The notes under the pieces: model-generated
The model's database searches: none
Told to the model about the DNA's origin: nothing
What the model saw: only the letters and a program-made list of their open reading frames with translations
Part shown: positions 1-64,000 of the stretch, in pieces
How positions within the stretch are numbered: the stretch's first letter is position 1
Layout: every line of letters starts with the position of its first letter
Translations under genes and position numbers: made by a program
Source of the DNA: Parapedobacter composti
GTDB taxonomy: Bacteria; Bacteroidota; Bacteroidia; Sphingobacteriales; Sphingobacteriaceae
Reading direction: 5' to 3'
Assembly (NCBI RefSeq): GCF_900112315.1
Contig: NZ_FOLL01000018.1
Location: 1 to 64,000 of the forward strand
Length of the DNA stretch: 64,000 nucleotides

Positions 1-97
1 GCCGGTGTTCACCTTCAGCGACCCGGGCAGGCCCTACAGCATCGACTACTTCAACTCCCGCGCACAGGTGCAGCTGGGGGTGAGGTATACGTTTTGA
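1..97 (+). CDS. C-terminal end of a TonB-dependent outer-membrane receptor (partial)
   Basis: The frame starting at base 2 is open from the window edge to a TGA at 95-97 and encodes about 31 residues ending in QLGVRYTF. A terminal strand of alternating hydrophobic residues closing on a C-terminal Phe is the usual last beta-strand of Bacteroidetes outer-membrane barrels, which the BAM machinery recognises. The body of the gene lies outside the window, so SusC-type and other TonB-dependent receptors cannot be told apart. It converges on the dehydratase gene to its right. Confidence 0.6.
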   Translation, partial: PVFTFSDPGRPYSIDYFNSRAQVQLGVRYTF

Positions 98-117
98 TAA
101 AACTGGGGGAGGAACAT

Positions 118-145
118 CCCGGGCCGGAGCAGCAGCCGGCCCGGG
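118..145. terminator. Perfect GC-rich hairpin between convergent genes
   Basis: CCCGGGCCGG (118-127) and CCGGCCCGGG (136-145) form a perfect 10-bp stem with an 8-nt loop. It lies between the receptor stop at 97 and the dehydratase stop at 225, where a two-sided terminator is expected. There is no clear T-tract on either side, so it is terminator-like rather than a textbook intrinsic terminator. Confidence 0.5.
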
Positions 146-201
146 TATTTAAGGGAATTATACTTCCCGATGACTCAGCGATCGCGTTGGTTGATTGCCC
201 G

Positions 202-231
202 GCGCCAGCTTAGTCTGCGCCAGCTTAGTCT
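202..231. repeat. 15-bp tandem duplication spanning the ilvD stop codon
   Basis: GCGCCAGCTTAGTCT occurs twice head to tail (202-216 and 217-231). The TAA stop of the leftward dehydratase gene (227-225) lies inside the right copy. The left copy carries a second TAA in the same frame 15 bp downstream. It looks like a slippage duplication and leaves a backup stop. Confidence 0.85.
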
Positions 232-1913
232 GCTTTGCCATCGGTAATGCAACCATTGGATGCCGATGACACTTGTTGTATATACTTATAGAGTACCCCC
301 TGCGTTATTTTCGGCGCTGGCTTCACCCAGGCGGCACGCCGCCGCTCCCAGGCTCCCTCATCCAGTTCGGCATCGATGCGGTTATTCCGTACATCAATGG
401 TCAGTAGATCTCCTTTCTCAAGTAAAGCAATCGGCCCGCCCTCACTGGCTTCGGGTGAAATATGGCCAACGACAAAGCCGTGTGTGCCTCCAGAAAATCG
501 CCCATCAGTAATCAGGGCTACGTGTTGGCCGAGCCCAGCGCCCATGATGGCAGCCGTAGCCTTAAGCATTTCCGGCATCCCCGGCCCACCTTTGGGGCCC
601 ACATAGCGGATGACCACGACATCACCCTTCCGGATCAGTCCGTTTTTTATGGCTCCTACGGCTTCATCCTCGCTATCGAATACGCGGGCAATCCCTTTGA
701 AAAACTCGCCTTCTTTTCCCGTTATTTTGGCTACGGATCCCGCAGGCGCCACATTACCGTAAATGATCTGCAGGTGTGCGGTGCGTTTAAGCGGCTTGCT
801 TAAAGGTGTTAGGATATTTAACGCATTATTCCAAGGTTTGATGCCTTCGACGTTTTCACGGAGTGTTTTGCCGGTTACAGTTAGGCAATCGCCGTGAAGC
901 AGTCCTTCATCCAACAGGATTTTCAGAATGGCCGGTGTACCCCCGCTGTCGTGTACGTCTTCCATCATGTATTTGCCGCTTGGCTTTAGATCCGCAATGA
1001 GGGGCGTGTGGTTACTGATGTACTGGAAGTCGTCCAATGATAAGGGTAGACCAAAGGCCTTCGCAATGGCCAGATAATGCAAGACCGCATTGGTGGAGCC
1101 GCCGAGCGCCATAACGACCACCAAGGCGTTTTCCAATGAACGACGCGTAACGATATCACGGGGTTTGAGGTCAAGCTGAAGCAGGTTTTTGATGGCGGAC
1201 GCCGCCGCCACACACTCCTGTTTCTTTTCTTCACTGGTTGCGGGGTTCGACGAACTGTAAGGCAGCGATAGCCCCAGCGCTTCGATCGATGAAGACATAG
1301 TGTTGGCCGTATACATACCGCCGCAGGCACCGGCACCGGGACATGCGTTGCGGATGATTTCATTGAGTTCCTGCTGGTCAATGTGCCCCGCTACCTTGGC
1401 GCCATAGGCTTCAAAGGTGGAAAGGACATTGATTTTTTCTCCTTTATGTCGGCCGGAACGGATACTTCCACCATAAATCATCAGGGCCGGCCGGTTGAGC
1501 CTGCCCATGGCGATGGCTGCGCCGGGCATGTTCTTGTCGCAGCCCATGATGGTTACCAACCCGTCGTACCATTGGCCGCCCATGACGGTTTCAATGCAGT
1601 CTGCAATGAGATCGCGCGAGGGTAAAGAGAAATTCATTCCGGAGGTACCCATGCTGATAGCATCGCTTACACCAATCGTATTAAAGGTCATGCCGTTCAG
1701 ATCCAGCGCTTTCAGCTCTTTGGCTACGATGGCAGCGAGGTCATTGAGGTGCATATTGCAAGGGTTGCCGGAGAATCCAGCGCTGGCTACACCGATTTGT
1801 GGAAACCGGATGGTTCGCTCATCCAGTCCGGTAGCATGTAACATCGCCCGGGAACCGGGCTGGTCTTCGTTTTCAGTGAGTTTACGGCTAAATTTGTTCA
1901 GAACGGAATCCAT
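225..1913 (-). CDS. ilvD: Dihydroxy-acid dehydratase / IlvD-Edd family dehydratase
   Basis: 562 aa, full length for the family. The three Fe-S cysteines expected of IlvD enzymes are visible at about C52 (GNPCNMH), C125 (GCDKNMPG) and C197 (GAGACGGM). GGSTNAVLH and the C-terminal [19 protein letters not shown] block are also present. The CDKNMPG form is that of the yeast-like true dihydroxy-acid dehydratases (2,3-dihydroxy-isovalerate to 2-ketoisovalerate). However, no ilvB, ilvN, ilvC or leu gene is nearby. Instead it is the last gene of an operon with a lactonase and a Gfo/Idh dehydrogenase, 38 bp after the latter. IlvD/Edd relatives also dehydrate sugar acids to 2-keto-3-deoxy acids, and the context favours such a role. 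The family is certain; the substrate is not. Confidence 0.85.
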
Positions 1914-1951
1914 AAGTAATCATTACTTCGTGTATCGTGAGGGTTATCGGA

Positions 1952-3025
1952 TTATTCGGGTATGGCTGTGCCGCCTGTATCGCTTGATAGGTAGGCAGCC
2001 TCAACCAGTCGCATGGTATCATACGCGTGCTTGACCGATGTCACATGCGGCGAAGCGGGGTTTTCAATGGCGCATTGCAGGTCTGCCATAGCAGCGATGA
2101 ACGCATCGGGATACCAGGCGCCCCGAATAGGGGCAGTTATCCAACCTTGCTGCGGCTGATCGGACAGAAAGTATTCAAATCGGTCTGCTTCCCCTTGGGG
2201 GAAATTGATGTTTTTGCCCAACGTGGCTTTAATGGCTCCCTGCGTGCCTTCCCATTTCACGAATGAGTCTTGATGGGCAATGCCGAACGCATGTCCGTGA
2301 TTGGTGTTCACAAAGGCGCGGATAGGCTGCTCGTAATCAAACATGATAACCGAACGCGTTGAGGCCAGTTGCATCTGCATTGGATGCTGGTAGGTTTTTG
2401 CATACACTCGTATTGGCATGCCTAGAAAATACCGGATCATGTCCATGTAATGGATGCTGTGATAAAGCATCTCCATCCGGGGTAAGCCGAACAGGAAATC
2501 CCAGAGTTCCCAGGGATGATGGATATTCATCCGGATTTCCATGTCATGTAACTTGCCGATGGCGCCTTGTTCGATGAGCCTTTTAGCGGCGATGACCGAT
2601 GGAATAAGCTTCATCTGGAAATTGACGCTGGCGGTGAATCGCTTGGCCTCACAAAGTTGCAGGATTTCCCTGGCCGCCCCGAGATTTTCTCCCATGGGTT
2701 TCTGCATCAGTACGTTTGCGCCATCTGGCAGTTGCCTGAGGATGGCCAATAGCTGTGATGCGGGTACGGCAATATCGTAGACGGCATCGGCCGGGGTGTT
2801 GGCAATCAAGGCGTCAAGCGAATCGTAGACATTAGGAATTTCGAATCGTTCGGCTAAGCGGTCGGCTTTGTCGACCTGACGGTCGTGGATGCCGAGAACA
2901 TGCCAACCGGTCTTCCTATAGGCGGGCAGGTGTGCCTCTTCCACAATGCCACCAGCCCCGATAACCACAATGGGGAAGGACCGGATAGGCCGATTAAATG
3001 AGGTGGATAACGTGTAAGAACTCAT
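1952..3025 (-). CDS. Gfo/Idh/MocA-family NAD(P)-dependent oxidoreductase
   Basis: 357 aa from the ATG at 3025; the longer frame would need an ATT start inside the upstream gene. An N-terminal Rossmann fold is marked by VVIGAGGIVEEAHLPAY. The family's EKP motif appears as QKPMGEN near residue 110, so the usual Glu is replaced by Gln while the conserved Lys is kept. The C-terminal half has the alpha/beta domain with the HYMDMIRYF helix. Members oxidise or reduce sugars, inositols and their derivatives in the cytosol; no signal peptide is seen. The start lies 4 bp after the lactonase stop, so the genes are surely co-transcribed. In this operon a sugar 1-dehydrogenase producing an aldonolactone is a reasonable inference, not shown by sequence. 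Confidence 0.85.
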   Translation of the reverse strand: MSSYTLSTSFNRPIRSFPIVVIGAGGIVEEAHLPAYRKTGWHVLGIHDRQVDKADRLAERFEIPNVYDSLDALIANTPADAVYDIAVPASQLLAILRQLPDGANVLMQKPMGENLGAAREILQLCEAKRFTASVNFQMKLIPSVIAAKRLIEQGAIGKLHDMEIRMNIHHPWELWDFLFGLPRMEMLYHSIHYMDMIRYFLGMPIRVYAKTYQHPMQMQLASTRSVIMFDYEQPIRAFVNTNHGHAFGIAHQDSFVKWEGTQGAIKATLGKNINFPQGEADRFEYFLSDQPQQGWITAPIRGAWYPDAFIAAMADLQCAIENPASPHVTSVKHAYDTMRLVEAAYLSSDTGGTAIPE

Positions 3026-3029
3026 GGTG

Positions 3030-3896
3030 TTAATCAATCTGGTAAAACGTTAACGCATTTTGATAAAATACCTGATGCCGCTCCTCGGGGGTAAGCTGTT
3101 CACAGAGCCGCAAGGCGGTTTCCAACCATTGGCGATAGGATGCGGCCAGTGTAACCACGGGCCAATCGCCCCCGAATAGCACTCGTTGGGCTCCAAAATG
3201 CTCCAGCACCGTTTCGACGTAGGGCTGCAGGTCGGCCAGCGTCCAACGGTTCCAATCGGCCTCCGTTACTAAGCCCGAAAGCTTGCAATAAACGCTAGGG
3301 TTTTTGGCCAACTCGACAATGTGAGATTTCCACGAAGGGAAGGATCCGGCCCTTATGGCGGGCTTGCCGAAATGGTCAAGCACATAACGATTGCCGGGTT
3401 GCCGTTGCACTAACCTGACCGCTGCGGGCAATTGGTGCGCCTTGACGCACAGGTCGAACGAAAAATTGTAGGTGTTAAGCAGCGCCAGGTTACGGATGAA
3501 GGTGGGGTTATCATACAACGAATCCGGCTCTTCCTCCAACCGACGGATGCCTTTTACCAACCTGCTGGACGAGAGTTCCTGTAGCCGGGCTTCGGCATCC
3601 GCTTCTTCGAGCGGAAAATAGGCGACAATGCCAACGATGCGTGGGTCCAGCGCACCAAGCTCGCATACGTAGTCCACTTCCGTACCGTACTGATGCGGTA
3701 GGCACTCGCATTGCACAAAAATCAGTTTCTCAATGGGAATTCCCGCCGTTGCCCTCCGGTACTCGGCTAATCCGAACGAACGGTTGATGGCAGGGACATC
3801 CGCCAACCAGGGGTAGTGCATCAATGCCAGGTCCCAGAAATGCACATGGGAATCCGTGAACCTGATGGGATAATCGTTGGTGTTTACTATCGTCAT
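3030..3896 (-). CDS. Amidohydrolase-family sugar lactonase (COG3618 type)
   Basis: 288 aa. The N-terminal DSHVHFWD gives the HxH metal motif of amidohydrolase family 2. VLDHFGKPAI and LFGGDWPV match the later metal and acid motifs of the COG3618 group, which includes L-fuconolactonase, L-rhamnono-lactonase and 4-sulfomuconolactonase. No signal peptide, so cytosolic. First gene of a three-gene leftward operon (lactonase, dehydrogenase, dehydratase), divergent from an AraC regulator. These families could carry out sugar to lactone to aldonic acid to 2-keto-3-deoxy acid. With two alpha-L-rhamnosidases in the neighbouring locus, an L-rhamnono-lactone or L-fucono-lactone substrate is inferred. Confidence 0.82.
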   Translation of the reverse strand: MTIVNTNDYPIRFTDSHVHFWDLALMHYPWLADVPAINRSFGLAEYRRATAGIPIEKLIFVQCECLPHQYGTEVDYVCELGALDPRIVGIVAYFPLEEADAEARLQELSSSRLVKGIRRLEEEPDSLYDNPTFIRNLALLNTYNFSFDLCVKAHQLPAAVRLVQRQPGNRYVLDHFGKPAIRAGSFPSWKSHIVELAKNPSVYCKLSGLVTEADWNRWTLADLQPYVETVLEHFGAQRVLFGGDWPVVTLAASYRQWLETALRLCEQLTPEERHQVFYQNALTFYQID

Positions 3897-4064
3897 AAAA
3901 AATTGGTTAAAGGTATAATGAAATGAAGGTTGCCGGTGATACTGAATTGACTAGTATATGTATCAAATTGATGAATTGGTAATCCATAGTGAAATTTAAG
4001 CTATTTTTGATGGATTATTGATGTTATCAGCGTAAAATTACGGCGACTCTGTTAAATAAATACC
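3897..4064. promoter_or_regulatory. Divergent promoter region between lactonase operon and araC-type gene
   Basis: 168 bp of AT-rich sequence between divergent starts. TATTTTTG at 4002-4009 (+) fits the Bacteroidetes -7 consensus TAnnTTTG and could serve the AraC gene; the -33 element is poor (TTGG at 3976-3979, spacer 22). TGAATTG occurs twice (3943-3949 and 3972-3978), a possible regulator half-site pair. On the minus strand TACCTTTA near 3909-3916 is a one-mismatch -7 box for the lactonase operon. Confidence 0.35.
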
Positions 4065-4979
4065 ATGAAACCAATTTATGCCAAGCCCCCCATAGGAAAC
4101 CGCGCGGCTTTTCAGGTGCGGAAAGATTACCTGGATGTCCTAGATACCAAATGGCATTATCATTCCGAGTTTGAGTTGGCTTACATCAGTTACCCATACG
4201 GTAAACGCATTGCCGGAAATAGCGTTGCACTTTTTGAAGACGACGACCTGGTATTTTATGGGCCTAATTTTCCGCATGCTTGGGCGCATGAGCCCAAGGA
4301 AGGGGGCGAGCAGTCTACCTATAACAACGGGTTGTCTCATTATGCCATCGTGGTGCATTTCAGTGCATCTTGTTTCGATGATTCCTTTTTTTCGATCCCA
4401 GAAATGGTTGCCATCCAGACCGTGCTGCAGCGAAGTGCACGTGGGTTGTTGGTCTACGGTGAGTCGCGGCAGCGTATCGCACAATGGATGAAAGAACTAC
4501 TGGAACATACCGGAGCCAAGCGGGTTATTTTATTGCTCCAGATTCTGGAGGAATTATCAAGGACTCCTGAAACAAACCTGCTGTCTTCCGCCGGCTACTG
4601 GGATAACCTGAATGAACACGATATGGTTCGGATGAGTGGTATCTATGAGTACATCACCCAAAACTTCACGAAAGACATCGCATTGGAAGACATTGCGGCC
4701 CAAGCCCATATTTCCCCCTCGGCATTCTGCCGGTACTTCAAGGCACGCACCAAACGGACACTCAAGGAGTTTGTGAACGACCTACGGATCAACTATGCTT
4801 GCCAATTGCTCGAAGAAAACAGACACAGCATCACACAGATCTGTTTTGAAGCCGGCTTCAACAATATTTCCAATTTCAATAGGCGCTTTAAGGAAATGAA
4901 GGGAATCACGCCGCAACAATACCGGATGAATATCCGCAACATATACAATAAGGTTACTGCAGCACCTAGCCAACCTTAA
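4065..4979 (+). CDS. AraC-family transcriptional regulator with N-terminal cupin-like domain
   Basis: 304 aa. The N-terminal half resembles an AraC-type sugar-sensing cupin (HYHSEFELAYI followed by a PNFPHAW motif). The C-terminal ~100 residues hold two helix-turn-helix units: IALEDIAAQAHISPSAFCRYFK and the highly conserved second HTH around ICFEAGFNNISNFNRRFK, ending in GITPQQYR. It lies between the oxidative sugar operon on its left and the SusCD/GH78 locus on its right. It is thus the obvious candidate to control both in response to a sugar, perhaps L-rhamnose or a derivative (inference). No hybrid two-component sensor or SusR-like regulator is present. Confidence 0.9.
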   Translation: MKPIYAKPPIGNRAAFQVRKDYLDVLDTKWHYHSEFELAYISYPYGKRIAGNSVALFEDDDLVFYGPNFPHAWAHEPKEGGEQSTYNNGLSHYAIVVHFSASCFDDSFFSIPEMVAIQTVLQRSARGLLVYGESRQRIAQWMKELLEHTGAKRVILLLQILEELSRTPETNLLSSAGYWDNLNEHDMVRMSGIYEYITQNFTKDIALEDIAAQAHISPSAFCRYFKARTKRTLKEFVNDLRINYACQLLEENRHSITQICFEAGFNNISNFNRRFKEMKGITPQQYRMNIRNIYNKVTAAPSQP

Positions 4980-5114
4980 TTGAAGTCAAAAAAATACTGA
5001 TTGTCGCCAAATCCGTACTGGTCTGGATGGAACGATAAGGCGTTCTTTGTATAGCGTTGCTAACCGCTTTCAGGAAGATCAATTGTTATTTGGTAACCTA
5101 TATTATGAAGAAAT

Positions 5115-8100
5115 ATGATTCGTATTTACACTAGCCTTTTGGTTCGGATTGTTTTCGCCTGTTGTTTTCCCGCAATGGCGTTCTGCCAGGAGCCGCCTGT
5201 AATTAAGGGAAACGTCGTCGATGTGGTGGGCGATGGTATCCAAGGGGTGAGCGTGCAGGTAAAGGGCACGTCAAAAGGTACCGTATCCGACAACAATGGT
5301 GCGTTTTCGATTTCATTAACGGGTCAGGAACCGGATGGTCTGACACTGCGCTTTTCTTCCGTGGGGTATATCACCCGGGAACTGCTGATTGGTAAAGAAA
5401 GGGAAATCAGGGTCGTGTTGGAAGCCGACGACAGCAGCCTGGATGAGGTAGTCGTGGTGGGGTATGGGCAGCAACGGAAAGTAACCTTGACCGGTTCGGT
5501 ATCCTCGGTTTCGGGGACCGAGTTGGTGAAGCAGCTTTCTCCTGATTTTGCTGGGTCCTTGAAAGGAAGACTGCCAGGATTGACGGTGGTGCAGTCCACC
5601 GGTATGCCGGGGGCCGACGATGCCGCGCTATACCTCCGGGGAGTAGCAACGACCAACGGGGTCTCCCCGTTATTGCTTATCGATGGGGTAGTTTCAGAAA
5701 TGAGCGAATTGCGGCATTTGGATCCCTTTTCTGTAGCGAATGTCAGCGTATTGAAAGACGCGTCGGCTACAGCGGTTTTTGGTGTAAGGGGAGCCAATGG
5801 AGTGATTATTATCACAACCAAACGGGGTGAATTAGGTAAAGTAAATGTCAGCGTATCGTCCGACCAAAGCTTGCAGGAGATGGCATACCTTCCGGATCGG
5901 CTGGATTCGTACGATTATGTCCACCTGCGCAACGAGGCGCTGGCGAACGAAGGGATGCCGCTGGAATACTCGGATGAATCCATAGAAAAGTTTGAAAGTT
6001 GGCGCACGGGAAATCCGGTGGATCCGTATTGGCATCCTAACAACAATTGGGTGGATATCTTGTTCAAGCGGTTTGCGCCGATGTCGCGATCGAATATTAA
6101 TTTAAGCGGTGGAACCGAACGTTTGAAGTATTTTGTGAGCACCGGATACCTGACACAGGGCGGCTTGTTCAATGTAGAGCCGAAGGAACAGCTGAAGTAC
6201 GATGCACAGACGAAAGTAAATCGCTATAACTTCCGTGCAAATGTTGATTTTACGATTAGCAAAGCCATAACGGCTTATGCAAACTTATCCGCGCATATCG
6301 AGCGGGTGAACAATTCCAACCTGATCAATGGCCAATTTGGCTTTGCCACGTTATTCGTGGACGCGTTGACGAGCAGACCGACGAACGTAGGCCCATTGTC
6401 CCAAGAGGGCGTTCCGCTGTACATTAACGGGGAACTGCAACCGCTCGAACCGGGCCGGATCGTGTCCGACCGGTACGGTACGGGATCTTCATATGGAGAC
6501 CTGAACAGACAGGGATACAGCCTAGGCACCAGGTCGGGGTTCAATGGCAATTTCGGGATGAACTTCGATTTGGGAACAATTACTGAGGGACTGGACTTCC
6601 GGGCGTCGGTGGCGCTGACCACCACGGGGGTAACCACCATGAACGGCACGAAAAATTACGTGGTATTCAATTATCAGGACCTCATACAGGATGGTGAACA
6701 ACAACGGGTCTATGTGATAAATCGAGGGAATGAGGTCGAAGATAACCCGCTATCACTTAGCAAATCAGCCAGAAGCTCAATCCGTGCAAATTTCCAGGGA
6801 CAATTGAACTACAATCGGTCGTTCGGTAAACATAACCTGGGTGGACTGGTGCTCGTACAGCGGGATTACTGGGAGGTGGCGGAAGGTTCGGGCTACCAAG
6901 CGCCTTATTTGCCGTTTAATGTGTTGGGGCTATCCGCAAGGACAACTTATGGTTACGACAACCGTTACCTATTTGAGTTCAACGCGGGCTACAATGGTTC
7001 TGAACAGTTTTCACCGAAAAAGCGATTTGGGTTTTTCCCGGCATTCTCCGCAGGATGGGTGGTTTCCAATGAGCCTTTTTTCGCGAGGGTCAACGGAGTA
7101 TCCGAGCTTAAAATCCGGTATTCTTTCGGGTATGTAGGCAACGATCGGTTTGGTTCTTCGAGGTTTCTTTACCTCGATAACCTCGCCGTAGGTAGCTCTG
7201 GATTGTATGGAAAGGATATACCCTCGTTAGGTGGCTCGGGTAATAAAATCAATGAGACCATGATCGGTAACCCCAATATCACATGGGAACTTGCTCAAAA
7301 GCAGAATTTAGGCCTAGATATATCGGCGCGCAACGGCTTGTCGTTCACAGGGGACTTCTATGTCGAAAATCGATCGAATATCCTGCTGACAAGGCAGTCG
7401 GTACCCGCTTTCCAGGGGCTGCCGTTGGGCGCCATGCCTGCATTGAATATCGGTGAGATCAGGAACACGGGGTTTGAACTGCTGCTCAAATATGACAAAT
7501 CCTTTAACCCGGATTTTTCATTGAACTCCAGTGTCAATATAGGCTATAACAAAAACCGCGTCGAATCTTTCGATGAACCACTCCGCACGGAAGACTACGT
7601 TTATCGCAGAAGAATCGAGGGCTTCTCTTTAGGCCAGCAGTGGGGATATAAAATTGACTACTCAACCGACCCCGAACGAGGAAGGGACGGTTCAGGGTTC
7701 TTTAACTCCTATGAGGATATCGCCAATTCAGGGCTCAACTATCAGATCGGAACACCAAGACCCGGCGATTTCATCTATGTAGACCAGAATGGCGACGGTT
7801 TGATAAACGATGCGGATATGGTACCTATCGGTGCTTCCAACCTGCCGAACACCACTTATGGGATACAATTGGACTTCCGGTATAAGAATTTCGATGTTTC
7901 TTTTTTGGGTCAGGGCGTAGCCAGCGCCTCTAAGTATTACGAAGGACCTGGTATTTTTGAAGAAATGGGCTCTGCCAGCTTCTATCCCTGGCAATTGAAT
8001 CGGTGGTCGGAAGAACGGTACCAACGTAGGCTCCATGGGGAGGACATCGCTATTACACATCCCCGCCTGGCCACAACTACTTCATCTAGCCACATCGCCA

Positions 8101-8336
8101 ACGACTATTACATCATGAGCATTGCCTATTTCCGGTTAAGGAATGTATTAGTCGGCTATACGTTGCCCGAACGGTGGACCAACCGCTTTGCACGGACCGT
8201 CAGGATATATGCCAACGCCACGAACTTATTTACGTTCCATGGCTTGCGGATGAATAGTTTTGATCCTGAGCAGGCCAATGGATTTGTCTATCCACTGATG
8301 AAGAATTATACGCTTGGCGTCAATGTTAACTTTTAA
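5115..8336 (+). CDS. SusC/RagA-family TonB-dependent outer-membrane receptor
   Basis: 1073 aa. A signal peptide ends near AFCQ (about residue 25). A CarboxypepD-reg-like beta-sandwich (KGNVVDVVGDGIQGV to SSVGYITR) follows, then the TonB-box region DEVVVVGYGQQRK, the plug with LLIDGVV and VLKDASATAVFGVRGANGVI, and a 22-strand-type barrel ending LGVNVNF. Family members import oligosaccharides through the outer membrane with a SusD lipoprotein lid, powered by TonB. Its SusD partner starts 13 bp downstream. It is the first gene of the rightward glycan locus; the gap after the AraC gene is 135 bp and shows no clear TAnnTTTG box. Confidence 0.95.
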   Translation: MIRIYTSLLVRIVFACCFPAMAFCQEPPVIKGNVVDVVGDGIQGVSVQVKGTSKGTVSDNNGAFSISLTGQEPDGLTLRFSSVGYITRELLIGKEREIRVVLEADDSSLDEVVVVGYGQQRKVTLTGSVSSVSGTELVKQLSPDFAGSLKGRLPGLTVVQSTGMPGADDAALYLRGVATTNGVSPLLLIDGVVSEMSELRHLDPFSVANVSVLKDASATAVFGVRGANGVIIITTKRGELGKVNVSVSSDQSLQEMAYLPDRLDSYDYVHLRNEALANEGMPLEYSDESIEKFESWRTGNPVDPYWHPNNNWVDILFKRFAPMSRSNINLSGGTERLKYFVSTGYLTQGGLFNVEPKEQLKYDAQTKVNRYNFRANVDFTISKAITAYANLSAHIERVNNSNLINGQFGFATLFVDALTSRPTNVGPLSQEGVPLYINGELQPLEPGRIVSDRYGTGSSYGDLNRQGYSLGTRSGFNGNFGMNFDLGTITEGLDFRASVALTTTGVTTMNGTKNYVVFNYQDLIQDGEQQRVYVINRGNEVEDNPLSLSKSARSSIRANFQGQLNYNRSFGKHNLGGLVLVQRDYWEVAEGSGYQAPYLPFNVLGLSARTTYGYDNRYLFEFNAGYNGSEQFSPKKRFGFFPAFSAGWVVSNEPFFARVNGVSELKIRYSFGYVGNDRFGSSRFLYLDNLAVGSSGLYGKDIPSLGGSGNKINETMIGNPNITWELAQKQNLGLDISARNGLSFTGDFYVENRSNILLTRQSVPAFQGLPLGAMPALNIGEIRNTGFELLLKYDKSFNPDFSLNSSVNIGYNKNRVESFDEPLRTEDYVYRRRIEGFSLGQQWGYKIDYSTDPERGRDGSGFFNSYEDIANSGLNYQIGTPRPGDFIYVDQNGDGLINDADMVPIGASNLPNTTYGIQLDFRYKNFDVSFLGQGVASASKYYEGPGIFEEMGSASFYPWQLNRWSEERYQRRLHGEDIAITHPRLATTTSSSHIANDYYIMSIAYFRLRNVLVGYTLPERWTNRFARTVRIYANATNLFTFHGLRMNSFDPEQANGFVYPLMKNYTLGVNVNF

Positions 8337-8349
8337 TAACCCTAAAAAT

Positions 8350-10170
8350 ATGCAACGGATAAGAAAATACCTCATATTGGTGTTGATCAGTGCGTCGCTC
8401 GCATTTTCGTGTAAAAAGGTGCTGGACGCTACGCCGGACGGACGCATTTCTTATGAAGATGTATTCCAGGATCCGGAGTTGGTCAGGGCACAGTTTAACA
8501 CATGTTTCGATCATCTGCCGCTGAAAGGATTGAACTACTTTTTTTTCGCAAATAATCCGGTGGGGCTATCCGATGAAGCGTGGTATACCCGCACCTCCGG
8601 CCCATTGACGGATGCGTATAACGGAAGTATCTCCGCTTCCAATAACTCGCTGGAAACCACTGCGGCCTTAAACTATCCATGGGACGGTGATTTCTGGGCT
8701 TCTTATTATAAGCAGATTCGGTTGACAAACCTCTTCATTGCAAATATCGGAACAGCGAATGTAGATTCGGAAGAAAACCGCGACCGCTGGAACGCAGAAG
8801 CTCATATCTTAAGGGCTTATTTCTATATGGAACTCCTGAAATGGTATGGAGCGGTGCCGCTGACTACGTCTGTCATACCTATTGACGCGGACTATTCGCA
8901 GTTTGCTAAGGCAAGCTATGTGGACGTATGCAGGCAGATCGTAGCGGATTGCGATGTGGCGCTGGAATCGCAGCACTTGCCCTGGCGACTGATCAGCGGG
9001 AATGAAAGCCATCGGCTTACCAAAGGGATTGCCGCTGCCCTGCGCGGCCAGGCGGCATTGTTTGCTGCAAGCCCCGCTCATAATGGGGGCGAAGATCTCT
9101 GGGAATGGGCATATGAGGTGAATAAATCGAGCGTAGAGCTTTTGCTTCGAAACGGCTACGAGCTGTATGATCATTATAACGTCGGTGGAAATTATACCAG
9201 CGCTTATCAGGAGTATTTTGCTCAAAATCCCGATTACTCCGCCACTCCGAACGACCGGGAGACGATTATGGAGAATTGGCGTGCTTCAATGGATTATTTT
9301 GATATCCAAACTTTGCCAATCCTCGGAGGGTCCTTCGCCGGCAACGTGCCAACGCAGGAGTTGGTCGATGCCTTTGATATGCTCGAAACCGGGAAGCCTG
9401 TCCTGCACTTGGAGCGGCCTTATCTCGATGAGCAGCACTTGCAACCCAACTATGTGCCGGATTCGGGCTACGACCCCGAAAATCCATACGAGGGCCGCGA
9501 CCCCCGGTTCTATGCCTCTATCTTCTACAACGGCAGTACCTACCGTGTGGCCGGGTATCCGAATAACACGGCAAACATAGAAACGTTTGTGGGCGGAAAC
9601 TGCGGCCTCGACCTGACCAACGAAAAACATACCCACACCGGCTATTATTCGCGAAAATTCTACTTTACAATGTACTGGCCGGCGATGTTCCGTTTTGTGG
9701 ACGGAAAACCGCGGATCTTCCGTCTCGGAAGGTCTTTCCTGGATTTGGCCGAGTGCGCGGCAGAGACGGGAAGGCTGACCGAAGCAATGGAATACGTGAA
9801 TAGAATCCGCCATCGTGCAGGTTTTTCACCTCAGGTTGACAAGGCCGCGTCCAGCATAGAAGAAGCCAGACTGATCGTAAGACACGAGCGCCGGGTCGAA
9901 CTGCATTATGAAGAGGACCGTTATTTTGATGTCAGAAGATGGACACCTTTAGATCAGGATATCCAGGAGGAAAAATTCGTCACCGGCATGAGGATTACCA
10001 AACAAACTGACGGTACATTTAATTATCAACGCTTTGTTCTGGGCCAGGGGGGAGGCCGGCCAAGCAAGGCAAACTACGGAAAAAAATGGCATTTTTTTCC
10101 GATTCCTCAGTCAGAAGTTATTAAGCTGGAGTCTGTCACCAATACACCTTGGCAGAATGCAGGGTGGTAA
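8350..10170 (+). CDS. SusD/RagB-family outer-membrane lipoprotein
   Basis: 606 aa from ATG 8350. This start is chosen over an upstream ATG because it follows the SusC stop by 13 bp and yields a proper lipoprotein signal (hydrophobic stretch, then LAFSC with lipid Cys near residue 21). TPR-like helices with AHILRAYFYMELLKWYGAVPL and the C-terminal HERRVELHYEEDRYFDVRRW block are diagnostic of RagB/SusD. It should cap the preceding SusC and bind the glycan at the cell surface. Confidence 0.95.
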   Translation: MQRIRKYLILVLISASLAFSCKKVLDATPDGRISYEDVFQDPELVRAQFNTCFDHLPLKGLNYFFFANNPVGLSDEAWYTRTSGPLTDAYNGSISASNNSLETTAALNYPWDGDFWASYYKQIRLTNLFIANIGTANVDSEENRDRWNAEAHILRAYFYMELLKWYGAVPLTTSVIPIDADYSQFAKASYVDVCRQIVADCDVALESQHLPWRLISGNESHRLTKGIAAALRGQAALFAASPAHNGGEDLWEWAYEVNKSSVELLLRNGYELYDHYNVGGNYTSAYQEYFAQNPDYSATPNDRETIMENWRASMDYFDIQTLPILGGSFAGNVPTQELVDAFDMLETGKPVLHLERPYLDEQHLQPNYVPDSGYDPENPYEGRDPRFYASIFYNGSTYRVAGYPNNTANIETFVGGNCGLDLTNEKHTHTGYYSRKFYFTMYWPAMFRFVDGKPRIFRLGRSFLDLAECAAETGRLTEAMEYVNRIRHRAGFSPQVDKAASSIEEARLIVRHERRVELHYEEDRYFDVRRWTPLDQDIQEEKFVTGMRITKQTDGTFNYQRFVLGQGGGRPSKANYGKKWHFFPIPQSEVIKLESVTNTPWQNAGW

Positions 10171-10186
10171 TCGAGCATTGAAGAAG

Positions 10187-13100
10187 ATGAAAAGTCAAAA
10201 ATACAACATCGTGCCGCGTATCAGGTTATATGTGATGCTGTTGCTCCACATAGCGGCGGGGGCTGAGGCTAGAACAGTTTACGTAACCGCGGAAGACTCC
10301 ATCGGCTATCGGATGACCCATGGGCGGGCGACTGATGAATTCGGAAAGCCAGTCAGACATGTACTGATCCGGTTCGCGGATCAGCGTAGCTTTGTATCGC
10401 TGACCGATAAAGACGGACGGTTCTCGATCCGCCATCCGGTTGATATCAAGCACCTGCAGGCTACGCATCCCGATTTTCTCAGTGCACGAATCGATCTCGT
10501 ACCGGATACTGATTCCCTGCAGGTGGTGCTGCGTGCGGACAACAGCAAGCAGGGGGAGGTGATAGCCTTGCCTTTACTGTATGAGTCGGATCGAAGATAC
10601 GTGACCGGGGCAGTATCCCAAGTACACGGGAGTGAATTGTTGAAAACCCCCGCGGCCAGCTTGTCTTCCACTTTGGCCGGTCGTTTGCCGGGAGCCATGG
10701 TATCGCAAAGTTCCCAGCAACCTTATGCCGATGGCGTGTCCCTGCTGGTTCGCGGTAGAAGCACGATAAATGGCAACGCACCACTGATCGTGCTGGATGG
10801 TGTGCCTTCTCCGCTGTTGGATTTGAGCATGGTCAACACCGAGGAAATCGACCGGATTACCGTGTTGAAAGATGCGGCCGAAACGGCGTTTTATGGGTAC
10901 CAGGGGTCAAATGGCGTGATTTTGATTTCTACAAAGAAAGGACTGAACGCCGGAACCGAAATTTCGTTTTCAGCAAACCAGGCGGTTCAAGAGGCGCTCG
11001 CGAAACCAACCTTGCTGCCTTCTTGGGAGTATGCTTCTTTACGCAACCAGGCCACACGGAATGACGGGATATCCACATTGCCATTTACCGATGAGCAGAT
11101 TGCACAGTTTAAGAACCCCGATGCGAACAGGGACGTATTTCCTGATAACAACTGGTACGATGAATTCCTGAAAGATTACGCATCGCTGAGCCGCTACAAT
11201 GTCAACATCAGAAGCGGGACGGAGCGCGTTAAATACTACCTGAATGCGGGCTATATGCAGCAAGGGTCTTTGCTAAAAACTATTGAACAGGAACGCTACG
11301 ACCCCAAATACGCGCTTGAGCGGTTTTCCGTGCGTGCAAATGTGGATGTCAACGTGCTTGATGGACTGGATGCGTTTCTGTACCAGTCAATTGTCATCGA
11401 CCGTAGGAACAGACCCACGGTCGGGTTGGGGGGCATTCTATCCAGTATATTTGCGCTGCCAGCAACCGAGAACGGACCGCTGACACCCGATGGCCATGTG
11501 ATCGCTACCCAGTTTCAGGATACCCCGCCCTATGGACAAATCAATATGGGCGGATATCGGCGGGAAACGATAACAGACTACCACGGTACGCTGGGCCTGA
11601 ATTTTGACATGGATTTCATCACCAAGGGGCTCAGTGCCAAATCGTACTTGGCTTTTGAAACCAAATACTTTGGAACGATAAGCGGAACAAAGGATTATCC
11701 GCGCTACATTCGGGATGGGGTGGTACAGACGTCCGATGGGCGGGATAGCGTCGTGTTTGTGCCGTATGGGACTAACGTTGAAAGACCACTTTCCTTAAGT
11801 AGAAATTCTTTCTTTGGCTACTTCCTGAATTTCAATGGCATGTTGAATTATGAACGGACATTCGCAAACGACCATCGCATTGAAGGGGTGGTCAACTATT
11901 TCGCACAGAACTATACGACGGTCACGACCGGAAGCGCTCAGGATATCATTCCGTACGATCGGATTTCATTGGGGGGTAAGGTGAAATATGCCTTTAAATC
12001 GAAGTACATTGCGCAGTTCACTGCGGGGTACACTTCGTCCGATCAGTTTGCACCGGGTAGGCGCACCGGTTTTTTCCCCGCGATTTCCGCCGCGTGGATT
12101 GCATCGGAAGAGGATTTCCTTAAACCATCAGCGGATTGGCTGTCTTTTCTGAAACTGCGGGGTTCGTTCGGACTTACCGGTAACGACCAATTACCCAATC
12201 CGAGATTCTCTTACCTCGATTACATCACGTCCACTTCCGGCGGGCCAATCGCCGGTCTGTTTATCGGTAGCTTGACCCGGGAAAACAGCATCGCTAACCC
12301 CTTCGTACGCTGGGAAACGCAAAGGCAGCTGAATTTGGGCGTGGATGTCGGGCTGTTCAACAGCCTGTCGATCCGGGTGGATGTATTCAAACAGTCGCAG
12401 ACCGATATATCCACGCAAAATAATCTGGTACCGGCTATGGGAGGCATACCAAGCGATGTCTTTCCTTACCTCAATACCGGATTGATAGAAAACCGTGGCG
12501 TGGATGCCGAGATTGATTTTACCAAGCAGGTGAGCCGAGACTTCCGGGTGTTTGTGACGGGCAATGTGCTGTTTGCCAAAAACAAAGTGTTTGATATCGG
12601 CGAATTGAATCGGAGCAGCAGCGGATTTTATTACCCTTATCGGTCCACAGGCTTCTCCATAGGGCAGCATTTCGGTTATTTGATCGATTACAGCAACGGC
12701 AATGGGTATTTTAACAGTCAGGAGGAGATCGCCCAAAGCGGTTTGCGGTACGACGGGCGACAACCGCGTCCGGGTGATTTCATCTACCGGGACCTTAACA
12801 ACGATGGCGTGATCGACAACCGCGACGAAGCGCCTATTGGACGGCCGAGCATTCCGGAACTGGCTTACGCAGGCACCGTCGGATTTGAGTTCAGGAACGT
12901 TGATTTTTACCTTCAGTTCCAGGGAATCGCACGCGCATCCAGGTATTACAGCGGTGTGGGGGTGATGGAGCACGGGGCACGGGGACAGTATTTCCCTATA
13001 CACCGCGAGGCATGGACGCCCGAGCGATACGCTAATGGGGAACCCATTGCGTATCCGGCACTTTCCACACAAAGTTCATCCAGCCTGCGTATCAACGATT

Positions 13101-13330
13101 TTTTTATCCGGAACAGCGACTACCTCCGATTGAAAACTGCGGAACTGGGGTATACTATTCAGCGCGTTTTCGGGAAACAGAATGGGGCAAACATGCGCGT
13201 CTTCGTCAACGGCCAGAACTTGTTTACGTTTCACTCACCTATCTTTGAAGGGATAGATCCGGAGGCCGGAGCATTCACTACCTATCCGATATACCGGACG
13301 TTCAACGCAGGCCTGGGCCTACAGTTTTAG
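10187..13330 (+). CDS. SusC/RagA-family receptor, second copy, atypical TonB-box region
   Basis: 1047 aa from ATG 10187, 16 bp after the SusD stop; a longer open frame starts inside SusD and is unlikely. Signal peptide near residues 12-28, then a CarboxypepD-reg-like domain (GRATDEFGKPV to GRFSI). Where most SusC proteins have DEVVVVGYG, this one has QGEVIALPLLYESDRRYVTGAV. The TonB-box segment is therefore degenerate, although the plug (LIVLDGVP, VLKDAAETAFYGYQGSNGVI) and barrel (ending NAGLGLQF) are intact. It forms a pair with the following SusD. Confidence 0.93.
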   Translation: MKSQKYNIVPRIRLYVMLLLHIAAGAEARTVYVTAEDSIGYRMTHGRATDEFGKPVRHVLIRFADQRSFVSLTDKDGRFSIRHPVDIKHLQATHPDFLSARIDLVPDTDSLQVVLRADNSKQGEVIALPLLYESDRRYVTGAVSQVHGSELLKTPAASLSSTLAGRLPGAMVSQSSQQPYADGVSLLVRGRSTINGNAPLIVLDGVPSPLLDLSMVNTEEIDRITVLKDAAETAFYGYQGSNGVILISTKKGLNAGTEISFSANQAVQEALAKPTLLPSWEYASLRNQATRNDGISTLPFTDEQIAQFKNPDANRDVFPDNNWYDEFLKDYASLSRYNVNIRSGTERVKYYLNAGYMQQGSLLKTIEQERYDPKYALERFSVRANVDVNVLDGLDAFLYQSIVIDRRNRPTVGLGGILSSIFALPATENGPLTPDGHVIATQFQDTPPYGQINMGGYRRETITDYHGTLGLNFDMDFITKGLSAKSYLAFETKYFGTISGTKDYPRYIRDGVVQTSDGRDSVVFVPYGTNVERPLSLSRNSFFGYFLNFNGMLNYERTFANDHRIEGVVNYFAQNYTTVTTGSAQDIIPYDRISLGGKVKYAFKSKYIAQFTAGYTSSDQFAPGRRTGFFPAISAAWIASEEDFLKPSADWLSFLKLRGSFGLTGNDQLPNPRFSYLDYITSTSGGPIAGLFIGSLTRENSIANPFVRWETQRQLNLGVDVGLFNSLSIRVDVFKQSQTDISTQNNLVPAMGGIPSDVFPYLNTGLIENRGVDAEIDFTKQVSRDFRVFVTGNVLFAKNKVFDIGELNRSSSGFYYPYRSTGFSIGQHFGYLIDYSNGNGYFNSQEEIAQSGLRYDGRQPRPGDFIYRDLNNDGVIDNRDEAPIGRPSIPELAYAGTVGFEFRNVDFYLQFQGIARASRYYSGVGVMEHGARGQYFPIHREAWTPERYANGEPIAYPALSTQSSSSLRINDFFIRNSDYLRLKTAELGYTIQRVFGKQNGANMRVFVNGQNLFTFHSPIFEGIDPEAGAFTTYPIYRTFNAGLGLQF

Positions 13331-13343
13331 CTTTAAGTTTTTT

Positions 13344-15134
13344 ATGATGAGAACAAGAACAGTTAACACAGCGATATCGGCGATGATCTTTTTCGCCGGA
13401 ATGCTTTCCTGTACGAAAATACCGGAGTACTCGGATGGGCGTGTCTCCTTGGATGAAGTATTCAGCAGCTATCGGAAGACAGCCGGCTACTTAAATCTTT
13501 GTTACACAAAAATACAGCCTCAGGGCGGGTTCTATGCCGGCAACTCATTCCTGGCGAGTTTCAGTGATGAGGCGGCCCATGTTTCAGAGATCAACAACAG
13601 TGTGCACCGGCAATGGTGGCAGGGCTTGCTGACGCCATTTTATAATCCCGTGGAAACCAATACTAGTTCCAATACCAATTGGTGGGCCGGGCATTTTGAG
13701 GGGATACGTTATTGTAACGTTTTCCTGGCCAATATTGATACGGCCATGGTGGCCGGAGAGTCGATTAGACAGGGTTATAAAGCACAGGCACGGCTGCTAC
13801 GTGCCTTTTATTACCTGCAACTCATTAAGCGGTATGGAGGCGTTCCCGTCTATACCGCGCCACTGCCGGTCGACTACGATTACTCCTCCGAACAGCGGCC
13901 GCCGTTTTCTGCTGTGGCCCAGTTTATCATCGACGAGTGCAATGACGTGCTGGAAAACGTGCCCAATGAAGCGATGGGCTGGATACAGGGCGACACCGAT
14001 TTCCAACGAGGAATGTTCTACAAAGCGGTCGCGGCTGCGATGAAATCTCAGGCAGCCCTGTTTGCTGCGAGTCCACTGTGGAATGATGGAACCATCACCT
14101 GGCAGGACGCTGCGCGGTACACAAAGGAAGCATTGGATCGCTGTCTTGAAAACGGATTCAAGTTGTATGACGCGGCGCCAGGCACCACAGACGGCTATGA
14201 TGCGTTTGACATCTATTTCCGGACAAGGGCCGACGTTAACCGGGTGAGGGACCGGGAAACGATCTATGAAGTAAACCGGCAGCTGAACATTTACAGTTAT
14301 AACGGTTTGCCGTTTACTGACGGTATTGTAAGCTCCGGAGACAATCCCGTTCAGGAATTGATCGATGCTTTCGAAACGATAGATGGCAAACCGATATTGG
14401 ATCTTACTCGCCCTTATTTGGACGCCAATCATCTGCAACCCAATTACAATAGCGAGAACACACTTTATAATCCAGCTGCTCCCTTCGAAAACCGCGATCC
14501 AAGGCTTCGGGCTTCCTTTTATCACCACGGCGCACGTTTTGATTTGCGGAATGCGTCGAGTTTTGTTTGGATGCACGCCGGAGGTAATGCCGCGATCTCG
14601 GAGAATGACCTGAGACACACGCGCACGGGCTATTACCTCCGGAAATTCGGCAATTTCACGTCCAGCCGTACGGGCAATAATGACGGGTATTTTAAGCTGT
14701 ACCGCTTAGCGGAGCTATACCTAAATTTCGCTGAGGCTGCTAATGAAGCGGCAGCAGGAGGGTTAGCTCCGGGTGATGCTGTAGATGCATTGAACATAGT
14801 GAGGGCACGTGCCGGGATGCCTGCTATTGAGGCAGGAATCGATAAGGAAACCTTTCGCCTGCGGATTCGGAATGAGCGCCGGGTGGAACTGGCCTATGAA
14901 GAACATCGGTTCTTTGATGTCCGGCGCTGGAAAATTCTGGACGAAACGGATCGTGTGGTTACCGGAATGCGCCCCATTGCGGAGCCGGATGGTACATTCA
15001 CCTATGAACGCTTTGTTATTGACCATAGCCGTGCCGCAGTGACAGATAAGTACCTGATTTTCCCGTTGCCGGGAAACGAGGTGGCTAAACTACAGGAGTT
15101 GACCGGCTCGAATTGGCAGAACCCTGGGTGGTAG
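13344..15134 (+). CDS. SusD/RagB-family outer-membrane lipoprotein, second copy
   Basis: 596 aa. Signal with lipobox GMLSC (lipid Cys near residue 23). RagB/SusD hallmarks include ARLLRAFYYLQLIKRYGGVPVY, LYRLAELYLNFAEAANEA and NERRVELAYEEHRFFDVRRW near the C-terminus. It starts 13 bp after its SusC partner. The end FPLPGNEVAKLQ ... NWQNPGW resembles the first SusD, so the two SusCD pairs are probably paralogous and may take different parts of one glycan. Confidence 0.95.
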   Translation: MMRTRTVNTAISAMIFFAGMLSCTKIPEYSDGRVSLDEVFSSYRKTAGYLNLCYTKIQPQGGFYAGNSFLASFSDEAAHVSEINNSVHRQWWQGLLTPFYNPVETNTSSNTNWWAGHFEGIRYCNVFLANIDTAMVAGESIRQGYKAQARLLRAFYYLQLIKRYGGVPVYTAPLPVDYDYSSEQRPPFSAVAQFIIDECNDVLENVPNEAMGWIQGDTDFQRGMFYKAVAAAMKSQAALFAASPLWNDGTITWQDAARYTKEALDRCLENGFKLYDAAPGTTDGYDAFDIYFRTRADVNRVRDRETIYEVNRQLNIYSYNGLPFTDGIVSSGDNPVQELIDAFETIDGKPILDLTRPYLDANHLQPNYNSENTLYNPAAPFENRDPRLRASFYHHGARFDLRNASSFVWMHAGGNAAISENDLRHTRTGYYLRKFGNFTSSRTGNNDGYFKLYRLAELYLNFAEAANEAAAGGLAPGDAVDALNIVRARAGMPAIEAGIDKETFRLRIRNERRVELAYEEHRFFDVRRWKILDETDRVVTGMRPIAEPDGTFTYERFVIDHSRAAVTDKYLIFPLPGNEVAKLQELTGSNWQNPGW

Positions 15135-15156
15135 TATTGGAAAATAAAGACTAAAA

Positions 15157-17859
15157 ATGCATATTTCAATCATTGCTGTTGTTCTTTTGGCTGTAAACGT
15201 AAGCAGCCTCGCTTCTACCCGGATAGGAAAAACCGGCCTCATCATTTCTAACCTGAAAACCGCTTACGCGGAAAACCCCATCGGGCTTGATGAAATGAAT
15301 CCGCAGTTCAGCTGGGTACTTCAGCATAGCGGCAGTAACGGCATGCAGCAAGCCTTTCAGCTCCTTGTCTCTGACGATTCACTGGCGTTGGCTCGTCATG
15401 AAGGCAATATGTGGGATACCGGTCGGCAACGTTCAGCCCAATCGGTAGGTGTCGTATACGCCGGCAAAAAACTGGAAAGCCGGAAGCGATATTACTGGAA
15501 AGTGAAGGTTTGGGACGATGCTGCGGGCGAGGGCGTCTGGAGCGACCCTTCGTTTTTCGAAATGGGATTGCTGGATGAATCCGAATGGCAGGGGGACTGG
15601 GTAGGTTATCCCTTTGGGTGGGCAGGAAAGGTGCTGTATTTCCGGCATGTATTCGCATGTGAGAAGGAAGTGGCAAGGGCCCGGCTATACGCTTCGGGCA
15701 TCGGATACCATGAGATACGGCTGAATGGCGAGAAAGTCGGAAAAAACGTGCTTGATCCGGCAAAAAGTGATTACTCCAAACGTATCTATTACACGACACA
15801 TGACATCACAGAGCGGCTCAAGGAAGCAAATGTAATACTGATTTCCGTTGCCCCGGGCTGGTATGGTATGCCCAAGTTACGGTTGCAAATGGTGGTTGAT
15901 TATGCGGATGGAACACAGCAGCGCATTTCGTCCAGCGATATCCGAAAAGTAACGCTGGGACCGATCGTACGTTCAGGCATTATCGATGGGGAGGAATATG
16001 ACGCCAGAAAAGCCCGCTTCGATGAATGGGATTTACCCACCGATACGATCATCAAAGGGCTGCCGAACAAAACCTGGGGGTTCGCCCATGTGGTTGAACC
16101 CCCAGGCGGAAAAATGGTGTCACAGCACCAGGAGCCGATTCAAGTAACGGAATCTTTTCATCCGGTCGCTCTTGTCGAAACCTCGCCGGGTGTGTATTTG
16201 CTAGATGCCGGCCAGAATATGGCCGGCTGGCTTTCCATCCGCGTAAAAGGCAAGGCAGGTTCTGAGGTGACCATGCGGTTCGCAGAAACCATTTATGAAG
16301 ATGGGCGGGTAAACCAGGAGAATCTGCGTACTGCCGAAGCGACGGATCGTTATACCTTGAAAGGAGGCGGATACTATGAACGATGGGAACCTGCTTTTAC
16401 TTATCACGGGTTTAGATATGTTCAGGTGGAAGGACTGGATTATAAGCCGGATGTGCGTGATTTCACGGTGAAAAAAGTGCGTTCCGCCGTGGCCGATGTC
16501 GGACAGTTCAAAAGCAGTGATAGCCTGCTGAATGCCATTTGGCTCATGGTGAAACGGACGGAAGCCAGTAACCTGCATAGCGTTCCGACAGATTGCCCGC
16601 AGCGCGACGAGCGGATGGGCTGGTTAAATGATATGACCGTACGCATTGAACAAGCAATTTATAATTTTGACATGTCGCGGTTTTATGCCAAGTACTTGGC
16701 CGATGTATATGATACACAGGACGAACAGGGACGCATTACGGATACTGCGCCCTATAAAGTGGGTGGCCGACCAGCAGACCCGGTTTCAGCCAGTTATCTG
16801 CTGCTGGCACTCAAAAGTTACGATTATTATGGAAATCGGCAGATCATCGATGCGTATTACTCAGGACTGAAAGCGTGGGTCGATTATTTGCAGACCAGAA
16901 CCAAGGATGGCATTGTCGATTACAGTTACTATGGCGATTGGGCTCCACCGGCTGAATTTGGTGTGGCTGGTGTAGGTTATGGAGCGGTTTCGAAAAGTAC
17001 GCCGGGCGACCTGATATCAACGGGATTCCTATACTATTGTGAGAAAATGATCTCACGTATGGCAGCCGTATTAGGAAAAAACGCAGATGCACGAAACTAT
17101 GCAGATTGCGCCGAGAAGACCGCTTTGGCATTCAACCGGAAGTTCTGGAACCAGGAGTCAGGGGGCTACGGTACGAATAACCAGGCGTGTAATTCGTTTG
17201 CATTGGTTATGGGGTTGGCCGATGGAGACCGAAATGCGCGTACGCTGGAAAACCTGGTCAATGATGTGATTGCCCACGATTATCACCTCACGACCGGAAA
17301 TATTGCTACCAAGTACGTGCTGGAGGCCCTGACCGAAGGGGGATATGTGGATGTGGCTTATAAAGTAGCGACCCAAAAGACCTATCCTAGCTGGGGGTAT
17401 ATGCTGGAAAAGGGCGCAACGACACTTTGGGAACGGTGGGAATACGAAACAGGGGGATCGATGAATTCGCACAATCACCCCATGATGGGATCCGTAGGCT
17501 CGTGGTTGTATAAATACCTATTAGGCATCGTTCCAAACGAGGAACATCCGGGTTTTGAGCAATTCGTTGTGCGGCCCTATATTCCCAGCGGTCTGGATTC
17601 GTGTGCAGGGTCGTATGAATCCATCCGGGGAACGATCGCAGTTTCATGGAAAAAACAAAGAAGTCGGATTACACTGGACGTTACCGTACCGGGGAATTCG
17701 TCGGCAGCCATCTGGGTACCGGTTTCAACATTGAAAAATTTAACAGTGGATGGGGAACCCTATGAGAAGAGTAAACATGCGGAGCTGCTTCGGTCTGAAA
17801 AAGGCGGTGTTGTATTTCAGGTCAACGCGGGGAGCTTCCGGTTTGAAGGTCGTTTGTAA
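15157..17859 (+). CDS. Alpha-L-rhamnosidase, glycoside hydrolase family 78
   Basis: 900 aa with a short signal peptide (first ~20 residues). The architecture is that of bacterial GH78: an N-terminal beta-domain (LKTAYAENPIGLDEMNPQFSW), further beta-sandwich domains, then an (alpha/alpha)6 barrel. Barrel motifs include PTDCPQRDERMGW, holding the catalytic-acid region near residue 480, and YPSWGYMLEKGATTLWERW, the general-base region. A C-terminal beta-domain follows. The enzyme removes terminal alpha-L-rhamnose by inversion, probably in the periplasm. It lies directly after the second SusD and 2 bp before the next gene, so it belongs to the locus. Confidence 0.92.
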   Translation: MHISIIAVVLLAVNVSSLASTRIGKTGLIISNLKTAYAENPIGLDEMNPQFSWVLQHSGSNGMQQAFQLLVSDDSLALARHEGNMWDTGRQRSAQSVGVVYAGKKLESRKRYYWKVKVWDDAAGEGVWSDPSFFEMGLLDESEWQGDWVGYPFGWAGKVLYFRHVFACEKEVARARLYASGIGYHEIRLNGEKVGKNVLDPAKSDYSKRIYYTTHDITERLKEANVILISVAPGWYGMPKLRLQMVVDYADGTQQRISSSDIRKVTLGPIVRSGIIDGEEYDARKARFDEWDLPTDTIIKGLPNKTWGFAHVVEPPGGKMVSQHQEPIQVTESFHPVALVETSPGVYLLDAGQNMAGWLSIRVKGKAGSEVTMRFAETIYEDGRVNQENLRTAEATDRYTLKGGGYYERWEPAFTYHGFRYVQVEGLDYKPDVRDFTVKKVRSAVADVGQFKSSDSLLNAIWLMVKRTEASNLHSVPTDCPQRDERMGWLNDMTVRIEQAIYNFDMSRFYAKYLADVYDTQDEQGRITDTAPYKVGGRPADPVSASYLLLALKSYDYYGNRQIIDAYYSGLKAWVDYLQTRTKDGIVDYSYYGDWAPPAEFGVAGVGYGAVSKSTPGDLISTGFLYYCEKMISRMAAVLGKNADARNYADCAEKTALAFNRKFWNQESGGYGTNNQACNSFALVMGLADGDRNARTLENLVNDVIAHDYHLTTGNIATKYVLEALTEGGYVDVAYKVATQKTYPSWGYMLEKGATTLWERWEYETGGSMNSHNHPMMGSVGSWLYKYLLGIVPNEEHPGFEQFVVRPYIPSGLDSCAGSYESIRGTIAVSWKKQRSRITLDVTVPGNSSAAIWVPVSTLKNLTVDGEPYEKSKHAELLRSEKGGVVFQVNAGSFRFEGRL

Positions 17860-17860
17860 A

Positions 17861-19654
17861 ATGAAAAAAATCTATACGCACATCGGGATCTGGCTGAGCC
17901 TGATGCTTCATGGTTCCCTGGCTTGCGGAACACCTCAAGGGAAAGAGCCCAGCGATGAGGTCGTTGCCCACATAACAGCAGTCGATGCCCTTGAGCGGCA
18001 GATTAGCACCGACTCGAAACGAAAGGAAGGGGATCGGTATGTCGGGTTGTTTTATTTCACCTGGCTGGGGCAGCACCGAGGCGGACAGCAGGGTATATTT
18101 GATATTTCCGTACTGAGTAAAACCAACAGGAGCGCACTTTTCAACCGGTCGGGTACACCGGAAAGTCCGTTAGGCCAGTATCATTTCTGGGGCGAGCCGC
18201 TCTATGGTTATTATGATAGTTCGGATCCATGGGTAATTACACGCCACATCGAGTTATTGACGATGGCGGGAATCGACTATGTGCTGCTGGACGCAACTAA
18301 CAGTTTTTATTACCCTGAGGTGGTGACCAAGCTGCTGGATCGACTGCTTGAATTTAAAGCACAGGGATGGCCGGTGCCTGCCGTTGGATTTTACACCAAT
18401 TCCCATTCAGGATCAACCGTGAAACGTATTTTTGAACATTTCTATCGCGACGGCAGGTATGCCGACGCTTGGTTCAAACCCTGCGGTAAGCCGTTGATAA
18501 TCGGGATCACGCCACACAATAAGGGCGCTTCCGACCAGACCGTCGGCGGGAGTTTCACAGACTTCGTTTCAGAAGAGTTGGCCGATTTATTCGATGTCAG
18601 GGAGTCGCAATGGCCCACTGGTCATTACCATGCACAGGCATTCCCTTGGATCAGTTGGGATTACCCGCAGCGCATCCATCAAGGCGTAGTGTCTGTTTCT
18701 GTGGCGCAGCACTCGCCGGTTAATATCGTTTTTTCAGATACCGTCCATACCCGGGGAAGAGGTTACGACGCAATCCGGAAGCGGAATATGTTGTCGGGTA
18801 TCCCGTCCGGTTTAAACTTTCAACAGCAATGGGAAACGGTATTTTCAAGGGAGCGGCAGATCGAAAATGTCTTCGTAACCGGTTGGAACGAATGGATTGC
18901 GATAAAAAGCGCGGATGCTGAAAAGGTATTTTTCGTAGATAGTTACAACGAGGAGTTCTCCAGAGACATCGAAATGATGAAAGAGGGATACGGCGACAAT
19001 TATTATTTGCAATTGATCGCGAATGTGAAGCGCTTTAAATATGCTGCCGGCGATAGGAGGCGTTCGGTATTGAAAACAATCGATATCTTGGATGTTGACG
19101 AAACACAATGGGAAGGGGTAACGGCACATTTTAGGGATTTCGAAGGCGATGCCTTACCGCGGAACTATCCTGATTTTTCGGGAACAGGTGTTTATCGTGA
19201 TACGAGCAATCGCAACGATATTACCGACATCAAAGTCGCGAACGACGACAGGAATGTTTATGTTTACATTCGAACGAAAGCGCCGATCAGCACATACAAT
19301 GGAACGGACATGAATTGGATGAATGTTTTTATCGGGACAGATGACGGTAGCGGGGAGGACTTCGGCGGGTTTAACTATGTGATTAACCGTTTTCCCAAAG
19401 CCGACCATACCACCTCGGTGGAGCGGTCCAAAGGAGGCTATGACTGGACGCGCAGCGGGGTTGCGCAATACCGGGTTTCGGGAGCTGTGATGCAACTTTC
19501 GATTCCACGCTCTTCCCTGGGCCTGACGGCAGAACGGACGGCCTTCCGCATCAAGGTAGCCGACAATGTCACTAAACAGGAGGATATCATGGATTATTAC
19601 GTTTCTGGAGACAGCGCACCGATCGGCCGCTTGGCTTACGCTTATACTAATTAA
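17861..19654 (+). CDS. GH99/GH71-like glycosidase lipoprotein with C-terminal CBM9-like domain
   Basis: 597 aa from ATG 17861, one base after the GH78 stop; a longer in-frame extension lies inside GH78. Lipoprotein signal with GSLAC (lipid Cys near residue 22). Residues ~60-360 look like a TIM barrel of the GH99/GH71/WbsX type: YVGLFYFTWLG, GIDYVLLDATNSF and FVTGWNEWIA are the strand-end signatures. Residues ~400-597 resemble a carbohydrate-binding CBM9/DOMON domain (ITDIKVANDDRNVYVYIRTKAPI). The family relation is by motif only; activity and linkage are unknown. A surface or periplasmic endo- or exo-glycosidase acting with the rhamnosidases is inferred. Confidence 0.6.
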   Translation: MKKIYTHIGIWLSLMLHGSLACGTPQGKEPSDEVVAHITAVDALERQISTDSKRKEGDRYVGLFYFTWLGQHRGGQQGIFDISVLSKTNRSALFNRSGTPESPLGQYHFWGEPLYGYYDSSDPWVITRHIELLTMAGIDYVLLDATNSFYYPEVVTKLLDRLLEFKAQGWPVPAVGFYTNSHSGSTVKRIFEHFYRDGRYADAWFKPCGKPLIIGITPHNKGASDQTVGGSFTDFVSEELADLFDVRESQWPTGHYHAQAFPWISWDYPQRIHQGVVSVSVAQHSPVNIVFSDTVHTRGRGYDAIRKRNMLSGIPSGLNFQQQWETVFSRERQIENVFVTGWNEWIAIKSADAEKVFFVDSYNEEFSRDIEMMKEGYGDNYYLQLIANVKRFKYAAGDRRRSVLKTIDILDVDETQWEGVTAHFRDFEGDALPRNYPDFSGTGVYRDTSNRNDITDIKVANDDRNVYVYIRTKAPISTYNGTDMNWMNVFIGTDDGSGEDFGGFNYVINRFPKADHTTSVERSKGGYDWTRSGVAQYRVSGAVMQLSIPRSSLGLTAERTAFRIKVADNVTKQEDIMDYYVSGDSAPIGRLAYAYTN

Positions 19655-19660
19655 ATCCGA

Positions 19661-20986
19661 ATGATCATGCAAAGCAGGAAAAAAGCCAACCGATTGCCGC
19701 TGCTGCTGTTCGCCGCTGCGGGCTTGGCCGTGACCAATCTGCGTGCCCAGGAGTTCTCGGGCGTGGTGGTCGACAGCCTTTCCAACGGAAACATATACCG
19801 GATAGTGGCCTGGAATGAAAGCAAACGGGATTCAGCGGTTTACCATGTTTTTGTGCCGGACGGAATCAAAGCCCTTCGGGGCGTATTCATCCATCAACAT
19901 GGATGTGGGATGGAAGGCAGGGGAGCTGCCGCTGCGTACGATATCCAATATCAGGCGTTCGGGAAAAAGTGGGGCTTAGCTATTGTCGGCCCGGATTTGT
20001 ATTACGAATCCGGATGCTATACCTGGCGCGAGCCAAACTCGGGGTCTGCGCAATCGCTGATGGGGTCATTGAGACAAGTCGGTGAGGTCTCCGGCTATCG
20101 GGAACTATCCGGTGTTCCCTGGCTATTGTGGGGACACTCCGGTGGTGGGTATTGGACGATTGCGATGCTACGGGAATTTCCGGAGCGTGTGCTCGCCGCA
20201 TTTTGCTATTCACCGGTCTATAACGCCCAATGGGACTATCCGGAGCATGCGCTCCAGGTTCCCTTGATGATCCGCCACGCAGGAGCATCGGATCTCGACC
20301 GGTCTTGGGAAGCATCGGTAAACATCTTTAAGAAGATGAGAAAGGCAGGGGGATTGGTGAGCATAGCGTATACGCCCTATCAGAGCCATAACCACGCCTT
20401 CGTGAGGCATATGGCGATCCCGTTTTACGAAGCGGTATTAGCGCAGCGGTTACCCATGGGCGAGAACGCCGCGGAACTGGGCCTGAACGACATGGATTTG
20501 TCGCGCGGATGGTTGGGCGATAACAAACACATCAATACGTATAGCAGCGGGGACTACGCAGGAGACCCCCTACAGTTATCCTGGTTGCCCGATTCGGCAA
20601 CGGCAGCCAAGTGGAAGGAATATGTCATCACAGGAGATGTCATCGACCGAACGCCTCCCCCTGCGCCATACGATGTAAAAGCCAAACGCATCCATAATCG
20701 GGAGGTTGAGCTATCGTGGCGTGCCGATGCCGATGTGGAATCCGGTATCAAGCAATTTTGCATTTATGACGGCGAACAGCTCATTGCACGATTTCCTGAG
20801 CAGGATGTCTATCAACGATTTGATACGAATGGCGACAACGCTATCGGTTTTACCGCTTTAGCTGAAATGCGTGTGGTTTTGACGTTGGCCGAATCCTCTG
20901 ATGCAAACTTGAGGGTGAGTACGGTTAACCATGCGGGGCTGCATTCGACCCGGACAAGCTTAACCGAACACGTTGTTCCGAAATAA
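19661..20986 (+). CDS. Secreted alpha/beta-hydrolase (putative carbohydrate esterase) with FN3-like tail
   Basis: 441 aa; signal peptide ending near NLRAQ (about residue 30). Residues ~60-270 form an alpha/beta-hydrolase: IHQHGCGMEGRG (oxyanion-hole type loop), LLWGHSGGGYWT (nucleophile elbow, GHSGG) and a late His in YQSHNHAFVR. The C-terminal ~100 residues (PPPAPYDVKAKRIHNREVELSW) resemble a fibronectin type III fold. It starts 6 bp after the preceding stop within the glycan operon. An esterase removing acyl groups from the glycan fits the context; a peptidase or lyase-like use of the fold cannot be excluded. Confidence 0.65.
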   Translation: MIMQSRKKANRLPLLLFAAAGLAVTNLRAQEFSGVVVDSLSNGNIYRIVAWNESKRDSAVYHVFVPDGIKALRGVFIHQHGCGMEGRGAAAAYDIQYQAFGKKWGLAIVGPDLYYESGCYTWREPNSGSAQSLMGSLRQVGEVSGYRELSGVPWLLWGHSGGGYWTIAMLREFPERVLAAFCYSPVYNAQWDYPEHALQVPLMIRHAGASDLDRSWEASVNIFKKMRKAGGLVSIAYTPYQSHNHAFVRHMAIPFYEAVLAQRLPMGENAAELGLNDMDLSRGWLGDNKHINTYSSGDYAGDPLQLSWLPDSATAAKWKEYVITGDVIDRTPPPAPYDVKAKRIHNREVELSWRADADVESGIKQFCIYDGEQLIARFPEQDVYQRFDTNGDNAIGFTALAEMRVVLTLAESSDANLRVSTVNHAGLHSTRTSLTEHVVPK

Positions 20987-21007
20987 AAACACGCTTATCG
21001 AATAGAA

Positions 21008-23797
21008 ATGTTAATCAGGTATTACTTTTATTTTCTTTGCATATCAGGGAGTTTGATCCTGACCGCTTGTGTTAACCGCAGTGCTTTGCGCGTGACGGAT
21101 CTTACGGTTGGCGGAAGGACGGCTCCGATTGGTTTAGACGACCGAACCCCCGGCTTGGGCTGGATGATGCACATCGAGCAGCAACGCAATATCCGGCAGA
21201 CCGCCTACCGGATTCTGGTGGGCACATCGGAAACACTGGTCGAACAAGGGGTAGGCAATGTATGGGATAGTGGCCGCGTCCTCTCGGAAGCGAGTTTCGG
21301 GGTGCCATTCGGTGGCGACAGTTTAGAGAGTTATGCCGACTATTATTGGAAGGTACAGGTATGGACAAATCAGGGGGATTCAGCATCCAGCGAAGTCGGC
21401 CATTGGCGGATGGGGATCTTAGATAAACGGGAATGGAAGGCGCAATGGATTGGCTTGGATACCGTCAGCGAGCAGGATGCCCCGCATCGTACGCAAACAC
21501 GTTTGGCGGCGAGGTACCTACGCAAGGAAGTTGCTCTCACGAAACCGGTTGCCAAGGCCACGGTGGTCGTCAGCGGGCTTGGCTTGTACGAGTTGCAAAT
21601 CAATGGACAGAAGGTCGGTGATGATGTCCTTTCCCCCACGCTGACTGACTATGCAAGGCAGGTGCCTTATAACACCTATGACGTAAGGCATCTGCTGGAT
21701 ACGGGAACGAACGCAATCGGCGTGATCCTCGGTAATGGCCGGTTTTTTCACCTGCGTGATTTTCAGGGTGGCCCCAATCCGGTAACCGGCATCGCACACG
21801 TTAATTACGGTTATCCCCGGTTGCTCTTGCAACTGATGATACAATATGCCGACGGGACGGAAACGCTCGTGGTTACCGACCCGTCCTGGAAAGTGACGGA
21901 TAAGGGCCCGATACGAGCCAATAATGAGTATGATGGGGAAGAATTCGATGCTCGAATGGAGCTGGACGGCTGGTCGGAGCGCGGCTACGATGATGGACAT
22001 TGGGCGGTTGCGGATGTGATGGAAGCTCCTGAAGGAACGCTTATGGCACAGGCCAATGAGAACATCCGCATCAAGGAGACTGTCGTGCCGGAAGCAATCC
22101 GGGAAACAGGACGAGGCACTTACCTGCTGGATATGGGGCAGAACATGGTGGGCTGGTTACGCATTCAAGTTAGAGGCAACGCAGGAGACACCGTAACCAT
22201 GCGTTTTGCTGAACGCCTTAGTGACTCAACGACCTTATACCTTGATAACCTGCGCGATGCAAGGGTAACAGATACGTATGTGTTGAAAGGGGGTGGGGTG
22301 GAAACTTGGCAACCCCGGTTTACGTATCATGGGTTCCGGTATGTGGAGCTAGCGGGGCTTTCCTATGAGCCGGTAATAACTGATTTCGAAGGACAGGTGG
22401 TATATGATGATGTCGCAACAATAGGCTCGTTTGAAACGTCCGATACAACGATTAATCAGGTATTCAATAACGCATATTGGTCTATACGGGGCAATTACAG
22501 GGGGATTCCAACGGACTGCCCGCAACGTGACGAACGGGTTGCCTGGTTGGGTGATCGTTTGATGAGTTCGTACGGGGAAAGCTTTGTGTTTGACAACTCC
22601 AGGATTTACCGTAAATGGATGGGCGATACCCAGGCGGCCCAGGACAGTAACGGAAGCCTACCGGATATCGTGCCGGAATACTGGCTGAAGCGAACCGACA
22701 ACATCACCTATCCCAGTGCGTTCATTATCATACCCCACATGCTCCGAAAGCAATTTGGCGATGAAGAAACCTTCCGTACCTACTATCCTGATATGAAAAA
22801 ATGGCTGGCGTACATGTGGGAGAAATATCGGGAAGGGGACCTGATCTTAAGGGATACGTATGGCGACTGGTGTGTGCCTCCCGAGGAAGGTACGGAAGAA
22901 ATCTGGACCAGCGACCCGGCAAAAACCACAGACGGCGGTTTACTGGCGTCCGCCTACCATTACTATTGCCTTACATTGATGGAAGAATTTGCGGCGCTAC
23001 AGGGGCTGGATGGCGATGTGGCTTATTTCGCCGGACTCCGTGAACGTGTGGCGCGCGCGTTCAACCGGAAGTTTTTTAACGAACAAGGGGGGTACTACGG
23101 TAACAACACTACGACCGCCAATCTGTTACCGTTGACATTTGGACTTGTTCCGGAAGGAAGGCAGGCAGCCGTTTTCCAACAGATCGTAGGCCGCTTGGCA
23201 GCCCATGGCTACCATGTCAACTCCGGTATCATGGGCATGATGTGGTTTATGCGGGGGTTGACCGACCACGGGCGTGCTGATTTAGCCTATGCAATTGCCT
23301 CGAAACGGACGTATCCCAGCTGGGGCTATATGGTGGAGAACGGTGCTACGACAATCTGGGAATTATGGAACGGAAATACCGCTCACCCTCTAATGAACTC
23401 CTGGAACCATCAGATGCTGCTTGGCGATCTGTTGATCTGGTATTTTGAGTATCTGGCCGGCATCCAATCCGATACCAATCAGGTGGCCTTCAAGCGCGTG
23501 GTCATGAAACCTGTTTTTCCTGAAGGGCTGCATGAGGTCAAAGCATCCTACCGTTCGAAATTCGGCGTCATCAAAAGCCATTGGAAGCGGGATGCCGAAA
23601 AGCTCCGTTGGTCGATTGAGGTTCCTCCCAACAGTTCGGCCTTGGTCGGTATTCCGGCTGGTGATGCCGGATCCATTAATGAGGGAGGCAGGCCGTTGTC
23701 TGAAGTGGCGGATGTACTGGTTAAAGGGGTTGAAGACGGTCGTGTATTGTTGGAAATCGGATCGGGGTCGTATCAATTCCAAGCTGATCTGCATTGA
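21008..23797 (+). CDS. Alpha-L-rhamnosidase, glycoside hydrolase family 78, lipoprotein
   Basis: 929 aa; lipobox LILTAC puts the lipid Cys near residue 21. It is a second GH78 with the same order of domains as the first: an N-terminal beta-domain (PIGLDDRTPGLGW), PTDCPQRDERVAWLGD in the catalytic barrel, and YPSWGYMVENGATTIWELW. The lipid anchor suggests a membrane-bound, possibly surface, location, in contrast to the soluble first GH78. Two different rhamnosidases in one operon indicate at least two types of rhamnose linkage or two stages of breakdown (inference). Confidence 0.92.
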   Translation: MLIRYYFYFLCISGSLILTACVNRSALRVTDLTVGGRTAPIGLDDRTPGLGWMMHIEQQRNIRQTAYRILVGTSETLVEQGVGNVWDSGRVLSEASFGVPFGGDSLESYADYYWKVQVWTNQGDSASSEVGHWRMGILDKREWKAQWIGLDTVSEQDAPHRTQTRLAARYLRKEVALTKPVAKATVVVSGLGLYELQINGQKVGDDVLSPTLTDYARQVPYNTYDVRHLLDTGTNAIGVILGNGRFFHLRDFQGGPNPVTGIAHVNYGYPRLLLQLMIQYADGTETLVVTDPSWKVTDKGPIRANNEYDGEEFDARMELDGWSERGYDDGHWAVADVMEAPEGTLMAQANENIRIKETVVPEAIRETGRGTYLLDMGQNMVGWLRIQVRGNAGDTVTMRFAERLSDSTTLYLDNLRDARVTDTYVLKGGGVETWQPRFTYHGFRYVELAGLSYEPVITDFEGQVVYDDVATIGSFETSDTTINQVFNNAYWSIRGNYRGIPTDCPQRDERVAWLGDRLMSSYGESFVFDNSRIYRKWMGDTQAAQDSNGSLPDIVPEYWLKRTDNITYPSAFIIIPHMLRKQFGDEETFRTYYPDMKKWLAYMWEKYREGDLILRDTYGDWCVPPEEGTEEIWTSDPAKTTDGGLLASAYHYYCLTLMEEFAALQGLDGDVAYFAGLRERVARAFNRKFFNEQGGYYGNNTTTANLLPLTFGLVPEGRQAAVFQQIVGRLAAHGYHVNSGIMGMMWFMRGLTDHGRADLAYAIASKRTYPSWGYMVENGATTIWELWNGNTAHPLMNSWNHQMLLGDLLIWYFEYLAGIQSDTNQVAFKRVVMKPVFPEGLHEVKASYRSKFGVIKSHWKRDAEKLRWSIEVPPNSSALVGIPAGDAGSINEGGRPLSEVADVLVKGVEDGRVLLEIGSGSYQFQADLH

Positions 23798-23834
23798 AGG
23801 AAGCGTTTGTTAAAATATACGAGAATAGGAACAT

Positions 23835-25433
23835 ATGAGAGGTTTGATTTTTTTGGTAGCCTGTTGTTTGGTTAAGGGAGCATTTGCGCAGCCACATGTG
23901 AATATTGTACCCCAGCCCGCGTCTATTCAGGGCGGCAATGATGTGATACAGTTCGACCGGAGCGTGCAGGTTTATCTTGATCCTTCGTCTGGTATCGACG
24001 AAAGCTATGCCGGGGAACTGCTGACCGAGATGGGATTTGAGGTGGTTTGGGTAGGGGATAGGCGGCAAGCAGGTATTCGACTACTGCGGAAGGGTAGGCG
24101 CGACGATGAATCCTATCGACTCCTTATCGGTAGCGGTAAGATGAACAACACAGTCATCGCGCAAGCCGGTGGAAAGCGTGGACTGTTGCATGCGCTGCAA
24201 ACCCTGCGCCAGATGGTGGCGGCCGGATCTGACGGTCATCTGCTGTTGCCCATTTGTCAGATCGAGGATAGACCCGCATTTCCGTGGCGGGCTTATATGC
24301 TGGATGAATCCCGCCACTTCCACGGCAAAGCGGTTGTAAAAGGCTTGCTGGATGAAATGGCACGCCTAAAATTGAACACATTTCATTGGCATTTGGTGGA
24401 TGACCCCGCTTGGCGCCTTGAAATCAAGAAATACCCCCTGCTTACCGAGGTCGCTTCGAAAGGCGACTACGGTCATATGATGAAATACACTAATTCCGAA
24501 CACCGGTGGGATAGCCTGTTCGTGGAGCCCGACGCCCAATTCTATACACAGGAAGATATCCGGGAAATCGTTAGCTACGCTGCCGTACGCGGTATTTCAA
24601 TCGTTCCGGAGATTGAAGTGCCCGGCCATGCCACGGCTTCCATATATGCCTACCCTTGGTTGGGTGCCAGCAGCAAGCATATGGAAAAAGGTGTGCATGG
24701 CGACTTGTACGATGTGACAGACCCCAAAGTCGAGCAGTTTTTACACGATGTGCTTGATGAGGTGGTCGAGCTGTTTCCGGCCGGCGTCATCCATATCGGA
24801 GGGGATGAGGCAAATTACACACATTGGAAAAATTCAAAAGAAATCAATGCGTTTATGCAAGCCAATAATATTCCCACCTATGCGGACCTGCAGGTATGGG
24901 CGATTAATCGGATGTCCGATTACATAGCCGGCAAAGGATACCGGATGATTGGCTGGAATGAGATTACTGGTGACAATATCCGCGGTGAAGCGCATGTCGA
25001 AGCCGGTCGTTCCGAAAACCTTGCGGAGGGCACAATCGTACAGTTCTGGGATGGGGACGTCAGTTTGATCAATAAGGCCATCGACAGAGGCTACGATGTG
25101 GTCAACTCAAATAGGCACTTTACGTATCTCGACTATTCATATGAAACCACCCCGTTTGAAAAGGCGTATGCGTTCAATCCGGTCCCCGACGGTGTGGCTG
25201 AACGCGACAAGAAAAAAGTCCTCGGACTGGGTTGCCAGATGTGGGGAGAATTCATCCCGACGTCAGAACGCTTATATTACCAGACCTTTCCCCGAATCGC
25301 TGCGTTTGCCGAAGTAGGATGGGTAGCGCAGGATAGGAAAACGACCTACCAAGCATTTCGTAAGCGGTTGACCGAAATAGAAAAGTTATGGGAAAAAAAG
25401 GGATATATCCAACACCAGCGGGGGCTATATTGA
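23835..25433 (+). CDS. Beta-N-acetylhexosaminidase, glycoside hydrolase family 20
   Basis: 532 aa with signal peptide (cleavage near GAFAQ). The N-terminal GH20b-type domain starts at HVNIVPQPASI. The TIM barrel carries MLDESRHFHGK, FHWHLVDDPAWRLEIKKYP and HIGGDEANYTHW, where the Asp-Glu pair is the GH20 substrate-assisted catalytic pair. Trp-rich late motifs (GLGCQMWGE) complete the active site. It releases terminal beta-linked GlcNAc or GalNAc. Its presence next to two GH78 genes implies a glycan combining rhamnose and amino sugar. The next gene overlaps its stop by one base. Confidence 0.93.
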   Translation: MRGLIFLVACCLVKGAFAQPHVNIVPQPASIQGGNDVIQFDRSVQVYLDPSSGIDESYAGELLTEMGFEVVWVGDRRQAGIRLLRKGRRDDESYRLLIGSGKMNNTVIAQAGGKRGLLHALQTLRQMVAAGSDGHLLLPICQIEDRPAFPWRAYMLDESRHFHGKAVVKGLLDEMARLKLNTFHWHLVDDPAWRLEIKKYPLLTEVASKGDYGHMMKYTNSEHRWDSLFVEPDAQFYTQEDIREIVSYAAVRGISIVPEIEVPGHATASIYAYPWLGASSKHMEKGVHGDLYDVTDPKVEQFLHDVLDEVVELFPAGVIHIGGDEANYTHWKNSKEINAFMQANNIPTYADLQVWAINRMSDYIAGKGYRMIGWNEITGDNIRGEAHVEAGRSENLAEGTIVQFWDGDVSLINKAIDRGYDVVNSNRHFTYLDYSYETTPFEKAYAFNPVPDGVAERDKKKVLGLGCQMWGEFIPTSERLYYQTFPRIAAFAEVGWVAQDRKTTYQAFRKRLTEIEKLWEKKGYIQHQRGLY

Positions 25434-26638
25434 TGGGATATCAACGCAGGCTATTGTTTGTCTGTTGCCTGTGGGTATACGGTGCCGCATTTGCATGTTC
25501 ATATGGACAGCCTTTGGAGCCTACCGGCATACTTTTTCATCAGGTGCTGAATGCAAATCACCGGTGCGAGGAGTTGGTAACTGAGGGAGGTGTACTACAC
25601 TATACACAGCAGGGGCTTCATCTCACAAAACGAGATCAATGGGTCAAATTGAATCGTTATTATGCGTTGGCAAAACGTGCTATCCGCTATCAAGTTCGTC
25701 TTGCGGCCGACACGAAAGCTATTTTTCAGAGCGACCAAGGCGACTTCCAGGCGGTGGTCGATATGAAGGGGCAGCGGATTTATATCGGTACGGATCCGAT
25801 AACAACCGAAGAGGCGCGTTTCCTGAACCCGAACCATGACTACATCGTTGAAATCCACCGTGATTATCAAGCTTCGACCCTGAAGGTTATCGATTTGCAT
25901 ACCGGCGATTCGGCCCGGTTGTCTGCTACAATGGACGGTACAGGTGGTGTGGGCAGGGGGGCAAAGGGAAAAGGTTTTTTCGTCGGACTTCAACACGACT
26001 ACTATCGCTTTGGCGTGGCGGCCGGATCGGGTTTTGTGGTTAGGCAAATCACCGTGTTTTCCAAGCAGTCTGATTTGTCGCTATTGATTTATGGCGACTC
26101 CATTACCGAACCGGAAGGCTACTTCCCAACAGCGGACTTTCCGCAATCCTGGACGCAATTGGTGATTCATGCCATCAACGGAAAGGCTATGTCCAGTGGG
26201 CGTGGGGGCACGACGATTCAGGAAGTACTGGAGCGCATCAAGAATGAACTGCCGTACCTCAAAGCTAAATATGTGATGGTAACCATCGGTACTAATGGCG
26301 GCAATACGGAAGAAAACCTCAGTGAACTTGTCGAATATATCCTGTCGCAGGGATCCATTCCTATTTTGAATAATATACCGGCTAACGAAAGTGGTACGCA
26401 GGTTGCCGTCAACGCGGTTATTGAAAAGATACGGCAGAAATATGGCATTAAAGGTTGCAGGTTTGACTTAGCTACCTCCGTTGATTATGACGGTAAGGAG
26501 GTGGACAAAAGTACCATGTACCTCGAGGATTACGATTGGGGTCAAATTTACCATCATCCTAATGTCAAGGGGTCAAGGCTGATGTATTTGCGGACGTTGA
26601 TTGATGTGCCGGAGATTTATCATAGCGGAGCGGAATAA
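25433..26638 (+). CDS. SGNH/GDSL-family hydrolase (putative acetylesterase)
   Basis: 401 aa from the ATG that shares its A with the TGA of the GH20 gene (TGATG at 25431-25435, translational coupling); a longer frame starts inside GH20. Signal peptide, with FAC at about residue 23 possibly a lipobox. An N-terminal ~190-residue beta-rich region precedes the SGNH domain: block I LLIYGDSITEPEGY, block III IGTNGGN, block V YHHPNVKGSR. Such enzymes commonly deacetylate plant or microbial polysaccharides. It is the last gene of the glycan locus, followed by a strong terminator. Confidence 0.8.
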   Translation: MGYQRRLLFVCCLWVYGAAFACSYGQPLEPTGILFHQVLNANHRCEELVTEGGVLHYTQQGLHLTKRDQWVKLNRYYALAKRAIRYQVRLAADTKAIFQSDQGDFQAVVDMKGQRIYIGTDPITTEEARFLNPNHDYIVEIHRDYQASTLKVIDLHTGDSARLSATMDGTGGVGRGAKGKGFFVGLQHDYYRFGVAAGSGFVVRQITVFSKQSDLSLLIYGDSITEPEGYFPTADFPQSWTQLVIHAINGKAMSSGRGGTTIQEVLERIKNELPYLKAKYVMVTIGTNGGNTEENLSELVEYILSQGSIPILNNIPANESGTQVAVNAVIEKIRQKYGIKGCRFDLATSVDYDGKEVDKSTMYLEDYDWGQIYHHPNVKGSRLMYLRTLIDVPEIYHSGAE

Positions 26639-26703
26639 GGGTATTATTCCCTGAGCCGCGCTTCAAGCAGGAATTTCGGTGGGAGTTTACTCTCGTTAAC
26701 AGA

Positions 26704-26736
26704 AAAACCGCTTCTATGTGCTATAGAAGCGGTTTT
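26704..26736. terminator. Strong bidirectional intrinsic terminator
   Basis: A perfect 14-bp stem, AAAACCGCTTCTAT / ATAGAAGCGGTTTT, with a 5-nt loop. The terminal A/T run serves both directions. It ends the rightward glycan operon (stop at 26638) and lies 4 bp beyond the 3' end of the leftward tRNA-Leu. Confidence 0.92.
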
Positions 26737-26740
26737 AATG

Positions 26741-26826
26741 TACTCGGAGCGGGAATCGAACCCGCACTCGCTTTAGGGCGAACAGGATTTTAAGTCCTGC
26801 GTGTCTACCAGTTCCACCATCCGAGC
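26741..26826 (-). tRNA. tRNA-Leu (anticodon UAA)
   Basis: 86 nt on the minus strand. The acceptor stem GCTCGGA pairs with TCCGAGT (one G-U pair), followed by discriminator A. The D-arm TGGTGGAACTGGTAGACAC, the anticodon stem CAGGA/TCCTG with loop CTTAAAA (anticodon TAA), a long variable arm typical of tRNA-Leu (class II) and the T-arm GCGGGTTCGATTCCCGC are all present. CCA is not encoded. The promoter lies about 90 bp upstream and the terminator directly downstream. Confidence 0.96.
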
Positions 26827-26839
26827 ATGGTTGTTTTGT

Positions 26840-26883
26840 GCAGGCTTTTAAGCCCTCCGTGTCTACAGTTCCACCACTCATGC
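26840..26883 (-). pseudogene. Decayed 5' half of a tRNA-Leu in the leader of tRNA-Leu(UAA)
   Basis: 44 nt on the minus strand matching the first half of the adjacent tRNA-Leu: TGGTGGAACTG then TAGACACG, and an identical anticodon loop CTTAAAA. It differs by a 1-nt deletion in the D-loop, four changes in the acceptor 5' strand, and changes that break two anticodon-stem pairs. There is no variable arm, T-arm or 3' acceptor strand. It lies between the promoter and the intact tRNA, so it is transcribed with it. Confidence 0.8.
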
Positions 26884-26917
26884 TGATGATGATCAAGCTC
26901 GGCTTTTTTTCAGACTG

Positions 26918-26947
26918 CAAATATAGCGTGTTTTGCTCATCTGCAAA
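26918..26947 (-). promoter_or_regulatory. Promoter of the tRNA-Leu transcript
   Basis: On the minus strand TTTG (26947-26944), an 18-bp spacer and TATATTTG (26925-26918) fit the Bacteroidetes primary-sigma consensus TTTG-N19-TAnnTTTG. The tRNA-Gly promoter further right has the same TATATTTGCA -7 region. Confidence 0.75.
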
Positions 26948-27005
26948 GGTATTTTCTCTTTTTTTTGATTCGGTCCGTTCGGCTCCGTCTCCGCGCTGCG
27001 CCCGG

Positions 27006-27470
27006 TTACTCCTTGTTCGTGGTCCGTTGCTTTGCCTTATCCGTCAGTGCCATGCTTCCCCGTCGGGTAATGCGCTTTATATTATCCACATACCGGAAGC
27101 GCAGGGCGCTCCAATCTTCATCGATAGCCACTTGGCGGACAGGTTCAAGGTCGTATTGTCCCAAGCTCTTCCAACCCGTATCGCGGTTGAAATCACAGGT
27201 ATACCTCTTGGAGGTGCCTTTCGGGTAACAGAACCACAGGACCGCGTCCGCTTCAAGCTTCGTCGCAAGCTGGGCGATGATGCTATCGATTTCCGTTTGT
27301 TTGGTTACAAAAACAATGGCAAAGGGAACGCTTGCCGCTTGGTTCACGTCGGTAAAAACCACCGCCGTTGATGCCATGTCATCCAGTTCCGCCTGGAAAC
27401 TGGCCGGATGATTAAGAGCCAGGATGGATTTGTGATCCTTGAAATTCAGCTTTTTGAATAGCGGGTTCAT
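27006..27470 (-). CDS. Conserved-looking hypothetical cytosolic protein
   Basis: 154 aa, no signal peptide or membrane segment. It begins MNPLFKKLNFKDHKSI and has alternating hydrophobic strands (STAVVFTDVN, VPFAIVFVTK, DAVLWFCYPKGTSKRY) suggesting a small alpha/beta fold. The pattern, with a YPKG-type loop after a strand, recalls DUF3052-like proteins, but I do not recognise it securely. It stands alone, oriented with the tRNA and separated from the epimerase gene by 119 bp. Codon use looks normal for the window, so it is probably a real gene. Confidence 0.6.
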   Translation of the reverse strand: MNPLFKKLNFKDHKSILALNHPASFQAELDDMASTAVVFTDVNQAASVPFAIVFVTKQTEIDSIIAQLATKLEADAVLWFCYPKGTSKRYTCDFNRDTGWKSLGQYDLEPVRQVAIDEDWSALRFRYVDNIKRITRRGSMALTDKAKQRTTNKE

Positions 27471-27589
27471 GGACAGTCTATTTCATTGATTACGATTGTT
27501 TAATAATGCGAATTTAACTATTTACACAACAAGTCGGATCTCCGGAGTCAGTTAAACCTGCTTTTTAGAAAACATTATGGCAATGGCCA

Positions 27590-28699
27590 TCAAACAACAT
27601 GTTTTTCGCAGTTTTTAAGATAAGCGTTGTCCATATCAGCCCCTATGCCGGTTGCGTCATCAGTAACTAACCCATAACCTTGATGATACTGGGCACCGCC
27701 TACTACAGGGTCTTCAAGTAGTCCCAGTAATGGGCTATCCAAATCGAAAAAGCGGATGTTTGGCGATGCGTAGGCTAAATGTAGATTGGCTGTGAGGGCA
27801 AATCTGCTTTCCAGCATACCGCCGATCATACAAGCCATCCCCGCATCCGCACAAACTTTCAGGATATTTAATGCTTCCGACAATCCACCGCACTTGGCCA
27901 GCTTAATATTGATGTAGTCACAACTTCCGGTTCTTATTAGCCGCCTGGCATCGTGCGCGGTGTAGCAACTTTCGTCTGCCATGATAGGAATGCTAGTTTT
28001 GCTGCGTAGAGCCGGCAACAGGTCATCGTCCCAACTGCCCATGGGTTGTTCGCAGAACGCTATGTCGTATTGTGCTAAACCCGTAAGGGCCTTCACGGCA
28101 GCGTCGAAATCCCATCCCTGGTTTGCGTCTATTCGGATGCTGACGGCTGGGCCTACGGCCTGCCGGATAGTGGCGATGCGTTGTATATCATCCGATGGTC
28201 TTTTGCCCAGCTTTATTTTCAAGTGCTGTGCACCTTGGACCACATAGCTTGCCGCTTTGGCCGCCATAGTCTCCTTGTCGGCTATACCCACGGTAATATC
28301 GGTATGGATGTCCCTTTTTACCTTACCTGAGTTACCTAAGTAGGCGTACAGGGGCAGGCCAGCCGCTTTTGCGGAAAGATCATGCAGGGCCATGTCAAAA
28401 GCACTCTTGATGGTGTAGTTTCGGGCACAGTAATGGTGCAGTTCTTGAAGGCGGGAAGCGATAGGGGCGACGGGTTTGTTTTTCCATAACCGGGCAAAGT
28501 CCTTAGCGAGGGTTATACAGGTGTCCTGGGTTTCGCCCACGATAACCGGAAACGCCGAACATTCACCTGCGCCGTAGATCCCTTCATCGGTATGTATGCG
28601 GATAAACACGTTTTGCGCGTAGTTCATGGTACCCGTTGCTATGGTGAAAGGTTCCATCGGTATGTTTAACCGATAGATCTCAGTATGTGTGATTCGCAT
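27590..28699 (-). CDS. Dipeptide epimerase (L-Ala-D/L-Glu epimerase-like, enolase superfamily)
   Basis: 369 aa from ATG 28699, 10 bp after the ligase stop; the longer frame would run inside the ligase gene. Enolase-superfamily motifs of the muconate-cycloisomerase branch are present: KIK at residues 161-163 (first catalytic Lys), metal ligands D191, E217 and D242 (RIDANQGW, CEQPM, ADES), and NIKLAKCGG near 264-272 (second Lys). MIGGMLES is typical of dipeptide epimerases. These invert the C-terminal residue of dipeptides, classically L-Ala-D-Glu from murein to L-Ala-L-Glu. Cytosolic. Pairing with a D-Ala-D-X ligase and a locus rich in D-peptide hydrolases supports a role in processing D-residue dipeptides; the exact dipeptide is unknown. 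Confidence 0.88.
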   Translation of the reverse strand: MRITHTEIYRLNIPMEPFTIATGTMNYAQNVFIRIHTDEGIYGAGECSAFPVIVGETQDTCITLAKDFARLWKNKPVAPIASRLQELHHYCARNYTIKSAFDMALHDLSAKAAGLPLYAYLGNSGKVKRDIHTDITVGIADKETMAAKAASYVVQGAQHLKIKLGKRPSDDIQRIATIRQAVGPAVSIRIDANQGWDFDAAVKALTGLAQYDIAFCEQPMGSWDDDLLPALRSKTSIPIMADESCYTAHDARRLIRTGSCDYINIKLAKCGGLSEALNILKVCADAGMACMIGGMLESRFALTANLHLAYASPNIRFFDLDSPLLGLLEDPVVGGAQYHQGYGLVTDDATGIGADMDNAYLKNCEKHVV

Positions 28700-28709
28700 A
28701 TAGGAAACG

Positions 28710-29753
28710 TTATTGGGTTGGTTCAACAACAGCTGATAGATCCTGCGCTTTGGAAATGGAAAGCGCCTCATTAACAAGGTCAACGAAGAATTTTTGCACG
28801 TCAATGCCCGCAGCCCTGAGCTGTTTAGGGATGAAACTTTGGTCGGTCTGTCCGGGTATGGTGTTGATTTCCAGAAAATGGATATGTCCGGTGGTGGCCT
28901 GGAGAATAAAGTCAATCCTTACAACACCAAAACACGCTAAGCGTGTGAAAATACGTTTTGCCGACCGTTCAACCAGGGCAGCCTCGTCGGGTGACAGCCG
29001 AGCGGGTGTAATTTCAATCGTATTGGCGGATTGATATTTGGTCTCGAAATCGAAAAATTCAGCTTGGATGACAACCTCGGAGGGCGGAAGCACCGAGATT
29101 TCGTTTTGAGAACGGAAGACACCTACGGAAATCTCTCGTCCGTCTATGAACTCCTCCACAAGGATCTGTTGGCCAACGTCTTCCGTAAAGGCCTTGTCCA
29201 ATGCAGGCGTAAGCTCGTGCTCATTTTTAACCTTGGAGAGCCCTATGCTGCTTCCGCCATTGTTAGGCTTCACAAACAAAGGAAACCGGAGCCGGGCCGC
29301 TGATATCTCTTGTTCAGCGCTTTTACGGTTTGTGAGCAACACGGATTTTGCCAAATGCAATTCCGGAAGGTCAGCAACTATCGCTTTTGTAAAATATTTG
29401 TTCATGGTGACCGAGGCTGTTAGTTGCCGGCACGAGGTGTACGGAATATTCAATAAATCAAAATAAGCCTGCAAACGTCCGTCTTCGCCCGGTGAACCGT
29501 GGATGCAGATAAATATGACGTCAAACAAAATCTTTTGCCCCTGCAACGCAATGGAGAAATCGCTTTTTTCTACTTCAATACGACGCTGATCACCCGTAAG
29601 GTAATGCCAACTATCCGGTGTGATATAAATCGTATACACGTCAAATTCGGCAGACAGCTGTGTCGCAACGTTTGATGCACTTTTTACGGATATGGGGTAT
29701 TCGCTGGTATATCCACCAGTAAGTAATGCAACTTTTTTCTTGGTCTTTCTCAT
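28710..29753 (-). CDS. D-alanine--D-alanine (D-Ala-D-X) ligase family, ATP-grasp
   Basis: 347 aa, full length for Ddl. The N-terminal domain has KVALLTGGYTSEYPISVKS and FICIHGSPGEDG. The ATP-grasp domain has FPLFVKPNNGGSSIGLSKV, LVEEFIDGREISVGV, the omega-loop FFDFETKY and the metal site FLEINTIPGQTDQSF. It ligates D-Ala with D-Ala or another D-residue in the cytosol. Whether it is the housekeeping Ddl or an accessory ligase cannot be decided here: it sits upstream of the dipeptide epimerase and diverges from an AraC regulator rather than lying in a mur cluster (murF-alr is 23 kb away). Confidence 0.88.
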   Translation of the reverse strand: MRKTKKKVALLTGGYTSEYPISVKSASNVATQLSAEFDVYTIYITPDSWHYLTGDQRRIEVEKSDFSIALQGQKILFDVIFICIHGSPGEDGRLQAYFDLLNIPYTSCRQLTASVTMNKYFTKAIVADLPELHLAKSVLLTNRKSAEQEISAARLRFPLFVKPNNGGSSIGLSKVKNEHELTPALDKAFTEDVGQQILVEEFIDGREISVGVFRSQNEISVLPPSEVVIQAEFFDFETKYQSANTIEITPARLSPDEAALVERSAKRIFTRLACFGVVRIDFILQATTGHIHFLEINTIPGQTDQSFIPKQLRAAGIDVQKFFVDLVNEALSISKAQDLSAVVEPTQ

Positions 29754-29771
29754 CGGTTATTACTTTTTGTA

Positions 29772-29779
29772 CAAAAGTA
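29772..29779 (-). promoter_or_regulatory. Candidate -7 box of the ddl-epimerase operon
   Basis: TACTTTTG on the minus strand (29779-29772) matches TAnnTTTG and lies 18 bp before the ligase ATG. It overlaps the right half of the palindrome TTTTGTACAAAA, so a protein bound there would block or bend this promoter. No clear -33 TTTG is seen. Confidence 0.4.
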
Positions 29780-30018
29780 AACTGGTGTTACGGCGGCAGG
29801 TGTGCATCGATTATTGGGTTATAATCAATTCTTATTCAGTGTCACGACGAACCTGAAGTAGGCAAAGCGGTAAAAAATTCGTATAATCGTATAATCTGAT
29901 GGAAATCCATGGTAAAGGCAACGGTTTTTAATCGTTGCTGGTTAGTATGCCGTTGTTTTTGTGATATGGTGTTCGTAAATTCGAACCGTCAAACAGAGAT
30001 GTCACGCGGATGACATTC

Positions 30019-30034
30019 GACCAATTTTGACCAA
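30019..30034 (+). repeat. GACCAA direct repeats with 10-bp period
   Basis: GACCAA at 30019-30024 and again at 30029-30034, separated by TTTT. Direct repeats one helical turn apart, about 40 bp before an AraC-family start, resemble the binding sites of such regulators. Confidence 0.4.
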
Positions 30035-30070
30035 CATTTGAGGCAGGGTTGAATTTTAAAGCAATGCAAG

Positions 30071-30967
30071 ATGAAGATTCTCCATCAAATGACGATGTAT
30101 GACCCTGATGAGCAGTCTATCGTTTTCCAGGACACTTATCCTGTTCCTTATTTACATTGGCATCGAGAGATGCAGGTTATCTGGGTTAAGGAGGGACATG
30201 GAACTTCTATCATAGGTAACCACATTCAGGCTTTCAAGCCCGATGAAATCTATATTGTCGGCGCTAATCAGCCCCACCTGTTCAAGGCATCAGACGGCAA
30301 CCAGCGAAGTATCCGGTTGATATGCCTGTATATCGATCACCATAAAACTCTTTCGGGCGTGCAGCAGCAGGTGCCGGAATTAGGGGCACTGGTGGATTTT
30401 CTCCAGATGGCAGACAATGGCTTGCAGGTGCCTGACGAATGCGTGCAGGCGGTAGGGCAAGACATCATGAAAGTAAAGTCCAGAAAAGGGTTTGACCGTT
30501 TTGTTTATTTTCTCAAGTTTGTCAAAACACTGATAGACATTGGCAGTTGGCACGAATGGACACCGCTTTCGTCGGTGCTTAGCGCCTATACCATGGATGT
30601 CTCGGATCGGCTTGATCTCATCTACCGGTATACGCTGGACCATTACATGAACGAAATTACGCTGGAAGAAATAGCGTCCGTAGCCTGTATGACGCCTAAT
30701 GCGTTTTGTTCGTACTTCAAGAAGTATACACGGAAAACCTATTTTGCATTCCTCAATGATTTGCGCGTTTCCGAAGCCTGTAAGAAATTACTCAATGGCG
30801 AATACCACACAATTTCTGCGGTAGCCTATGCTTCTGGTTTCGTTAATACCATAACGTTCAACCGGGTATTCCGCAAGGCGATGGCAATGACCCCAAGCGA
30901 GTATGTTGAGCGGTTCAAACCCAAGCAAAAGGCGGTAGCTCCGTTTTCTGCGGATGCTTTTTTTTAA
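30071..30967 (+). CDS. AraC-family transcriptional regulator
   Basis: 298 aa. The N-terminal cupin-like sensor part (LHWHREMQVIWVKEGHG, PDEIYIVGANQPHLF) is followed by an all-helical middle and the C-terminal double HTH: ITLEEIASVACMTPNAFCSYFK and AYASGFVNTITFNRVFR, ending MTPSEYVERF. It is similar in layout to the AraC regulator at the left of the window. It diverges from the ligase-epimerase pair and precedes the S12/M19 genes, so it is the likely regulator of the D-peptide locus. Whether it senses a peptide or an amino acid is not evident. Confidence 0.9.
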   Translation: MKILHQMTMYDPDEQSIVFQDTYPVPYLHWHREMQVIWVKEGHGTSIIGNHIQAFKPDEIYIVGANQPHLFKASDGNQRSIRLICLYIDHHKTLSGVQQQVPELGALVDFLQMADNGLQVPDECVQAVGQDIMKVKSRKGFDRFVYFLKFVKTLIDIGSWHEWTPLSSVLSAYTMDVSDRLDLIYRYTLDHYMNEITLEEIASVACMTPNAFCSYFKKYTRKTYFAFLNDLRVSEACKKLLNGEYHTISAVAYASGFVNTITFNRVFRKAMAMTPSEYVERFKPKQKAVAPFSADAFF

Positions 30968-31012
30968 TCGGTTTTGCAATGATTAAAATTTGATTATACC
31001 CGGATAATTCAT

Positions 31013-31045
31013 GTAACGGGTGGGGGTGGATAACCGCTAACTTTG
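31013..31045 (+). promoter_or_regulatory. Promoter with GTAACGGGTGGG box, N13, TAACTTTG
   Basis: The -7 box TAACTTTG (31038-31045) is preceded at exactly 13 bp by GTAACGGGTGGG (31013-31024), in place of the usual TTTG at -33. The same arrangement with 10 of 12 identical bases occurs before the serine hydrolase at 35276. A shared activator site, perhaps for the AraC protein encoded just upstream, is inferred. Confidence 0.55.
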
Positions 31046-31083
31046 CGTGGTATCACTACATGCGTGTCTTTTATTCGGATATC

Positions 31084-32244
31084 ATGAATAATCAAATTAC
31101 TTTGCCGTTTAAGTTGCTGTTACTTTGGTTGTTATGCTCCAGTCTTCTGGCTTGGGGCCAGCAGAGGGCGGCGGCTACGGTGCCCATTCAAGCGGTCGAT
31201 GAAGTTATGGCTGATTTCATGACCAAATATAACGTGCCAGGAGCCGTTGTGGCAATTAGTAAAGATGAACAGCTGGTATATGCTAAGGGATATGGTTATG
31301 CAGATACGGCCCGAAAGGAAAAAATGAGCCCGGGCTACCTGTTCCGGATAGCAAGTATTTCAAAACCTATCACCGCCATAGCCATCTTAAAGCTGGTGGA
31401 AGAGCGACGGCTTTCACTCGACCAACGGGTGTTTGGATCGGATGGGATACTTGGTACCCGGTATGGCACTGCACCATATGCCAAGGATATATTTGCTATT
31501 ACCGTCAGGCATCTGCTACAGCACACGTGTGGGGGGTGGGGTAATAAGAATGGAAAAGATCCCATGTTTTTGCATCCAACGTGGCCCGTGGATAAACTCA
31601 TCAGTTATACGCTGGATAGCATTCCGCTTGAGTACACTCCGGGCGAACGGTATATATACTCCAATTTTGGTTATTGCCTCTTAGGGCGGATTATCGAAAC
31701 GGTGACAATGCAGACGTATGAAAACTATGTGAAAAATTCGGTCTTAACCCGATTGGGAATCAAGAGTATGCGGATAGGAGGCAATACGCTGGCCGACCGT
31801 GTTCCCGGGGAAACCCTATATTACGGGCAGCAACCGGGCGGGCTGCATCCTTACATTTACAACATTTCCCGGATGGACGCACATGGAGGATGGTTGGCAT
31901 CGGCTGAAGATTTAATGACCTTAATGGCGCACGTGGATGGTTTTTCCAACAAGCCGGATATATTGAGCGATGAAACTATCCAGTTGATGACAACCGTAGC
32001 CAATGCCACGGATAACACCACCTACGCCTATGGATGGCGGGTGGATGGCGATGGCAATTGGTGGCATAGTGGTTCACTTCCCGGCACCGGGACACACCTG
32101 AAGAGGATGGCCAATGGGTTCAATTGGACGGTATTAACCAACACCCGCGTGACCGGTGGTGATTTCTTTACGGACTTGGAGAAGGTATTGACCACGGTGG
32201 TTTCCGATACTACAATCGTCTGGCCCAACCCTCAGGAGTTTTAA
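31084..32244 (+). CDS. Exported serine hydrolase, beta-lactamase class C / S12 type (S12a)
   Basis: 386 aa from ATG 31084, which gives a clean signal peptide (LLLLWLLCSSLLAWGQ); an in-frame ATG at 31060 would add 8 residues. The S12 active site is complete: SISK at 91-94 (nucleophile Ser, general-base Lys), YSNFGY (YxN motif) and WWHSGS (the third, HSG-type motif). Family members are D-aminopeptidases, D,D-carboxypeptidases, esterases or beta-lactamases. Periplasmic. It is 18 bp upstream of an M19 dipeptidase lipoprotein. The closest relative in the window is the lipoprotein at 42106 (same GYADT/GWADR, FG..GILG, LLQH/VLQH blocks). A D-peptidase role is inferred from context only. Confidence 0.85.
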   Translation: MNNQITLPFKLLLLWLLCSSLLAWGQQRAAATVPIQAVDEVMADFMTKYNVPGAVVAISKDEQLVYAKGYGYADTARKEKMSPGYLFRIASISKPITAIAILKLVEERRLSLDQRVFGSDGILGTRYGTAPYAKDIFAITVRHLLQHTCGGWGNKNGKDPMFLHPTWPVDKLISYTLDSIPLEYTPGERYIYSNFGYCLLGRIIETVTMQTYENYVKNSVLTRLGIKSMRIGGNTLADRVPGETLYYGQQPGGLHPYIYNISRMDAHGGWLASAEDLMTLMAHVDGFSNKPDILSDETIQLMTTVANATDNTTYAYGWRVDGDGNWWHSGSLPGTGTHLKRMANGFNWTVLTNTRVTGGDFFTDLEKVLTTVVSDTTIVWPNPQEF

Positions 32245-32262
32245 GGCATAGAGTTTTTTATC

Positions 32263-33450
32263 ATGAAATACGAAGTGTTATTGTCTTTGGTATGGCTATT
32301 AGCCTCATGCGGGGAATTGTCTAAGCGTAAGGCGGATCCCATCGTCGTGGACGCGCATAACGATGTATTGTCCGGCACCGTATTGAAGGGCTTTGATATC
32401 TCCGTTCTGCTGGACACAGGAAATACGGATTTTGTCCGGTTGAAAGCAGGCGGAGTGGGATTACAGATCTTTGCGGTGTTTGGCGACCAGCGTTATACCG
32501 GTAGCCAGGGTTTTAGTTTTGCAAACCGGCAAATCGACTCGCTTTATGCCCTTGCACGCCGCCATCGTGATAAAATTGGGGTCGCACATACGGTGCTACA
32601 GGCAAAAGAAATGATTGCCGAGGGCAGGATAGCGGGCATGGTCGGCCTGGAGGGGGGGCACATGATGGGCGACGATCTGGATAACCTTGATAGTCTGGCC
32701 AAACGCGGGGTCGTTTACATGACCCTCACCTGGAATAACAGCAACACTTGGGCCACATCGTCTGCCGACGAAGAGGACGCTGGCAAGCAACTGGAATGGA
32801 AGGGATTGACTGATTTCGGGAAGCAGGTGGTGCGGCGGATGAACAAGCTGGGCATGGCGGTAGATGTATCCCATGCGGGCGAAAAAACGTTTTATGACGT
32901 GATAGCGGTGTCTAAGCTGCCAATCCTGGCTTCTCACTCCAACGCCCGGGCCTTGTGCAATGTGCACCGCAATTTAACCGACCATCAGATTAGCGCTATT
33001 GCCAAAACGGGAGGAGTAGTGTGCGTAACGTTTTACGCGCCGTTTTTGGACGATACTTATAACCAACGTATTGAGAAAGCCATGCAACGGTATCCCCTTG
33101 TGGTGGATTCCCTGAAAGCGGCCGGATATGACTCCCATGATCGGCTGACGGCTGCTTTGTTGTCGGTCAAGCCCGACCTGGGCGATGAATTGAGGCCGCC
33201 CATCGGCCGCGTAGTGGATCACATCGACCACATTGTGTCGGTCGCGGGCATAGACCATGTTGGCATCGGGAGCGATTATTTCGGGCTGGCTACTTTCCCT
33301 TACCCCGATGGGTTACGAGACGTGACCGGATATCCTCGGCTTGCCCAAGCACTGGCAGACCGAGGCTATTCCAGTGAAGACGTAACTAAAATTTTGGGGG
33401 CTAATGTGCTAAGGGTGCTCCAAGATAACATTCAGGCTAAAACTCGATAA
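32263..33450 (+). CDS. Membrane dipeptidase, peptidase family M19, lipoprotein
   Basis: 395 aa. Lipobox LLASC, lipid Cys near residue 16. M19 (renal dipeptidase) motifs: VVDAHNDVLSG (HxD zinc ligands), GLEGGHMMG (bridging Glu), LTWNNSNTWATS, VDVSHAGEKTFYD and ASHSNARALC (zinc His), and GIGSDYFG near the C-terminus. M19 enzymes cleave dipeptides and tolerate D-residues at the C-terminal side. It lies between two S12 serine hydrolases, with 18 bp and 1 bp gaps, in an operon. It is shorter than the paralogue at 44391 because it lacks the fused M15 domain. Confidence 0.92.
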   Translation: MKYEVLLSLVWLLASCGELSKRKADPIVVDAHNDVLSGTVLKGFDISVLLDTGNTDFVRLKAGGVGLQIFAVFGDQRYTGSQGFSFANRQIDSLYALARRHRDKIGVAHTVLQAKEMIAEGRIAGMVGLEGGHMMGDDLDNLDSLAKRGVVYMTLTWNNSNTWATSSADEEDAGKQLEWKGLTDFGKQVVRRMNKLGMAVDVSHAGEKTFYDVIAVSKLPILASHSNARALCNVHRNLTDHQISAIAKTGGVVCVTFYAPFLDDTYNQRIEKAMQRYPLVVDSLKAAGYDSHDRLTAALLSVKPDLGDELRPPIGRVVDHIDHIVSVAGIDHVGIGSDYFGLATFPYPDGLRDVTGYPRLAQALADRGYSSEDVTKILGANVLRVLQDNIQAKTR

Positions 33451-33451
33451 G

Positions 33452-35080
33452 ATGAACAATATGTTGGTATTATTGGAACACGGGACGCTGGCTCATACAC
33501 TTGCCCGGATGCTGGCGATGGTTTTGCTGCTAAATACGGCCGTGGCTCAGTCAGGTAAACCGCATACCGCTGCGATGCCCGAAGGTTTTGATCAATATGT
33601 GCAACAGGTGCTGGAAGCATTCGGGGTGCCGGGCGTGAGCATATCCGTGGTGAAAGACGGCGAAGTCTTATTGGCGAAAGGGTATGGCGTAAAAGTGCTG
33701 GATAAGCCGGATCCGGTGGACGACCGTACGCTGTTTTGCATCGCCAGCAACTCAAAAGCCTTTACTGCTACGCTGTTAGCACTCTTAGTAGAGGAGGGTA
33801 AGATCGGTTGGGACGATTTGGTAATTGACCATTTACCTTGGTTTAAGATGGCCGATCCGTATGTTACCAATCATCTTACGATTGAGGATTTGCTGGTGCA
33901 CAGAAGTGGACTAGGCTTGGGAGCGGGAGATCTTCTTCAGTTTCCGCCCACAACTTACTCCGCAAGAGAGATTGTTGAGCGGTTGAAATATATTCCGTTA
34001 GCTACGAGTTTCCGGCAGGCTTATGCATATGATAATATCCTTTATGTCGTAGCAGGTGAATTGATCCGGGAAATAACTGGGAAATCCTGGGAGGAAAATG
34101 TGGAATCCCGTATTTTCCAGCCATTGGGGATGAGCGGGAGTATCGCCCGTATTTCTGAATTGATGAAGCAGCCCAACATCGCTCATCCGCATACGCCGGT
34201 GGAGGGTGTGGTGGCCGTCGGCCGGAATTTTCCGGATATCCGGATGGGCGATGCATCTAATGCGGCTGGAGGGATCTCATCGAATGCCCGTGATATGGCG
34301 GCATGGCTGAAATTCCAGCTGGATTCCGGGATGTCACCGAGCGGGAAGCGGTTGCTGCCACCGGCTGCTATTGAGCGGCTGTGGACTATCGTAACGCCCA
34401 TGCCGCTGTATAAACCGCGCCCGCATCTGGCTCCATTGAAACAACAGTATTCAGGATACGGGCTGGGCTTCCGGATTCATAACTATCGTGATCATCAAAT
34501 CGTTACGCATACTGGTGGATTGAGTGGTGCATTTTATTCGAGGGTAACCTTAGTACCCCGATTGGGCTTGGGGATAGCCGTATTGACCAACCAGGAGTCC
34601 CGCAATGCCTTTGAAGCCATTACTCATCATTTAATGGATAATTTTCTGCAAGTGAAACCAGAGTTTGACTGGTTGGCAGCCCATCAGCAGGAAGAGGATT
34701 TGCAAAAAGCACGGGTCGCCACAATCGAATCAGTAGCTCATCAGCAACGCGACAGTTTATCTTCTCCGTCATTGAACTTGCAGGCATATGCTGGCACGTA
34801 CCGGGATCGCTGGTACGGCGATGTGGTTATTGAGGTTGAAGGGGATAGCCTGGCCATACGGTTTTCGCAAACTCCGGCGTTGGTGGGGCGGCTACGGCAT
34901 TGGCAGCATAATACATTCGTAGCCTGGTGGGACGACCGTAGCCTGAAATCCGACGCGTTCGTTACGTTTATCATTGGCCCCGAAGGCAAAGTGGACGAGA
35001 TAAAAATGAAAGCATTTTCACCAGCGGTCAATTTCAGCAGGGATTTTCATGATCTGGAGCTTTTTCCGGTAAAAAATTGA
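33452..35080 (+). CDS. Exported S12-type serine hydrolase with C-terminal DUF3471-like domain (S12b)
   Basis: 542 aa, starting one base after the M19 stop. Signal region ends near TAVAQ. Catalytic domain ~45-410: SNSK at 99-102, YAYDNILY (YxN) and THTGGLSG (HTG motif). Residues ~445-540 form a lipocalin-like DUF3471 beta-domain (YAGTYRDRWYGDVVI ... HWQHNTFVAWWDDRSLKSDAFVTF). It is closely similar along its whole length to the protein at 47761, including GFDQYVQ, the PPTTY loop and the tail. Role inferred as D-peptide or ester hydrolysis in the periplasm. Confidence 0.85.
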   Translation: MNNMLVLLEHGTLAHTLARMLAMVLLLNTAVAQSGKPHTAAMPEGFDQYVQQVLEAFGVPGVSISVVKDGEVLLAKGYGVKVLDKPDPVDDRTLFCIASNSKAFTATLLALLVEEGKIGWDDLVIDHLPWFKMADPYVTNHLTIEDLLVHRSGLGLGAGDLLQFPPTTYSAREIVERLKYIPLATSFRQAYAYDNILYVVAGELIREITGKSWEENVESRIFQPLGMSGSIARISELMKQPNIAHPHTPVEGVVAVGRNFPDIRMGDASNAAGGISSNARDMAAWLKFQLDSGMSPSGKRLLPPAAIERLWTIVTPMPLYKPRPHLAPLKQQYSGYGLGFRIHNYRDHQIVTHTGGLSGAFYSRVTLVPRLGLGIAVLTNQESRNAFEAITHHLMDNFLQVKPEFDWLAAHQQEEDLQKARVATIESVAHQQRDSLSSPSLNLQAYAGTYRDRWYGDVVIEVEGDSLAIRFSQTPALVGRLRHWQHNTFVAWWDDRSLKSDAFVTFIIGPEGKVDEIKMKAFSPAVNFSRDFHDLELFPVKN

Positions 35081-35101
35081 CTTCCATTCAATTTTGCAGC
35101 T

Positions 35102-35123
35102 TCCGCATAAAAAAGCGGATTTT
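35102..35123 (+). terminator. Weak intrinsic terminator after the first S12/M19 unit
   Basis: TCCGC (35102-35106), an 8-nt loop and GCGGA (35115-35119) followed by TTTT. The short 5-bp stem makes it weak, but it lies 22 bp after the S12b stop and before a new promoter at 35237. Confidence 0.45.
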
Positions 35124-35236
35124 CTCGTGCCGATCTGACGGATTATTTCAGGTCCGGGAGGATTGAATTGCCCTGTTTTTAACGAACGCCGGTGTTTTCG
35201 AATTGATTAATTTTCGTTTATAGGTGATTAACCCGT

Positions 35237-35269
35237 GTAATAGGTGGGAAAACATAGTAGTTAACTTTG
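35237..35269 (+). promoter_or_regulatory. Second promoter with GTAATAGGTGGG box, N13, TAACTTTG
   Basis: GTAATAGGTGGG (35237-35248), a 13-bp spacer and TAACTTTG (35262-35269), the same layout as at 31013-31045. The first ATG lies only 6 bp after the -7 box, so the transcript would be leaderless or nearly so. Confidence 0.55.
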
Positions 35270-35275
35270 TCTATC

Positions 35276-36910
35276 ATGATTATGAAAAGAGAATGGTGTA
35301 GTCTTTTGCTTATTTTCTGCTTTTATAACGGATGTTGGGCGCAATTCTCCCTGAGTCGGGGCGGGGTTGCTCGGCTGGACAGCGTATTGAGAAGGGATAT
35401 GGGTAAGCCGGGAGTTGTGCTGGCAATATCATCGGGCAATGAATTGATTTACGAGAAGGCCATGGGATTGGCCAGTCTGGAATGGAATACACCCATGACT
35501 TCAGACGCTGTGTTCGAAGCAGGCTCGGTATCCAAGCAGTTTACCGCTGCCACGGTACTCAAACTAATAGAACAAAAGCGCCTTTCGCTCGACGATGATG
35601 TGCGGAAATACGTTCCGGAGTTGCCGGACTACGGCGAAGAAATAACCATCCGGCATCTGCTTACGATGACCAGCGGATTGCGGGATTGGAGGAATATCAC
35701 CTATTTAATGGGAAAGGCTACGTTTGCCTGTGCTTATAGCCAGTCAGACGCGCTAGAGATTATCTGCAGGCAGCGGGAATTGAATTTTGCGCCGGGCACC
35801 AAATATTCCTATTCCAACTCCAATTATGATCTCCTAAGCATCATCGTATACCGGATCACCAAGGAGCCGTTCGTGAAGTTTTCAACCCGTGAAGTGCTTG
35901 ACCCGGTGGGCTTCATGCATGCAAAGTGGAGGGACAATGCGCTGGAAGTTGTCACCAAAAAGGTAGATTCCTATCGCTTCAGCGAAGCAGCGAACCGGTA
36001 TTTTACGCAAGATCTGTTGGAGCGGACGCACGGTGCGGCTGGTATGTTGGTGACCGCCGCCGACCTCATCAAGTGGAGCAATCACTGGGCATCCGGAAAA
36101 TTCGGGGAAACCTTGGGAAAATTGCGGGAAACGAGGGGACGACTCATCGATGGGAGTGAAATTGCTTATGCCTACGGAGGGGTGCGGGTGACGAATCTTG
36201 GCCGGCTACGGGAGGTCACGCACAGTGGTTTGGTGGCCGGTTACAGGGCTTGGCTGGCTTACTATCCGGAAGCAGAGGTGTCCGTTGCCTGCCTTACCAA
36301 TGATCGATCGTTCGAGATAGCGAAAGTGCGCAATATCATCGGTGAACTGTTAACCGGAGAAAGGTTGGCGGAGCCAAAATCCCTCGTGGCCATGTCGCCC
36401 TCCCAATTGGCTGATCTACGGGGTATCTATAAAGGGGTCGATCACTTTCAGTGCTTCGAAATCAAGACCGATGGCGCGGTGGCTGTTATAGGTAAAGACA
36501 CATTGGGCGCCATTGCGAAAGACACGTTGGTGTCCGGACATACAACCTATATCCTTAAGCCGGAAGGTACAATCGCGGTACATGCTGCTGATGAAGTGCG
36601 TGAATATAAAAAGGTGAATGCGTACAACCCCACTGAAAAGGATCTGAAAGCGTTGGAAGGGCGCTACGTGAATGACGAACTCTCCTTGGATCTCGAGTTG
36701 AAGGTTAAAGACGGCAAACTTGTTGCGTACCGGAAAGCGCACGACAGCATGACGCTTAACCCCACTTATGAAGACGGCCATGAAGCAGGATTTTATACGC
36801 TTTCAAACGGGTTGCGGGCACTTTTCGCGTTCACCCGAAGTAGGGATGGCCATATGGGACTTACCGTAAGCATTCCGAGAGCAGAACATTTTTCGTTTAC
36901 CAAACATTAA
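35276..36910 (+). CDS. Exported S12-type serine hydrolase with C-terminal beta-domain (S12c)
   Basis: 544 aa from ATG 35276; ATG 35282 is equally possible and would leave a short leader. Signal peptide ends near CWAQ. S12 motifs: SVSK at 84-87, YSNSNYDLL (YxN) and THSGLVAGYR (HSG). The last ~150 residues form a beta-rich DUF3471-like domain. It differs more from the other four serine hydrolases than they do among themselves in pairs, so it is not part of the duplicated unit. It opens the operon that carries the collagen-like lipoprotein and SusC-SusD. Confidence 0.83.
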   Translation: MIMKREWCSLLLIFCFYNGCWAQFSLSRGGVARLDSVLRRDMGKPGVVLAISSGNELIYEKAMGLASLEWNTPMTSDAVFEAGSVSKQFTAATVLKLIEQKRLSLDDDVRKYVPELPDYGEEITIRHLLTMTSGLRDWRNITYLMGKATFACAYSQSDALEIICRQRELNFAPGTKYSYSNSNYDLLSIIVYRITKEPFVKFSTREVLDPVGFMHAKWRDNALEVVTKKVDSYRFSEAANRYFTQDLLERTHGAAGMLVTAADLIKWSNHWASGKFGETLGKLRETRGRLIDGSEIAYAYGGVRVTNLGRLREVTHSGLVAGYRAWLAYYPEAEVSVACLTNDRSFEIAKVRNIIGELLTGERLAEPKSLVAMSPSQLADLRGIYKGVDHFQCFEIKTDGAVAVIGKDTLGAIAKDTLVSGHTTYILKPEGTIAVHAADEVREYKKVNAYNPTEKDLKALEGRYVNDELSLDLELKVKDGKLVAYRKAHDSMTLNPTYEDGHEAGFYTLSNGLRALFAFTRSRDGHMGLTVSIPRAEHFSFTKH

Positions 36911-36921
36911 TCAAAATCAAT

Positions 36922-37476
36922 ATGAAAAAGACCGTTACCTTAATCTTGAATGCAGCGCTGTGCTGCCTGACGATGTTCCACTTGTCTTCATGTGAAAAAG
37001 AGGGGCCTATGGGGCCGGCAGGACCTATCGGTGAAACAGGCCCGCAGGGCGAACAGGGGCCACAGGGAGAGAAAGGAGACACCGGTGGGTTTAGTCCCAA
37101 AGTTTACAACTACGAGAACTTTACGGTTCCCGAAGGAGCCTCGGCTTCAAATTACGTGCAGTTGGAAGACCTGTCAAAAGAGGGCTTTGAAAGCAGTGTA
37201 ATACTGATTTACGCTGCGCGTGGTATCAATTGGATACACCTGCCGGGACCGAGTGTGGGAACGCCGAGGAGAACCTATCGCGTATTCTACACCTTTCCTG
37301 AAAATGAAACGCAGACAAGGCTGTACATTGCAAGGGTAGACGGCGGGACGGCAGCCGAAACCTTTGAAAAATTGAGGATTGTGGTCGTACCAGTGCAAGA
37401 AATCGGGGGGCTTCAGGCCAGCGGCATAAATCTGAAGGATTACACAACAGTAAGCCATGTGCTGAATTTGAATTGA
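36922..37476 (+). CDS. Lipoprotein with collagen-like Gly-X-Y repeat
   Basis: 184 aa. Lipobox LSSC, lipid Cys at residue 24. Directly after the anchor, residues 28-54 are nine uninterrupted Gly-X-Y triplets (GPM GPA GPI GET GPQ GEQ GPQ GEK GDT). A ~125-residue globular domain with no family I recognise follows. Gly-X-Y repeats can form a trimeric triple-helical stalk, so the protein may be a trimeric surface lipoprotein presenting its C-terminal domain. It sits 11 bp after S12c and 23 bp before SusC, so it is part of the uptake operon and may be a surface binding component (inference). Confidence 0.8.
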   Translation: MKKTVTLILNAALCCLTMFHLSSCEKEGPMGPAGPIGETGPQGEQGPQGEKGDTGGFSPKVYNYENFTVPEGASASNYVQLEDLSKEGFESSVILIYAARGINWIHLPGPSVGTPRRTYRVFYTFPENETQTRLYIARVDGGTAAETFEKLRIVVVPVQEIGGLQASGINLKDYTTVSHVLNLN

Positions 37477-37499
37477 ACTTAGAGAACAGTATCAGATTA

Positions 37500-40400
37500 A
37501 TGAGACATACGCCAACCAAAATGATTAAAGATAATATAAATAAGGTGTTAATTTCGGCCATCCTGCTGCTTTCGATTGGCGTCCATGTTGCAAATGGAAC
37601 AATTTCAGCGGTACAGCAGTTTACTGCACGTGGGCGGGTCGTTGATGCAAAGGACGGCTCACCGCTGTCGGGGGTGTCGATTGCCGTTAAAGGGGGAAGC
37701 CGTACGACGGTTAGCGACCGACAGGGCAACTTTGCTATTGAAGTACCTACGAACAGATCAGTACTGGTGTTTACCTTTGTTGGTTATGCGCTTCAAGAAT
37801 ACACGTTGGCCGGGGAACTAGCGAATCTCACCGTGTATATGGAACCCATGGTTACGGCGATAGACGAGGTGGAAATTTCCGTGCCTTATGGTACGGAAAC
37901 CAAAGCATCAATTACGGGTTCTGCCGTCGTTATCAAGGGTGAACAACTGGCTGATCGGCCGCGGAGCACTTTTCAAACTTCTTTACAGGGTAATGTACCT
38001 GGACTCCAGGTAATGGAATCTACCGGGCAACCCGGAGCGGCCCCCACGGTTAGGCTGAGGGGGCTTACCTCGTTTTCCGGAACGGTTACGCCGCTTTATG
38101 TCATAGATGGAGTGCCTATGCTCACCCAGGGGGTTGCGGGACTGGCTTTCTCATCCAATAGCGGTGCAGGCATCAATCCAAATGATATTGAGGATATTAC
38201 TGTGCTGAAAGACGGCTCGGCATCTTCCATCTACGGCTCCCAAGGGGCGAACGGCGTTATCCTCATAACTACCAAAAGTGGAAAGGCCGGGAAGACCCGC
38301 ATTAATATGTCTGCAAATTATGGCCAGAACCGCATGGCTTTTGGCGACCGCGCCAAACCCCTGAACACCGCGGAAATGACGCAGTTACTGATTGAGGGGG
38401 TTATCAATAGTAACATTAACCCGACCTTGGAAGCCATTACGACCCCCGAAGCGGCTTACCTGTACTTGGTTCAGAATGGTCTTAACCCGGATGTTGATAC
38501 GGACTGGACGGACGTCATCACCCAAATCGGGCAATATTCGCAGTACAATGTTTCTGCATCGGGCGGCAATGACAAAACCAACTTCTTTGTTTCGGGCGGA
38601 TACTATAAGCAGGATGCCGTAACCAAGGGGCAGGGCTACGACCGGAAGACAGGCCGGTTGAATATCAACCACAAGGCCAATGACAAATTATCGTTTAACG
38701 GTCGAATCGCATTAACAGCCCAGCATTTGAATACCGTGCCGGGGGCCGGTACCGGCCAGAACCCGGTGAGAAGCCTGTATCGGTTTGTACCCTGGCTGTC
38801 TCCCCTGGATGAAAATGGCGAGTATAATTCTCAAATCACCTATAATCCATTGGTTGTGCAGAACGAGAATAGATACGAAACCCATATTTATCAAGCTATC
38901 GGCAATGTGGGGGCTGCTTATCAGTTTACGGATTATTTGACGTATGAAGGGAAGGCTGGTATTGATTTCCATTATTCCGATGATTACCGGTATTGGAGTC
39001 CAATCTGGCCGGATGGCCGGGGGGTAAACGGACGTGGCATGGAATATAATAGGTTGTGGAATAACTGGACGGTAAATAATATCCTACGATACAAGGATGA
39101 CTTCGGCGACTTCGGTATCACAGCGACTTTGGGTCAGGAGGCTGCAAAACGCAACTTGAAGAGTGTCAGTACGCAAGCTCAGAACTTCGTGGCTGAAGAT
39201 CTGTATACCCTGGCAAATACATCAGAGCCTTACATTGCCTGGAGCTCCCGGTCGCATGCGACGTTGGCTTCTTATTTCCTGAATACCAGTTTTAACTATC
39301 AGCAGAAGTACTATTTGAATGTTACCGGACGCCGTGATGGCTCGTCACGTTTCGGTAAACAGGTGAGATGGGCCAACTTCTGGTCGCTTGGCGCGTCATG
39401 GAATGTACACCGGGAAAGCTTTATGGAGAACTTAGATTTCGTCAACCAGCTGAAATTCCGGATCAGTTACGGTACCAGTGGTAACATGTTGGGCGAATAT
39501 TACGGAGCTTTGGGTTTTTACTCAACCAACCAGAACTATATGGGCCAACCGGGCTTTGCCATCGGACAGATAGAGAGCGGGTTGCTTCAATGGGAGCTGA
39601 ACAGGCCCCTGGATATTGGGCTGGAGTTTTCCGTGTTGAATAACCGGTTGAGCGGAACCTTCGATTGGTATACCCGGCAAACATCGCGGCTGATTCAGGA
39701 TATGCCGGTGTCGCATACCAATGGCGTAACGCAATTGAACTTCAATGTGGGAGGTATGAAAAACTACGGTGTGGAAATCAGCTTGAGTTCACATAACGTC
39801 GTCGGCGAAAACGGGAGCTTTGATTGGCGTACGGATTTCAACATCACTACGCTCAACAATAAAATAACGGCTATCCAGGATGGCCGGCGTTATGAAGGCC
39901 GTTATGTGCGCGAAGTTGGGGGAGATTATTACCAATTCCGGATGCGGGGTTATGCAGGGGTCGAACGTACTACGGGACAGGCCTTGTGGTTTACGGACAG
40001 TACACGGACGGCCACAACCACAGAATTCAATCAGGCAGGCATCTTCAAGCAGGAAGGAAAGAGTGCTTTGGCTGATTTTTATGGGGGTTTTACCAATACG
40101 TTTTCCTACAGGGGTTTTTCACTTTCTGCCTTGATTTACTTCAACTGGGGCAATTTCGTTTATGACCCTTGGGGGCCATACACGCACTCAGACGGTTCGG
40201 CGATGCTGGGCGAAGCAGCGCTGATGAGCCGGATGGTGTATCGCCACCGCTGGCGGCAGCCGGGTGATGATGCCGAGTATCCCAAGATTGTATACGGAGG
40301 AAACCAATCGGGCCAAAACGACTATCATTCCACCCGGTTTCTTTACGATGGTAGTTACATTCGATTGCGTGATGTAACGCTATCCTATTCGCTCCCCGTA

Positions 40401-40580
40401 CAGCGCCTGCGCCTGCCTTTTGCCAGCGCCAGTATTTATTTCCGGGCAAACAACCTCTACACCTGGGTCAAGGATGATTTGCTGCCCTACGACCCTGAGG
40501 TAGGCTACGGTGGCCAGTATGACCAGAACTTGCCCATCGCCAAACAGTATGCCTTGGGTATCGATATTTCGTTTAGGTAA
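37500..40580 (+). CDS. SusC/RagA-family receptor of the D-peptide locus
   Basis: 1026 aa from ATG 37500; ATG 37521 gives a tighter signal peptide (KVLISAILLLSIG). CarboxypepD-reg-like domain (ARGRVVDAKDGSPLSGVSIAVKG), then DEVEISVPYGTETK in place of the usual VVVGYG, plug motifs LYVIDGVPM and VLKDGSASSIYGSQGANGVI, and a barrel ending ALGIDISF. Its SusD follows 15 bp later. No glycosidase is encoded in this locus; the flanking enzymes are peptidase-like, so the imported ligand is more likely a peptide or peptidoglycan fragment than a plain glycan (inference; RagAB shows that SusCD-type pairs can import peptides). Confidence 0.93.
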   Translation: MRHTPTKMIKDNINKVLISAILLLSIGVHVANGTISAVQQFTARGRVVDAKDGSPLSGVSIAVKGGSRTTVSDRQGNFAIEVPTNRSVLVFTFVGYALQEYTLAGELANLTVYMEPMVTAIDEVEISVPYGTETKASITGSAVVIKGEQLADRPRSTFQTSLQGNVPGLQVMESTGQPGAAPTVRLRGLTSFSGTVTPLYVIDGVPMLTQGVAGLAFSSNSGAGINPNDIEDITVLKDGSASSIYGSQGANGVILITTKSGKAGKTRINMSANYGQNRMAFGDRAKPLNTAEMTQLLIEGVINSNINPTLEAITTPEAAYLYLVQNGLNPDVDTDWTDVITQIGQYSQYNVSASGGNDKTNFFVSGGYYKQDAVTKGQGYDRKTGRLNINHKANDKLSFNGRIALTAQHLNTVPGAGTGQNPVRSLYRFVPWLSPLDENGEYNSQITYNPLVVQNENRYETHIYQAIGNVGAAYQFTDYLTYEGKAGIDFHYSDDYRYWSPIWPDGRGVNGRGMEYNRLWNNWTVNNILRYKDDFGDFGITATLGQEAAKRNLKSVSTQAQNFVAEDLYTLANTSEPYIAWSSRSHATLASYFLNTSFNYQQKYYLNVTGRRDGSSRFGKQVRWANFWSLGASWNVHRESFMENLDFVNQLKFRISYGTSGNMLGEYYGALGFYSTNQNYMGQPGFAIGQIESGLLQWELNRPLDIGLEFSVLNNRLSGTFDWYTRQTSRLIQDMPVSHTNGVTQLNFNVGGMKNYGVEISLSSHNVVGENGSFDWRTDFNITTLNNKITAIQDGRRYEGRYVREVGGDYYQFRMRGYAGVERTTGQALWFTDSTRTATTTEFNQAGIFKQEGKSALADFYGGFTNTFSYRGFSLSALIYFNWGNFVYDPWGPYTHSDGSAMLGEAALMSRMVYRHRWRQPGDDAEYPKIVYGGNQSGQNDYHSTRFLYDGSYIRLRDVTLSYSLPVQRLRLPFASASIYFRANNLYTWVKDDLLPYDPEVGYGGQYDQNLPIAKQYALGIDISFR

Positions 40581-40595
40581 TTTATTTAATTTGAA

Positions 40596-42047
40596 ATGGA
40601 AACAAAGATTCAGTATATGGTAAAGCTCCGTAGGTTGGCCGGCATGTTCCTCATGGTTTCGGCACTATGTTCGGGGTGCAGCGAGGGCTTCCTGGATGAA
40701 ACCAACCCCCAGTCCGTCGGTTTCGATCACATCAAGGATTTGAAGTCACTCACAGCGGCAACCACCGGGGTGTACAACAGCTTTAACAACAGTAACTATT
40801 ATGGGCGTACATTTGTCGTTTCGCCTGAATTGTTCGGCGACAACTCGTTCATCAGTATACGCAATGGCGGGAGATACCTCGGGCATGACCGGTTTACCGT
40901 CACCAATGGTGATGGTTATGTTACAGGGGCTTGGACGCAGATGAACCGTGTGGTTGCCAATGCAAATCTGGCCATTCAGGCAGGAAACCAACTGACTTTC
41001 CCGGAGGGACAGCGGGCAGCGGCCAACCAAATCATGGGCGAATTATATGCCTGCCGGGCACTGGCGTGGTTTGATATGGTCCGTTATTTCGCCCAGCCGT
41101 ACAATTACACCGAAGATGCTTCGCATCTGGGAATACCGTTGGTCACTGAACCGCCGGGGGTAATCATCTCACCATCGAGGGGCACAGTGGCAGAGGCTTA
41201 CACGCATATCGTGGCTGATTTATTGCGCGCCGAGGAGCTTTTGGGCAGCGCGAAGAAAAATGGCTATTTCAATAAAGCTGGCGCGCAGGCATTGCTGGCC
41301 AAGGTTTACCTGTACATGGAAGATTGGGAAAATGCCGAGATTTATGCGACGAAGGTGATTGAAGAAAGTGCAGGCTATACGTTGCTGTCCAATGCAGATT
41401 ATGTGGCCAGTTGGGGGCAAAAATTCAGTGTTGAGTCTATCCTCGAAATCGGTATGCTGCCAACGGACAACAACGGCGCCAACAGTATAGGTTACCTGTC
41501 TGAACAAGGCGGATACGGAGAATGGTTGGCAACGAAGGAACTTTACGATACTTATTCGCAAACGGATATCCGTCGTAACCTCATCGTGCCAGGCTCACGG
41601 GAAAATGCCGAATCCGAAGCATACTTTATTAAAAAATACCCGTTGGGGGCTTCATCACGTGACGATAACATAAAAGTGCTTCGCCTATCGGAGGTATACC
41701 TCATCCGCGCGGAAGCCAGGGCAGAGCTAAGCAAAACGCAGCCAGATAAAGCGGCAGGTGCCTTAAGTGATCTGAATGCGATCGTAGGCCGTGCCGACCC
41801 TGAAGCAAGCGTGTCGGGCTTGCAGGGGGACGCGTTGGTTGAACGGATTATTTTGGAACGCCGGAAGGAACTGGCTTTTGAAGGCAACCGGTTATTTGAC
41901 ATAAACCGTAAAAAGATGTCTTTAGTGCATATACAGACGAATCAAATCCGGACATTCGAATATCCTAACAACCGGTTTATCATGCCGATTCCGTATGCGG
42001 AACGGAATGCTAATCCGAATATTCAGCCAAATCCTGGCTGGAATTAA
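40596..42047 (+). CDS. SusD/RagB-family outer-membrane lipoprotein of the D-peptide locus
   Basis: 483 aa, shorter than the two SusD proteins of the glycan locus (596-606). Lipobox LCSGC; the lipid Cys is near residue 28. RagB/SusD signatures: ELYACRALAWFDMVRYFAQPY, LRLSEVYLIRAEARAEL and ERRKELAFEGNRLFDINR. The compact size resembles the RagB branch, whose known member binds peptides. It should form the lid of the preceding SusC. Confidence 0.94.
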   Translation: METKIQYMVKLRRLAGMFLMVSALCSGCSEGFLDETNPQSVGFDHIKDLKSLTAATTGVYNSFNNSNYYGRTFVVSPELFGDNSFISIRNGGRYLGHDRFTVTNGDGYVTGAWTQMNRVVANANLAIQAGNQLTFPEGQRAAANQIMGELYACRALAWFDMVRYFAQPYNYTEDASHLGIPLVTEPPGVIISPSRGTVAEAYTHIVADLLRAEELLGSAKKNGYFNKAGAQALLAKVYLYMEDWENAEIYATKVIEESAGYTLLSNADYVASWGQKFSVESILEIGMLPTDNNGANSIGYLSEQGGYGEWLATKELYDTYSQTDIRRNLIVPGSRENAESEAYFIKKYPLGASSRDDNIKVLRLSEVYLIRAEARAELSKTQPDKAAGALSDLNAIVGRADPEASVSGLQGDALVERIILERRKELAFEGNRLFDINRKKMSLVHIQTNQIRTFEYPNNRFIMPIPYAERNANPNIQPNPGWN

Positions 42048-42105
42048 TCGGTGGAATGTTTAGGAATTAGAATGGATGGAACGTAAACTTATAAATTATT
42101 CTATT

Positions 42106-43311
42106 ATGAATAGCGTTATGAAGAGGCATTTCGGCCATTTTTTTCACGCCGGTATTTGGATGCTCGCGTTGGCATTGGTGTTCACCTCCTGTAGCAAGCA
42201 GGATCTACAGCCGGATTTGCCTGACCTCCCGGAACCGGGTAGTAACCATGAATTTAGCCTTGCGCTGGTTGACGATCCCATCGTCGATTTCATGGCCCGC
42301 TACAACGTGCCTGGGGCGTCCGTCGCCATCAGTAGGAACGGGAAGCTGGTGTACGCAAAGGGTTACGGGTGGGCCGACCGGGAATCGGCTACGCCCGTGG
42401 ATACTTCAAGCCTATTCAGAATCGCCAGCCTGTCCAAGTTTGTCACATCCGTAGGTATCATGACATTGATTGATAAAGGGCAACTGAATATGAACGACAA
42501 GGTGTTCGGCCCGGGCTCCATTCTGGGCGACGAATATGGCGGCGCCCCTTATCCTCAATATATCACCGATATCACGTTACGGAATGTTCTTCAGCATGAG
42601 ATAGGCGGGTGGAACAACTCCAGCGGCGATCCCGCTTTCCAGCAGCCCGGTTTGAATGCCCGGGAGCTCATCGCATGGACAATAAGAAACCGACCGCTAA
42701 CCGCAGCCCCGGGCACGAAACTGGACTACTCGAATTTAGGGTATATCCTCCTAGGGCGTATCATCGAAAAGGTGAGCGGCAAGCCGTATGTAGAATACAT
42801 CCGGCAGGAAATATTTGACAAAGTGGGGATTAAAAATATGCAGATTGCCGGCGGAACGCTGGCAGAACGGAAACCCAATGAAGTAAAGTACTATGGCCAG
42901 CATGGGCAGAACCCGTATGGATACGCCGCCGGAGTTGTTCCCCGGCTCGAGGCCTGTGGAGGGTGGATAGCGTCGGCAATCGATTACCTGCGGATGGTTG
43001 TGCATGTCGATGGGCTACCGTCCCCGTCCGATATATTGAGCCCGGCAACCATCGAAGTCATGTCAACACCTTCACCTAATTCTGTCTACGCCTGCGGTAT
43101 ACGCATCAGTGCGGTCAACAAGAACTGGTGGCATGGCGGAGGACTTGCCGGAACCCGCACCTGGATGGTGAAGGCGTCCAATGGTTTCGCCTGGACGATT
43201 TTTTTCAACACCCGCAATACATCAGACGGATTTGATAATGCAGTGAATGAATTGGTCTGGCCTGCAGTGAACAACGCATCCACCAACTGGCCTGATATAG
43301 ACATGTTTTGA
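42106..43311 (+). CDS. S12-type serine hydrolase lipoprotein (S12a paralogue)
   Basis: 401 aa from ATG 42106; other in-frame ATGs lie at 42076 and 42118. Lipobox FTSC, lipid Cys at 29 from this start. Active site: SLSK at 108-111, YSNLGY and WWHGGG (HGG in place of HSG). Sequence blocks VPGASVAISR, LVYAKGYGWAD, SILGDEYGGAPYPQYI and GGWNNSSGDPAF correspond one to one with the exported enzyme at 31084, marking them as duplicates. Here the copy has gained a lipid anchor. Follows SusD by 58 bp. Confidence 0.86.
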   Translation: MNSVMKRHFGHFFHAGIWMLALALVFTSCSKQDLQPDLPDLPEPGSNHEFSLALVDDPIVDFMARYNVPGASVAISRNGKLVYAKGYGWADRESATPVDTSSLFRIASLSKFVTSVGIMTLIDKGQLNMNDKVFGPGSILGDEYGGAPYPQYITDITLRNVLQHEIGGWNNSSGDPAFQQPGLNARELIAWTIRNRPLTAAPGTKLDYSNLGYILLGRIIEKVSGKPYVEYIRQEIFDKVGIKNMQIAGGTLAERKPNEVKYYGQHGQNPYGYAAGVVPRLEACGGWIASAIDYLRMVVHVDGLPSPSDILSPATIEVMSTPSPNSVYACGIRISAVNKNWWHGGGLAGTRTWMVKASNGFAWTIFFNTRNTSDGFDNAVNELVWPAVNNASTNWPDIDMF

Positions 43312-43378
43312 TTTGAGGCAGCAAGGGTGTAGGTTTTACATTCGTCGGCACGCCGCCGTTCCGGAGCACAAAACAGGT

Positions 43379-44320
43379 ATGATCGTAATCGCCGAACAGC
43401 AAATAAGGGAAATACTTAATCATCGGTCGCTTATCGATGCATTGGCAACAGGGTTCAGGGAACGGTATGAACAGCCCGATCGCCATCATCATTTTTATCG
43501 GCCAGCTGGAAGTTCCGAAAACACACTGCTCTTGATGCCGGCATGGAACGATACTTATATAGGGGTTAAGCAAGTGGTTTCTGCTCCCGGAAATGGGGCA
43601 AAAGGTATACCCACCATCCATGGTTTATACAGCTTAATGGATGCGCGCACAGGTCAGCTGATGGCGGTGATGGATGCCGGCCGTTTGACGGCCATACGTA
43701 CAGCGTGTGCTTCAGCATTGGCAGCCCGTTACCTGGCCCCGGCACACCCAACAACCCTGCTTGTGATAGGAGGGGGTAAAGTGGCCAGCGAGTTGATACC
43801 CGCGCATCTGGCCGTGAGGGATTATCAAAAGGTGCTGGTGTGGACACGCCGTAAGGAGGCTTTTGACACGTTTAAACGCGGGCTGTTACCATTGTCCGTG
43901 CCCGTAATCTGGGAGCGGCACTTGGAGGAAGCCGTCAGAAAGGCGGATGTTATTTCATGTGCTACGCTTTCCGAAGTGCCGCTGGTTAAAGGAGCGTGGC
44001 TTCGGGCCGGTCAACACCTGGATTTGATAGGCTCATTCAAGATGGGGATGCGCGAGGCGGACAACCTTGCTGTCAGCAAAAGCAGCATCTTTGTTGACTC
44101 AAGGTACGGGGCGTTGAACGAGTCCGGCGAACTGGGAATCCCGGCCCGTGAAGGTGTGATCGGCCAACGGGATATTTTAGCGGATATAAAGGAATTGTGC
44201 AGGGAAGAACACGATGGGCGGACAACTCCGGAAGAAATCACCCTGTTTAAGTCTGTCGGCTTAGCTATCGAAGATTTGGTGGCTGCGTCATTGGTATACA
44301 AATCGGTATCGTCTCGCTAA
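43379..44320 (+). CDS. Ornithine cyclodeaminase / mu-crystallin family enzyme
   Basis: 313 aa from ATG 43379; the longer frame needs a TTG start and adds an unlikely tail. No signal peptide, so cytosolic. Family motifs: GVKQVVSAPGNGAKGIPTIHG, SLMDARTGQLMAVMDAGRLTAIRTACASALAARYLA, the Rossmann glycine motif LLVIGGGKVASEL and DLIGSFKMGMREAD. Members include ornithine cyclodeaminase, delta1-pyrroline-2-carboxylate/piperideine-2-carboxylate reductases and alanine or lysine dehydrogenase-like enzymes, all acting on amino or imino acids. Between a serine hydrolase and a dipeptidase fusion, it probably handles an amino acid released from the imported peptide; the substrate is open. Confidence 0.87.
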   Translation: MIVIAEQQIREILNHRSLIDALATGFRERYEQPDRHHHFYRPAGSSENTLLLMPAWNDTYIGVKQVVSAPGNGAKGIPTIHGLYSLMDARTGQLMAVMDAGRLTAIRTACASALAARYLAPAHPTTLLVIGGGKVASELIPAHLAVRDYQKVLVWTRRKEAFDTFKRGLLPLSVPVIWERHLEEAVRKADVISCATLSEVPLVKGAWLRAGQHLDLIGSFKMGMREADNLAVSKSSIFVDSRYGALNESGELGIPAREGVIGQRDILADIKELCREEHDGRTTPEEITLFKSVGLAIEDLVAASLVYKSVSSR

Positions 44321-44363
44321 TGATCCAACTGGTCCGGATAGTTGGATACGTTTGACGTTTGTT

Positions 44364-44371
44364 TAACTTTG
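44364..44371 (+). promoter_or_regulatory. Candidate -7 box before the dipeptidase fusion
   Basis: TAACTTTG, 19 bp before ATG 44391, identical to the -7 boxes at 31038 and 35262. Unlike those, no GTAAYRGGTGGG box is present 13 bp upstream, so this would be a separately controlled or internal promoter. Confidence 0.45.
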
Positions 44372-44390
44372 GATATTGAAAACCTTTCGA

Positions 44391-46271
44391 ATGAAGATGA
44401 AATTTTATGTAAAGATTTGTATTCCGGCATTTTTTGTGTTGTCCTGCGCCCAGCAGCCCAACAACGCGGACTATCTGAAAGTGCACCAGAAAGCACTGTT
44501 GGCCGATATTCACAACGATGCGATATATACTACGTCCGTTTCGCGGGGTATTGACATTTCCGCGCGCAACGAGGTTGGTGATACCGACTTGGATCGGCTC
44601 AAAGACGGCGGCGTCGGGCTGCAGGTGTTTGTACTTTTCTGCGACGGGGAATACGGTCCGGGCACCGCGTTTAGTTTCGCCAACCGAATGGCCGATTCAC
44701 TGGACAGCGTAGTGGCCCGCAATCCGGACAAGGTAGCGTATGCTCATCGTGCTGACGATGTGGAGCGCATCACGTCCTCGGGAAAAATAGCGGCATTAAT
44801 GGCTGTCGAAGGAGGACATATGATTGAAGATCGGCTGGACTACCTTGATAGCCTTTACAGGCGGGGCATGAAATACCTTACCCTTACCTGGAACAACAGC
44901 ACCACATGGGCCACGTCTGCTGCCGATGAAACTGACCCGGAACGTGAATTGTCGCACAAAGGCCTTACGCGATTCGGTGAAGAGGTGGTAAAACGGCTAA
45001 ATGAACTGGGGGTGATGATAGACCTTTCCCATGCCGGCGAGCAGACGTTTTATGATGTGTTGCGGGTTTCGTCTAAACCCGTGATGGCTACACACAGCAA
45101 CTGTTATGCTTTGGCTCCTCATCCCCGGAACCTGAAAGATGAACAGATAAAGGCGATAAAGGAAAACGGTGGACTGATAGGTGTTAATTTTTATTCGGGC
45201 TTCATTGATCCCGATTATAATCGCCGCAAGGATAGTCTGCTGGCCTACCACCAGTCGGTATACGACAGCCTCTTGGCTAAGCATGAGGGCAATGCCATGC
45301 ACGCCGCACGTGAGCTCATCAGCGGCTTGCCTAAGGCACAGCAAGATGGCATACGTCCCCCATTGTCGATGATGATTGACCATATCGATCATATCGTGGA
45401 ATTGATTGGAGTGGACCACGTAGCAATAGGCAGCGATTTTGACGGTGCGGAATCGTTTGTCGGAGAAATGGACGATGTGTCGTCATTTCCGAAACTCACC
45501 AAGGCCCTGCTTGAACGGGGATATAGCGAGGCGGATGTCCTGAAGATCTTGGGGGGCAATTTTATGCGAGTATTCCGTGCAAATCAGTCTGCCTCGCTCG
45601 CTTTGCCGGCATCTATCCAATCATCAGCGAGGGAAGCCAACTACGAAAAATACGGCGCGAACACGGTCTCATCCGTCACAGATTACCTGGTCCAGGTGGA
45701 GCAAAATCCCGAGCAGGCATTGGTTGACCTCCGGACGTACCTTCCCGGTGCGCAATTTGAGGTGGTTTATGCCACAAATAACAACTTCATGCGCCGGCCG
45801 GTGTATACCCAGGAGGCGGCATATCTACGGTTGCCAGCGGCAAAAGCCCTGCAGGCCGTTCAAGCTGAATTGAAACAAAAGGGCTATGGACTGAAGATTT
45901 GGGATGCCTACCGGCCTTATGGCGTCACCGTGGCGTTCTACGAAGAAGTGCTGGACTCCACGTTCGTGGCTTCCCCCTACACGGGATCAAGGCACAATAG
46001 GGGGTGCGCTGTGGATCTCACGCTCGTGGATTTGTCCACGGGTAAAGAGCTGCCTATGCCTACGGGATTTGACGACTTTGTTCCAGAAGCTCATGTGGAC
46101 TATGCGGGGTTGCCGGAGGCGGTCATTGCCAACCGGGAATTGCTAAAGGGAACAATGACGAAACACGGGTTCGATACCTACCCCGATGAGTGGTGGCACT
46201 ATGATTTCAACGGATGGGAAAAATTTCCCTTAATGGATTTAACATTTGAGGAACTGGAAGAAACACGGTGA
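44391..46271 (+). CDS. Fusion lipoprotein: M19 membrane dipeptidase + M15D (VanX-like) D-Ala-D-Ala dipeptidase
   Basis: 626 aa from ATG 44391. Lipobox VLSC, lipid Cys near residue 19. Residues ~30-405 are a complete M19 dipeptidase: LADIHNDAIYT (HxD), AVEGGHMIED, LTWNNSTTWATS, IDLSHAGEQTFYD, ATHSNCYAL, IGSDFDGAES. Residues ~420-626 are an M15D domain: IWDAYRPYGV, SRHNRGCAVDLTL (zinc His 535 and Asp 542, with S533) and DEWWHYDF (catalytic Glu 600, zinc His 603). VanX/DdpX enzymes cut D-Ala-D-Ala. Two dipeptidases in one anchored chain could hydrolyse both mixed and all-D dipeptides. The two parts join without a stop or frame break. The permease start overlaps its stop by 3 bp. Confidence 0.92.
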   Translation: MKMKFYVKICIPAFFVLSCAQQPNNADYLKVHQKALLADIHNDAIYTTSVSRGIDISARNEVGDTDLDRLKDGGVGLQVFVLFCDGEYGPGTAFSFANRMADSLDSVVARNPDKVAYAHRADDVERITSSGKIAALMAVEGGHMIEDRLDYLDSLYRRGMKYLTLTWNNSTTWATSAADETDPERELSHKGLTRFGEEVVKRLNELGVMIDLSHAGEQTFYDVLRVSSKPVMATHSNCYALAPHPRNLKDEQIKAIKENGGLIGVNFYSGFIDPDYNRRKDSLLAYHQSVYDSLLAKHEGNAMHAARELISGLPKAQQDGIRPPLSMMIDHIDHIVELIGVDHVAIGSDFDGAESFVGEMDDVSSFPKLTKALLERGYSEADVLKILGGNFMRVFRANQSASLALPASIQSSAREANYEKYGANTVSSVTDYLVQVEQNPEQALVDLRTYLPGAQFEVVYATNNNFMRRPVYTQEAAYLRLPAAKALQAVQAELKQKGYGLKIWDAYRPYGVTVAFYEEVLDSTFVASPYTGSRHNRGCAVDLTLVDLSTGKELPMPTGFDDFVPEAHVDYAGLPEAVIANRELLKGTMTKHGFDTYPDEWWHYDFNGWEKFPLMDLTFEELEETR

Positions 46272-47761
46272 ACGGCTCAGCGAAAACCACTATTGAAGGG
46301 CAGCAAAGCTTAAAACGAACGCTGGGCCTTTTTGATTCTACGATGTTGGTTGCGGGGTCGATGATTGGCTCGGGCATTTTCATCGTCTCTGCCGAGGTGA
46401 TGCGCGATGTCGGTGGGGCAGGGTACATGATGCTTTTATGGGGTATGGCAGGTGTCATCACGTTGATTGCCGCGCTCAGCTATGGCGAATTGGCCGCCAT
46501 GATGCCAAAGGCGGGGGGGCAATACATCTACCTGAGGGAATCGTACAACCGGATGACGGGCTTTTTATATGGGTGGACGATATTTTTTGTGGTCCAAACC
46601 GGAGTGGCCGCTGCGGTAGCTATCGCCTTTGCTCGGTTTACCGGCGTTTTGGTGCCTTGGGTGAGTCCGTCAAACGTATTGTTCTCGGTTGGTTTTAACA
46701 TTACTTCGCAGGATCTATTGGCTGTATCGGTCGTTGTTTTTCTCACATGGGTCAATCTACAAGGCGTGAAAAGCGGCAAACTGGTACAGGGTGTTTTTAC
46801 CGTAGCCAAAATATGGGCATTGCTGGCTATCATCGTGGTGGGCGTATGGGCCGGTTACGGAAGCGGTTATTGGCCGTTGAACATGGAGCACGCATGGGAT
46901 GCATTCCGGACGACTACCCGTGCCGGTCATACCGAAGGGGTTTTTATGGAACCGCTTAAGGGATGGCAGTTATTGGGTGTGTTAGGATGTGCGTTGGTAG
47001 GCCCGTTATTCGCCAGCGAAGCTTGGAACAACATTACCTATACAGCGGGGGAAGTCATCAATCCCCGTAAGAATATTCCATTGAGCCTTTTTTTGGGCAC
47101 GCTGACGGTCACCGTGCTTTATCTGTTGGTCAATGTGGCTTACCTGATGCTACTGCCTGCCCAAGGCAATCCAGACGCCCCCGATGTCATTGGCCGGGGT
47201 ATCATGTTTGCTGCGGACGACCGGGTCGGTACGGCAGCCTTCGCCACCGTGTTTGGTGATGCAGCGGTCGCCGTCATAGCCGTGCTAATCATGGTTTCCA
47301 CGTTTGGTGCCTGCAACGCATTGATTCTGGCCGGAGCACGGCTGTATTATGCAATGGCCAAAGATGGGCTGTTTCTGTCAAGGGCGGGACAGATCAACGA
47401 CCGGGGCGTACCCGGTTTTGCGCTGGTTGCCCAGTGCGTCTGGACATGTCTGCTGTGTCTTACCGGTACTTACAGTGCTTTGATCGCTTACGCCATTTTC
47501 GCGCAGCTCATTTTCTATATACTTACGGTAGGGGGGGTATTGCTGTTGCGGCGGAAAAAGCCACATGAATATCGGCCTTATAAAGCGTTCGGTTACCCCG
47601 TACTGCCCGTTGTGTACATGCTGCTGGCGGCTGGAATATGTGTTTCCCTGCTGATATACAGGCCAGCAACGAGTTGGCCAGGGGTGGTCATCGTACTGTT
47701 GGGAGCGCCCGTGTACGTTTGGATCAATCGTAAAAATGTAAACCTACAAAAGCCAAAATAA
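46268..47761 (+). CDS. APC-superfamily amino acid permease
   Basis: 497 aa with about 12 hydrophobic helices. The GTG start at 46268 overlaps the dipeptidase TGA (GTGA), indicating translational coupling. GSMIGSGIFIVSAEVMRDVG and YGELAAMMPKAGGQYIYLRE are the helix 1 and helix 2-3 signatures of the APC/LAT-type amino acid transporters. It would carry amino acids freed by the periplasmic dipeptidases across the inner membrane. Substrate specificity, including use of D-amino acids, cannot be read from the sequence. Confidence 0.9.
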   Translation: MNGSAKTTIEGQQSLKRTLGLFDSTMLVAGSMIGSGIFIVSAEVMRDVGGAGYMMLLWGMAGVITLIAALSYGELAAMMPKAGGQYIYLRESYNRMTGFLYGWTIFFVVQTGVAAAVAIAFARFTGVLVPWVSPSNVLFSVGFNITSQDLLAVSVVVFLTWVNLQGVKSGKLVQGVFTVAKIWALLAIIVVGVWAGYGSGYWPLNMEHAWDAFRTTTRAGHTEGVFMEPLKGWQLLGVLGCALVGPLFASEAWNNITYTAGEVINPRKNIPLSLFLGTLTVTVLYLLVNVAYLMLLPAQGNPDAPDVIGRGIMFAADDRVGTAAFATVFGDAAVAVIAVLIMVSTFGACNALILAGARLYYAMAKDGLFLSRAGQINDRGVPGFALVAQCVWTCLLCLTGTYSALIAYAIFAQLIFYILTVGGVLLLRRKKPHEYRPYKAFGYPVLPVVYMLLAAGICVSLLIYRPATSWPGVVIVLLGAPVYVWINRKNVNLQKPK

Positions 47762-49347
47762 TGAAATTTGTACAGCGTAAATTATGGATAGCCATTGTTG
47801 CAGTCGTCGTCCTTTGGGAGGAGAGTACGGCGCAGTCACCCGATGTGTTGCCACGGGGCTTTGATCAGTATGTACAGCGGGTGCTGGAAACCTTTGAGGT
47901 GCCGGGCATGGCCCTGGCCGTGGTTAAAGACGGCGAGGTGGCCTTGGCAAAAGGGTATGGCGTACGCAGGATGGACGATCCCGCAGGGGTTGATGAACAT
48001 ACACTTTTTCCCATCGCTTCCAACTCAAAGGCATTTACCGGCGCAGCACTGGCTATGCTGGTAGAAGAAGGTAAGCTGGAATGGGATAAACCGGTGGTCG
48101 AATACCTCCCTTGGTTTAAGCTTTCGGATCCCTTGGTAACCAATGAGCTAAGTGTGTGCGATCTATTGGTGCACCGCAGCGGCATTGCTCCATATGCGGG
48201 CGACCTGCTCCAGTTCCCGCCAACCACCTATACACGCCGGGAATTGGTAGAACGCCTTCGCTACCTGCCTTTGGCCACCAGCTTTCGAAGTGCGTATGCT
48301 TATGACAATGTGCTTTATCTGGTGGCAGGTTTGCTTATCGAGGAAGTGTCTGGAATGATGTGGGAAGAATTTATTCGACAACGGATTTTCGAAAAAGTAG
48401 GGATGGAGACGAGCATATCTCGGTTTTCCAAATTTAAAGGGGTTCAAAATGGCGCGGCCTCCCATGCTCGTGTTGGTGGCAAACTGCGGGTGTTAGAGAA
48501 TTTTTTCGAACAAGGACTGGGAGACATTTCCAATCCGGCTGGAGGCATTGTTTCCAATGCGGCCGACATGGCCAAGTGGCTGCTCACACAGCTGGATTCC
48601 GGCAGAACACCGAAAGGCGAACACCTTTTATCATCGGCGTCGGTCGAGAATCTGTGGCGGGGGATAACCCCCATGCCTATACCTAAAGTGCCGGAATGGA
48701 TAGCGCCTGCCCAGTCAGATTTTAACGCCTATGCGCTGGGCTTCAGGGTGCATACTTATCGTCATGTAAAGGCCGTGACACACGGCGGTAAATTGGATGG
48801 TTTCGTGTCTTGTGTCATGTTCTTCCCCGACCTTGATTTAGGTATTTGTGTATTGACTAATCAGGAAAGCACCAACGCCTATATGGCAGTGATTAACGCT
48901 GTTGTAGACCACGTAATGGGTGCGGAACCGTTTGATTGGATTACCGGTTACCGAAGGCAAGAAGATCGCCGTTTTCAATACATAGCCAATCAAGAACGCG
49001 CGGCTGTGAACCAACGTGCCACCGGATCGGGACCTTCACTGCCCATCGCAGCCTATGCAGGCAGCTACCGTGATGCTTGGTATGGCGATATAAGTATTAT
49101 GGAGGAAGATGGTCAGCTCGTGATGCGTTTTGAGCATACCCCCTTATTGGTCGGCGAAATGGAGCATTGGCAGTATGACACTTTCGTTGTGCGGTGGCAA
49201 AACAGAGATCTTCGGGCCGACGCGTATGTGACATTTTCGCTCGACCATGACGGAAGCATTCACCGCGTACGAATGAAAGCGGTATCGCCGGTCACTGACG
49301 TGAGCTACGATTTTCATGATCTCGATATTTATCCCGTAAAGGATTAG
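47761..49347 (+). CDS. Exported S12-type serine hydrolase with DUF3471-like domain (S12b paralogue)
   Basis: 528 aa; the ATG shares its A with the permease TAA (TAATG). Signal peptide ends near ESTAQ. SNSK at 87-90, YAYDNVLY and THGGKLDG (HGG) form the active site. The C-terminal domain YAGSYRDAWYGDISI ... HWQYDTFVVRWQNRDLRADAYVTF matches S12b at 33452 block for block. Last gene of the locus: the convergent ABC transporter gene ends only 11 bp away, with no hairpin between. Confidence 0.86.
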   Translation: MKFVQRKLWIAIVAVVVLWEESTAQSPDVLPRGFDQYVQRVLETFEVPGMALAVVKDGEVALAKGYGVRRMDDPAGVDEHTLFPIASNSKAFTGAALAMLVEEGKLEWDKPVVEYLPWFKLSDPLVTNELSVCDLLVHRSGIAPYAGDLLQFPPTTYTRRELVERLRYLPLATSFRSAYAYDNVLYLVAGLLIEEVSGMMWEEFIRQRIFEKVGMETSISRFSKFKGVQNGAASHARVGGKLRVLENFFEQGLGDISNPAGGIVSNAADMAKWLLTQLDSGRTPKGEHLLSSASVENLWRGITPMPIPKVPEWIAPAQSDFNAYALGFRVHTYRHVKAVTHGGKLDGFVSCVMFFPDLDLGICVLTNQESTNAYMAVINAVVDHVMGAEPFDWITGYRRQEDRRFQYIANQERAAVNQRATGSGPSLPIAAYAGSYRDAWYGDISIMEEDGQLVMRFEHTPLLVGEMEHWQYDTFVVRWQNRDLRADAYVTFSLDHDGSIHRVRMKAVSPVTDVSYDFHDLDIYPVKD

Positions 49348-49358
49348 TGTGCTTTCTG

Positions 49359-50036
49359 TCATCCAAAACGAAGCATATCCAATTTCGTTGAAACCATCTC
49401 ATTTTCCAATTGCAGCCCCAATGCATGGAAGTCTTCGGTACCAACGGGCTGTTCGAACTTGCCGCCGGCCAGGCGGTGGATGAAGTCGCACGATCCGGAG
49501 AGCGTAGCATAGATATGCGAAGCGAGGAAAACTGTCTTCTTTTGTTCACCAAGCCTTCTGATGATGGCGGTAATCAGCATGTTGCTTTCCAGATCAACAC
49601 CATTAAAAGGTTCGTCAAAGATAAACACCTCGTTTCGCTGTAGCAGCACCGCCGTGAGGGCGAGCTTTTTCAGCATGCCGGTAGAGTATTGCGCGGCATA
49701 GCGGTCCAATGGTAGGTCAAAGGCATTATGTTTGTCAATGTCAATATCCCTGATGTTTCTTGCAAGGCAATGGAACCGCAGGTATTCCCTGCCTGTTATC
49801 CGCTTGAAAACAAACGGATCGGTAGGTAGATAGCCGATAGCGCCGTGCATGCCGGATAGGCCCTTTATCTGGCCGCTGTATTTTTCCAATCCGGTAAGGC
49901 ACCGGAAAAATGTCGACTTCCCGGCCCCGTTCGCTCCGATAATGCCGTGTACTTTGCCCATCTCAAAGTGATGATGGATGCCGTGAAGCACGGTTACGTC
50001 TCCGTAGATTTTTGTCAGTCCCTCGATGGTAATCAT
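49359..50036 (-). CDS. ABC transporter ATP-binding protein
   Basis: 225 aa from ATG 50036; the longer frame lies inside the permease gene. Walker A GANGAGKST, the Q-loop region GAIGYLPTDP, a divergent signature YSTGMLKKLAL in place of LSGGQ, Walker B VFIFDEPFNGVD and the H-loop ASHIYAT. The divergent signature is common in ABC-2-type exporter ATPases. Its start overlaps the permease stop by 4 bp (ATGA), so the two form a transporter. Substrate unknown. Confidence 0.9.
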   Translation of the reverse strand: MITIEGLTKIYGDVTVLHGIHHHFEMGKVHGIIGANGAGKSTFFRCLTGLEKYSGQIKGLSGMHGAIGYLPTDPFVFKRITGREYLRFHCLARNIRDIDIDKHNAFDLPLDRYAAQYSTGMLKKLALTAVLLQRNEVFIFDEPFNGVDLESNMLITAIIRRLGEQKKTVFLASHIYATLSGSCDFIHRLAGGKFEQPVGTEDFHALGLQLENEMVSTKLDMLRFG

Positions 50037-50956
50037 TGCAGCAGTTGTTTTAGGTTCCGGCGCGACCGCTGGAACAAGAACGGTAAGAAAACCAGGTATA
50101 ACGGAGGTAACCATACCACTAATGACACCACCAGCACATGCATCAGGTTCACTTCGTGGGGGAACGCCCAGTATTTAGCCATGATAACAGCCGTCAGGTA
50201 CAACAGCCCCAGTAAAACCACTGTACATAGCCACCCCACGTCTTCTGGGAAAAAGATTAGCAGCGCGATAGCAATCGGAGCGGTCACAGCCGCGCATAGC
50301 GCCAATCCGGTACCGATTTTCTTTATAAGGAATGCCGTCGGGCTGCACTGGTGTACCCATACATAAGTCCGGTCTTCCAGTGGGGAGTAAAAGGCCGAGC
50401 ATACGAAGAAAAGCACTGTCAACATCGCCAAGCCCAGTCCGAACCTATCCGCATAACAAGCATAAGCGACCAGCAGATAGGTTCCTGCAAGCACCGGCAG
50501 GTACTTACGGAAGCCCATCGGAAACTCAAAAGGATATTTGGAAAAAGGTGTCGGCAATGGCCCGCCGGTAATCCGGCGGGGTTTGGCGAAGCCGGAGGCG
50601 GTACCAATCAGCAGGCTAGCCGAACAGGTCTCAAAATAGCCGTTTATCGCAAGGAACCCCGCGAACGGCAAACTCGCAAAGAGGTTTTCAAGTACCCTGA
50701 TCTGTACCGTGCGGGCAGCACCAAGGGCGGTTACCAGATAACGGTGCTTCTCATAATGAGCCATGCCGGCCAGTACCGTTGCCAGCAGCACAAGGTAAAC
50801 ATATTCAGGATAATCGGGCAGCCGGAATACGCCTATCGAAACACCGGCGAACAAAACAAGGGCGATAAGGTAGCCTACGTAGAACGGCACCCCGGCTTCC
50901 TCAATCCGCCGGTTAAGCATCAACACCTGCAACCTGAAATAATTCCGGAATACCAT
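50033..50956 (-). CDS. ABC-2-like transporter membrane protein
   Basis: 307 aa with about seven hydrophobic segments (for example YVGYLIALVLFAGVSIGVF, LAMLTVLFFVCSAFY, LHVLVVSLVVWLPPLYLVFLPFLF). No soluble domain or signal peptide. It overlaps the ATP-binding gene by 4 bp and is the first gene of the leftward pair. I do not recognise a named subfamily; the membrane-subunit role is inferred from its topology and neighbour. Confidence 0.75.
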   Translation of the reverse strand: MVFRNYFRLQVLMLNRRIEEAGVPFYVGYLIALVLFAGVSIGVFRLPDYPEYVYLVLLATVLAGMAHYEKHRYLVTALGAARTVQIRVLENLFASLPFAGFLAINGYFETCSASLLIGTASGFAKPRRITGGPLPTPFSKYPFEFPMGFRKYLPVLAGTYLLVAYACYADRFGLGLAMLTVLFFVCSAFYSPLEDRTYVWVHQCSPTAFLIKKIGTGLALCAAVTAPIAIALLIFFPEDVGWLCTVVLLGLLYLTAVIMAKYWAFPHEVNLMHVLVVSLVVWLPPLYLVFLPFLFQRSRRNLKQLLQ

Positions 50957-51039
50957 GATACCGCAAATATACTGTAAAAGCGGTAGCGGTCAAACCGTTG
51001 ACTTGGCGAAAGGAGGATATCCTTATGTTCAATTTATCG

Positions 51040-51047
51040 TAACTTTG
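51040..51047 (+). promoter_or_regulatory. Candidate -7 box of the PH-domain gene
   Basis: TAACTTTG 8 bp before ATG 51056. The spacing predicts transcription starting almost at the start codon, as at 35262-35276. Confidence 0.45.
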
Positions 51048-51055
51048 GTCGATTC

Positions 51056-51502
51056 ATGAAAACGTTTCAGGCAAAAATAGATTGGTGGCTCTTCATACCA
51101 ATTGCTGCGCTTCTGGTGGGCAGTACGGTACCATTGGTCATGCTGGCCTTAGTGGGGGCAGATCCAAAGGCCAAAGTCACGGGATGGCTCTTCACGGTAT
51201 TTATGTTGGGTGCTTCCGCTTGTTGTATTCCTCTTTTTCTGGCTACCCGATACATTATTGAAGGCGAACACCTCACCATCAAAGCCGGCCTGTTTTATAA
51301 AAAGCACATCCCGATCTCCGCTATCCGTAAAATCAGCGAAACGCGTAATCCCATCAGTGCTCCGGCGCCGTCGTTGGACAGGCTTGAGATCCACTACAAC
51401 CGCTTCGACAGTGTCGTTATCTCGCCAAAAGATAAGTGGGCAATGATCACTGAATTGACCCAGCGGAATCCGTCTATCGAGGTGAACAGGAAACCATCGT
51501 AA
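51056..51502 (+). CDS. Small membrane protein with bacterial PH domain
   Basis: 148 aa. Two N-terminal transmembrane segments (LFIPIAALLVGSTVPLVMLAL and LFTVFMLGASACCIPLFLA) precede a bPH-type domain: YIIEGEHLTIKAGLFYKKHIPISAIRKI, then LDRLEIHYNRFDSVVISPKDK, the typical strand pattern of the YdbS/bPH_4 families. Function is unknown in most members. It stands alone between the divergent transporter pair and the tRNA-Gly terminator. Confidence 0.8.
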   Translation: MKTFQAKIDWWLFIPIAALLVGSTVPLVMLALVGADPKAKVTGWLFTVFMLGASACCIPLFLATRYIIEGEHLTIKAGLFYKKHIPISAIRKISETRNPISAPAPSLDRLEIHYNRFDSVVISPKDKWAMITELTQRNPSIEVNRKPS

Positions 51503-51608
51503 TACCCACTGAGTGGATCTAACGAGCGGGAGCCCGGCTTATGCAGGCGGAATCCAATCCTCGGATTTTCCGGTGGGATTTTCCCTTCCAAATCCCTCAA
51601 ACACGAAA

Positions 51609-51639
51609 AAACCCCGCCTATCATCGATAGGAGGGGTTT
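51609..51639. terminator. Bidirectional hairpin between the PH-domain gene and tRNA-Gly
   Basis: AAACCCCGCCTAT (51609-51621) and ATAGGAGGGGTTT (51627-51639) form a 13-bp stem with one mismatch and a 5-nt loop, with A/T runs on both sides. It can end the rightward PH gene and the leftward tRNA. Confidence 0.85.
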
Positions 51640-51647
51640 CCATCCGG

Positions 51648-51720
51648 AGCGAAAGACGAGGTTCGAACTCGCGACCTCAACCTTGGCAAGGTTGCGCTCT
51701 ACCAACTGAGCTACTTTCGC
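51648..51720 (-). tRNA. tRNA-Gly (anticodon GCC)
   Basis: 73 nt on the minus strand: acceptor GCGAAAG/CTTTCGC, D-arm GCTCAGTTGGTAGAGC, anticodon stem-loop CAACCTTGCCAAGGTTG with anticodon GCC, T-arm CGAGGTTCGAACCTCG-like (GCGAGTTCGAACCTCGT), discriminator U. CCA is not encoded. Confidence 0.95.
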
Positions 51721-51736
51721 TTGCTGTTTGTGGATG

Positions 51737-51767
51737 CAAATATAGTGTAGATTTCGGCTACTGTCAA
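51737..51767 (-). promoter_or_regulatory. Promoter of tRNA-Gly
   Basis: On the minus strand TTGACA (51767-51762) and TATATTTG (51744-51737), with 20 bp between the TTG and the -7 box. The start point would fall about 10 nt before the tRNA. The -7 region TATATTTGCA is identical to that of tRNA-Leu. Confidence 0.75.
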
Positions 51768-51784
51768 CAGTTTTTTTAAAAAAA

Positions 51785-52273
51785 TCACAAGTCGTTGTCA
51801 TTCAATATTTCCATGATGATTTCGCTTTCGAAACCCCTGCCCAGCGCATATTGCATCAGCTTGTGTTTGCGTTTATAAGGGTGGTTCTCGCGCTCACCGC
51901 GGGCTTTTGTTTGCAAAAGATCATGGAGTTTTGCCCGGTATTCCCGTTCGTCCAGACTGGCCAGGGCGATGCGGATGAGCGGGGGCGACACGGATTTCTG
52001 CTGCAATCCTTGCTTGATTTTGTGGCGGCCCCACCCTTTCATCCTGAATTTGCCCGAAGTGTAGGCCAGGGCAAAACGTTCCTCGTTAAGGAAGTCTTCG
52101 GCAATCAGGTCGGCTATGATGGCTTCCACGTCGGTTTTGTGCAGTCCCAGGCTGTACAGCTTGTCGCGTACTTCCTGCTGTGATCGTTCTTGGTATGCAC
52201 AATACGCTTCGGCTTTGGATTTGGCCTGTTGCGGCGTCATCGCCCGGGGTTTGTGTTCACGGAAATGGTCCAT
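51785..52273 (-). CDS. recX: RecX-family regulatory protein
   Basis: 162 aa from ATG 52273; the longer frame needs a TTG start. It shows the three-helix repeats of RecX: AKSKAEAYCAYQERSQQEVRDKL, the L..EDFLNEERFALAY motif, KFRMKGWGRHKIKQGL, and a third repeat near the C-terminus. RecX binds RecA filaments and limits recombinase activity. It is not next to recA here; it diverges from murF-alr across 57 bp. Confidence 0.9.
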   Translation of the reverse strand: MDHFREHKPRAMTPQQAKSKAEAYCAYQERSQQEVRDKLYSLGLHKTDVEAIIADLIAEDFLNEERFALAYTSGKFRMKGWGRHKIKQGLQQKSVSPPLIRIALASLDEREYRAKLHDLLQTKARGERENHPYKRKHKLMQYALGRGFESEIIMEILNDNDL

Positions 52274-52330
52274 ACGGGCCAAAATGGGAAAAAATTGGTG
52301 CAGTCACTAAAAAATGTTGAAATTCGTGCC

Positions 52331-54793
52331 ATGGCTATACCGGAGCAGTTTTATACCGTTCAGCACATCGCTGATGTGCTCAGCCCTGTACGGGTCTTCC
52401 TGCCGTCGCCGGCGGCAGCGGTAAGTTCGCTCCTGTACGACAGCCGCAAGCTGTCGGACGCCGGCAACGGGCTGTTCTTTGCCCTCAAGGGGCGGCGCAA
52501 TGGGCATGCTTATATCGGCGATGCCTATGCGGCGGGTGTCCGTAATTTTGTGGTGGCCGAAGGGGAAGAGGCCGCTGCCGCGCTTCCTCATGCCAACGTT
52601 ATTGTGGTGCGGGATACGCTGGACGCGTTGCAGACCCTGGCGGCATACCATCGCAGCCGGTTTTCATATCCGGTTATCGGCATTACGGGCAGCAATGGCA
52701 AAACCATCGTAAAGGAGTGGTTGAGGCAACTGCTGTCGCCGGAATTCCGCATTGTCCGCAGTCCTAAAAGTTATAATTCGCAAATTGGGGTGGCGCTGTC
52801 GCTATGGCAGTTAGACGGCACGCATAACCTGGCCATCATCGAGGCGGGGATAAGCCAGCCCGGCGAGATGCAATCGTTGCAGCGCATGATCCGGCCTGAT
52901 ATTGCGGTGCTGACGAACATTGGCCCGGCGCATGACGAGGGGTTTGCTTCCCGGAACGATAAGGTTGCCGAGAAGCTCCGGCTGTTTGAGGGAGCCGGTA
53001 CCGTGGTATATTCGCCGGGTTACCTGCATGGCATGGCCGTGCCGCCCGCCACAACCCGCGTTACTTGGGGACATGGGGACGCCGCGTTGCAGGTGCTCCG
53101 CCATGAGCGGATAGGCGACCGCCGCTGCCGGATATACGGGCGCTACCGCGGGAACGAGATGGATATCACCATTCCTTTCACGGATGAGGCCTCACGGGAG
53201 AATGCCACCTGTTGCTGGGCCGTGATGCTGGCGATGGGGTATGCTCCGGCGGTTGTGGCCGAACGGATGGCCGGACTCCAGCCCGTGGAGATGCGGCTGG
53301 AGATGAAACGGGGTATCAATAGCTGCACGTTGGTGGATGATAGCTACAGCAACGACCTGGCTTCTCTTGCCATCGCGCTGGATTTTCTCCGGCAGCAGCA
53401 TCAGCATCCTTCCCGTACGCTGGTATTGTCGGATATCCCCGGTACGTGGGGTCGTGAAGATGAAGTTTACGAAAAGGTACTTAAGTTATTGGTTAATAAT
53501 AATATTAACCGATTGATTACTGTAGGGGAGGGACTGGCCGCGCAGGCGTCGCGATTCCGGGGATTGCGGCATGAGGCGTTCGCCAACACGGAAGCGCTGC
53601 TTGAGGCGCTGCCGGGCATGGATTTCCATGACGAGATAGTACTGCTAAAGGGCGCGAGGGTGTTTGCGTTTGAACGCATTAGCCAATTGCTGGCAGCGAA
53701 ACTGCATGACACCGTGCTGGAGATTAATCTGAACGCGCTGGAACATAACCTGGGCCGGTTTAAATCGCTGTTGCCGGCACAGGTCAAGTTGATGGCCATG
53801 GTTAAGGCGTTTTCCTATGGCAGCGGCAGTTTCGAGGTGGCTAATCTTCTTCAGTTCAATAAAGTGGATTGCCTGGCCGTGGCTTATGTGGATGAAGGCG
53901 TTGAGCTGCGCAAGGCGGGTATTTACCTGCCCATTATGGTAATGAACCCAAGCCCTGCTGCGATAGGGCTGTTGCTCAGGTATGAACTGGAGCCTGAAGT
54001 ATATAGCTTTTCGGTGTTGGCTGATTTGGTGCGGGAATTGTCCAATAGGGGCATGACCGGATATCCCGTCCACGTTAAGATAGATACAGGGATGCATCGG
54101 TTGGGGTTCGGCGTGAACGATATCGATAAGTTAGCGAGTGATTTATCTAAAACAAATGCAGTAAAAGTTAAATCTGTGTTTTCTCATCTGGCGGCTGCGG
54201 GCGAAGCGGAACACGACGCATTTACCGAAACGCAATTGGCGGCATTCCACGGCGCGGTAAGCCGGTTGAGTGCGGCGCTGGGCTATCCGTTTATCCGTCA
54301 TATTGCCAATACCGCGGCTATCCAGCGGTGGCCCGGGGCACATCTGGATATGGTTCGTTTAGGCATCGGTTTATACGGGATTCATAATGCGGCTAAGCGT
54401 TCCTTGCACCTGCAACAGGTATGTACATTAAAAACCGCGATTGCGCAGCTCCGGATAGTGCCGGCCGGCGAAAGTGTGGGGTATGGCCGCAAGGGTGTGC
54501 TGGCGAGGGAGAGCAGTATAGCGACGGTAAATATCGGGTATGCCGATGGTTATGACCGGCGGTTCGGGAACGGGGTGGGCAGCATGGTCGTTAATGGTAG
54601 AACCGTGCCTACGGTGGGGGATATCTGTATGGACATGGCGATGCTGGATGTCACGGGGGTGGAAGCACGGGAAGGCGATGAAGTAATTGTTTTCGGAGAT
54701 TTGGCAGGGCAGGCGGCTGCTATAGGTACTATTCCGTATGAACTGCTGGCAGGTATCTCACAGCGGGTCAAACGGGTATATTTTTATGGTTAA
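52331..54793 (+). CDS. Bifunctional MurF ligase / alanine racemase
   Basis: 820 aa from ATG 52331; a longer frame runs antisense to recX. Residues ~1-455 are MurF (UDP-MurNAc-tripeptide:D-Ala-D-Ala ligase): substrate domain, P-loop GITGSNGKT at 117-125, NIGPAHDEGF and DDSYSNDL. Residues ~460-820 are alanine racemase: VLEINLNALEHNL, the PLP lysine K492 in AMVKAFSYGSG, KIDTGMHRLGF and the catalytic Tyr region NIGYADGYDRRFG. The chain joins synthesis of D-Ala and its addition to the murein precursor. This fusion is known in Bacteroidetes. Its start region is divergent from recX. Confidence 0.95.
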   Translation: MAIPEQFYTVQHIADVLSPVRVFLPSPAAAVSSLLYDSRKLSDAGNGLFFALKGRRNGHAYIGDAYAAGVRNFVVAEGEEAAAALPHANVIVVRDTLDALQTLAAYHRSRFSYPVIGITGSNGKTIVKEWLRQLLSPEFRIVRSPKSYNSQIGVALSLWQLDGTHNLAIIEAGISQPGEMQSLQRMIRPDIAVLTNIGPAHDEGFASRNDKVAEKLRLFEGAGTVVYSPGYLHGMAVPPATTRVTWGHGDAALQVLRHERIGDRRCRIYGRYRGNEMDITIPFTDEASRENATCCWAVMLAMGYAPAVVAERMAGLQPVEMRLEMKRGINSCTLVDDSYSNDLASLAIALDFLRQQHQHPSRTLVLSDIPGTWGREDEVYEKVLKLLVNNNINRLITVGEGLAAQASRFRGLRHEAFANTEALLEALPGMDFHDEIVLLKGARVFAFERISQLLAAKLHDTVLEINLNALEHNLGRFKSLLPAQVKLMAMVKAFSYGSGSFEVANLLQFNKVDCLAVAYVDEGVELRKAGIYLPIMVMNPSPAAIGLLLRYELEPEVYSFSVLADLVRELSNRGMTGYPVHVKIDTGMHRLGFGVNDIDKLASDLSKTNAVKVKSVFSHLAAAGEAEHDAFTETQLAAFHGAVSRLSAALGYPFIRHIANTAAIQRWPGAHLDMVRLGIGLYGIHNAAKRSLHLQQVCTLKTAIAQLRIVPAGESVGYGRKGVLARESSIATVNIGYADGYDRRFGNGVGSMVVNGRTVPTVGDICMDMAMLDVTGVEAREGDEVIVFGDLAGQAAAIGTIPYELLAGISQRVKRVYFYG

Positions 54794-54824
54794 ACGGGTG
54801 GTTTATTAGAGGTAAATTAGTGGA

Positions 54825-55421
54825 ATGAAACATAGAACGATACGATTATTTTTTAATTATCTGATTAAGGGAACATTGGTGGTGGTGCCGCTGGCGGGCG
54901 CGTTGTTTCTGATTGTGTGGGTGGTGGTGAGCATCGATTCGGCACTTAACCTGAGCAGCTGGTTGTGGGAAGACGAAAGCGGGGCGCCGCTTTATGTGCC
55001 GGGGTTGGGTATCCTTACCGTGCTGATTTTGTTGGTTGCTGTGGGAATGGTTTTCACGAATGTGGTTACTGAACCGATATACAACTGGTTCAATAACGTG
55101 CTCAGCCGGATTCCGTTGTTCAGCACCTTGTATTCTTCCATTAAGGATTTTACGGAGGCCTTCGTTGGCGATGCCAAAAAGTTCAACGAACCGGTGGTTG
55201 TGGAGGTTAATGAAACGGGATTGAAGAAAATTGGTTTTTTAACGCAGCGGGACTTGACTAAGATTGGTTTGGATGGTGAAGTTATAGTTTACTTTCCTTA
55301 TTCTTATTCTTTTGCTGGTCAAGTGGTTGTGGTTAAATCGGAACGGGTGAAGCCACTGAATATGAGCGCCACGGATGCCATGAAGCTCGTGGTATCCGGG
55401 GGGGTGAGCGGACTGGAATAG
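54825..55421 (+). CDS. DUF502-family membrane protein
   Basis: 198 aa with two N-terminal membrane segments (GTLVVVPLAGALFLIVWVVV and LGILTVLILLVAVGMVF). The DUF502 hallmarks PLFSTLYSSIKDFTEAF, FLTQRD and VVVVKSERVKPL follow. Function of the family is poorly known. It follows murF-alr by 31 bp and is probably co-transcribed. Convergent with the next gene, 19 bp apart. Confidence 0.88.
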   Translation: MKHRTIRLFFNYLIKGTLVVVPLAGALFLIVWVVVSIDSALNLSSWLWEDESGAPLYVPGLGILTVLILLVAVGMVFTNVVTEPIYNWFNNVLSRIPLFSTLYSSIKDFTEAFVGDAKKFNEPVVVEVNETGLKKIGFLTQRDLTKIGLDGEVIVYFPYSYSFAGQVVVVKSERVKPLNMSATDAMKLVVSGGVSGLE

Positions 55422-55440
55422 GGGCACTTCCAGCCTTCGG

Positions 55441-56433
55441 TTATGACAGTACTTCCTTCAGTATGCGGTATGACTTCAGCCGCGCTCCTTGGTCGTAGAT
55501 ATTGCTCGTGGTCATCAGCTCGTCGATGCCGGTCTCCCCGATGAACCGGGAAAGCTGGGCCGCCAACGTTTCATGGTTTCCGATGAAGGTGCAGGCGGTC
55601 ATCTGCTTAACGGCGGCTTCCACCTCGGGCGACCAATAGGGCTCCATGGACGGTACAGGGGGCGCCAGCGGCTGCCGCGTATTGGTCACAATACCCAGAA
55701 ACATGCGGTACATGCTGGTGGCCAGTATATGGGCTTCTTCATCTGTGTCGGCAGCAATGACGTTCACACAGGCCAGCACATAGGGCTTTTCGAGCCAGGC
55801 CGAAGGCTTGAAATGCTGGCGGTAAAGGGCTATCGCTGCCCGGAACTGGGCCGGTGCAAAATGCGCGGCAAACGCATAGGGCAGTCCCATCTCCGCAGCG
55901 AGGTATGCACTGTCTGTGCTCGAACCCAGTATCCAGATGGGGATGTCGAGCCCTTCGCCGGGAAATGCCCTTACACGCCCTCCGGCATTGTCGTCGCTGA
56001 AATACAGCTGCAATTCACGGATATCCGACGGGAAATTATATGCGGTGTTCAGGTTGTTGCGCCGCAACGCCATGGCGGTCAACTGGTCGGTGCCCGGTGC
56101 GCGGCCCAGCCCCAGGTCAATGCGTCCGGGATATAGCGTTTCCAGCGTACCGAACTGTTCGGCAACGGCCAGCGGAGCATGGTTGGGTAGCATCACTCCG
56201 CCGGAACCGACACGGATATGACTGGTTTTTCCGGCCACATGGCCGATGAGGACCGTAGGGGCTGAACTGGCAACATATTCCATGTTGTGGTGTTCGGCAA
56301 GCCAGATACGGGTATACCCCAATTGTTCAATATGCTGCGCTACTTCCACCGTACGGGCAATGGCGGTGGCGGCGTCACCTCCTTGGATGACGATGGAAAG
56401 GTCGAGTGCAGAGAGCTTCACTTGCTTAGTCAT
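55441..56433 (-). CDS. Luciferase-like (LLM class) flavin-dependent oxidoreductase
   Basis: 330 aa, cytosolic. LSALDLSIVIQGGDAATAIA, YTRIWLAEHHN, LIGHVAGKTSHIRVGSGGVMLPNHAPLAVAEQFGTL and GRIDLGLGRAPGTD are the standard blocks of the bacterial luciferase-like monooxygenase family (YhbW-type MsnO8 subgroup). It would use FMN or F420-like flavin; the substrate is unknown. Upstream gap to the methyltransferase gene is 43 bp in the same direction. Confidence 0.9.
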   Translation of the reverse strand: MTKQVKLSALDLSIVIQGGDAATAIARTVEVAQHIEQLGYTRIWLAEHHNMEYVASSAPTVLIGHVAGKTSHIRVGSGGVMLPNHAPLAVAEQFGTLETLYPGRIDLGLGRAPGTDQLTAMALRRNNLNTAYNFPSDIRELQLYFSDDNAGGRVRAFPGEGLDIPIWILGSSTDSAYLAAEMGLPYAFAAHFAPAQFRAAIALYRQHFKPSAWLEKPYVLACVNVIAADTDEEAHILATSMYRMFLGIVTNTRQPLAPPVPSMEPYWSPEVEAAVKQMTACTFIGNHETLAAQLSRFIGETGIDELMTTSNIYDQGARLKSYRILKEVLS

Positions 56434-56476
56434 AACCGCAAATTACTGCATTACGGTATGGAAGGGCAAGCTTCCT

Positions 56477-57667
56477 TCAGCATTTTGATGCAAAGATGAC
56501 CAACAGGCTATCGTTCATGCCCTTGCAGAAAAACAGGTAGGCATCACCGCTCTCCTGTATCCGGTGCTTTTTGCGCAGTTCTTCCGGCTTCAGGGGGAAA
56601 TTACGCGTGCTGACATTTCCGCGGACTGTTTTTTTATCCCGCTTAAAATCTGCGTAATATTGTATGTTATCTACATAAAATCTTCTGCCCATGAACTGGG
56701 GTATGGCTTCCGCTGAAGTATAAAGATGGGTGTGCTGATGGAGCTTTTTCAGCCCATAGCGCTGGGCGGTAAGCTTGAATGCTCCCGCTTTGAGCAGCGC
56801 GGCATCCGGTTCGTAGAGGTAACGTTCCGGCAGCCCGAATTGGGGTACGGCGGCTTTTTCTTCGGCCAGGTGGAAAGGGAAGATGTGCGGTTGAACGCCA
56901 TCGGCCATTGCTGCGACAATGCGCGGCGCAGGTGCGGGAGTCCGCTCGGCCACCAGCAACAATTCCTTGCACTCATTGCCGGTGCTGACGACGTGGACTT
57001 CACTGATGTTCGGCAAGGCTTCGAGTGCCATGGAGATGTCGAGCAATGGTGCTGCTTTGATGATTACCTTTTCGGCTTTTTCCAAAAGCTGTGCCTGGTA
57101 TTTCACCACGTTGGGTTCGCAATCTTCCAGCCGGAACACCTTGCGCTGCTGCACGCGCCGCGACGGGTCGATATACACGCAATCAAACGTGTCGGCGGGT
57201 TGATCCAGCAGGTAGGCCAGGCCGTCGGTAGCTACGAACGTGATGTTGTCTGCGGCCAGCGCAGCCGCATTATGCTGGGCAATCTGTGAGAGCACTTGCT
57301 GTTTTTCGCAATGCACCACAGACGTTGCATGCCTGGAAAAAAAATAGGCATCGGCGCCGAAGCCGCCGGTGAGGTCGGCCATCCGACTTCCATGCGGTAT
57401 CAGGCTGGCTTTGTATGCCGCGGTGATATGTGACGACGCTTGTTCGATGGATAATTTGCCCGGATAATAAATGCACGGGGTTTCATACCAAAGGGGCAAT
57501 TTCAGGCGGCACCGCTGCCTGCCGTCCAGTTGCTGGGCCAGCTCCGCTGCCGACACCCCGGGAAAAGGGCTCCGGCGCAGTGCCATGTCAGCTGGCACGG
57601 TCTGCTCCTGTTCACGGAGGTAGTGCTGTACCTCCATCGTAAGGATTCGAGGGTTCATGGCCGTCAT
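56477..57667 (-). CDS. SAM-dependent methyltransferase of the PG_1098/THUMP-like type
   Basis: 396 aa. The central Rossmann-type methyltransferase fold has motif I MADLTGGFGADAYFFS, an acidic strand end VVHCEKQ and motif IV DCVYIDPSRR. The N-terminal helical part and the C-terminal RFYVDNIQYYADFKRDKKTVRGNVSTRNFPLKPEEL match the PG_1098 ferredoxin-like and THUMP-like domains found in Bacteroidetes proteins, suggesting an RNA substrate. Its ATG overlaps the cysteine desulfurase stop (ATGA), so the two are coupled. A tRNA or rRNA modification role is inferred. Confidence 0.82.
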   Translation of the reverse strand: MTAMNPRILTMEVQHYLREQEQTVPADMALRRSPFPGVSAAELAQQLDGRQRCRLKLPLWYETPCIYYPGKLSIEQASSHITAAYKASLIPHGSRMADLTGGFGADAYFFSRHATSVVHCEKQQVLSQIAQHNAAALAADNITFVATDGLAYLLDQPADTFDCVYIDPSRRVQQRKVFRLEDCEPNVVKYQAQLLEKAEKVIIKAAPLLDISMALEALPNISEVHVVSTGNECKELLLVAERTPAPAPRIVAAMADGVQPHIFPFHLAEEKAAVPQFGLPERYLYEPDAALLKAGAFKLTAQRYGLKKLHQHTHLYTSAEAIPQFMGRRFYVDNIQYYADFKRDKKTVRGNVSTRNFPLKPEELRKKHRIQESGDAYLFFCKGMNDSLLVIFASKC

Positions 57668-58851
57668 TCGATCTTTCCGTTTTCGTACAGTTGCCAGACA
57701 GGCGAAGACTCCCGTAACCGCTCCACGGCAGCGCTGATCTGGGCGGTGCAGGTGCGGATATCGTCGTCCGTGTTGAACCGGCCAAGGCTGAAACGCAGGG
57801 AAGCGTGTGCATCGGCATCGGTTAATCCCATGGCTTTCAGCACGTGCGAAGGGTCGCGCGTGCCGCTTACGCAGGCAGAACCGGAGGCAAGCGCAATGCC
57901 GGGCGCACCGGCCATGATTTGGTCGGCCTTCAGGTGCCGGAACGTGATGTTGCTCACATGCGGCAGACGCGGCGCTTGTCGCCCGTTTATGAACGTGGCC
58001 GGAAGCTGGGTCAGCGCAGCTTCCAGTTCATCGCGCAGCTGGGCCAGCCGGTGGCCCGTGGCCAGCATGTCGTGCGCCGCAAGTTCCGCCGCTTTACCCA
58101 GGCCCACGATGCCCGGCACGTTCAGGGTGCCTGCGCGGTAGCGGTTTTCTTGTCCGCCTCCGTGAAATAGGGCCCCTGTCTGTATACGTTTGTTTTTCCG
58201 CCGGATGTACAATGCGCCCGCGCCTTTAGGCCCGTACAGTTTATGTGCGCTCACGCAGAGCAGATCGATGCCAACGGCCGGGGCGTTCAAGGGAACCTTG
58301 CCTATGCCCTGTGTGGCGTCGCAGAAGAACAGGACGTCGTGCTTGGCCGCAATGGCCGCGATCGCTTCCACGGGATGGATGACCCCCGTTTCGTTATTGG
58401 CATGCATCAATGCCACCAGCACTGTGTCCGGCCGGATGGCTTCTTCCAGCAGGCGCAGGTCCAGACGGCCCTGCCCGTCTACGGGCAGGTAGGTAACCTC
58501 CGCGCCCTTTTTGGCTAAGTACGCCAGTGTATCAAGCACGGCTTTATGTTCCGTAAGGCAGGTGATGAAGTGTTTCCCCTTGGTCTGGTAGTGCTCAAAC
58601 ACCCCTTTAATAGCCATGTTGATGGCTTCAGTGGCGCCTGAAGTAAATACGATTTCCTTTGGGGTGGCGCCGATGAGTGCGGCAACCTGTTCCCTGGCGA
58701 TGTCCACCGCTGCTGCCGCCGCGCGGCCGGCGCGGTGTGTCAAGCTGGATGCGTTGCCGAAAAGGCTGGTCATATAGGGCATCATCGCCTCCAGCACCTG
58801 CGCATCAAGCGGCGTGGTCGCATTGTTGTCCAGGTAAATAAGCCCATCCAT
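57664..58851 (-). CDS. Cysteine desulfurase, IscS/NifS family
   Basis: 395 aa. Class V aminotransferase fold: IYLDNNATTPLD, FTSGATEAINMA, the PLP lysine K204 in SAHKLYGPKG, and the active cysteine C327 in SGSACVSG on the mobile loop. It moves sulfur from cysteine for Fe-S clusters or thiolated tRNA. No iscU, iscA or suf genes are adjacent. It is the first gene of a leftward pair with the methyltransferase, which hints at use in RNA modification. Confidence 0.93.
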   Translation of the reverse strand: MDGLIYLDNNATTPLDAQVLEAMMPYMTSLFGNASSLTHRAGRAAAAAVDIAREQVAALIGATPKEIVFTSGATEAINMAIKGVFEHYQTKGKHFITCLTEHKAVLDTLAYLAKKGAEVTYLPVDGQGRLDLRLLEEAIRPDTVLVALMHANNETGVIHPVEAIAAIAAKHDVLFFCDATQGIGKVPLNAPAVGIDLLCVSAHKLYGPKGAGALYIRRKNKRIQTGALFHGGGQENRYRAGTLNVPGIVGLGKAAELAAHDMLATGHRLAQLRDELEAALTQLPATFINGRQAPRLPHVSNITFRHLKADQIMAGAPGIALASGSACVSGTRDPSHVLKAMGLTDADAHASLRFSLGRFNTDDDIRTCTAQISAAVERLRESSPVWQLYENGKIE

Positions 58852-58917
58852 GTTGCGAATTTACGGTTTTTAGCGGACAAACGGTCGTACCATGCTGCAC
58901 TGTGCTGCTCCCGGTTT

Positions 58918-58948
58918 TTTGAATTTGGCAATTTTTGTTGCTATTTTG
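58918..58948 (+). promoter_or_regulatory. Candidate promoter of the ECF sigma operon
   Basis: TTTG (58918-58921), a 20-bp spacer and TATTTTG (58942-58948), one base short of the TAnnTTTG consensus. It is about 65 bp upstream of the sigma factor ATG in the 161-bp gap after the divergent cysteine desulfurase. Confidence 0.35.
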
Positions 58949-59012
58949 CCAGACGCTGCCGGCCTGTAGCCGCAGCCGGTGAAGAACCAAAGGTAAACCA
59001 AGGAATGTGTTT

Positions 59013-59561
59013 ATGAGCTATTCAGCAGCTATTGAAGGGATAAGTAAGTCGAGACAGGCCGATGCGGAGGCATATGACGCCATCTTTCTTAAATATTACG
59101 AGATGTTGTGCGTAAATGCTTACTTTTACCTGAAAGATGCCGAGGAAGCACGGGAGCTCGTCCAGGACTTCTTTGTGGAGCTTTTTGAGAAAAAGCGTTA
59201 TGCAGACTTGGAAGGCGACATTAAGGGATACCTGTACCAATCGGTTAAAAACAGGTGCCTGAACCGGCTGCGTAAAATGGAAAATGATAAAAAGCGGCTT
59301 GAACAACTTAAACTTGAGGCGATGTATGCGCAACGATCCGGCGAAAGAGCGCAAACGGAAGGGGTTTACAATCGGCTGCACGAGGCTTTTGGCCAGTTAT
59401 CCATGCAGCGCAAAGAAGCGCTTACGTTAGTGTATGTGCAGGATAAAAGGTACCAGGAAGCCGCGGAAAAAATGGGTATCAGCGTCAATTCGCTGAAAAC
59501 GCACCTGAAACTGGGACTGAAGAAACTGCGCCAGACCCTCACTAATTACAGAAAAATTTAA
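59013..59561 (+). CDS. ECF sigma factor (FecI-like, sigma-70 family)
   Basis: 182 aa from ATG 59013; a GTG two codons upstream is also in frame. Region 2: YDAIFLKYYEMLCVNAYFYLKDAEEARELVQDFFVELFEK. Region 4: AFGQLSMQRKEALTLVYVQDKRYQEAAEKMGISVNSLKTHLKLGLKKLR. There is no extra domain. In Bacteroidetes such factors are held by a FecR partner and direct expression of the adjacent SusC-type receptor genes. The FecR gene follows 33 bp later. Confidence 0.93.
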   Translation: MSYSAAIEGISKSRQADAEAYDAIFLKYYEMLCVNAYFYLKDAEEARELVQDFFVELFEKKRYADLEGDIKGYLYQSVKNRCLNRLRKMENDKKRLEQLKLEAMYAQRSGERAQTEGVYNRLHEAFGQLSMQRKEALTLVYVQDKRYQEAAEKMGISVNSLKTHLKLGLKKLRQTLTNYRKI

Positions 59562-59594
59562 CCCGAATCTCCGGAAGGTGTGTATTACCAGTAT

Positions 59595-60737
59595 ATGGAA
59601 TCCAATTACGGTCAAATCAGGCAATGGTATATCGAGAAGCTGTCAGGGGTTATATCAGCGGCCGACAATGAGCGGTTGGAGCAGTGGCTCGCCACAGACA
59701 GCGAAGCCCGGCAGGTTTGGCAATCGATGGAAGAAGACCGGAAACGGCTGGATCCCGAGGGTTTTCTTGCCGGTATAGCACCGGAAGAGGAACTCCGCAA
59801 AGTCAAACAGCGGCTGAAGGGAAAGCGAACCGGGCGGATTCAGCGGATCGGGCGTTATGCAGCGGCTGCAGCCCTGCTGTTGGTGGCGATGTCCGTATGG
59901 TACACGCTAAGAGACGACGGAGGTGTTCAGCTTGCAAACGGGCCAGTGGTGTTCCCCGTCGCCGCAACAGCCAATCCGCATGTACAATTGATTTCCAGTA
60001 ATGGTCAGTCGCTCAACCTGGATACCGCTGCATCTCCCACAACCATCGAACTGCAGGGCATGTCTGTTCGTACAGCGGCTGAAGAACTGCAGGTGGTTCA
60101 TTCCGAAGAAGTGGTGATGAACACGCTCGTGGTGCCGATGAAAGCCACTTATCGGATTGTTCTTCCCGATGGTTCAAAGGTCTGGCTTAACGCCATGTCC
60201 AAACTGCACTTCCCATCCCGTTTCACAGAAGGTACCCGCGAGGTGTCGCTGGAGGGCGAAGGCTATTTCGAAATTGCCGCTGACAAGGAGAAGCCGTTCA
60301 TCGTCCATGCCGGACGGAACCAGATACACGTGCTCGGCACCCGGTTTAATGTAAACAGCTATCAGCCGGAGCGCGTTGAAACGGCCCTGGTTGAAGGGAG
60401 CGTCGTGCTCGTTGGCGGAGGCCAGCGTTTGCCATTGCAACCGGGGTATGCTGCGACCTACAATGGTAAGGGATTCGAAAAGACCGAGTTTGACGAGACC
60501 GCAATACTGGCCTGGAAGGAGGGGATCTATTATTTCCGCAATGCTTCATTGGATGATCTGGCACTGGTCATCAACCGCTGGTACGGATTGTCTGTTTCTT
60601 TGGAAGACGCATCGCTCGTCAGACACCGGATTACCGGACTTATGGAACGGGGTGATATCACCTATTTCTTGGCGGATTTGAAGGCCTCAACCGGTATCGC
60701 TCACCGGATTGCTGGTGACGTCCTGTACCTCCACTGA
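59595..60737 (+). CDS. FecR-family anti-sigma factor
   Basis: 380 aa from ATG 59595; the upstream GTG in frame is less likely. The N-terminal cytosolic sigma-binding segment has a YGQIRQWYIEKLSG start and conserved WLATDSEARQVW. One transmembrane helix lies near residues 87-104 (YAAAAALLLVAMSVWYTL). The periplasmic FecR domain contains YRIVLPDGSKVWLNAMSKLHFPSRF and REVSLEGEGYFEIA. A C-terminal STN-receiver-like domain follows (FRNASLDDLALVINRWYGLSV). It passes the signal from the receptor's STN domain to the ECF sigma factor. Confidence 0.93.
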   Translation: MESNYGQIRQWYIEKLSGVISAADNERLEQWLATDSEARQVWQSMEEDRKRLDPEGFLAGIAPEEELRKVKQRLKGKRTGRIQRIGRYAAAAALLLVAMSVWYTLRDDGGVQLANGPVVFPVAATANPHVQLISSNGQSLNLDTAASPTTIELQGMSVRTAAEELQVVHSEEVVMNTLVVPMKATYRIVLPDGSKVWLNAMSKLHFPSRFTEGTREVSLEGEGYFEIAADKEKPFIVHAGRNQIHVLGTRFNVNSYQPERVETALVEGSVVLVGGGQRLPLQPGYAATYNGKGFEKTEFDETAILAWKEGIYYFRNASLDDLALVINRWYGLSVSLEDASLVRHRITGLMERGDITYFLADLKASTGIAHRIAGDVLYLH

Positions 60738-60836
60738 ATAAAATTAAATTTTCCTTCACCCGTTTTTACGGACCGTGTGTAGTATAGGTAACCCGGGGCA
60801 TCATATGCCCATGTGAATTATAAACTATATTAACAG

Positions 60837-63800
60837 ATGGACAACCTTACATTTAAGTTTATCGGAAAACGGATTTTCGTGCTGCCATTGCTGTTCTCCC
60901 TTTTCATTGGGATGGCGCGGGCAGGTAACGATTGGCAGGAACTCACAGCAAGATCTGTGAGTATGAGCGGAAAAAACGTATCACTGGCGGATGCTTTTGG
61001 CATGATACGGAAACAGACCGGCTTGACGGTTTTTTACGGCAACCAGGTGCTGGACGACCGTGAACGCGTCAGTTTCGATTTTAAGAACCGTCCTTTAACC
61101 GAGGTGCTGAATACCTTGCTGAAAGGCCGGGATATCCGGTATGAGCTGCGGCGCAACCGTGTCATCGTGCTGGAACGTGCCGCTTCGCCGGCTGTTGTGC
61201 AGGCATCTGCGCCAGTACAGCAGACCGTCAATGGCCGGGTAACGGACCGCAGGGGCGCGGTTTCGGAGGTCACGGTAACGGTAAAAGGAACCAACAACTC
61301 CGTGTCCACGGATGCTGATGGGCGCTTCAGCATCGATGCTTCGGCGGGCGACGTTCTGGTATTCCGCCGCTTGGGGTATACCGCGCAGGAAGTCGCGGTA
61401 GGCAACAATCCTACCATTAATGTAACACTTGCAGAAAGTGTGGAAGACATCGATGAGGTGGTGGTTATTGGTTACGGTACCGTGCGCAAACGTGATCTTA
61501 CCGGCTCCGTTGCGCAGGTTAAAGCCAAAGACGTAAATGCATTCCCTAATGCAAACGTCATCCAATCCCTTTCGGGGCGTGCGGCAGGTGTGCAGATACG
61601 CCCCAGTTCGGGAGCGCCCGGGCCGGCCATGAGCGTGCGTATCCGTGGGGGAAACTCCTTGCAAGGGAGTAATGAACCGCTTTACGTTATCGATGGATTT
61701 CCTATTTCAGGCAATACACCCAACCCTTCGCATATCAACGTGGCTGATATCGAAAGTATCGAAATCCTGAAAGATGCTTCGGCCACGGCCATTTATGGGT
61801 CCAGGGGCGCCAACGGTGTGGTGTTAATCACCACCAAGAGAGGAAAGGCAGGAGAAACAAGAGTGGACTTCGAGACGTCTTATGGCACACAAAGTGCCAT
61901 TAAAAAGCTGGACTTGATGAACGCCAGCGAATACGCCCGGTTCTATAATATACACGCGGCCAATACCAACGCCGCACCCCATTTTACGGATGAGGAGATA
62001 GCTGCCTTTGGCGAGGGGTACGATTGGCAAGACATGCTGTTTTCTACAGCACCCATGTCTACGGCTGCACTCAATATTGCTGGGGGCAACGAGAAAACGC
62101 AGTTCTCCGTGTCGGGCAGTTATTATGGGCAAGACGGAATTATAGAAGGCAGCGATTACCTCCGGTATTCACTGCGCTCACACCTGAACCACAAAATCAG
62201 CGATCGGTTCGATGTGGAGCTGACAAGCACGTTGTCACGGTTAAAAACCAGTCGGCGGGATAGTGGCGGTGGCAACCGCGGTAGTTCAATGTTTGGCGCA
62301 GCGCTGGCCATGCCGCCTACGCTTACGCCCTACGAGCCGGATGGGTCGTATACCATCCCGCTGAACCACCATTCGTTTTTGGCCGGCGAGCTGCGGAACC
62401 CCATTAATTTTATTAATGAGCAGAACAGCACCACACGTGCTAATGTTGCGTTAATCAACGCGGCTATTTCCTATCACATTACACCAGACCTGACATTGAA
62501 AATCGCTGGCGGTATTGAAAATCGCGATGACCGTACCGACAATTATACGACAACCAGGTTCTTCGGCAGTCAGGGAGCGGCATCGGTTTCTACCATACAG
62601 CATGTCAGCCTATTGAACGAAAACACCTTGAATTATAACAAGACGTTCGGCGGCAAGCATACCGTGTCGGCAGTGGCGGGATTCACTTACCAGGACTTTT
62701 TGTCGACACCGCTGTCGGCCAGCGGAACCATTTTCCTGAGTGATATTCAGGAGACCTATGATTTAGGGAGCGCCCAGGGGCAACCTAACCATCCGTCTTC
62801 AAATTATATTAAGTCTGTTTTGCTTTCTTATTTGGGTAGGGTTAATTATAACTACGACGACCGCTACCTGGCTACCATAAGTTTCCGACGAGATGGATCG
62901 TCCCGGTACAGTGACGGGCATAAGTGGGGAACATTTCCGTCGGCAGCCCTGGCGTGGCGTATCTCAAATGAGGCTTTCATGGCGGGGCAGAATGTGTTCT
63001 CAGACCTGAAACTGCGCGCCAGTTGGGGGCTCACCGGAAGCCAGGCCATAGATCCCTATACAACGCAGAACCTTCTTGTTGGCAATCGAATCATCCTGGG
63101 CAATCAATATCACAATACATTTGCTCCCGCTGCCCAGTTTCCCGGCGTCCTTTGGTGGGAATCGACTGAACAGATGGACCTTGGACTTGATATGGGCTTC
63201 CTGAGGAACAGACTGACCTTTACGGCCGACTTCTACATCAAAAATACCTCTGACTTATTGAGTCCGGTAGGGTTGCCGGCTTCCATGGGATACAGCAATA
63301 CCGTAATGAACGTGGGTAAGGTGCAGAACAGGGGGGTGGAGTTCGCGCTGGAAGGCGATGTTATCCGCGGACCATTTACCTGGCACCTGAACGGCAATAT
63401 TGCGTTTAACCGCAATAAGGTAGTTTCTTTGCACAACGGTGAAGATATTCTCCGTGACCAAATCGGGATGGTTATTGTGAACGATTACACCAGTATCCTC
63501 CGCGAGGGAAGGCCTGTAGGACAGTTCTGGGGCTATGTCGAAGACGGTTATAATGAAACTGGTCAAATCAAATACAAAGATGTGGACGGGAATGGCTCTA
63601 TTAATGCGGCGGATAAAACGTATATCGGAGATCCGAATCCCGACTTTATTTATGGCCTTAATTCCACCATGTCATACAAGAATTTTGAGCTGAATATCTT
63701 CTTCCAGGGCATTTATGGTAACGATATCTTCAATGCCAGCTCAATAACCACCATTGATTATGCTTCGGGGGTGAATACGCTCAGGGACGTACTGTATAAT

Positions 63801-64000
63801 CACTGGACGCCGGAAAACCCGAACGCCAAATATCCGGCTATCGGCAACACCGTCAATGCCAATATTTCCGATAGGTTTGTAGAGGATGGCTCTTACCTAC
63901 GGCTTAAAAACATCAGCTTAGGCTATAATGTGCCGGTGCAATCGTTCGGTATCCGGTGGGCGAAAGCGTTGAATGTATACGTCAGCGGACAGAATTTATG
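60837..64000 (+). CDS. SusC-type TonB-dependent transducer with STN domain (cut by window edge)
   Basis: Open from ATG 60837 to the end of the window, about 1054 codons. Signal peptide ends near MARAG (residue 29). An STN domain (SMSGKNVSLADAFGMIRKQTGLTVFYG, residues ~43-113) is followed by a CarboxypepD-reg-like domain (NGRVTDRRGAVSEV), the TonB-box region DEVVVIGYGTVRKRD, plug motifs YVIDGFPI and ILKDASATAIYGSRGANGVV, and the barrel. The STN domain signals to the FecR encoded directly upstream, so sigma factor, anti-sigma factor and receptor form one cell-surface signalling unit. The C-terminus and the expected SusD lie beyond the window. Confidence 0.95.
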   Translation, partial: MDNLTFKFIGKRIFVLPLLFSLFIGMARAGNDWQELTARSVSMSGKNVSLADAFGMIRKQTGLTVFYGNQVLDDRERVSFDFKNRPLTEVLNTLLKGRDIRYELRRNRVIVLERAASPAVVQASAPVQQTVNGRVTDRRGAVSEVTVTVKGTNNSVSTDADGRFSIDASAGDVLVFRRLGYTAQEVAVGNNPTINVTLAESVEDIDEVVVIGYGTVRKRDLTGSVAQVKAKDVNAFPNANVIQSLSGRAAGVQIRPSSGAPGPAMSVRIRGGNSLQGSNEPLYVIDGFPISGNTPNPSHINVADIESIEILKDASATAIYGSRGANGVVLITTKRGKAGETRVDFETSYGTQSAIKKLDLMNASEYARFYNIHAANTNAAPHFTDEEIAAFGEGYDWQDMLFSTAPMSTAALNIAGGNEKTQFSVSGSYYGQDGIIEGSDYLRYSLRSHLNHKISDRFDVELTSTLSRLKTSRRDSGGGNRGSSMFGAALAMPPTLTPYEPDGSYTIPLNHHSFLAGELRNPINFINEQNSTTRANVALINAAISYHITPDLTLKIAGGIENRDDRTDNYTTTRFFGSQGAASVSTIQHVSLLNENTLNYNKTFGGKHTVSAVAGFTYQDFLSTPLSASGTIFLSDIQETYDLGSAQGQPNHPSSNYIKSVLLSYLGRVNYNYDDRYLATISFRRDGSSRYSDGHKWGTFPSAALAWRISNEAFMAGQNVFSDLKLRASWGLTGSQAIDPYTTQNLLVGNRIILGNQYHNTFAPAAQFPGVLWWESTEQMDLGLDMGFLRNRLTFTADFYIKNTSDLLSPVGLPASMGYSNTVMNVGKVQNRGVEFALEGDVIRGPFTWHLNGNIAFNRNKVVSLHNGEDILRDQIGMVIVNDYTSILREGRPVGQFWGYVEDGYNETGQIKYKDVDGNGSINAADKTYIGDPNPDFIYGLNSTMSYKNFELNIFFQGIYGNDIFNASSITTIDYASGVNTLRDVLYNHWTPENPNAKYPAIGNTVNANISDRFVEDGSYLRLKNISLGYNVPVQSFGIRWAKALNVYVSGQNL

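Follow-up and report, generated by a model that had tools for sequence, protein, structure and literature searches.

We propose that a two-gene operon of Parapedobacter composti, in which ddl2, coding for a second D-Ala-D-Ala-type ligase, is followed by a gene for a dipeptide epimerase, most likely encodes two enzymes that work one after the other on a single D-Ala-D-Xaa pool in the cytoplasm. The operon is located in the window, a stretch of 64,000 nucleotides, and an AraC-type regulator gene together with S12, M19 and SusCD genes diverges rightward from it (Table 1). Judging from the sequences, this gene set looks made for the use of D-amino-acid peptides. The first-pass annotation had described a ligase paired with a dipeptide epimerase and divergent from a D-peptide locus, and both reading frames are indeed intact and located on the reverse strand. 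Its core idea, that murein recycling does not suffice to explain why an anabolic ligase lies next to a catabolic epimerase, is supported by the results described below. As the two genes form one operon that is apparently switched on with the D-peptide gene set, they probably function as a unit and are not side by side by accident.

Table 1. Features of the ddl2-epimerase operon and the divergent locus, in window coordinates.
Feature	Position	Strand	Details
Dipeptide epimerase, enolase superfamily	27590..28699	-	Second gene of operon; 369 aa, intact; PF13378, PF02746
ddl2, second D-Ala-D-Ala-type ATP-grasp ligase	28710..29753	-	First gene of two-gene operon; 347 aa, intact
Operator TTGATTA-N8-TAAT, then after 30 nt -7 box TANNTTTG	29772..29828	-	Upstream of ddl2
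AraC-family regulator with cupin domain	30071..30967	+	PF12833; PF07883 just under cut-off; relative in 5/5 loci
Second operator copy and -7 box, spacing 29	30990..31045	+	Upstream of first S12 gene (S12a)
S12 (beta-lactamase-fold) serine hydrolase a	31060..32244	+	PF00144; N-terminal hydrophobic stretch (hydropathy)
M19 membrane dipeptidase	32263..33450	+	PF01244; lipobox
S12 serine hydrolase b with DUF3471	33452..35080	+	PF00144, PF11954
S12 serine hydrolase c	35267..36910	+	PF00144
Collagen-like small lipoprotein	36922..37476	+	Lipobox; weak PF01391 under cut-off
SusC-type outer-membrane transporter	37473..40580	+	Named by eye from sequence; relative in 5/5 loci
SusD-type lipoprotein	40596..42047	+	Named by eye; locus marker
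S12 serine hydrolase d	42076..43311	+	PF00144; lipobox
OCD family, probable delta1-pyrroline-2-carboxylate reductase	43313..44320	+	NF004793, 366 bits vs cut-off 322
M19 dipeptidase fused to VanX-type M15 domain	44376..46271	+	PF01244, PF01427; lipobox
APC amino acid permease	46268..47761	+	PF13520
S12 serine hydrolase e with DUF3471	47761..49347	+	PF00144, PF11954

The ligase and the epimerase

The ddl2 product passes the NCBIfam models NF002527 (323.5 bits, cut-off 310) and TIGR01205 (273.3, cut-off 245.65), just misses NF002528 (256.6 versus 262) and falls exactly on the cut-off of NF002378 (243 versus 243), and it contains the Pfam domains PF07478 and PF01820. In the numbering of E. coli DdlB, it keeps E15, H63, K97, K144, S150, S151, E187, K215, Y216, R255, D257, E270, N272, G276 and S281, while H280, L282 and L183 are replaced by Q, F and I, respectively. 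We take the listed positions to be catalytic and substrate residues, with Y216, S281 and L282, which are Y, S and F in Ddl2, presumably contributing to the second substrate site. By its curated scores and the residues checked, Ddl2 is predicted to be an ordinary-looking D-Ala-D-Ala-type ligase, which differs from other Ddl enzymes in being a second copy within a catabolic-looking, apparently inducible locus and in being altered at two loop positions beside the second-substrate pocket. At these two positions, D304 and K310 in Ddl2, six extra Ddls differed from 23 other Ddls; they flank the S281-L282 loop of E. coli DdlB, with D/N replacing A/E/I and K replacing Q, and may be a mark of shared ancestry and nothing more. 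A Van-type ligase, forming D-Ala-D-Ser or D-Ala-D-Lac, was rejected based on the scores for NF000207 (201.5 versus 520) and NF000206 (156.9 versus 550), and the other Van models also fail among the matches listed (best 25 of 52). A structure predicted from the Ddl2 sequence alone was of low quality (mean pLDDT 33.6) and was left out of all conclusions.

The listed reading frame of the epimerase, 27590-28915 with a TTG start, overlaps ddl2 by 206 bp. Since the alignments with relatives begin at the ATG at 28699, we place the start there, and the gap between ddl2 and the epimerase gene is 10 bp. The protein contains MR_MLE_N and MR_MLE_C domains, and no export signal was seen on it. It retains K161/K163, D191, E217, D242, K266 and D319/D321, which we take to be the two catalytic lysines, the three metal ligands and the C-terminal DxD motif for the dipeptide amine, so that the residue set appears to be that of a dipeptide epimerase. 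The best solved relative is 3q45 (E 7.8e-82, aligned over the full length), and we take 3q45/3q4d to be the Cytophaga hutchinsonii dipeptide epimerase, which is reported to epimerise D-Ala-D-Ala (Lukk et al., 2012). Both 3q45 and the window enzyme carry the DxD motif and have a G at the position of R24 in the Ala-Glu epimerase 1jpm. Based on this likeness, the window epimerase may be 3q45-like, with a putative D-Ala-D-Ala activity; we know of no operon in which the C. hutchinsonii gene is joined to a Ddl gene.

An assignment as L-Ala-D/L-Glu epimerase of murein recycling was rejected, the window enzyme scoring 188.9 against a cut-off of 500 for NF041118 and 136.2 against 343 for NF011708. YcjG and YkfB belong to the same superfamily group and share the catalytic lysine pair, whereas the window epimerase is under these curated cut-offs and has G instead of R24, the residue that presumably serves the Glu side chain. 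In a comparison of five locus copies with 31 other family members, for which two dX and two outgroup rows were set aside, the same-genus locus epimerases had lost R221 (present in 30 of the 31) and H327 (present in all 31), and the window enzyme has G221 and L327 instead. As the epimerases of genomes G139 and G265 retain both residues, this specificity change is not general.

Shared operator and conservation of the pair

Within the genome (4.62 Mb), the operator core is combined with a Bacteroidetes -7 box at fixed spacing at two sites, upstream of ddl2 and of S12a. With these as the only genome-wide matches, the ddl2-epimerase pair is most likely co-regulated with the divergent D-peptide locus, and both appear to have the shared promoter element of a co-regulated unit. 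The 37-nt element upstream of ddl2 is identical to that of S12a at 28 of 37 positions, with none of 5000 shuffles as good, the 37-nt length having been chosen, and the operator pattern drawn, after the match and the sites had been seen. When up to three mismatches were allowed, the operator pattern gave three matches, two of them exact, versus 0.67 expected. Over a 24-nt stretch, the two upstream regions agree at 19 positions, which was reached by 2 of 1000 shuffles with both strands allowed and 2 of 5000 with one strand; the next best gene of the window is that for SusD, with 18 positions in common. A matrix made from the two window sites without the -7 box scored these at 28.0 and the best remaining position of the window at 13.3, and gave 18.6 for ddl2 of G087, 12.5 for the sites in G139 and G265, which is within background, and 17.2 in G068, a genome without the locus. 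The operator pattern is also present at ddl2 of G087 and G139, at the epimerase gene of G265 and at S12c of G087, with one match each in G139 and G265, and no match to it was found in G028. Further matches were seen in G045 and G078, and two in G087 outside the locus. A scan for sigma-70 promoters gave no excess (4 found versus 6.9 expected).

A count of Ddl homologues in the full genome, for which the first-pass annotation had called, revealed another Ddl on contig C44, which is 51% identical to Ddl2. The suggestion that ddl2 codes for the only Ddl of the cell and lies where it does incidentally is refuted by this copy, by the shared promoter element and by the conserved linkage of ddl2 with the epimerase gene. 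Of 400 genomes belonging to the order, six gave two Ddl matches (E ≤ 1e-60, up to five candidates scored per genome), and in four of these six the extra copy lies directly upstream of an epimerase gene within the same AraC/SusCD/S12/M19 locus. The SusD marker (E ≤ 1e-110, up to three candidates per genome) was detected in 5 of the 400 genomes; ddl2 is present in four of the five loci (hypergeometric 7e-8, ignoring kinship), and its linkage to the epimerase gene exceeds chance. These four loci span two genera and two gene orders, and in each of them ddl2 precedes the epimerase gene on the same strand, with a 10 bp gap, an ATGA overlap, 32 bp or 132 bp between the genes; in G139, the pair is placed between the AraC and SusC genes, all on one strand. 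The ligase is not obligatory, as G265 has the locus and the epimerase without Ddl2. In G068 and G093, the gene for the extra Ddl is located 17-18 kb from an epimerase gene, in another cluster.

At the level of the family, 152 Ddl matches were found in 146 of 151 genomes. A close epimerase is present in 103 of the 151 and a second Ddl in just six, so that most genomes manage with one Ddl. In G031, 386 bp separate the only Ddl gene from the only close epimerase gene, the two being convergent and outside such a locus, and proximity of the two genes alone can therefore arise otherwise; this was the only other close case noticed among the matches listed. Trees were made from 29 Ddl sequences (8 from loci and 21 others, one of them from G265 and outside the set of 152 matches) and from 40 chosen epimerase sequences, loci included. 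In both, the three locus copies from one genus form a group and branch in the same order within it, although support for the inner fork is only moderate (89/75 and 93/69). Conservation of the whole locus beyond the order was rejected: a SusD search of 395 class genomes (E ≤ 1e-90, up to four candidates per genome) returned G000 and the distant G613, G727 and G736, and the S12/M19/epimerase set was absent from the 40 kb fetched from each of the latter three. Single distant relatives were seen there, an epimerase in G727 (34%) and an OCD protein in G613 (39%). Blastp labelling of flanks of up to 10 kb around 66 genome-contig loci, many of the flanks being shorter and a few of the loci being only distant relatives, detected no Ddl. 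No publication on a Ddl-epimerase pair appeared in literature listings, which were complemented by passages of PMC13338154, PMC4372640 and PMC8142540.

Possible roles of the pair

We tentatively favour, at somewhat less than an even chance, the explanation that an inducible locus for D-peptide utilisation has Ddl2 and the epimerase as its dedicated cytoplasmic branch, in which Ddl2 refills D-Ala-D-Ala. The exported S12 and M19 enzymes would cut peptides containing D-residues, and SusCD and an inner-membrane transporter would import the pieces. Both divergent operons would be switched on together by the AraC protein, which is a candidate activator of the two, or by a different factor that recognises the same operator. 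Ddl2 would then join D-Ala-D-Ala, or D-Ala-D-Xaa, at the cost of ATP, and the epimerase would invert the C-terminal residue; the product, D-Ala-L-Xaa, could be cleaved by ordinary dipeptidases. The likeliest purpose of Ddl2 would be replenishment: as the strongly induced epimerase consumes D-Ala-D-Ala, the ligase would restore the pool on which the cell wall depends. We infer the substrates of all the enzymes, the direction of the reactions, induction and physiological purpose. Against this explanation speak the locus of G265 without Ddl2, the lack of an operator match in G028, the many family genomes with a close epimerase and one Ddl, and the fact that a cytoplasmic dipeptidase was not recognised among the locus genes. 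With respect to the other genes of the locus, the best NCBIfam match of S12 hydrolase c is a D-aminopeptidase model, at 120.5 bits far under the cut-off of 443, and blastp labelling of the other four loci did not find the OCD-family gene there.

Ddl2 would either refill the wall precursor in this way or feed an ATP-driven D-to-L conversion. For the latter, which we consider possible and rather unlikely, the pair itself would be catabolic: Ddl2 would join a D-Ala carrier to a D-amino acid, the epimerase would invert the C-terminal residue, and a dipeptidase would free the L-amino acid and D-Ala, the net reaction perhaps being D-amino acid + ATP to L-amino acid. At the same doubtful level, such a natural shuttle might convert several D-amino acids in one direction without amino acid racemases or oxidases. 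Ddl enzymes are less selective at the C-terminal position, and it is the residue at this position that would be inverted. The altered loop positions of the extra Ddls also speak for this possibility, unless they mark only shared ancestry, as do the amino acid permease and the probable pyrroline-2-carboxylate reductase encoded in the window locus. Dipeptide epimerases invert the C-terminal residue, and an engineered cascade of the ATP-grasp ligase TabS and the Thermotoga maritima dipeptide epimerase works in vitro (PMC13338154). In this cascade, dipeptide ligation is likewise followed by C-terminal epimerisation, but L-amino acids are turned into an L-D dipeptide, whereas the window pair is natural, has a D-type ligase and would probably run in the opposite sense, from D to L. 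Against the conversion stand the one ATP spent on each residue, the second-site residues Y, S and F of Ddl2, which represent the common housekeeping state, and the fact that no cytoplasmic dipeptidase was recognised within the locus.

It is improbable, in our view, that the two enzymes work in parallel and not in series, with Ddl2 turning a flood of D-Ala from D-peptides directly into D-Ala-D-Ala for the wall and the epimerase removing surplus imported dipeptide. The match of the checked Ddl2 residues to an ordinary Ddl would fit this, as would the genome's only Ala_racemase_C match being a MurF-Alr fusion, but the housekeeping Ddl could suffice and the position of the ligase gene directly upstream of the epimerase gene in all four loci would be left unexplained. 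Inducible second copies of a drug target are a known resistance logic, and Ddl2 could be an isozyme tolerant to, for example, D-cycloserine-like compounds or dipeptide analogues whose degradation the locus assists; we regard this as very improbable, as no resistance gene was recognised among the neighbours of ddl2 and it would not explain why the ligase is so closely linked to the epimerase.

The least credible option, raised in the first-pass annotation, is that Ddl2 guards the cell from a VanX-like enzyme encoded in its own locus: a VanX-type M15 domain is present, but it is probably located outside the cytoplasm because it is fused to a lipobox-bearing M19 protein, and it is missing from the locus counterparts in the other three ddl2 loci (G087, G028 and G139). 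In all four other loci, the counterpart consists of the M19 part alone (372-394 aa). The further suggestion of the first-pass annotation, that the ligase and the epimerase together produce a special dipeptide, is possible. A van operon comprises the VanH dehydrogenase, a Van ligase and cytoplasmic VanX, usually with VanRS. The window locus resembles it in having a Ddl-superfamily ligase and, in this locus only, a VanX-type domain in one neighbourhood, but no VanH or VanRS was recognised among the neighbours, an AraC regulator adjoins, Ddl2 is far below the listed Van ligase cut-offs, and the VanX domain is optional and probably exported; a van resistance operon was rejected on these grounds.

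As an essential enzyme and a target of antibiotics, Ddl is usually considered for its part in the cell wall alone. A second Ddl that is conserved and apparently co-induced with a D-peptide degradation locus points either to a catabolic operon with a built-in safety device for the wall or to a new way of using D-amino acids.

The ligase and epimerase genes in the source genome

The ligase and epimerase genes of the window to which the first-pass annotation had drawn attention are both genuine, uninterrupted ORFs, separated by a gap of 10 bp (Table). The ORF finder's longer version of the epimerase ORF, starting at a TTG codon, runs into ddl2 and is unnecessary, because the alignments of relatives begin at the ATG. 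Ddl2, the product of the extra ligase gene, scores above two curated D-alanine--D-alanine ligase cut-offs and, among the 25 of 52 matches listed, falls far below the cut-offs of the D-Ala-D-Ser and D-Ala-D-Lac ligase models.

The source genome (4.62 Mb in 61 contigs; completeness 99.6%) gave two Ddl matches. This disposes of the suggestion that the window copy is the only such enzyme, in an incidental location. The second copy, on contig C44, adjoins a gene for a PASTA-domain-like protein (identified by eye), and no catabolic cluster was seen in its surroundings. The genome also codes for a second close epimerase (62%) on contig C35 and four distant superfamily members. The neighbours of the C35 gene resemble genes for deoxyhypusine synthase and for glutamate synthase, the latter coding for 1504 aa (names by eye), and this gene order is partly repeated in several same-genus genomes. 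As the sole Ala_racemase_C match belongs to a MurF-alanine racemase fusion, no separate catabolic alanine racemase of that family was found in the genome.

Table. Positions of the genes and gene sets discussed (G000, source genome; other G numbers, compared genomes; C, contigs; L, fetched stretches)
Feature	Position	Strand	Remarks
ddl2	window 28710-29753	minus	347 aa
Epimerase	window 27590-28699	minus	ATG start at 28699
M19 membrane dipeptidase + VanX-type M15 domain fusion	window 44376-46271	+	lipobox
MurF-alanine racemase fusion	window 52190-54793	+	
Glycan locus left of epimerase gene	window 15157-26638	+	alpha-L-rhamnosidase, GH20-like, GDSL genes (part named by eye)
Housekeeping Ddl	C44:117057-118055		uninterrupted ORF, 332 aa, 51% identity to window copy
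C35 epimerase region	L004 and L116, G000 C35 123400-131000		
Another SusC/SusD/S12 set	L126-L127, G000 C23 59180-67724		SusD 54% identical to locus SusD
DUF819 gene, G087	L105:3-1235		
DUF819 gene, G028	L107:585-1829		
DUF819 gene, G265	L125:1586-2827		
Third extra-Ddl type	L112-L115 (G068 C1 1280000-1319999, G093 C19 195000-234999)		
G031 Ddl and epimerase	L110-L111, C34 300392-302862		convergent, 386 bp apart

Conservation of the pair in a putative D-peptide locus

A second Ddl is rare. Among 151 genomes of the family, six have two Ddl matches and five have none (E <= 1e-60); among 400 genomes of the order, in each of which no more than five candidates were scored, these six are again the ones with two, and 11 lack a match. 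In four of the six (the source genome, G087, G028 and G139), the extra ddl lies immediately upstream of an epimerase gene, and all four pairs sit in one conserved locus. This contains genes for an AraC regulator (with 50-72% identity to the window AraC in the related loci), SusC/SusD, the S12 hydrolases c, d and e, an M19 dipeptidase, the epimerase and a transporter of the inner membrane. The transporter belongs to APC in the window, to DUF819 in G087 and G028, and to OPT in G139. A SusD marker search (E <= 1e-110) detected the locus in 5/400 genomes. The fifth, G265, possesses the epimerase and a DUF819 protein, with no Ddl2 in the locus and a genome-wide Ddl count of one. DUF819 thus occurs in three of the five loci, and its place among the locus transporters suggests that it can carry amino acids or dipeptides.

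The probability of finding four of the five locus genomes among the six two-Ddl genomes is 7e-8 if genomes are assumed to be independent, which they are not. A stronger argument comes from G139, which belongs to a different genus: AraC, ddl2, epimerase and SusC genes lie on one strand in an order unlike that of the window, and the pair is retained. The Ddl tree joins the window copy with those of G087 and G028 (100/99), and the extra copies of G139, G068 and G093 fall outside both large groups of other Ddls; branches are long, and the positions of the G028 and G139 copies are unsure. The locus epimerases of the window, G087 and G028 also cluster (99/86), with the same inner order, and those of G139 and G265 are placed elsewhere. 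The trees agree for the same-genus copies alone, and joint inheritance of the pair is therefore visible within the genus only.

In the remaining two-Ddl genomes, G068 and G093, the extra ddl is located 17-18 kb from an epimerase gene, in another type of cluster, with SIS, PfkB, DeoR and amidohydrolase genes (Pfam was applied to the G068 cluster), which looks like a second catabolic setting for a spare Ddl. In G068, the amidohydrolase gene is alongside the ddl and the SIS/PfkB genes are divergent. G031 has a lone Ddl next to a lone close epimerase, with no D-peptide locus there. No Ddl or epimerase was recognised in the 40 kb analysed around the other SusC/SusD/S12 set of the source genome.

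A putative operator shared by ddl2 and the locus

A 37-nt element with 28 identical positions occurs both in the 150 bp preceding ddl2 and between the AraC and S12a genes; this identity was reached by 0/5000 dinucleotide shuffles, for a length picked after the match was visible. A 24-nt stretch with 19 identities was reached by 2/5000 shuffles, or 2/1000 when both strands were allowed. Its core is TTGATTA-N8-TAAT; after a further 30 nt (ddl2) or 29 nt (S12a) comes TANNTTTG, which corresponds to the Bacteroidetes -7 box. Core and -7 box together, at a spacing of 26-33 nt (the combined pattern), have two exact matches genome-wide, at ddl2 and S12a, and a reversed control pattern has none in the genome. 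Since we drew up the pattern with the upstream sequences already in view, its rarity is a test and its presence is not.

In G087 and G139, the combined pattern again lies ahead of ddl2, and in G265 ahead of the epimerase gene, each time with a spacing of 30 nt; a looser form precedes S12c in G087. Across 11 genomes, the looser form has ten matches: six within loci, two elsewhere in G087 and two in G045 and G078, which are among six same-genus genomes without the locus by SusD search. The locus-bearing G028 has none. With a core-only matrix, the G139 and G265 sites are within background, and what stands out is the core plus -7 box at fixed spacing. Co-regulation of the ddl2-epimerase pair with the locus, the lack of which the first-pass annotation had considered, is supported by this putative operator.

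Enzyme properties and proposed function

Of the catalytic and substrate residues of E. coli DdlB that were checked, Ddl2 retains all except for H280 (Q), L282 (F, also the common state in the other Ddls) and L183 (I). Two sites flanking the S281-L282 loop separate 6/6 extra copies from 23/23 other Ddls: D/N versus A (19), E (3) or I (1) at the first, and K versus Q (23) at the second. These differences may reflect an altered second-substrate preference or mere common descent.

The window epimerase retains the lysine pair, the metal ligands and the DxD motif. In contrast to the B. subtilis Ala-Glu epimerase, it has a glycine at the position of R24, and it is nearest to C. hutchinsonii 3q45, which reportedly has D-Ala-D-Ala epimerase activity. 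R221 is present in 30 and H327 in all 31 of the other family epimerases compared. The three same-genus locus enzymes have G/G/H and L/L/L at these positions, where 3q45, aligned with the window epimerase, has S and F; the G139 and G265 locus enzymes retain both residues.

A simple hydropathy test showed a hydrophobic stretch at the N-terminus of the seven S12 and M19 proteins encoded in the window locus, three of which carry a lipobox; neither feature was found in Ddl2, the epimerase or the OCD protein. The VanX-like enzyme from which the ligase had been suggested to protect the cell is a domain of a lipobox protein, seen in the window locus alone; its counterparts in the other four loci (372-394 aa) are without the M15 part, and VanX protection therefore leaves three other ddl2 genes unexplained.

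If the epimerase acts on D-Ala-D-Xaa, its cytoplasmic co-expression with Ddl2 would make the two enzymes successive steps: Ddl2 would join D-Ala and D-Xaa at the expense of ATP, the epimerase would convert D-Ala-D-Xaa to D-Ala-L-Xaa, and this would then be cleaved. The chemistry would be identical for two purposes. One is an ATP-driven shuttle turning D-amino acids into L-amino acids, which would be a novel case. An engineered cascade of a ligase and a dipeptide epimerase runs in the opposite sense (PMC13338154), and among the papers listed by a full-text search of the open-access literature there was none on a natural Ddl-epimerase pair. The other purpose, which we prefer because Ddl2 looks like an ordinary Ddl and is encoded by the upstream gene in 4/4 loci, is that the pair would serve to replace D-Ala-D-Ala drained from the wall precursor pool.

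Follow-up and report, generated by a model that had tools for sequence, protein, structure and literature searches.

The window analysed here is a stretch of 64,000 nucleotides from Parapedobacter composti (contig NZ_FOLL01000018.1, positions 1 to 64,000), and at 44391-46271 on its forward strand lies a single gene encoding 626 amino acids from an ATG, without an internal stop. An alternative TTG start lies upstream at 44376 and would give 631 amino acids. The encoded protein reads, in order, as a lipoprotein signal, a whole M19 dipeptidase and a whole M15D dipeptidase of the VanX/DdpX type:

44391-46271, forward strand: M19-M15D fusion gene
44391-44444, forward strand: predicted lipoprotein signal peptide MKMKFYVKICIPAFFVLS, from sequence reading and a PROSITE-type lipobox pattern
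44445-44447, forward strand: lipobox Cys19, directly after the signal peptide
44481-45578, forward strand: M19 dipeptidase domain, residues 31-396, from Pfam PF01244, PDB alignment, invariant columns and a structural model
45579-45650, forward strand: linker, residues ~397-420, delimited by comparison with stand-alone proteins, an M15D of P. soli and an M19 of a congener (G007)
45714-46208, forward strand: M15D (VanX/DdpX-type) domain, residues 442-606, from Pfam PF01427 and a match to VanX (1r44, E 1.5e-19)

Pfam places Peptidase_M19 at residues 31-396 (E 5.8e-106) and Peptidase_M15 at residues 442-606 (E 7.3e-27), both far above cut-off. Both halves align to solved enzymes and their models match the same folds, and the domains are therefore not chance assignments. 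An earlier note had read this gene as M19 and M15D in one lipoprotein, which is borne out by the Pfam domains, by the presence of all metal ligands in both halves and by the lipobox pattern; the motifs it quoted were all found (HxD, the bridging Glu and the His of ATHSN in one half, SRHNRGCAVD and DEWWH in the other).

The M19 half scores 354.7 bits against PF01244, covering profile positions 2-318 of 319, and aligns over its whole length to solved M19 enzymes (Sco3058/3id7 at residues 39-401). Its ligands H41 and D43 (H41xD43), E140 (VEGGH), H214 and H235 (ATHSN) are invariant in homologues, and R246 and D349 are also kept in the alignment to Sco3058 and DPEP1. An initial full-length model resolved the C-terminal half of this domain badly, probably owing to a mixed, shallow alignment; modelling M19 separately cured this, giving a pLDDT of 93 and a pTM of 0.90 with 3itc/3id7 as the best Foldseek matches. 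The fusion has in common with stand-alone Bacteroidota M19 proteins, and with their structural relatives Sco3058 and human DPEP1, the fold, the metal ligands and the active-site Arg and Asp; it differs in its added C-terminal M15D and, together with its own subfamily, in one substitution. His152 of DPEP1 is an active-site residue, and its position is occupied here by Trp167 (TLTW against TLTH in DPEP1 and Sco3058; M19 part of the open reading frame, 44391-45602). Because 99 of 106 Bacteroidota homologues carry Trp at this position, with His in the seven others, which are more distant, Trp167 reads as a subfamily trait within M19, and neither as decay nor as grounds for exclusion from the family. 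The chemistry or preference of this Trp-bearing subfamily may differ from that of DPEP1, and the substrate range of the M19 half is not to be copied from the human enzyme.

The M15D half scores 94.9 bits against PF01427 and matches VanX (1r44) by both sequence and fold. R508, H535 and D542 (SRHNRGCAVD) and E600 and H603 (DEWWH) are invariant in 39 aligned sequences, supplying the zinc and catalytic His, Asp, Glu and His and the substrate Arg. In the full-length model the pLDDT of this half is mostly above 90, and VanX is the nearest solved fold by Foldseek. The domain falls below both NCBIfam equivalog cut-offs, at 155 against 176 bits for DdpX and 90 against 320 bits for VanX, so its substrate range is not to be inferred from VanX. 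That a single chain could deal with most peptidoglycan-stem dipeptides, as the earlier note proposed, is a conjecture. A reading in which one half alone is a working dipeptidase, the other being a substrate-binding or structural remnant, could point to Trp167 at the DPEP1 His152 position and to the need for both halves to fold while tethered; with every ligand retained in both halves, and Trp167 common to the subfamily, we regard it as improbable.

The halves meet where a stand-alone M19 ends and a mature stand-alone M15D begins. The usual M19 end (NFMRVFRA...) runs in frame into YEKYGANTVSSV..., a stretch matching the beginning of the mature M15D lipoprotein of P. soli (YQEKYGAPTVSTV...), and the linker, which coincides with low pLDDT at residues 388-411 of the full-length model, leads into YEKYG.... 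Translating across the junction in all three frames revealed no signal peptide ahead of the M15D domain. The earlier note had named a sequencing error fusing two reading frames as the case that would undo its claim. That the architecture is a singleton, and that the junction is known from the assembled sequence, would suit an error of assembly or sequencing joining two adjacent genes. The stand-alone relatives, however, do have a signal peptide that is missing here in every frame, the linker is in frame, third-position GC is alike on both sides of the junction and the flanking genes stand in conserved order. Given the absent junction signal peptide and the synteny we reject an error, a very remote prospect, as the origin of the fusion. 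The joining of two known dipeptidase families is genuine and, so far, a singleton.

The N-terminus MKMKFYVKICIPAFFVLSC fits a lipobox with Cys19, and the lipobox KICIPAFFVLSC at residues 8-19 is assigned by pattern match. In other Bacteroidota, known acidic signals for surface export comprise K-(D/E)2, Q-A-(D/E)2 and SDDDD (PMC5080379). The residues following Cys19, AQQPNN, contain none of these, although the signals may not be those used by Sphingobacteriaceae; their absence makes a periplasm-facing position of the lipoprotein the likelier one. The earlier note had also presented export as a departure from cytosolic VanX and DdpX. This novelty we reject, as signal peptides are the rule among M15D relatives: nearly all stand-alone members in Bacteroidota have one at the N-terminus, and the nearest, the P. 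soli M15D (67% identical), bears a lipobox too. The novelty lies in the joining: taken singly, both halves are unremarkable members of known enzyme families, and these are usually exported in Bacteroidota.

The fusion gene sits within a larger gene cluster:

27590-~28699, reverse strand: dipeptide epimerase, with 3q45 as the nearest solved structure by sequence
28710-29753, reverse strand: Ddl-like ligase, divergent and paired with the epimerase
30071-30967, forward strand: AraC regulator
31060-32244, forward strand: S12 hydrolase
32263-33450, forward strand: stand-alone M19 lipoprotein
33452-35080, forward strand: S12 hydrolase with DUF3471
35267-36910, forward strand: S12 hydrolase
37473-40580, forward strand: SusC, conserved in the congeners G007 and G004
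40596-42047, forward strand: SusD, conserved in the same two congeners
42076-43311, forward strand: S12 serine hydrolase S12a (SLSK and YSN motifs)
43313-44320, forward strand: ornithine-cyclodeaminase (OCD)-family reductase, above the cut-off of the Pyr2C/Pip2C reductase model NF004793
46268-47761, forward strand: APC-type amino-acid permease, its start codon overlapping the fusion gene's stop (GTGA)
47761-49347, forward strand: S12 serine hydrolase with DUF3471, S12b (SNSK and YDN motifs)

Several S12 hydrolases of the cluster carry SxxK and YxN motifs. Three Parapedobacter genomes, the one under study, G007 and G004, conserve the cluster, comprising the divergent epimerase and Ddl-like ligase, AraC, S12 hydrolases, SusC, SusD, S12a, M19 and S12b. 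The epimerase and ligase pair is kept beside the cluster in both congeners, and the block from AraC to S12 (30071-36910) is conserved in G007 and partly in G004. The Ddl-like ligase is a second copy in its genome, the other Ddl (G000:C44:117057) having counterparts in all congeners, and the cluster beside which it lies looks catabolic. KY in the Ddl loop is typical of D-Ala-D-Ala ligases, and since the loop of the cluster copy retains KY, a VanA-like switch was rejected.

The slot taken by the fusion holds, in G007 and G004, a stand-alone M19 without a signal peptide (L147:15983-17122 and L196:16555-17673), both on long branches. The fused M19 groups with these syntenic proteins (SH-aLRT 98) and has the shortest branch of the clade (0.29 against 0.88 and 1.67), pointing to constraint that is still in force. 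The P. soli M15D lipoprotein is the sister of the M15D half (SH-aLRT 99); its gene belongs to a different locus and operon, where its neighbours are an S12 hydrolase, RidA, a GntP permease and an enzyme of the D-serine-dehydratase type. The two proteins share all catalytic residues and lipoprotein export; the copy in the window, however, lacks a signal peptide of its own, is C-terminal to M19 and lies at another locus. The APC permease and the OCD-family reductase are missing from the M19 slot of both congeners. Arrival of reductase, peptidase and permease as one transferred module found no support: three congeners have an OCD-DUF885-APC set elsewhere, with ~47-57% identity for the OCD and APC proteins.

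To what extent the architecture recurs was judged in family, class and phylum samples of ~400 genomes each, which overlap and are all Bacteroidota. The M19-M15D architecture occurred only in this genome. A query with the full protein gave no other match across both halves, either in a sample of relatives or in the three wider ones, with strict E-values in the class and family repeats. The M15D half as query had a relative in 249 of 401 family genomes, yet among the ~155 family M15D matches listed only the window has an open frame longer than ~290 codons. A GTDB contig scan supplied the 80 closest M19 loci, and the flanking DNA fetched for them contained no M15D. No second M15D was found in the genome of the window, and seven of eight Parapedobacter congeners gave no M15D match. 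Literature searches likewise turned up no account of an M19-M15D fusion. An independent fusion of M15D with an S33-like hydrolase was seen in another genome, G561 (L187:5103-6761, reverse strand). As in the window's protein, M15D is the C-terminal half there; the partner differs, and the event is a separate one.

Being known from one genome, the fusion could be a neutral accident, in which stop-codon loss and deletion joined two ordinary exported dipeptidases with no gain over separate proteins. The single occurrence in the samples searched and the tolerance of M15D for fusion, illustrated by the sporadic S33-like joining, fit such an accident. Both domains are intact, however, and the M19 half has diverged more slowly than its unfused orthologues, and we hold a neutral origin to be unlikely. 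It differs from the explanation we favour mainly in selective benefit.

Taken together, the sequence comparisons make it probable that the protein is a lipid-anchored envelope enzyme with two independent zinc dipeptidase domains, created by the in-frame joining of M19 and M15D. One partner would have been the M19 gene belonging to a peptide-utilization cluster conserved in Parapedobacter, the other an M15D lipoprotein of the same genus, reduced to its mature part: its own signal peptide would have been lost when it became the C-terminal half. The M19 half would most likely act on dipeptides ending in a D-residue (L-X-D-Y), and the likely targets of the M15D half would be dipeptides resembling D-Ala-D-Ala. 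Their substrates may be peptides imported via the adjacent SusCD and trimmed by the S12 hydrolases, and the APC permease next door could carry in the amino acids released. The likeliest role of the fusion appears to be the splitting of D-residue dipeptides within the envelope, and the context agrees, with SusCD for oligomer uptake, S12 hydrolases, an epimerase near 3q45 and a permease overlapping the stop of the fusion gene. More tentatively, and we find this possible though doubtful, the fusion may mark a relocation of D-residue dipeptide hydrolysis, such that the cell imports free D- and L-amino acids and not intact dipeptides. This suggestion draws on the M19 of the related clusters, which looks cytosolic, while here an exported fusion is accompanied by a permease and a reductase that are absent from the relatives' slot, and on a dedicated gene set whose members include a second Ddl-like ligase as well as a dipeptide epimerase.

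VanX and DdpX act in the cytosol and have a single domain; PcgL, likewise of one domain, is periplasmic. The M15D half shares its fold and catalytic residues with VanX (1r44) and DdpX; unlike them it is exported, and it scores below their equivalog cut-offs. A precedent for a D-Ala-D-Ala dipeptidase outside the cytosol is PcgL, which, unlike the protein described here, is not fused to M19; the Salmonella protein has been named a D-Ala-D-Ala dipeptidase (PMC7933661, PMC3335776). The fusion joins two stereochemically complementary dipeptidases, and unfused relatives of both halves occur in the same genus, making this a tractable case in which to ask whether tethering helps to remove D-residue dipeptides from the envelope. 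A further point of interest is the conserved Parapedobacter cluster, in which several S12 hydrolases are accompanied by a spare Ddl-like ligase and a dipeptide epimerase. Beyond the tethering question and this cluster, the fusion is a domain-architecture curiosity.

Elsewhere in the window, two long open reading frames without a Pfam match (17750-19654 and 19661-20986) lie between two alpha-L-rhamnosidase genes, and the gene at 52190-54793 reads as a putative MurF-alanine racemase fusion of the kind common in Bacteroidota.
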